Origin: Planctomycetia bacterium
GTDB lineage: Bacteria > Planctomycetota > UBA1135 > GCA-002686595
DNA length: 22,034 nt
Reading direction: 5' to 3'
Assembly (NCBI GenBank): GCA_005778045.1
Contig: SXKQ01000053.1
Location: 1-22,034 of the forward strand
A program made the translations under genes and the position numbers. Position 1 is the first letter of the stretch. Each line of letters opens with the position of its first letter. Under the pieces are notes generated by a model, which saw only the letters and a program-made list of their open reading frames with translations, ran no database searches and was not told the origin of the DNA. Positions 1-22,034 of this stretch are shown here, piece after piece.

Positions 1-120
1 CAGCGCTTCATTTATCCACCAGAAATATTTACTGGCTGAATGAGCTGTTTGCTTATGGAGGAAACTGGCTAGTCAGTTTTGTACAATTTTTCGAAAAAAT
101 GCCTTTGCCTGCCTTATGGA
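1..120. other. Low-GC segment of foreign composition at the window edge
   Basis: By my count 48 of these 120 bases are G or C (40%), against roughly 70% in the rest of the window. The segment ends abruptly where the ferredoxin reading frame to its right loses all similarity to its family. Plus-strand frame 3 is open from base 3 past the junction and reads as a tryptophan- and phenylalanine-rich peptide that I do not recognise. It could be a piece of an unrelated gene joined here by an assembly error, or the end of an inserted element. No terminal inverted repeat or target duplication can be judged because the segment runs off the window. Confidence 0.6.
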
Positions 121-169
121 AGTCGGTGTACTTGCACTTGACGCAGGGTTCGGCAACGACGTAGGTCAT
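120..169 (-). pseudogene. fdxA: 5' fragment of a 7Fe ferredoxin gene (FdxA-like), cut off after codon 16
   Basis: The minus-strand ATG at 169 opens a frame starting MTYVVAEPCVKCKYTD, the characteristic N-terminus of bacterial 3Fe-4S/4Fe-4S ferredoxins of the FdxA type. It includes the first two cluster cysteines (C9, C12). The family continues with a third cysteine right after the aspartate and a V-C-P stretch; here codon 17 is Phe and the frame continues for about 20 unrelated residues to a stop near 55. Only the first 16 of roughly 80-110 expected residues are present, so no Fe-S protein can be made. The break falls exactly on the GC-content boundary. FdxA normally acts as a soluble low-potential electron carrier. 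The intact gene probably lies on the true neighbouring DNA and was lost from this sequence. Recognition rests on a short but very typical motif. Confidence 0.7.
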
Positions 170-267
170 GGCGCAATAAGATCCTTTCGGGCAGATGATT
201 GTCCACATTCGACCGCGCGGGTAAAGACCTCGGCGGTGCCAAAACCACCCGCTCCCCAAGGCCGTAC

Positions 268-1602
268 GTGTCCGACCGAATCGTCTCGCCCGCGCCGCTC
301 CCAGCGCGCTCGATCCTGCGCCTGTGGTGGCCGCTCGCCGCGAGCTGGCTGCTCATGGGCGCCGAGCTGCCCCTGTTCTCCGCCGTCGTGGCGCGCCTCC
401 CGGATGCCGAGCGCAACCTCGCGGCTTGGGGATCTCTGGTCTTCCCGATCGCGCTGACGATCGAGGCCCCGATCATCATGCTCTTGTCCGCGTCGACGGC
501 CCTGTGCCACGACCGGCAGAGCTACGAACGAGTCCGGAGCTTCATGCTGCGCGCCGGGGCGGTCCTCACGGCACTGCACGCGCTCGTCGCATTCACGCCG
601 CTCTTCGACCTGATCGCGAGCTCCGTGATCGGCGCCCCAGCGGAAGTGATCGAGCCCGGCCGCCTCGGATTCCAGTTGATGCTGCCCTGGACATGGTCGA
701 TCGCCTACCGGCGCTTCCAGCAGGGAGTGCTCATCCGCTTCGGGCACTCGCGCGCGATCACGCTCGGTACCGCGGTGCGGATCCTCGCGAACCTGGCCGC
801 GCTGGCGCTCGGAGTGCTCGTCGGCGACCTGCCGGGCATCGCGATCGGAGCCTGCGCCGTGTCCGCCGGAGTGATGAGCGAGGCGGCCTTCATCGGACTG
901 CACGTGCAGCCCGTGCTGCGCGAGCGCCTGTGGACCGCTCCAGCGATCGAGCCGCTCACGTGGCCCGCGTTCGCCAGCTTCTACCTGCCCCTCGCTCTCA
1001 CGCCGCTCGTGACGCTGCTCAGCCAGCCGATCGGGTCTGCTGCCATGTCCCGCATGAGCTCACCGCTCGAGTCTCTCGCCACCTGGCCCGCCTACCACGG
1101 CGCCGTGTTCTTGTTCCGTGCGCTCGGGCTCGCGTTCAACGAGGTCGTCGTCGCACTCGCCACTCAGCCGACGGCCGTGCGAGCACTCCGCGCGTTCACA
1201 TGGAAGCTGGCGACGGCGGCGAGCGTACTGCTCGCGATCGTCACCTTCTCCCCACTCTCGCGTGCCTGGTTCGAAGGCTGGAGCGATCTCGATCCGCGAC
1301 TCGCTACTCTCGGTACGTCCTCGATGGCCTTCGCGCTCGCCCTGCCTGCACTCAGCGTCCTGCAGAGTCTCTACGGCGGGGTGCTGGTGCGCGCACGCCG
1401 CACGCGCGCGATCACGGAATCTGTCGCGCTGTCGCTGGGCGTGACGACGCTCGGACTCATCCTGTGTGTGCAGCACTCCACGCTCGAGGGCCTGCAGGCG
1501 TCGGCCATGATGATGACGCTCGGCAACCTCGTTCAGACGCTCTGGCTCGCGACCCGCGCGCGCAGCTTGCTGCGCGACGAGTCCCCTACGTCCGCGGGTT
1601 GA
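268..1602 (+). CDS. MATE/ANKH-like multi-pass membrane transporter
   Basis: This is a polytopic inner-membrane protein of about 444 residues with roughly 12 hydrophobic segments arranged as two similar halves. That is the build of the MOP (MATE/flippase) superfamily. The first half opens with a tryptophan-proline membrane entry (LRLWWPLAASWLLMG), and the second half restarts with YLPLALTPLVTLLSQP followed by an ESLATWP segment. This resembles the bacterial relatives of the ANKH (progressive ankylosis) transporter more than drug-exporting MATE proteins, but the resemblance is judged by eye. The substrate is unknown. I prefer the GTG at 268, preceded by AAGG, because a TTG at 199 would add a charged, non-membrane leader and crowd the divergent ferredoxin start at 169. 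The 3' end overlaps the convergent DUF983 gene by 17 bp. Confidence 0.75.
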   Translation: MSDRIVSPAPLPARSILRLWWPLAASWLLMGAELPLFSAVVARLPDAERNLAAWGSLVFPIALTIEAPIIMLLSASTALCHDRQSYERVRSFMLRAGAVLTALHALVAFTPLFDLIASSVIGAPAEVIEPGRLGFQLMLPWTWSIAYRRFQQGVLIRFGHSRAITLGTAVRILANLAALALGVLVGDLPGIAIGACAVSAGVMSEAAFIGLHVQPVLRERLWTAPAIEPLTWPAFASFYLPLALTPLVTLLSQPIGSAAMSRMSSPLESLATWPAYHGAVFLFRALGLAFNEVVVALATQPTAVRALRAFTWKLATAASVLLAIVTFSPLSRAWFEGWSDLDPRLATLGTSSMAFALALPALSVLQSLYGGVLVRARRTRAITESVALSLGVTTLGLILCVQHSTLEGLQASAMMMTLGNLVQTLWLATRARSLLRDESPTSAG

Positions 1603-2002
1603 CCCTGCGCTCCCCGTTGCTGACGTCGGCCGCGTGCTCGACCGCGGTCCAGAATGCCAACGATACGGGCAGAAACAGGTGGCTGAAGCCGAGCACGAGC
1701 ACGAGCACGAGCACAGTGCCGGTGCCGGTGCGGGTGCCGAGCGCCACCGGCGTGCTCCAGTCGCTGAAAAAGTACAGCCCTGGCGCGAGAGCGGCGGCAA
1801 TCATCTCACTCACGGTGGCGCGGAAGTACATCGCACCCGTCTGCGCGCCGCTCTCGCGGCGGAAGCAAAGCCCGCACGTCGCGCAGGTCTCATTCATCTG
1901 CGCGAAGGCATCGAACAGCTGACCCTCGCCGCACTGCGGGCAGCGCTTGCGCAGCGCACGTCGGAAGAAGAGCGGCTCGTCTGGCACCGTCGACAAGCTC
2001 AC
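1586..2002 (-). CDS. DUF983 family zinc-ribbon membrane protein
   Basis: This small protein of 138 residues carries an N-terminal zinc-ribbon-like module: CPQCGEG at residues 21-27 and CATCGLCF at 40-47. Two hydrophobic segments follow, at about 66-80 and 96-123. This order (RCPxCG, CxxCG, then the membrane part with A-x-Y-F) is that of DUF983 proteins, whose function is not established. The GTG start at 2002 overlaps the stop of the upstream YfcC-like gene in a GTGA arrangement, so the two are probably translationally coupled. The second membrane segment contains an unusual hexanucleotide repeat giving Val-Leu-Val-Leu and Gly-Thr-Gly-Thr runs. The last 17 bp overlap the convergent MATE-like gene. 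Confidence 0.85.
   Translation of the reverse strand: MSLSTVPDEPLFFRRALRKRCPQCGEGQLFDAFAQMNETCATCGLCFRRESGAQTGAMYFRATVSEMIAAALAPGLYFFSDWSTPVALGTRTGTGTVLVLVLVLGFSHLFLPVSLAFWTAVEHAADVSNGERRVNPRT
1691..1738. repeat. Hexanucleotide tandem repeat inside the DUF983 gene
   Basis: Four exact copies of gagcac (1691-1714) are followed by four near-copies of (a/g)gtgc(c/g) six-base units (1715-1738). The gene runs on the minus strand, where the exact units encode Val-Leu pairs and the others Gly/Arg-Thr pairs in or next to a membrane segment. Being multiples of three, changes in copy number would keep the frame. Confidence 0.8.
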
Positions 2003-3360
2003 ACTCCGATCCGGTTGGCGACCACCAGCGCAGCGGCGAACAGCGCGAAGAGCAGCGCCGCGAGCGGCACGATGAAGCGCAGCCAGGCCCCGTAGGGCAC
2101 CCGACCGAGCGCCAGGACGCCCATCAGCACCGCGTTGGTCGGGATGAGCATGTTCGAGAGCCCGTCGCCGCACTGGAAGGCGAGCACCGCGACCTGCCGC
2201 GAGACACCGACGAGATCGCCGAGCGGCGCCATGAGCGGCATCGTCACCGAAGCCTGCGCGGACCCCGATGGAATGAACAGGTTGGTCAGGCTCTGCACGC
2301 CGAGCATCCCCACCGCCGCCACGTCCGGCGAGAGGCCCTCGAGCGGCGTGGCGAGTGCGTGCACGACCGCGTCGATGACCTTGCCCTCCTCGAGCAGGAC
2401 CTGAATCGTCTTGGCGAAGCCGATCAGCAACGCCGTGTTCGTCATCTCCGCGGCCCCGACGCTGAACTCGCGCGCGGCACGGTTGGGCGAGAGAGATCCG
2501 AGCGGCATTGCGAGCAGGGCGAGCGCGAGGAACACCGCGGAGAGCTCCCCCAGCCCCCACTCATGCACCGCACAGCCCCAGACGAACAGCGCGATCCCGG
2601 CTCCAAAGACGGCGAGCAGCGCCAGCTGCCCCAGCCCCAGTTCCGGTGCCTGTCCCGAGGGCGGCGACCACGGCTCGATCCCGGCCATGTAGCTGCGCGA
2701 GCGGTCCGCGCGCACGCGCAAGGCGTAGCGGACGAGGTAGGTCACTCCGACGGCGAGAGCGAGCCCCCACAGGATCCAGCGAAATCCGGCCGCAGAATTG
2801 GGCTCGAGCCCGGCGATGCGCTGCGCGATCAGCACGGTGAAAGGATTGTGAGGCGCCGCCGCGTAGCCGATGCCCGCCGCGACATAGACGATGCCGACCG
2901 CGACGATCGCGTCGAATCCGAGCGCCGCGCAGGACGCGGCGAGGATCGGAACGAACGGCACGTACTCTTCGGCCATGCCGATCGTGGCCGCGCCGAGCGA
3001 GAGCAGTGCCGTCATGCCGCCGATGAGCAGCACCGGGCGCCCGTCCATGCGCGCGAGCACGCGCGCGAGAAGCGCATCGACTGCACCGCTCGCGCGCAGG
3101 ACGCCGATCACGCCGCCGCACAGCAGCACGAAGAAGATCACTTCGGCGGCCTTCTCGAGCCCCTTGGGGATACGCGTCAGGGCGGCGTGCCACGGCAGCG
3201 ACGCGACATCGACCTCATGAAACGTGCCGGGTACCGCGCGCGCGCGTCCGTCGACCAGCACGCGCTCGAACTCGCCGGAGGGCAGCACGTACGTCGCTAA
3301 CTGGGCCAACAGCACCAGCGCCACCGTCAGCACGAGCGTCTCGGGAAAGCGCAGCTTCAT
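1999..3360 (-). CDS. YfcC/DcuC-family C4-dicarboxylate or amino-acid carrier
   Basis: This 453-residue inner-membrane carrier has about 11-13 hydrophobic segments. Family marks of the YfcC/DcuC group (PF03606) are visible. They include a short periplasmic loop after helix 1 (VLPSGEFERV), FVLLCGGVIGVLRASGAVDA in the first half, the MAEEYVPFVPIL helix and the re-entrant AAAPHNPFTVLIAQ segment. The second half contains QSLTNLFIPSGSAQASVTMP and CGDGLSNMLIPTNAVLMG, the typical substrate-pathway repeats. The family moves C4-dicarboxylates or, as suggested for YfcC, basic amino acids; the substrate here cannot be read from sequence. Length is near normal for the family (about 450-500). The ATG at 3360 lies 13 bases after the stop of the secreted peptidase-like gene, and the 3' end couples to DUF983. 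Confidence 0.88.
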   Translation of the reverse strand: MKLRFPETLVLTVALVLLAQLATYVLPSGEFERVLVDGRARAVPGTFHEVDVASLPWHAALTRIPKGLEKAAEVIFFVLLCGGVIGVLRASGAVDALLARVLARMDGRPVLLIGGMTALLSLGAATIGMAEEYVPFVPILAASCAALGFDAIVAVGIVYVAAGIGYAAAPHNPFTVLIAQRIAGLEPNSAAGFRWILWGLALAVGVTYLVRYALRVRADRSRSYMAGIEPWSPPSGQAPELGLGQLALLAVFGAGIALFVWGCAVHEWGLGELSAVFLALALLAMPLGSLSPNRAAREFSVGAAEMTNTALLIGFAKTIQVLLEEGKVIDAVVHALATPLEGLSPDVAAVGMLGVQSLTNLFIPSGSAQASVTMPLMAPLGDLVGVSRQVAVLAFQCGDGLSNMLIPTNAVLMGVLALGRVPYGAWLRFIVPLAALLFALFAAALVVANRIGV

Positions 3361-3373
3361 CGGGTTCTACCGC

Positions 3374-4558
3374 TCACTTCTTCGCTGGGGCGTGGCCACC
3401 CGCCTTGACCCACGCGCGCCAGGCCTCGTCGAGGTCGAGCGGGCTCCAGTCCCACAGCTCGCGCAGCAGCTTGCGCTGCAGTCCCGGCAGGTCCTCCCCG
3501 CTCGGATTGCCCTTCGCATCGAGCTGCCCCTTGAGGCCCGCGAGGAAGCGCGCGTAGCGCTCGCCGTGCACGTCGAGGAGGAAGCGCGTGATCGACCAGA
3601 CGGCTACGGAACCGTCCGTTCCAAGCTCCGAATAGTCCTTGGCAGCCATCAGCTCCGCGAGCCGCGGTGCCTTGCCGACCGCCACGAGCTTCGTCGCGGC
3701 AGCACCGAAGTCCGCCGGTGCCTTCGTGTCGCGCAGCGAGCCCTCCTCGCCTTCGGTGGTGCGGGACTGCGGGTCGAACTCCTTCTCGAGCGCCTGCGCG
3801 AGACCCTCGTCGATCCACACGGGCGGGTCGTAGGAGAAGTGCTTGTAGGCGCACAGGAACGCGTGCGAGAGGTTGTGCGCGACATGCGGCCACAGGCCGC
3901 GGTCGTCCTTCAGGTCCGCGTCCTCCACCGGCACGGAGACGAGCAGCTTGTGCAGCCCGGAAAAATGCCAGCGGAACGAGTCGTTCACGGCGACACCGCT
4001 GAAGGACTCGGTGAAGCGGCGGTGGTTTTCGCGCGAGACGTGCAGCACGACCTCGAACTTGTCCTTCTCGCCGAGGAACCGGCCCGCGCCCATGTAGGGC
4101 GCATCGAGCCTGCGCTCCGGGGGGAAGTCGGCATCCTTCACGCCGAGCAACGACTGGAAGCGCGCGTAGAACTCCTCACCCTTCATCGCCTGCACGTGCA
4201 GGCGCAGCCACGGATCGAGCTTCCGGGGCTTCGTCGGCACGTCGGGCAGCACGGTGCGCAGGCGCGCGAGCTCCGCTTCGACGCGCTCGCGGTCGCGCTG
4301 GTCGACCGCCGAGTCGCCGAGCGCGCTCGCCCAGCGCAAGTGCGCCGTCTCGACGAACAGCCAGCGCGACACAGGCAGCTTCGCCACCAGCTCCGACCCG
4401 CCCTTGTCGCCGATCGCACCCGGCGCATGGGAGAGCACTCCCGCCGCAGCCATGAGCGCGGGATCCTCCTTGCAGTACGGACAGCGCTCCTTGTCCTTCG
4501 CCTGCGCCAGGAGCGGCAGCGCGAGACACACGAGCGCGAGCAGCGTGCGAAGGGCCAT
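3374..4558 (-). CDS. Secreted gluzincin-like protein with altered HExxH motif
   Basis: The 394-residue product starts with a clear signal peptide (hydrophobic run at residues 5-19, cleavage likely after AQA). A CPYC pair follows at 26-29 and may form a disulfide or bind metal. The central part resembles peptidase-MA-like gluzincins: HNLSHAF at 228-234 occupies the position of HExxH, and WIDEGLAQ at 248-255 matches the downstream segment bearing the third zinc ligand (Glu251). The expected catalytic Glu after the first His is Asn (N229). Both histidines remain, so metal binding is possible but normal peptidase chemistry is doubtful. The C-terminal third is helical and ends in a WVKAGG segment seen in similar planctomycete-type proteins. 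It is the first gene of an operon with the YfcC-like carrier. It is probably periplasmic; its substrate is unknown. Confidence 0.7.
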   Translation of the reverse strand: MALRTLLALVCLALPLLAQAKDKERCPYCKEDPALMAAAGVLSHAPGAIGDKGGSELVAKLPVSRWLFVETAHLRWASALGDSAVDQRDRERVEAELARLRTVLPDVPTKPRKLDPWLRLHVQAMKGEEFYARFQSLLGVKDADFPPERRLDAPYMGAGRFLGEKDKFEVVLHVSRENHRRFTESFSGVAVNDSFRWHFSGLHKLLVSVPVEDADLKDDRGLWPHVAHNLSHAFLCAYKHFSYDPPVWIDEGLAQALEKEFDPQSRTTEGEEGSLRDTKAPADFGAAATKLVAVGKAPRLAELMAAKDYSELGTDGSVAVWSITRFLLDVHGERYARFLAGLKGQLDAKGNPSGEDLPGLQRKLLRELWDWSPLDLDEAWRAWVKAGGHAPAKK

Positions 4559-4572
4559 GGCAGCCCAAGAGT

Positions 4573-4611
4573 AGCGCGCGCCCCCGGGATGCGTTCCCGA
4601 AAGCGCGCGCT
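4573..4611. terminator. Two-part GC-rich hairpin between the MamK-like and peptidase-like genes
   Basis: Perfect 9-bp arms agcgcgcgc (4573-4581) and gcgcgcgct (4603-4611) enclose a second short stem, cggga/tcccg, around the loop. It sits in the 81-bp gap just after the stop of the MamK-like gene and before the ATG of the next minus-strand gene. No T-run follows on the minus strand, so it is not a standard intrinsic terminator. It may still pause RNA polymerase, protect the mRNA 3' end, or act as an attenuator. Confidence 0.4.
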
Positions 4612-4639
4612 GGTTCGATCCTGATGGGCCGGGGTGCGC

Positions 4640-5683
4640 CTAGCGCAGCTGCTCCCAGAACTCCGGCGGCATGTCATGGGCGATCTTGAGCGCACCGTTG
4701 GAGCCGCCGTAGATCGGCTCCTCGACGCGCATCACCTTGCCGCTGCCGAGACGCTCGTGCATCTGCCGCTCGAGCTCGACGTCGAGGCCCTTGATCATGC
4801 TGCCGCCGCCGCCGAGCAGCACGCGGTTCTTCAGCCGGTCCTGAAACTCGGGGTCGAAGTTGCTTATGAGCTCGGTCAGCGCATCCACCATCGGGACCAC
4901 GATCGAGCGGCAGGCCGTGCGGATCTCGTTCGTGACGTCGAAAGGCGTGGGCTTGCCCTTGACCGGCAGGTTGACGACGACGGGCAGCATCTGGTCGGAG
5001 ACGCTCGAGTGCTTCTCCTTGATCTGCTTGATCATGTGGATCGTGAATTGCGCCTCGGGGTGCTTCTCGCGCAGGAGCTTCGCGAGCGCCTCGTCGACGT
5101 GGTCGCCGGCGAAGGTGTTCGTGACCTGGTCGGCGTCCTCAGGCATGGTGCCGTGCATGCGGCAGAAGTCCGTGGTGCCCGCGCCAATGTCGATCACCAG
5201 CGTGTCGTCGAGCATGTCGAGGCCATAGGCCACCGAGAACGGCTCGGAGCAGATCATCGCGCTGTGCACGTGCTGCCGCGCGGCGTCGAGGATCGCCTTC
5301 TTGCTGTGGATCTGGGCCTGAGCCGGCGCGCCGATCACCGCGTACACCAGCTCGTCCGCACGCGGGCGCGCCCGACGGATGATCTCGCCGATCAGCTCGG
5401 CCGCGGCCCTGAGGTTCTTCTCGCTGTTCTCGCCCGACTTGATCACGCCGTGGCCGAGCGGACGGTAGAAGTCGAGGCTCAGACGCTTCTCGACCGCCTC
5501 GTCGCCGAACAGCACGTCCTTCTGCAGCAGCTTGCGCGAGACCACGTCCTTGGGATAGCCGACGTAGGACGCGACGGTCTCCCGCACGCCGTTCGACGCC
5601 GAAACCGAGGTGCGCGAGGTGCCGAGGTCGATGCCGAGGTAGAGGACGCCTTGGGGCTTGGCGGGAGGTTGAAGAGCGGGCAT
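4640..5683 (-). CDS. MamK-like bacterial actin homologue
   Basis: This 347-residue protein has the actin/Hsp70 ATPase fold. Phosphate-1 loop LGIDLGTSRTSV is at 16-27, phosphate-2 loop VIDIGAGTTDF at 163-173 and the adenosine motif LLGGGGSMIKGL at 289-300. Beyond the shared core it follows MamK, the magnetosome-aligning filament protein, closely. Matching stretches are VGYPKDV (41-47), GDEA (60-63), the SEPF catalytic-glutamate region (Glu147) before a YGLD segment, and the end block EEPIYGGSNGALKIAHDMPPEFWEQLR (321-347), of which GGSNGALKIA and PPEFW are most telling. MreB, ParM and FtsA end differently. It should polymerise into cytoplasmic ATP-dependent filaments. No other magnetosome gene is visible, so a role in placing another cell structure is more likely. 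It lies 47 bp after a degenerate-GGDEF coiled-coil gene, probably in one transcript. Confidence 0.85.
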   Translation of the reverse strand: MPALQPPAKPQGVLYLGIDLGTSRTSVSASNGVRETVASYVGYPKDVVSRKLLQKDVLFGDEAVEKRLSLDFYRPLGHGVIKSGENSEKNLRAAAELIGEIIRRARPRADELVYAVIGAPAQAQIHSKKAILDAARQHVHSAMICSEPFSVAYGLDMLDDTLVIDIGAGTTDFCRMHGTMPEDADQVTNTFAGDHVDEALAKLLREKHPEAQFTIHMIKQIKEKHSSVSDQMLPVVVNLPVKGKPTPFDVTNEIRTACRSIVVPMVDALTELISNFDPEFQDRLKNRVLLGGGGSMIKGLDVELERQMHERLGSGKVMRVEEPIYGGSNGALKIAHDMPPEFWEQLR

Positions 5684-5730
5684 GGCGAGTGGGACCTGCG
5701 AGTAATGGGGGCCGGACGCGGGAGATGCAC

Positions 5731-6741
5731 CTAGCTGGGGTTCTCAGGCTGGGCACCGATCTGGCGCCGCAGCTCTACGTTGGCCTCGAAAATCTTCGAC
5801 ATCAAGGCCTTCTTGAGCTCGGCCTGCACGGCCGTCGGCGAGAGCCCCTGCACGTTCTTGTAGACCGAGGCGACGCCGCTGTCGCCGGTGCGCTGCGCGA
5901 GCACGCGCTGCAGCTCGGACTCCGTCATGCCGAGCGAATCCGACAGTTTGGCGATGCGTTGCTCGAGCAGCTCGATGCGCTCGGCCTGCTCGCGAGCCTC
6001 GCTCGGCAGCGCGCGACGCACCTCGTCCTGGACCTCGCGCAGGGCGCTGGTGACCACCTCGCGCTGAATGCGCGCGAGCAGGTCATCGTCCCCGGGACCG
6101 AGCCCGAAGAGTTCACGAATTCGATCTCCGAGGGCTCCGAGCGCCGCGTCTCCGCCCGAACCGGCGGGCAGCGGGGCAGACACGCGCGAGGTGTCCTGCG
6201 CGCGCTTGCGCTCGAAAAACTCGTACAGGTCGCTGTGCACGTAGCGGTTGCCACCGCCGTCGCGTGCCACGCGCAGGCCGGCCTCGGCCACTTCGAGCAG
6301 CGTGCCGAAGGCGAGTTCGCCCTTGCGCGAGTTGTGGGCGCCACCGATCGAGACCGTCACGCGGGTCGTGCGGCCGTCGCAGTCGAAGCGCAGGTTGCGC
6401 ACGGCCTCGAGCACGCGGCGGGCAACCACCTCTGCACCGGTCGATGGGGTGTGCGGGACGAGCACGACAATCTTGTCGTCTACGAGGTAGCCGAGCGAGT
6501 CCGAGGCTCGCGTCGAGGTGCGCAGCACGCCGGCCACGCCGCGCTGGATCTCCTCCTTGACCTCGGCGCCGTAGAGGTCCTGCAGCTGGGCGAGCCGATC
6601 GACCCCGATCACGAGCAGCACCAGCGGGTAGCGATAGCGCTGCGCACGGTCGAACTCGACCCGCATCAGGTGCTGGATCTGAGCCGATGTGAAGAGGTCC
6701 TTCAGCGAACCGCCGAAGCTGCCGCCGATCTGGAAGCTCAT
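5731..6741 (-). CDS. Degenerate GGDEF-domain protein with C-terminal coiled coil
   Basis: This 336-residue cytoplasmic protein has a GGDEF-fold domain at about residues 25-170. It shows the opening LMRVEFDRAQRYRYPLVLLVIGVDRL, the closing VTVSIGGA (128-135) and the LLEVAEAGLRVARDGGGNR helix-turn (148-166) typical of diguanylate cyclases. At the signature position, however, the sequence is GYLVDDKIVVLVP (84-96), so the GG(D/E)EF active-site loop is lost and cyclase activity is unlikely. Binding of a nucleotide or of a protein partner remains possible. Residues about 205-330 are charged and heptad-rich, predicted as helical coiled coil. I chose the ATG at 6741 because upstream in-frame sequence to 6912 is Pro/Arg-rich with no family similarity. 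No strong Shine-Dalgarno is seen. The MamK-like gene follows after 47 bp. Confidence 0.78.
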   Translation of the reverse strand: MSFQIGGSFGGSLKDLFTSAQIQHLMRVEFDRAQRYRYPLVLLVIGVDRLAQLQDLYGAEVKEEIQRGVAGVLRTSTRASDSLGYLVDDKIVVLVPHTPSTGAEVVARRVLEAVRNLRFDCDGRTTRVTVSIGGAHNSRKGELAFGTLLEVAEAGLRVARDGGGNRYVHSDLYEFFERKRAQDTSRVSAPLPAGSGGDAALGALGDRIRELFGLGPGDDDLLARIQREVVTSALREVQDEVRRALPSEAREQAERIELLEQRIAKLSDSLGMTESELQRVLAQRTGDSGVASVYKNVQGLSPTAVQAELKKALMSKIFEANVELRRQIGAQPENPS

Positions 6742-6912
6742 GGGGCTGCAGGCTTTCTGTGTCGGAGGAAAAGCGGCGTCGAGGGTCGCGGACCCGGCGG
6801 GGGAAGGGTAGCGGTGTCCAGGTGCGAAGTCATGCCCCGCCATGCACGCGGCAGCCGCTGAAGATCGGAACCTAGGGGACGAATTCTTGAGGGTTCCGCA
6901 GCGCAAGCGCAC
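6742..6912. other. Intergenic region upstream of the GGDEF-like gene
   Basis: This 171-bp gap separates the stop of the HDOD gene from the chosen start of the GGDEF-like gene. It is long for this compact window, so a promoter for the GGDEF-actin pair may lie here. I see no convincing -35/-10 pair, hairpin or RNA gene. An in-frame minus-strand extension of the GGDEF-like frame is open through it but looks non-coding. Confidence 0.35.
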
Positions 6913-7758
6913 TCAACCGAGGGCTTCGACATCGGCGCCCCGGACCCGCTCCGCCAGCCCGGAAAAAACTTCCGGAGCGATGCCGAGGCAGCGCTCGGCC
7001 ACCTTGGCGAGGCGCAGCACGGCCGAGTCGAATGTCTCGCTCCCGGCGCGATACGCGAGCTGGTCGGCGATCGCGACGACGCCCACATGCGGATGCTCGT
7101 GGATCGCATGGGTCGGCCCGTGATGGAACTCGATCGCCTGAGCGACCTTCTCCGGCAGCTGCCATTGGGCGGCGAGCAGGGCGCCGACCTCGACATGGGA
7201 GAAGCCGAACACGCGCCGTTCGGCGTCGTGCAGCTGGGAGCCTGTGCGGCGCGCGATGCGAATGCATTCGACGTACTCGTCCGTGAGGGCGTCGAGGATC
7301 ACGACCTTGCCCACGTCGTGCAGCAGTCCGCAGGCGTACAGATCGTCCGGGGCGAGCTCCGAGAGCTGGCGCGCGGCGGCGCCGATCGACTGCGCGAGCT
7401 GGGCCGTCAGGACGAGGTGTCGCCACAGCTCATCGAGGTCAAAGTCCGGAATGTCGCGCAGGTGCTCGTAGCGGCGCACGATCGAGCACTGCATCGTCAC
7501 GTTGCGCAGCGCACGCGCGCCGATCACCGTCACGGCGCGCTCGGCACTCGTCACGGGCTCGCGCAGGCCGTAGAAGGGCGAGTTCGCGAGTCGGAGGACG
7601 CGGGCGGTGATCGCCGGGTCCTCGGCCGCGATGCGCCCCATCTGCGCCGCGCCGACCGAGGTGTCCTCGATCGCGGCGTTGATGCGCAGCACCACCTCGG
7701 GCAGCGACGGGAGCGAGATCCGGTCGCCGAAGGTCTCGAGCAGTGCACGCCTCTCCAT
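6913..7758 (-). CDS. HDOD-domain signalling protein
   Basis: This cytoplasmic protein of 281 residues is nearly filled by an HDOD domain (PF08668). The LPSLPEVVLRI entry lies near residue 17, IAAEDPAITARVLRLANSPFYG at 43-64 is the family hallmark, and RAVTVIGARALRNVTM follows. The HD-like core is GLLHDVGKVVI (144-154), with FSHVEVGALLAAQWQLPEKV and FHHGP further on. HDOD proteins lack nucleotide hydrolysis in most cases and act as adaptors in regulatory or chemosensory circuits; this one keeps a His-Asp pair, so metal binding is not excluded. No receiver or output domain is attached. The ATG at 7758 is preferred to an adjacent GTG at 7761. Its order before a degenerate GGDEF and an actin gene suggests a shared regulatory task, though a 171-bp gap separates it from them. 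Confidence 0.88.
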   Translation of the reverse strand: MERRALLETFGDRISLPSLPEVVLRINAAIEDTSVGAAQMGRIAAEDPAITARVLRLANSPFYGLREPVTSAERAVTVIGARALRNVTMQCSIVRRYEHLRDIPDFDLDELWRHLVLTAQLAQSIGAAARQLSELAPDDLYACGLLHDVGKVVILDALTDEYVECIRIARRTGSQLHDAERRVFGFSHVEVGALLAAQWQLPEKVAQAIEFHHGPTHAIHEHPHVGVVAIADQLAYRAGSETFDSAVLRLAKVAERCLGIAPEVFSGLAERVRGADVEALG

Positions 7759-7793
7759 CACGAAGGGCGTATCGGTCCGCTCCCCTGTGGCGC

Positions 7794-7805
7794 TTCAGCG
7801 CTGAA
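7794..7805. promoter_or_regulatory. 12-bp perfect palindrome upstream of the HDOD gene
   Basis: The sequence ttcagcgctgaa is a perfect palindrome in the 98-bp gap between the HDOD start and the end of the ABC permease gene. With no loop it is better read as a possible dimeric regulator site than as a terminator. It lies about 36-47 bp upstream of the HDOD ATG, a reasonable operator position. A 12-bp palindrome can occur by chance. Confidence 0.25.
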
Positions 7806-7856
7806 ACGGAAAGTCTGTCCGCACCCGAGAGCCGCAGGAAGTTTCCCCGCGTCCAC

Positions 7857-9212
7857 TCACGGACGACGCAGCCACTTCCACAACTCGGCCGGCGTCGCGG
7901 ACTTGCCGGTGAGCAGGATGCCGACGCGGAAGATGCGCGCGGCAGCCCACACCATGCCGAGCACGCCCCCGAAGCCGACCAGCGAAGTGAGCACGATCTC
8001 CCAGCCGGGCACGGACTCGACCGAGGCCACGCGCAGCACCATCGCGAACGGGGTCATGGGCGGGATGTAGGAGATCACGCGCGCGAAGGTGCTGTCGGGA
8101 TTCTCCGTAACGAAGAACCACGTGAAGAGCGGCAACGTGAACACGATCGTCACGGGCCCGAGCAGCGTCTGGGCGTCCCGCAGCTCGCTGACGGCGGCAC
8201 CGATCGCCGCCATGGTCGCGGCCACCATCAGGAACGCCATCAGGAAGTAGATCCCAAGGTAGACGAGCTTGTCCGGCGGCACGAGGTGCGCGTAGCCGAG
8301 ACTCGAGGCCGCGCTCAGGCCCACGCTTGAGTACATCCCGAGCATCAGCGCCCCCACCGCGCACTGGCCGATCACCTTGCCGGCGAGCAGCTCGAGCGGG
8401 CTGACCGCCGAGAGCAGCACCTCGATCACGCGATTCGACTTTTCCTCGATCGTCGAGGTCAGTAGGTAGTTGCCGGTCACCCAAACGCTGCTCCACAGCA
8501 GCAGCATGAACGCGAGCGGGACGAACACCTTCGCGAGCTGGTTCTCCTGCACGTCGACGCCATCGCCGCGCAGCGTGGTCGAGACGGACACCGGCGGTGC
8601 GAGCACGGCGCGCGCGTGGGCAACGTCGAGACCGACGGTCGCGGCGCGCGCCGAGACCACCGCGCGACCGAGCGCGCCCTGCAGGTCGTCGACTTGCTGG
8701 CGCGTGAGTCCTTCGCGCAGGAACAGCTCGAAGCGGTTGGTGTCCTCGGCCGCCGAGAGCACCGAGCTTTCGTAGCGCACGCAGGCGAGCAGCTCCCCCG
8801 CCCGCACGCGGCGGCGGAAGCTCTCGACCGCGGCCGGATCGGAGCTGGTCTCGACGCCCACGAGCGGCGCCGGCGCCTCGAACATGCTGCGCGCCTGCCT
8901 CTCGAGCATCTCGCGCATCGGCTCGGGCAGCACGCCCTGCAGCCGGCGCTGCATCTCCGCCAGACGCCGATTGCGCTCGCGCACCAGTCGATCGCCGTCG
9001 AACTCCACGACGACAGCTGCCGCGAGACGCCCATCGACGTCGACCACGGCCAGCGCGCCCTCGAGCGGCTTGGGCGAAGGCTGCAGGAGGAACGGCAGCG
9101 CCAGCGCGAGTACCCAGAACACGACCGGCAGGATGATCGCGGCCAGCAGGAACGCCTTGGTGAGCACGGTCGTGCGGAACTCCCGCACGGCGATCTCAGT
9201 CACCCTTGCCAT
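7857..9212 (-). CDS. ABC-2 type permease, NatB-like exporter subunit
   Basis: This 451-residue membrane subunit of an ABC-2 exporter has one N-terminal membrane helix (about 20-42, KAFLLAAIILPVVFWVLAL). A large extracytoplasmic domain follows (about 45-230, rich in Arg and Glu), then five to six helices from about 235 to 445. The cytoplasmic coupling segment STIEEKSNRVIEVLLSAVSPLELLAGKVIGQ is the strongest mark of the NatB/YhaP-type ABC-2 family (PF12698). Such systems export sodium, drugs or envelope components; the substrate is not deducible. The ATG at 9212 lies inside the ATPase gene (17-bp overlap) and has an AAGGAG seven bases upstream, which decides this start over longer frames. It works with the ATPase encoded immediately upstream. 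Confidence 0.87.
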   Translation of the reverse strand: MARVTEIAVREFRTTVLTKAFLLAAIILPVVFWVLALALPFLLQPSPKPLEGALAVVDVDGRLAAAVVVEFDGDRLVRERNRRLAEMQRRLQGVLPEPMREMLERQARSMFEAPAPLVGVETSSDPAAVESFRRRVRAGELLACVRYESSVLSAAEDTNRFELFLREGLTRQQVDDLQGALGRAVVSARAATVGLDVAHARAVLAPPVSVSTTLRGDGVDVQENQLAKVFVPLAFMLLLWSSVWVTGNYLLTSTIEEKSNRVIEVLLSAVSPLELLAGKVIGQCAVGALMLGMYSSVGLSAASSLGYAHLVPPDKLVYLGIYFLMAFLMVAATMAAIGAAVSELRDAQTLLGPVTIVFTLPLFTWFFVTENPDSTFARVISYIPPMTPFAMVLRVASVESVPGWEIVLTSLVGFGGVLGMVWAAARIFRVGILLTGKSATPAELWKWLRRP

Positions 9213-10167
9213 GCTCGAGCTCCTTGCGCGCATCCTCCGCGGCGCTCTCCCCTTCGGCGGATCGGACGACACGCACGAACACGTCCTCGAGGCTGACGCG
9301 CTCGAGTTCGATGCGGCGGGCGGGACCGCGGCGCAACAGCGTGTCGAACAGCTCCTGTGGCCGTGCCCCCTCGCCCAGCGCGAGCGAATAGCCGCGGCCG
9401 TCGCGCGCGCGGTGCACGGAATGCACGCCCGGGAGCCTCGCGAGCTCGGGCTCGAGCGCAGCTCCCGCATCGAGGGGCTCGTAGGCCAGCGTGCGCGGGT
9501 CGAAGCGCGCGTGGATCTCGGGCAAGGTCGCGTCGAGTTGCTTGCGGCCACGGTGAATCAGCACCAGCCGATCACAGATGCGCTCGGCCTGCTGCATCTG
9601 GTGCGTGCACAGGAGGATCGTGCGCCCCTCGCGGTGCAGCTCGCTCACGAGACAGTCGAGCACCACGGCATTGACCGGGTCGAGGCCCGAGAACGGCTCG
9701 TCGAGGATGAGGAGCTCCGGCTCATGCACCACCGCGGCGATGAACTGCACCTTCTGCTGCATGCCCTTGGAGAGCTCCTGGCAGCGACGGTGCTCGACGC
9801 CCCCGAGCTCGATCCGCTCCAGCCAGCCGCGCACGCGCGCCGCAAGCCCAGCGCGCGGAACGCCCTTCAGGCGCGCGATGAAGGCGAGGTACTCGCCCAC
9901 CCGCATGGTGCGATACAGCCCGCGCTCCTCCGGCAGGTATCCGATGCGCTCCTTGGCGGCGAGCGCGCTCCCGCCGAGCACCTCGACCGTGCCCCGGTCC
10001 GGGTAAAGAATCGAGAGCACCATGCGGATCGTGGTGCTCTTGCCGGCGCCGTTGGGGCCCAACACGCCGCACAGCGAGCCGCGCGCGATCTCGAGGTCGA
10101 GACCGGCGACGGCGAGGCGGTCACCAAAGCGCTTCTCGGCACCGCGAATGGAGATGGCAGCCGTCAT
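9196..10167 (-). CDS. ABC transporter ATPase, NatA-like
   Basis: This 323-residue nucleotide-binding subunit has all ATPase motifs intact. Walker A GPNGAGKST is at 37-45, the Q-loop region near YLPEERGLY (77-85), the signature ELSKGMQQKV (131-140), Walker B LLILDEP (152-158), the D-loop SGLD and the H-loop His189 (CTHQ). The YLPEERGLY and LSKGMQQK forms and the extra C-terminal domain of about 110 residues (mixed beta, ending SLEDVFVRVV) are typical of NatA/YhaQ-like exporters. It powers the ABC-2 permease encoded directly downstream. The ATG at 10167 is preferred over a TTG at 10203. The gene heads a minus-strand operon diverging from the SGNH-flippase operon. Confidence 0.92.
   Translation of the reverse strand: MTAAISIRGAEKRFGDRLAVAGLDLEIARGSLCGVLGPNGAGKSTTIRMVLSILYPDRGTVEVLGGSALAAKERIGYLPEERGLYRTMRVGEYLAFIARLKGVPRAGLAARVRGWLERIELGGVEHRRCQELSKGMQQKVQFIAAVVHEPELLILDEPFSGLDPVNAVVLDCLVSELHREGRTILLCTHQMQQAERICDRLVLIHRGRKQLDATLPEIHARFDPRTLAYEPLDAGAALEPELARLPGVHSVHRARDGRGYSLALGEGARPQELFDTLLRRGPARRIELERVSLEDVFVRVVRSAEGESAAEDARKELEHGKGD
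9220..9225 (-). promoter_or_regulatory. Shine-Dalgarno AAGGAG for the ABC permease gene
   Basis: AAGGAG on the minus strand, seven bases before the ATG at 9212, lies within the last codons of the ATPase gene. It fixes the permease start and shows that the two genes are translated from one message. Confidence 0.7.
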
Positions 10168-10288
10168 CGCGCCGTGCAGTTCCGCAAACAAGACATGGGG
10201 CAAGGATGTTGGCGAGAGCGAGGCGTCTTTCCAAGAGGTGCCACGCTGGAACTCGCCCGCGGCAGGTGCGAAGGTGCGCGGGTCTCAG
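10168..10288. promoter_or_regulatory. Divergent intergenic region, probable promoters
   Basis: These 121 bp separate the starts of two operons running in opposite directions (ABC exporter leftward, SGNH-flippase rightward), so promoters for both should lie here. I see no clear sigma-70 boxes, palindrome or attenuator. A GAAGG about 15 bases before the ATG at 10289 is a weak, rather distant Shine-Dalgarno candidate. Confidence 0.4.
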
Positions 10289-11035
10289 ATGTCTCGAAGC
10301 CGCCTTCTTGTCTTGCTCGCCCTCGTCGCCAGCGCGTGGCTCGTGGCGGCGTGGTTCGACCTCCTGCCGGGCGGCTGGAGACTGCGCCGGGCCCTCGGCC
10401 GCGACGAAGCGCGTGCGAGCTACGAGCGGCACCGCGCCGAACGGCTGGCGCACTTCGCGGGCGAGACAAGTCCGCCGGGCGCGGTCGTGTTCCTCGGCTC
10501 GTCGACCATGGAGCGTTTCGATCTGGCGCGCTGGTTCCCGCTCGCCACGACGCTCAATCGCGGCCTCGGGAACGAGCCCATCGCCGACCTCGACGCGCGC
10601 CTGCTGGCGAGTGTTCCCGCGGAGGCTCGGGCGCTGGTGCTCTACGCCGGATCCGTCGACTTCCGGCGCACCGGGAGCGAGTCCTCCTCGGCCATCGCGG
10701 ACAGGGTCGACCGCCTGCTGGAACGCCTCGTCGAGCAGCGTCCCGCCTGCGAGCTCCTGCTGCTCGGAATTCTGCCCGAGCGGGGGATGCCCCAAGACCG
10801 CGTGGCGGCGCTCACGCGCCTCAATGCCCACCTCGCGGACCATGCGCGGGCACGCGGGGCGAGCTTCGTCGACACGGGCCGCCCGCCCCTCGCCACGGAC
10901 ACAGGCAGCCTGTCGGAAAGTTTTTCCTGCGATCCGATGCACCTCGCGGACGAGGGATATGCCGTGCTCGCGGACTGGATCGCCGAGGCCCTGCCCGCGC
11001 TCCGGCCGCAGGCCGCCTCCACCTCGCCACGATGA
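10289..11035 (+). CDS. Membrane-anchored or secreted SGNH/GDSL-family hydrolase
   Basis: This 248-residue protein begins with a signal anchor or signal peptide (SRSRLLVLLALVASAWLVAAWF). The SGNH blocks follow in order: FLGSSTMERF with nucleophile Ser71 or Ser72 at 68-77, NRGLGNEPIADL with Gly94/Asn95 at 90-101, YAGSVDFRR at 119-127 (block III, Asp in place of the usual Asn) and DPMHLADEGY with Asp215 and His218 at 215-224. The family removes or transfers acyl groups on lipids or polysaccharides. It stands 31 bp before a Wzx-like flippase gene, so an envelope glycan ester is a reasonable substrate. The ATG at 10289 is chosen because it immediately precedes the basic-hydrophobic leader. The altered block III means catalysis is likely but not assured. 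Confidence 0.82.
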   Translation: MSRSRLLVLLALVASAWLVAAWFDLLPGGWRLRRALGRDEARASYERHRAERLAHFAGETSPPGAVVFLGSSTMERFDLARWFPLATTLNRGLGNEPIADLDARLLASVPAEARALVLYAGSVDFRRTGSESSSAIADRVDRLLERLVEQRPACELLLLGILPERGMPQDRVAALTRLNAHLADHARARGASFVDTGRPPLATDTGSLSESFSCDPMHLADEGYAVLADWIAEALPALRPQAASTSPR

Positions 11036-11066
11036 ACGCCCGAAGCCCCCACCGCGGAGCCGCACG

Positions 11067-12590
11067 ATGATCCGCAGCATCGGCTCGAACTGGGCGCTCA
11101 ACGCGCTGCAGGTGCTCGTGCTCATGGTGCTCACGCCGTTCGCCCTGCGCACCCTGGGCGCGGAGCAAAACGGCGTGTGGGTCACGGTGGTGTCGCTGAC
11201 GGGCCTGCTGCGACTGCTCGTGCTCGGCGTGCCGATGGCCTCGGTGAAGTCGATCGCGGAAGCGCGCGGGCGCGCGGACCTCGCGGGAGTCAATCGCGCC
11301 ATTTCGACCTGCCTCGCGATCACGCTCGCCATGGGCCTCCTCGCGCTCGCACTCGGCTGGGCGCAACTCGAGGCCTTCGAGCATGGCTATCTCGACGGAG
11401 CCTTGGGAGCGGGCCTCTCGCCCGCGCAGCGCACGGCCGCGCAAGTGGGGTTCGTGCTCGCGGCGACGCAGGTTGCTGCCGCGTTCGTCCTGCGGCTGCC
11501 CTACGGAGTCCTCGATGCGCACGAGGACTTCACGACCCGCAACGGGATCATGGCACTCGAGCTCCTCGCGCGCGCCGGCCTGACGGTGGCCCTGCTGCCC
11601 CGCGCGCCGGATCTCACCACGCTGGCCGGGATTCTCGTGGCGACGATGGTGCTCGAGTTCGCGCTCGCGTGGCTCGCGATCCGCAGCCGTCATGCGGGCG
11701 TGCGCTTCTCGCTCGCGAGCTTCGACCGATCGCTCGTGCGTGGCATCCTGTCGTTCAGCGTGTTCGCGATGCTCCTCAACGTCGGGACGCTGCTCGCCTT
11801 CCGCTGCGACGCTCTCGTGATCGGTCGCTGGCTCGACGCGGCCGCCACGACGCAGTTCGATCTCGGATCCAAGTTCTTCGAGCCGTTGGCGGGCTTCGTG
11901 ATCGGTATCGGCGCCGTCGTGATGCCGGCGGCCACGCGCCTCAAGGCGAGCGGCAAGATCGAAGACCTGCGGCCAGTGCTGCTGCGCTGGACGCGCATCT
12001 CGTTCCTCCTGGTGCTCGCCATCGGCACGTTTCTGCTGCTCCTCGGACCTGAGTTCCTCGCGCTGTGGGTCGGTCCCGAGATCGCGGGCCCCGCGGGCTC
12101 TGTGTTGCGCGTGCTGATGGTGTCGTTCCTCGTGTACCTGCCCGTCCGCGGCGTCTCGCTGCCGATCCTGATGGGACTCGGACAGCCCGTGAAGCCGACC
12201 GTCGCGCTGCTCGCCATGGGCGTGATCAACATCGCGCTCTCGATCGCGCTCGTCGGGCGGCTGGGGCTCGTGGGCGTGGCGCTCGGCACGGCGCTGCCGA
12301 ACATCGTCTTCTCGCTGTTCGTTGCGATGCTCGCCTGCCGAGAGCTCGCGGTGCCGGCGCGCGAGTTCCTGAGTTATGCCTTCGGGAGGCCCTTGCTGGG
12401 CGCCCTGCCCGCCCTCGCGCTCGTGCTGGCCTACAAGCGACTCGTGGCGATCGACACGTGGGCGGAGCTCATAGCCGGAGGCGTGCTCTCGACCGCAGCG
12501 CTCGGCGTCGTGACGGTGTTCTTCGTGCTGCGCGACGACCCGTGGATCGCGCTCCCAGGACCGCTGGCCCGCTTCGGAGCTCGCCCGTGA
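11067..12590 (+). CDS. Wzx-type polysaccharide/lipid-linked oligosaccharide flippase
   Basis: This polytopic membrane protein of 507 residues has about 14 hydrophobic segments and belongs to the MOP/MVF-like flippase superfamily (polysaccharide synthesis type, PF01943/PF13440). It opens MIRSIGSNWALNALQVLVLMVLTPFALRTLG, the usual first helix with a conserved asparagine and a helix-ending LG. It goes on with NGVWVTVVSLTGLLRLLVLG and has a second-half FDLGSKFFEPLAGFVIGIGAVVMPA segment. Wzx proteins move undecaprenyl-linked glycan units across the inner membrane. No glycosyltransferase or polymerase genes are in view, so the glycan is unknown. The stop overlaps the next gene's GTG (GTGA), and SGNH-type genes lie on both sides. 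Confidence 0.88.
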   Translation: MIRSIGSNWALNALQVLVLMVLTPFALRTLGAEQNGVWVTVVSLTGLLRLLVLGVPMASVKSIAEARGRADLAGVNRAISTCLAITLAMGLLALALGWAQLEAFEHGYLDGALGAGLSPAQRTAAQVGFVLAATQVAAAFVLRLPYGVLDAHEDFTTRNGIMALELLARAGLTVALLPRAPDLTTLAGILVATMVLEFALAWLAIRSRHAGVRFSLASFDRSLVRGILSFSVFAMLLNVGTLLAFRCDALVIGRWLDAAATTQFDLGSKFFEPLAGFVIGIGAVVMPAATRLKASGKIEDLRPVLLRWTRISFLLVLAIGTFLLLLGPEFLALWVGPEIAGPAGSVLRVLMVSFLVYLPVRGVSLPILMGLGQPVKPTVALLAMGVINIALSIALVGRLGLVGVALGTALPNIVFSLFVAMLACRELAVPAREFLSYAFGRPLLGALPALALVLAYKRLVAIDTWAELIAGGVLSTAALGVVTVFFVLRDDPWIALPGPLARFGARP

Positions 12591-13717
12591 ACCTCCCCGG
12601 TCTCCTCGGTGCGGCGGGAGCCATGCTCGCTGCTTCGGAGCTCGCCGCGCGAGCGATCCTGCGCGCCGGCGGTGCCTACTACGTATGGCGTCCTCACGAC
12701 CGCACGCACATGCAGCCCGATCGTGCGGCCCTGCCGTCCCTCGAGCCACTGGTGCATTTCGAGATCAATGCGGAGGGCGAACGCGGTGACGAGCTGCCCT
12801 CCGACCGGCGCGGGCTCTACCGCGTGCTGGTGGCCGGCGGCAGCGCGGCCGAGGGCTACATGCTCGACCAGCCGAGCTCGTGGCCAGGCGTGCTGCAGTC
12901 GCTGCTGCGCGAGCCAAAGGCCCGCGAGCGACTCGGCGCGCGTCACGTGCACGTGGGCAACATCGCGCGCTCACTCGTGCCGTGCGAGACGATCCTGACG
13001 ATGCTCGAGCGTGTTCTGCCACGCTACGACAGGCTCGATCTCGTGCTGCTGATGGTCGGAGCCTCCGATGCGGTCACGTGGCTGGAGCAGCGCTGCCCCG
13101 TGCCGCTGCCGCAAGCGCGCTTCGGGCTCGACTATATGTTCGACGAGCACTGCGAGCGTCGCTTCGGCTGGAAGCCGACGGAGCTGGCGCTGCGCGCGCT
13201 CGGCTCGCGAATCATGCGCCGCGTGCGCGCCCCGCAGGTTCGCGAGCGCACAGGCTCGAAGCTCGTCGAGCTGCGCGAACGCCGGCACAATGCCACGCGC
13301 TGGATCGACTCGGCCCCGGACCCCGAGCCGATGCTCGCGCGCTTCGAGCACAACCTCGCTGCGATGATCGAGCGCTGCCGCGCCAAGGGCGCGCGCGTGA
13401 TCGTGGTACGCCAGCCCTGGTTCGACAAGGAGCTCAGCGACGCGGAAGAGGCCGTGATGTGGAACTTCTGCATCGGACGGCCCTACGTCGAGACGACGAC
13501 CGAGTACTACACGCACCCCCTCGTGCGCACGCTGCTCACGCGCCTCGACGAGCGCGCCGCGGCCACCGCCCAGCGGCTCGGAGTGGAGGAAGTCGACCTC
13601 CGTCCTGCCGTCGCGCCGGATCTCGTCCACTACTACGACTACCTGCACTTCACGCCACAGGGCGCGCGCACCGTGGGCGAGCAGGTGGCCCGCGTCGTGC
13701 TCGCTCGCGCTCGCTGA
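12587..13717 (+). CDS. SGNH/GDSL-like hydrolase, translationally coupled to the flippase
   Basis: This 376-residue protein has a short hydrophobic start (LLGAAGAMLAASELAARAIL) and SGNH blocks with wider spacing than the upstream SGNH protein. They are VAGGSAAEGY with Ser86 (82-91), VGNIAR with Asn125, MVGASDAVTW with Asp161 (157-165) and HYYDYLHFTPQGA with Asp351 and His354 (348-360). The inserted region at 165-310 is Arg/Glu-rich and may form a lid or a partner-binding helix. This layout resembles the large uncharacterised SGNH proteins common next to exopolysaccharide genes. The GTG start overlaps the flippase stop by four bases, so it is expressed with it. Likely role: deacylation or acyl transfer on the exported glycan. 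The end is 15 bp from the convergent beta-helix gene. Confidence 0.8.
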   Translation: MNLPGLLGAAGAMLAASELAARAILRAGGAYYVWRPHDRTHMQPDRAALPSLEPLVHFEINAEGERGDELPSDRRGLYRVLVAGGSAAEGYMLDQPSSWPGVLQSLLREPKARERLGARHVHVGNIARSLVPCETILTMLERVLPRYDRLDLVLLMVGASDAVTWLEQRCPVPLPQARFGLDYMFDEHCERRFGWKPTELALRALGSRIMRRVRAPQVRERTGSKLVELRERRHNATRWIDSAPDPEPMLARFEHNLAAMIERCRAKGARVIVVRQPWFDKELSDAEEAVMWNFCIGRPYVETTTEYYTHPLVRTLLTRLDERAAATAQRLGVEEVDLRPAVAPDLVHYYDYLHFTPQGARTVGEQVARVVLARAR

Positions 13718-13732
13718 GCGCAGCCGCCAAGC

Positions 13733-15865
13733 TCAATCGACTCGCTCGAGTCGCAGCGCGAGAACGGCCCAGCCGTCGAGCTCGAAGTGCTCGACCTCGA
13801 ACGCGTGCTCACCCGGCTCGTCGAACGAGACCTCCGCGGAGTCGACCGTCGGGCCGTGGTGAGTCCAGTTCTCGATCACCGTACGTCCATCCACACGGAC
13901 CCGCACGCCGTCGTCGGAGGTCGACTCGACGCGCCAGCGTCCCGCAGGCAGGTGGAGTCGCGCCGAGGCCAAGGTGCCGAAGCGGTCGGAGCCCAGCGCA
14001 GCGGCGCGCACCTCCGTAGGCACGCCAGGGAGCTCGGAAGGTCCGGCGGAGCCGAAGGCAAGGTCGAGCGCCGACATCTGCACACGCACGCCCGCTTCGA
14101 CCTCGGACCTCCAGCGCGCGGTATCCACGCGCGGATCCGTGAGATAACGACCCAAGCTGACATCCCAGCGCGCGCCCAGAAGGAGCCCGCGCCCAGCGAG
14201 CGCGCTGCTCGGGAGGCGCACGCGCAGCTCGTAGTCAAGCGCCCGGCCCGCCACGCGCGGCGCGATCACGTACTGGGCCGGATCGACGCCCGCGTCGAGC
14301 GCGAGTCGCACGTCCGGTCCCGCGTCCACGCCGATCGCCACCTCGTTGCCCAGCAGGCGCCATACATGGCTCCCGTCGCGATCGGGCAGGCGCTGAAGCA
14401 GCGGCGCGACCCAGTCGTAGGGTCCCCACTCGGTCATCACGATGTACTCGCGTCCGGCGAGGTGCGCGCGGGCCCCCACGGCCTTGCGTGCGCCCGGCAG
14501 TGCGACCAGTGCATCCTCGTCCAGCGGCAGGTGCGCGACCGTCGGCAACTGCTCGGTCAACTGCGAGGCTGCGTCGATCTTCCAGCGACTGCGCTCCAGA
14601 CCTGCCTGCCGCGGGTCGACCGCGATGCGTTCGTTGGGACCGCGCAGCTCGAGCTGCACGGCGCTGTCTTGGAAGCGATTGAGACGCACGGAGTGACCCG
14701 CGCTCGCCGTGGGATTGAGCCTTGCCCACGACTTCGCGAGCAGGTCGCTGTCTTCGTCCCACCACAGCTCAAGGTCGCGAGCATTGGTCGAGAAGTCGTT
14801 GCCCGCGATGGACCAGTCGCTGCCGTGCTCGACCGCGATGGCGGCGATCGTGTTTCCGAGGAGCTCATTGCCGCGCGCCTGAGTCCGGCTCGAGTAGCCG
14901 CCCCAGATCCCGTAGTTGCAGCGCGCGAGAACATTGCGGGCGAAGACGTTGTCGAACGAGAAGGTCAGCTCGATCCCGATCGCGGCCGCATCGGAAAAAT
15001 CATTGCCGTAGAGCAGATTGCGGTTGCATCCGAGGCCCGCAAGCCCACTCGCGTCGAGCGCCTCGTTGCCGGCGAATCCGAAGAAGCCATCTCCGCCGTG
15101 CGTCGCCGAGTTGAATGCGAACACGTTGTCGCTGCTCTGCTCGAAGACGAGGATGCCCGCGGAATCCTGGCCGCGGGAGTAGACGCCATGGCTGTAGCCG
15201 CGGATGCAGAAATCGAAGCTGTTGCGCGCCACCGTGTTGCCGGAGCTCCGGTACAGCGCGAGCCCCCACCCCGACAGGAAGCTCATGTCATTGTCGTAGA
15301 TGCGCGAGCCTTCGACGCGCCGCAGGCAGATGCCGTTCTGCGTGCTGCGCACGCGGTTCTGGCGCAGCGTGACGTCGCGCGAGTCCTCGACGTAGAGCCC
15401 GGCCCCGTAGTTACGAAGCCACTCGTTGGCATCGTTCTGGTGAGGCCGCAGCCAATCCTGCGTGTCCTCCGCCCGCTGAGTCGAGCGGAGCCGTTGCGCG
15501 AAGCCACGGGAAAGGTCGCAGCCCTCGACCACGAGACCGTCGGCGCCGCTGGCCCAGATCGCACAGCGCAGGCCCGAGGCCTGCAGCCCGCGCACCGTGA
15601 CGCGCTTGCCCGTGACGCGCACGCCGATTCCGCGCAGCGAGTCCTGAGACGCGCCAGCAGGCGCTCCGAGCAGCGCCGTGCGCGAGAACGTCACCGTGAG
15701 GTCGTCGCCGCGGATGTGCACGATGCCGTCCTGCTCGTCATCCTCGATGACGAGCCCTCTGGGATCGAGCAGGCACGACTCCCGGATCTCGATGTCATCT
15801 CGATCGACAGGCACCACACGCGGAGGCTGCTGTGCGAGAGCCAGCGCGAGAGCGAGAGCGAGCAT
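13733..15865 (-). CDS. Secreted right-handed beta-helix (NosD-like) protein with PA14-like C-terminus
   Basis: This 710-residue exported protein has a minimal leader (ALALALALA at 3-11) and an N-terminal cap (residues about 20-60: DIEIRESC, then GIVHIRGDDLTVTF). A long run of parallel beta-helix turns follows at about 85-410. The repeated rungs read N-x-(V/L)-(A/L)-x-N or G-(I/L)-x-(V/L) (SGNTVARNSF, SSDNVFAFNS, NRNLLYGNDF, SFDNVFARNVL, SDWSIAGNDF), as in NosD and pectate-lyase-like CASH proteins. A middle domain contains the segment TEWGPYDWVAP (478-488). Residues about 625-708 (ASARLHLPAGRWRVESTSDDGVRVRVDG and the following GEHAFEVEHF) look like a PA14 carbohydrate-binding-type domain. It may bind or process a surface glycan or assist the exporter of its operon. 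It starts four bases after the HD gene stop. Confidence 0.85.
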   Translation of the reverse strand: MLALALALALAQQPPRVVPVDRDDIEIRESCLLDPRGLVIEDDEQDGIVHIRGDDLTVTFSRTALLGAPAGASQDSLRGIGVRVTGKRVTVRGLQASGLRCAIWASGADGLVVEGCDLSRGFAQRLRSTQRAEDTQDWLRPHQNDANEWLRNYGAGLYVEDSRDVTLRQNRVRSTQNGICLRRVEGSRIYDNDMSFLSGWGLALYRSSGNTVARNSFDFCIRGYSHGVYSRGQDSAGILVFEQSSDNVFAFNSATHGGDGFFGFAGNEALDASGLAGLGCNRNLLYGNDFSDAAAIGIELTFSFDNVFARNVLARCNYGIWGGYSSRTQARGNELLGNTIAAIAVEHGSDWSIAGNDFSTNARDLELWWDEDSDLLAKSWARLNPTASAGHSVRLNRFQDSAVQLELRGPNERIAVDPRQAGLERSRWKIDAASQLTEQLPTVAHLPLDEDALVALPGARKAVGARAHLAGREYIVMTEWGPYDWVAPLLQRLPDRDGSHVWRLLGNEVAIGVDAGPDVRLALDAGVDPAQYVIAPRVAGRALDYELRVRLPSSALAGRGLLLGARWDVSLGRYLTDPRVDTARWRSEVEAGVRVQMSALDLAFGSAGPSELPGVPTEVRAAALGSDRFGTLASARLHLPAGRWRVESTSDDGVRVRVDGRTVIENWTHHGPTVDSAEVSFDEPGEHAFEVEHFELDGWAVLALRLERVD

Positions 15866-15869
15866 GGGC

Positions 15870-16445
15870 TCAGACCTTCGGCGCCGCCGCGCCGAGCCCA
15901 AGCTCGTCCGCGTGCGGCCGCAGGGCGAGGATCACGAACTCGACGTGCGTCGCGAGCTCGACGCCCAGCAGCTCCACGCCGCGCGTGATCTCGTCGCGCT
16001 CGACCTTGGCCGCGAAGCCCTTGTCCCTGAGCCGCTTCAGAACGCTCTTCGACTCGAGGCCGGCAACCCCGTCCGGCCGCACGCGCACGCAGGCGCCGAC
16101 GAAGCCCGTGAGCTCGTCGCACGCGAGCAGGGTCTTGTCCAGCATCGATTCGTGGGGCACGCCCCACTTCGTGTAGTGCGCGGAGATCGCGTGCGCGATC
16201 GGTTCCTCGCCGCGCTCGCGCAGCCAGGCAACGATGCGTCGCGGGTGCTCCTCCGGCCATGTCTCATAGTCGGCGTCGTGGAGCAGGCCCGCGAGGCCGA
16301 AGCTCTCGACATCCTCAGGACCGCGGCCGTAGCGAAGTGCGGCAGCCCGCATCACGACCTCGACGGCGCGAGCATGTCTCCGCAGCGCCTCTCCCGGCGT
16401 CCAATCCAGCAGCAGAGCCCAGCCCTCGTCACGCGTCAGGCTCAC
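15870..16445 (-). CDS. HD-domain phosphohydrolase
   Basis: This compact cytoplasmic protein of 191 residues has an HD metal-dependent hydrolase domain. His24 (LRRHARAVEVVM), the GLLHDADYETWPEEHP core with His56/Asp57 and His67, His90 in ISAHYTKWG, and Asp110 (ACDELTGFVGA) provide the metal ligands. The order GLLHD-x-DYE-x-x-PEEH, DELTGF, VRP, ESKSVLKR and KGFAAKVERDEI matches a widespread small HDIG-like family of unassigned substrate. The GTG start overlaps the preceding gene's stop (GTGA), and an upstream longer frame is antisense-like filler. It is the only clearly cytoplasmic enzyme among secreted and membrane products in this operon; it may be a passenger or may act on a nucleotide signal. 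Confidence 0.88.
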   Translation of the reverse strand: MSLTRDEGWALLLDWTPGEALRRHARAVEVVMRAAALRYGRGPEDVESFGLAGLLHDADYETWPEEHPRRIVAWLRERGEEPIAHAISAHYTKWGVPHESMLDKTLLACDELTGFVGACVRVRPDGVAGLESKSVLKRLRDKGFAAKVERDEITRGVELLGVELATHVEFVILALRPHADELGLGAAAPKV

Positions 16446-18085
16446 TTCGACACCTGCGCGAACGAGAGCACCTCGAACCAGCCCGAACGCGGCTCGCCCT
16501 TGCGCTTGTAGGCGATGACGAGTTCCTCCCCCGCTAGGGACCCGAGTTGGGCGCACTCCATGCTCACCACCTCGACCGTCTCGGGATCGCGCAGCACGAC
16601 CGTACGATCGGCCGCGCGACCGCCCGTGAGGAGCGCCGCACGCCGCTGCACGAGATCGCCGAGCGCGTCGACCATGCGGTCGATGTCCCAGACCGCGTTC
16701 TTCTCGTCGAACAGGAGCTCGCGCAGCTTGCGCTCGCCGCTGCGATCCGCCGCAGTCTCGCCCAAGCGCGAGAGCCAGGCCTCGACACCACGCTTGTCCT
16801 GCGTGAGCAGTAGCACGTCCTCGCGCCCATCGCCGTCGACATCCCCGCGCGCGCTGGTTCGAAACTGCTTCTCGACTCCCGTGAAGCGCTCGAGCACCTT
16901 CTCGGGGTTCTTCGCGAGGCCGATGATCCCCGGCAGGCGCACCGCGAGCTCGTTCGAGAGGCTCGGGCTGCCCTCGAAGCGCCCTTCGCCGATGTTCGAG
17001 TAGGCCAGCACGCGCATCTCGATATCCCACTCGCTGAACAGGCCGCGCAGGATCGTCGCCAGCGTGGGGATCTGCACCTTCACGAGGAGCAGGTCCGGCA
17101 AGTCGTCGGCGTCGAGCGGGTGCACGAGCAGCGCCGTGATGTCCTCGGCCGTCTTGAGGATCGCGGACGGCTGCGTGAACTGCGGGCCTTCCTTGGTGCC
17201 GCGGAAGACCCACACCTTGCGCCGGTGGCCGACCACGTAGTCCGGGATACGATCGCCGTCGAGGTCGCGGCTCGACCACGAGGCCTTGTCGCCGGCGGAG
17301 AGCGTCCCGCCGAGCGTGAAGCCCGAGGACTCCGTGGTGTCGCGGAAGATCGATAGATCGACCGCCACATCCGCCTCGAGCGGGAAGGACCCATCCTCGC
17401 GCTGCAGGTGGAACGCGCGGCGATTGCCCTGCTCCACGAGCAGGTCCGGACGGGCGTCGCCATTGACATCGCGCGTCGCCAAGCCGGGAATCGCGAACGA
17501 GCTCTCGAGCGCATCCGAGAGATACTCCGCGCCGTGGCTGCCCCAGCGCGCGACCTCGACCGAGATGGTCGCCATCTTGCGGAAGGCCGGGACGCGCTGC
17601 TCTGTCCCAAGCGACGCCAGCCACAGTTCCACGCCGTTCAGGGTCGGCACGACGATGTCGTCGAGGCCGTCCATGTTGATGTCCTGCGCGATCGGCGCGA
17701 GCGATGGAGACTCGAGTCGCAGCGCGAAGCGCGCGCGCGGGATCCAAGCCTGCGCCTCGGCCGAGATCTCCCCGCCCGCGAGCACCGCGTAGGCGCTCGT
17801 GCCCGAAGGAGACATGCTGACGAGATACGTCGTGCCGGCGTACGTGGCGAAAGCCAAGAGGCTGCGCTGCGGCGTTGGCAGGGTGAGCGAGCCGACCGGC
17901 TGCCCGCCCGCGTGGGGCAGCAGGGTACGCACGCGGCCGTCGCGACCAATCGCGACGAGCTCGCTCATCCCGTCGCCGTCTAGGTCGAGGACGCGGTGGC
18001 AAGCGAGCTCGAGGCCCGGCTCGAGCCCGATCGCCTGCGTCGGAGTGGCGGCCTGCAGGCACAGGGCAAGCAACAGCGCGCTCAT
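16442..18085 (-). CDS. Secreted FG-GAP/VCBS-repeat protein A
   Basis: The 547-residue product has a short leader (ALLLALCLQAATPTQA) and scattered calcium-loop/beta-propeller blades. Loops of the D-x-(D/N)-x-D-G type are seen at residues 34 (DLDGDGMSEL), 135 (DINMDGLDDIV), 206 (DVNGDARPDLL), 274 (DLDGDRIPDYV), about 325 (DADDLPDLLL) and 415 (DVDGDGREDVLLL). Five to seven such blades are usual for an FG-GAP seven-bladed propeller, so one domain fills most of the protein, with an alpha-rich insert at 340-410. Such proteins bind calcium and partners in the periplasm or on the surface; no enzyme motif is seen. Its ATG overlaps the stop of VCBS protein B (ATGA), and the HD gene follows with a GTGA overlap. 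Confidence 0.85.
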   Translation of the reverse strand: MSALLLALCLQAATPTQAIGLEPGLELACHRVLDLDGDGMSELVAIGRDGRVRTLLPHAGGQPVGSLTLPTPQRSLLAFATYAGTTYLVSMSPSGTSAYAVLAGGEISAEAQAWIPRARFALRLESPSLAPIAQDINMDGLDDIVVPTLNGVELWLASLGTEQRVPAFRKMATISVEVARWGSHGAEYLSDALESSFAIPGLATRDVNGDARPDLLVEQGNRRAFHLQREDGSFPLEADVAVDLSIFRDTTESSGFTLGGTLSAGDKASWSSRDLDGDRIPDYVVGHRRKVWVFRGTKEGPQFTQPSAILKTAEDITALLVHPLDADDLPDLLLVKVQIPTLATILRGLFSEWDIEMRVLAYSNIGEGRFEGSPSLSNELAVRLPGIIGLAKNPEKVLERFTGVEKQFRTSARGDVDGDGREDVLLLTQDKRGVEAWLSRLGETAADRSGERKLRELLFDEKNAVWDIDRMVDALGDLVQRRAALLTGGRAADRTVVLRDPETVEVVSMECAQLGSLAGEELVIAYKRKGEPRSGWFEVLSFAQVSK

Positions 18086-19662
18086 CCGAACCTCACGAGC
18101 AGCACTTGCGCGGGCTCGATCACGAGCACGCTGGGCTTCGACTGTCCCCCCCGCGGTGGCACGAGTTCCACGGCCGCGTCCTCGTGGATCGCGGTCTCCC
18201 ACAGCGGCTTGTCGAACAGGGTCCACGTCGACTTGTCGGCGCTGCCCTGCGAGCGCAGGAACATCACGCGCAGCTTCTCGGGCTCATCGCGCGCGATCAG
18301 CTCCGAGATTCCGTCGCCCGTGAGGTCGCCGCAGAACTCCGCCGTGAGCTGGAAGCGCTCGAGCGGGATCGTGCGCTTCCACGTCACATCCGGCTGGCGC
18401 GAGAGCACGCCGCGCCGGTTGCGATAGACGTACAGCTCCGCCTCGATGGACTTCGACGAGGCGCTGCGCAGCTGGTCGATCAGGTCCGGTCGCACCGCGC
18501 GCAGCACGAGTTCGGGGTAACGATCGCCGTCGAGGTCCACGAAGCGCGGTCCCGAGACGAAGCCGGCAAACACCAGCAGGTTGGAGGGTCGACCGTCCTC
18601 GCCGAACGGCGCCGGGCCGTCCTTCGCGCCGGCCTGCGTGAAAAACAGTCCCTGCGTACGCACGTCCTCGGAGCGCTTGTCCCCGGCGAAGATCACGCAA
18701 TCCGCGCGCCGGTCGAGGTCGAGGTCCACCGCGTGCGAGCTGTACGACGTGTCGAGCCGGCGCGCGGCATCGACATCGACCGGCAGTTCGAGGGAATGGG
18801 CGAGCTCCGCCGCGAACGCGCCGCGGTCCTGTGCGAACACGTGCAGGTGGTGCGAAGTCTGCACGATCAGGTCGAGGTCGCCATCGGCGTCCCAGTCCGC
18901 GAGATGCGGCGAGCTCACGCTCTCGCTGGCCTGCGCGAGGATCGCCGGACGCATGCCGATGGTGTCCTCCTCGCCTTCGGTCAGTTCGAGTGTGTAGCTC
19001 GGGCGCTGGCGTCGTCCCCGAACGGCGGGACCGTCGCGACGCGTCGCCGAGACCCATACCCCGCCGGCGTCCGCCTCCTCGGGCACGCGCAGTCGACTCG
19101 CGAGACCAAACGCTCCCTGCGTGCGCGGCCGACGCTGCGCGCACAGCAGGAAGCCGCCGGGCTCGGGCAGGAGCAGGTCATCGAGGCCGTCGCCATCGAG
19201 GTCCATCACGCCGTCCTGCCACACGTGCACGGTCGACGGGTCGGGAACCTGCCACAGGAAATCGCACTCGACGAGGCGCTCGGCGCGCGCTTCTACGGCG
19301 AGCGGGGCCAACGCGAAGACTCCGCTGCCGTTGAAGAGCAGCAGCTCGGCGCCGTTGCCGACGAGCGTGTCCCCGGTCGCGATGGCGACCACGTCGGGGG
19401 TCAGGTCGACGACCTTCACCCGGGCGATCGCCCCCTGCGACTCGCGCCAGATCTCCACCCGCCGCCCCGCGCTCTTGCCGCGCGCGCAGCTCGCCACGGC
19501 AACCTCGGGCACCTTGTCGCCGTCGAAGTCGGCGAGCAGGGCGGCCACGGGCTTCCAATCGGCCTCCACGGCCAGCGTCGCGACGCGCGCGAACTCCGGC
19601 TGGGCCGCAGGCTTAGCGCCCGCCGCCTGAAGCGCGAGCAGTACCATGCAGACGGCACTCAT
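18082..19662 (-). CDS. Secreted FG-GAP/VCBS-repeat protein B
   Basis: This 526-residue protein is similar in build to its downstream neighbour. A short leader without basic residues (MSAVCMVLLALQAAGA) is followed by calcium-loop blades at 45 (DFDGDKVPEVAV), 154 (DLDGDGLDDLLLPEPGG), 256 (DWDADGDLDLIVQ), 313 (DLDLDRRADCVIF), 376 (DLDGDRYPELVLR) and 446 (DLTGDGISELIAR). Spacing is 50-110 residues, so blades carry long inserts. The two VCBS genes are probably an old tandem duplication, but direct similarity outside the loops is low by eye. Likely a periplasmic or surface propeller that binds calcium and protein or sugar partners. The ATG at 19662 overlaps the PDZ lipoprotein gene's stop (ATGA). 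Confidence 0.85.
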   Translation of the reverse strand: MSAVCMVLLALQAAGAKPAAQPEFARVATLAVEADWKPVAALLADFDGDKVPEVAVASCARGKSAGRRVEIWRESQGAIARVKVVDLTPDVVAIATGDTLVGNGAELLLFNGSGVFALAPLAVEARAERLVECDFLWQVPDPSTVHVWQDGVMDLDGDGLDDLLLPEPGGFLLCAQRRPRTQGAFGLASRLRVPEEADAGGVWVSATRRDGPAVRGRRQRPSYTLELTEGEEDTIGMRPAILAQASESVSSPHLADWDADGDLDLIVQTSHHLHVFAQDRGAFAAELAHSLELPVDVDAARRLDTSYSSHAVDLDLDRRADCVIFAGDKRSEDVRTQGLFFTQAGAKDGPAPFGEDGRPSNLLVFAGFVSGPRFVDLDGDRYPELVLRAVRPDLIDQLRSASSKSIEAELYVYRNRRGVLSRQPDVTWKRTIPLERFQLTAEFCGDLTGDGISELIARDEPEKLRVMFLRSQGSADKSTWTLFDKPLWETAIHEDAAVELVPPRGGQSKPSVLVIEPAQVLLVRFG

Positions 19663-20624
19663 GATTCGATCGTCTCCAGCCGGTCCGCATCCCCGCCGGC
19701 GAAGTGCAAGAACCACAACAGCGTGGCCTTCCAGGCGGCCGCGGTGCTCTCGTGCGAAAAGAGACCGAAGAGCAGCGAGAACGAGCTGCGTTCGCTCTGC
19801 CGCTCGTATTTAGCCAGCAGTGGAATCGAGAACCGCTTGAATTCCTGCTCGCGTCGCGAGAGTGGAGCCCGCACCGCGACGATCGCGCCTTCGCGCACGA
19901 GTTCCAGATCGAGCGTGGCCTTTTCGGGAGCATTGCGGATCGCGTCGACGAGGACTTGGGGATGCCCCACCTCGACCCCATCGACGGCACGCACGAGATC
20001 GCCGTAGCGAAGGCCGGCGGGACGCCACGGGCTCTCGCGCGTGAGCCCGACGACCACGGCACCACCGCCCGGACCGAGGGCGGCCGCGCGCGACTCGACT
20101 TCCGTCGCGGTACGCAGCACGAGTCCGACCCGACGCTCCTCGCGGAAGCGCTCGGCGGGCGTGCGATCGCTCGGATGCACGCGCGGAACCGTCACGACGC
20201 GGAAGATGCGCTCGGCACCGGCGCGGTCGACGACGAGCGCGATCGACGTAGCCGGCTCGCTCTCGAGCTCGATGCGACGCCACTCGCTCGGCCAGTGCAG
20301 CGCCATCGTCTGCGCGGCGCGGGCCTCGAGCACGAGGTCTCCGACCTCCAGCCCGGCTGCGTCCGCAGGCGAATTCTCCACCACGGCCGTGACGACGACG
20401 CCCTCGGGCTCGCCCACGAGCGCGTCGAGCGAGGTACGCGAGTCCCCCACCACGAGCCCGGTGAACGAGCCATTCGGGAGCGCGGCGCGCGCGGACTCGT
20501 CCTGCGGCTCCGCCATGAGCTCGAGCGGCTGCTCCATCCCGGCCAGCGGAGGCGAGGAGGCGGAAACATCCGTGGCCTTGCAGGCCGTAAGCACCGCGAT
20601 GAGCGAGAGCGTGAGGAGCTTCAT
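19659..20624 (-). CDS. Lipoprotein with two PDZ domains
   Basis: This 321-residue product has a lipoprotein signal (MKLLTLSLIAVLTAC, lipobox LTAC with Cys15). Two PDZ-like domains follow: one at about 55-145 (SPADAAGLEVGDLVLE at 85-100 is the substrate-groove segment) and one at about 165-255 (SPWRPAGLRYGDLVRAVDGVEV at 198-219). No protease triad is present, so it is a PDZ-only scaffold rather than a DegP or Tsp protease. The last 60 residues (RFSIPLLAKYERQSERSSFSLLFGLFSHES, then LLWFLHF) form a beta-strand-rich tail of a kind seen at the ends of envelope proteins. It is anchored to a membrane facing the periplasm. The ATG overlaps the ABC gene's stop; it probably couples the exporter to the secreted partners downstream. 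Confidence 0.83.
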   Translation of the reverse strand: MKLLTLSLIAVLTACKATDVSASSPPLAGMEQPLELMAEPQDESARAALPNGSFTGLVVGDSRTSLDALVGEPEGVVVTAVVENSPADAAGLEVGDLVLEARAAQTMALHWPSEWRRIELESEPATSIALVVDRAGAERIFRVVTVPRVHPSDRTPAERFREERRVGLVLRTATEVESRAAALGPGGGAVVVGLTRESPWRPAGLRYGDLVRAVDGVEVGHPQVLVDAIRNAPEKATLDLELVREGAIVAVRAPLSRREQEFKRFSIPLLAKYERQSERSSFSLLFGLFSHESTAAAWKATLLWFLHFAGGDADRLETIES

Positions 20625-22034
20625 GGGATAGGACGGCGCACGAGGAGGACGACCGACAGTGCGGCGCAGGTGAGCGCCCAGAGTACGGGTACTGCGACGT
20701 CCTGCGGCAAGAAGCCCGCAAACATTGCGCCGTGCTCGAACGTCGAGTTGCTGATGCCCTGGGCGCGATCGGCGAGGAAGTGCAGGAACGACGTGTCGCC
20801 GAGGGGACTCGGGAGGTAGGCCGAGAGCAGCCCGCCCTCGAGGCCCAGTCCTCGCAGGGCCCCGCGGACGAGATCGAGCGCGAACGCCAGCCCGATCGCG
20901 AGGCCGAGCGCGGCGGCTGCGGCGCGCGCGAGCGTGCCAGCGACGAGCCCCAGCGCGAGGTAGCCGCCGAGCGCGAAGAGCGGCACCAGCAGCGCGCGCT
21001 GGAGGTCCGGCTGCAGCTCGCTGGCCGCGACGAGGGGGAACTTCTGGCCGTTGGGAAGAATCTCGACGAGATCGCCGAAGCCGAAGAACGCGCCCGAGAG
21101 TCCCACGGCCGCGAGCAGGAGCAGCGCGTAGGAAGCGACCAGAGCCACGCACCCTGCCAACGCCTTGCCCAGCAGGACGTCGAATCGCGTCTGGGGCCGG
21201 AGCAAGACGTTGCGCAGCGTTCCGCGCGCCAGCTCGCCCGCCACCATCTGACTCGCCACGCCCGCGAGCGCGATCGCGAGCAGCGGCAGGCCCGCGCCGA
21301 GCGCACGCGCGGTCGTGCCGAAGCCGGTGACCGCCGTGGCACTCGCAAGCTCGCCCGCAGCCACACGCGCGGCCTCGGCGGCCGCGCGACCTCGCTCGAG
21401 CAGCACCCCTGCTGCGGCTGCCACCGCGGGCAACGCGAGCAGGATCGGAACGGCGGGGCGCGCGCACAGGCGCGAGAGCTCGTAGCGCAGCGTGCGCAGG
21501 ACCGGATGCGGCGCCGCGCGCCGCTCCGTCGGCGCGGAGACCTGCACCGGCGCGTCCTTGGCCTGCGTCGGCGCGAGGATCGTCTCGCCGCGCGCGTAGC
21601 GCAGGTAGATCTCCTCGAGCGAAGGCGGACGCGCGCCGAAGCGCACGAGCTCGAGACCGGCGCCGATGACGCGCCGCGCGATGTCGCCCGCGGGCTGGTC
21701 GCCGAGCTCGAGTTCGAGGCCACCCTGCGCGAGCGCGCGCGAGACGATGCCGCGCTCCGCGAGCAGCGCGCTGGCGCGAGCGTCGTCGCTCGTGGCGAGC
21801 TCGAAGCGTCCCTTGCCGGCCGCGAGCAACTGGCTCGTCTCGGCCTCGATCACGAGCTTGCCCTTGTGCATCACGCCGACGCGGTTGCATAGGTCCGCGA
21901 GCTCGTGCAGCTGGTGGCTCGAGATGAGGATGCTCGAGCCTTCTTCGCGCACGACCTGCCGCAGCATCTCGCGCATCTCCGCGATGCCCTGCGGGTCGAG
22001 GCCGTTGGGCGGCTCGTCGAGCAGCACGTAAGCG
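20621..22034 (-). CDS. ABC exporter with ATPase and ABC-2 permease fused (5' end outside window)
   Basis: The open frame runs off the right edge, so the start, Walker A and signature are not visible. The visible part begins just before Walker B (VLLDEPPNGLDP) and continues with the H-loop (ISSHQLHELADLCNRVGVM). It then passes through an ATPase C-terminal domain ending SLEEIYLRYARGE into a linker rich in Ala/Pro/Thr. It continues without a stop or usable internal start into an ABC-2 permease with about six membrane helices (RTLRYELSRLCARPAVPILLALP, then MVAGELARGTLRNVLLRPQTR, the coupling-helix segment). Both halves are therefore one polypeptide, whereas NosF/NosY and most ABC-2 systems use two. 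It probably works as a homodimeric exporter. It is upstream of and overlaps (ATGA) the PDZ lipoprotein gene. Confidence 0.88.
   Translation of the reverse strand, partial: AYVLLDEPPNGLDPQGIAEMREMLRQVVREEGSSILISSHQLHELADLCNRVGVMHKGKLVIEAETSQLLAAGKGRFELATSDDARASALLAERGIVSRALAQGGLELELGDQPAGDIARRVIGAGLELVRFGARPPSLEEIYLRYARGETILAPTQAKDAPVQVSAPTERRAAPHPVLRTLRYELSRLCARPAVPILLALPAVAAAAGVLLERGRAAAEAARVAAGELASATAVTGFGTTARALGAGLPLLAIALAGVASQMVAGELARGTLRNVLLRPQTRFDVLLGKALAGCVALVASYALLLLAAVGLSGAFFGFGDLVEILPNGQKFPLVAASELQPDLQRALLVPLFALGGYLALGLVAGTLARAAAAALGLAIGLAFALDLVRGALRGLGLEGGLLSAYLPSPLGDTSFLHFLADRAQGISNSTFEHGAMFAGFLPQDVAVPVLWALTCAALSVVLLVRRPIP

Follow-up and report, generated by a model that had tools for sequence, protein, structure and literature searches.

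A conserved gene core for an ABC-2 exporter, a PDZ lipoprotein and two FG-GAP propellers in Planctomycetota, and a possible envelope machine

Gene content of the locus

The window, by which we mean the whole 22,034-nt stretch of planctomycete DNA analysed here, carries six genes in a row on its minus strand. The first encodes a fused ABC exporter (20621-22033, partial), whose 5' end is cut at the window edge; the 470 residues that remain comprise the rest of the ATPase (Walker B and H-loop), a DrrA-type C-terminal domain and an ABC-2 permease. It is followed by a lipoprotein with two PDZ domains and a lipobox-type Cys, without a protease domain (19659-20624), and by two FG-GAP/VCBS propellers with N-terminal signal-like segments, propeller 1 (18082-19662) containing DxDxDG calcium-type loops and propeller 2 (16442-18085) invariant DxDxDG-type aspartates. 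The last two genes encode an HD-domain hydrolase with a GTG start (15870-16445; Pfam HD), and a right-handed beta-helix protein with a PA14 domain at its C-terminus (13733-15865; Pfam Beta_helix, NosD and PA14). Start/stop overlaps of 4 nt join ABC to PDZ (20621-20624), PDZ to propeller 1 (19659-19662), propeller 1 to propeller 2 (18082-18085) and propeller 2 to HD (16442-16445), while a gap of 4 nt (15866-15869) lies between HD and the ATG of the beta-helix gene. All six frames and all five junctions fall exactly where the initial annotation had placed them, and its domain calls agree with the Pfam and NCBIfam assignments of the six proteins. The missing N-terminus of the exporter was supplied by the closest relative (L001); the further operon members that were to be sought upstream were not seen in that locus, in which the genes upstream of ABC run the opposite way.

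We noted other recurrent genes around the core. HDOD, GGDEF and MreB/actin-like genes lie in a row in the window (4640-7761, minus strand), and this run is also found, whole or in part, downstream of the core in L007, L008, L010, L014 and L038. A second ABC exporter of the NatA/NatB type (7857-10203, minus strand; ABC_tran and ABC2_membrane_3), separate from the core, has NatA and NatB homologues likewise downstream of the core in L007. On the plus strand, 11088-13717 contains a gene resembling polysaccharide flippases (MatE/MurJ) and another for a GDSL/SGNH hydrolase, and similar genes adjoin the core in L002, L003, L004, L015 and L041.

Protein families of the core

Fused exporters related to that of the window are mostly 596-650 residues long, with the ATPase N-terminal and the ABC-2 permease C-terminal. 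Pfam assigned ABC2_membrane_2 and DrrA1-3_C to the window exporter (PF12679 scoring 48.4 bits against a cut-off of 27.2), and Walker A, signature, Walker B and H-loop motifs were conserved in the alignment, Walker A and the signature, which lie outside the window, being read from relatives. These ATPase motifs and the permease domain together identify an ABC-2 exporter. A structural model of the L004 orthologue (mean pLDDT 90) resembles one half of a type V exporter with short periplasmic loops, which are about as conserved as the transmembrane helices (mean major-residue frequency 0.55-0.63 and 0.48-0.65, respectively). The ATPase matched NosF at E 2e-72 with 34-36% identity, other ATPases matching about as well structurally, and NosY was the better of two PDB matches to the permease, albeit a marginal one (E 0.017 over ~130 positions).

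For the PDZ lipoprotein, a lipobox-type Cys at position 15 was found in at least 90% of 43 aligned sequences, the window included. The lipobox lacks Asp at +2 among the rows listed, pointing to a putative outer-membrane location under a lipoprotein sorting rule that comes from proteobacteria. Pfam searches of the 321-residue window protein at E up to 1 returned PDZ families only. An identity as an HtrA/DegP protease was rejected for this protein, as no trypsin-like protease domain appeared in that search.

Both propellers contained FG-GAP_3 repeats above cut-off (PF13517; 66.9 and 78 bits against 26.9), and the model of propeller 2 (mean pLDDT 84) adopts a propeller fold with inserted helices that matches ITFG2 and integrins, which places the pair in the FG-GAP propeller family. 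A TcB subunit of Tc toxins was considered for propeller 1 and dismissed (TcdB_toxin_midN, 12.7 bits against a cut-off of 24.8), the PDB matches being explained by the shared propeller fold. Over 54 tandem pairs, the first and the second propellers resolved into two clades with 0 of 108 sequences misplaced (support 0.98); by this phylogeny the pair appears to be ancient, with both members retained.

Conservation of a four-gene core

Protein searches returned at least 120 matches per list, with named entries among the matches listed belonging to Planctomycetota or Phycisphaerae, and the same contigs recurring among the PDZ, propeller 2 and beta-helix matches listed. A species genome collection scanned with 43 PDZ sequences yielded 40 loci, of which 39 bear planctomycete titles and the remaining one is called simply "bacterium", and a sample of genomes from the phylum yielded 20 more; after removal of four duplicates and inclusion of the window, 57 distinct loci were compared. 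These were selected by PDZ, and therefore only the neighbours of PDZ are informative on conservation.

The conserved unit comprises four genes, the ABC exporter, the PDZ lipoprotein and propellers 1 and 2, rather than six. Among the 57 loci, propeller 1 follows PDZ in all 54 that were long enough to judge, propeller 2 comes next in all 49 evaluable, and an ABC match ends at most 200 nt upstream of PDZ in 41 of 51; the core is contiguous in 35 of the 44 loci that could be evaluated on both sides. The other ten of the 51 show ABC gaps of 228-752 nt (three loci, the 752-nt gap being that of L054, where a permease match nonetheless adjoins PDZ) or of 1.3-2.7 kb (L012, L033 and L036), or no ABC near PDZ (L039, L050, L056 and L058). 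The upstream stretch is shorter than 1.5 kb in L050 and L056, and the genome of L058 has a permease ~12 kb upstream. At the usual place of ABC, L056 (78-1382) and L058 (8431-9741) carry a divergent adaptor-like coiled-coil gene with no Pfam match.

Geometry permitting a 4-nt overlap, scored as an in-frame start codon at the 4-nt position (an available start not being proof of its use), was found at the ABC/PDZ junction in 36/50 loci, at PDZ/propeller 1 in 47/54 and at propeller 1/propeller 2 in 43/49. Since these first three junctions keep it in most of 49-54 divergent loci, the overlaps go beyond chance.

Distribution and evolution in Planctomycetota

We identified a wider family with permease and propeller profiles on genomes that had no PDZ match. 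Profiles for the permease (A8, E up to 1e-12) and the propeller (A9, E up to 1e-20), run on 294 Planctomycetota genomes, detected the permease in 118, the propeller in 107 and both in 104, where 43 were expected (hypergeometric 1.9e-59, kinship not corrected), counts that are somewhat inflated by the building of the profiles partly from co-located examples among these genomes. The permease occurs without a propeller match in 14 genomes, and the reverse in 3. For the 104 genomes with both, the matches listed for the two genes lie within 6 kb on one contig in 57, 11-13 kb apart in 2 and on different contigs in 35, with no listed propeller places in 10. LptD showed no association with the module.

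PDZ is widespread in this module and not universal. Over the 294 genomes we found 24 strong and 8 divergent PDZ matches, all 32 in genomes with permease and propeller. A single strong PDZ copy was found in each of 14 genomes. By the initial cut-off, 30 of the 57 close permease/propeller pairs were without a PDZ match. A recheck in which 20 further loci were fetched recovered PDZ in 13 of these 30, the gene lying between those for the permease and propeller 1 (94-176 bits over most of the model), and PDZ is thus carried with the module in at least 45 of 294 genomes. Another 13 of the 30 show no PDZ, namely L081-L086 (G017, G025, G032, G046, G057 and G190) and L110-L116 (G028, G096, G128, G161, G201, G256 and G265). 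In G034, G048, G121 and G170, which were not fetched, only 24-60 nt separate the permease and propeller matches, leaving no room for PDZ. Large Ser/Thr protein kinase genes follow the PDZ-less module in L084 (2144-5311) and L086 (9206-12436).

When permease and propeller sequences of 73 loci were combined into one tree, rooted by midpoint only, the 13 PDZ-less loci are set apart with the single exception of L114 (support 0.99), and the 40 loci with a fused exporter split off cleanly (support 1.0). Divergent loci encode ATPase and permease separately; next to the permease of L082 and L085 we saw no match to the ATPase. Both splits were clean in an earlier 53-locus tree. The topology fits an order in which PDZ would have been gained or lost once or a few times, followed by fusion of the exporter and then by the arrival of HD and beta-helix. 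Several PDZ-positive genomes, for example G144, G140, G198, G211 and G136, show a second permease/propeller set elsewhere, so that ancient paralogy could account for the pattern instead of gain in simple steps. Within one stretch of L051 (1402-12903), an ABC pair encoded by separate genes accompanies a fused ABC exporter with its PDZ and two propellers as well as a further two propeller genes; two types of the module may be adjacent there.

A possible envelope machine and its alternatives

The contiguity of the core, its overlap geometry, the co-occurrence across genomes, the two propeller clades and the ATPase motifs lead us to lean towards a planctomycete envelope machine formed by an ABC-2 exporter and two FG-GAP propellers, to which many lineages add the PDZ lipoprotein. 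The exporter would dimerise in the inner membrane and hydrolyse ATP, its short conserved periplasmic loops would dock the calcium-type propellers, and these would form a bridge to an outer-membrane PDZ lipoprotein with a possible affinity for exposed peptide ends. Such a complex of exporter, propellers and lipoprotein might act together in the export or assembly of an envelope component, be it lipid, glycan or protein; the flanking genes examined indicate no pathway. An envelope system built on an ABC-2 exporter with secreted partners, distinct from nos, had been proposed for this locus and is retained here, reduced from the six genes then grouped as one system. We likewise found no description of such a system in the open-licence literature searched.

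The larger original proposal, that all six genes form one obligate system, draws on the recurrence of the six-gene order in the window's relatives and on an HD/beta-helix overlap of 4 nt that is possible in 8 of the 10 loci with HD (propeller 2/HD, 5/10). These ten, all relatives of the window, are the only ones of 44 with HD and beta-helix beside the core; the pair is missing there in the other 34, and in L008 and L038 it is set off by ~1.3-1.5 kb. A search of 41 genomes, all chosen as PDZ-positive, detected HD in 27; it lies beside the core in 8 (G001 through a continuation, L073, and G002 as a partial match) and apart from it, on other contigs or far away, in 19. Around those 19 detached genes, some with short flanks, the only match to another member was a weak ABC match in L063. 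The initial annotation would have given up its system if related genomes carried the genes unlinked: the ABC-PDZ-propeller-propeller run holds together (35/44), and the HD part comes apart. We therefore regard an obligate six-gene system as very improbable, and HD and beta-helix as later neighbours of the core, possibly co-expressed only. In L002 (4905-5111) the HD gene is a short partial match within an otherwise similar operon.

Two other readings keep the core together. The module could be a NosDFYL relative retuned to the maturation of a metal centre or cofactor in another periplasmic metalloenzyme, with the propellers or PDZ holding the client. NosF is among the closest solved ATPases, NosY is the best, marginal permease match, the window's clade adds a beta-helix protein with NosD repeats, and the lipoprotein partner parallels NosL, which is described as a Cu-binding lipoprotein (PMC7660919). 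However, neither the PDZ nor the propeller alignments contain an invariant Cys or His, the flanking genes that we examined included no recognisable metal enzyme, and full NosZ is present in only 2 of 36 genomes by one NosZ model, which also gave sub-threshold matches in 6 of 14 control genomes. One of these two copies shares a contig with the core at a distance of 1.46 Mb (G167), and the other is on a different contig (G002); of two contig-end fragments, one shares the core's contig ~65 kb away (G014, the nearest) and one is on another contig (G137), none of them near the core. This agrees with the earlier judgement that the locus is not a nos cluster, nosZ being neither among the six genes nor near the core in the genomes searched, and we consider metal maturation distinctly unlikely. 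We judge it somewhat less unlikely that no joint complex exists, the propellers being calcium-dependent proteins secreted to the surface or matrix and the exporter a common lipid or drug pump that shares their transcript. FG-GAP propellers serve as generic scaffolds and match many distant proteins, some genomes have permease and propellers on separate contigs, and some operons have no lipoprotein, yet the position-specific orthology of both propellers, the conserved overlaps and the co-occurrence of permease and propeller in 104/294 genomes all speak against separate functions.

Returning to the envelope machine, envelope biogenesis in Planctomycetota is poorly understood, and the machine may serve the unusual envelope of these bacteria, some genomes of which seem to carry a second set of it. 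A close to even, and therefore tentative, proposal is that it constitutes an undescribed ATP-driven trans-envelope machine in about one third of the sampled Planctomycetota, in which an ABC-2 motor would act with a periplasmic pair of ancient, non-interchangeable FG-GAP propellers, PDZ-linked in at least 45 of 294 genomes. With its paralogues specific to their positions and its overlap geometry conserved, a module that occurs in about one third of the sampled phylum offers a defined target of four genes and one motor. If the proposal is true, FG-GAP propellers would join the known partners of ABC-2 exporters, and the module would be a test case for ABC-2 motors acting on periplasmic protein pairs.

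Comparison with known systems

The PDZ domains of the lipoprotein are shared with HtrA/DegP, RseP and GspC, from which it differs in its lipobox and in having no protease or secretion domain that we could find. Like MacB-type tripartite ABC systems, the module would combine an exporter with periplasmic and outer-membrane partners, but its permease has no large periplasmic domain, and no MacA or TolC is found among the core genes. MacAB-TolC efflux was accordingly rejected as an identity, neither the adaptor nor a TolC-like channel being present there.

With the type V, or ABC-2, exporters (ABCG, ABCA, DrrAB and NatAB) the exporter shares its modelled fold, short periplasmic loops and ATPase motifs, and it is set apart from them by a fixed operon in which two propellers, and in many lineages also a PDZ lipoprotein, are encoded. 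The layout resembles that of the NosDFYL system of nitrous oxide reductase maturation, with NosFY as the ABC part, NosD as the periplasmic partner and NosL as the lipoprotein, an analogy that does not imply a role in copper handling. Common to both are an ABC2_membrane_2 permease (a Pfam family of which we take NosY to be a member), a possibly NosF-like ATPase with a C-terminal domain, a secreted periplasmic partner and a lipoprotein partner. The parallel with NosF-NosY-NosD drawn in the initial annotation thus holds for layout and not for the identity of NosD, which was rejected for the beta-helix protein at 46.2 bits against the TIGR04247 cut-off of 300; loci that lack this protein still pair the exporter with the propellers. 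In the planctomycete module this protein is confined to the window's relatives, no NosZ adjoins the core, the ATPase and permease are fused in the window and its clade, and a pair of FG-GAP propellers and a lipoprotein with two PDZ domains act as the putative partners.
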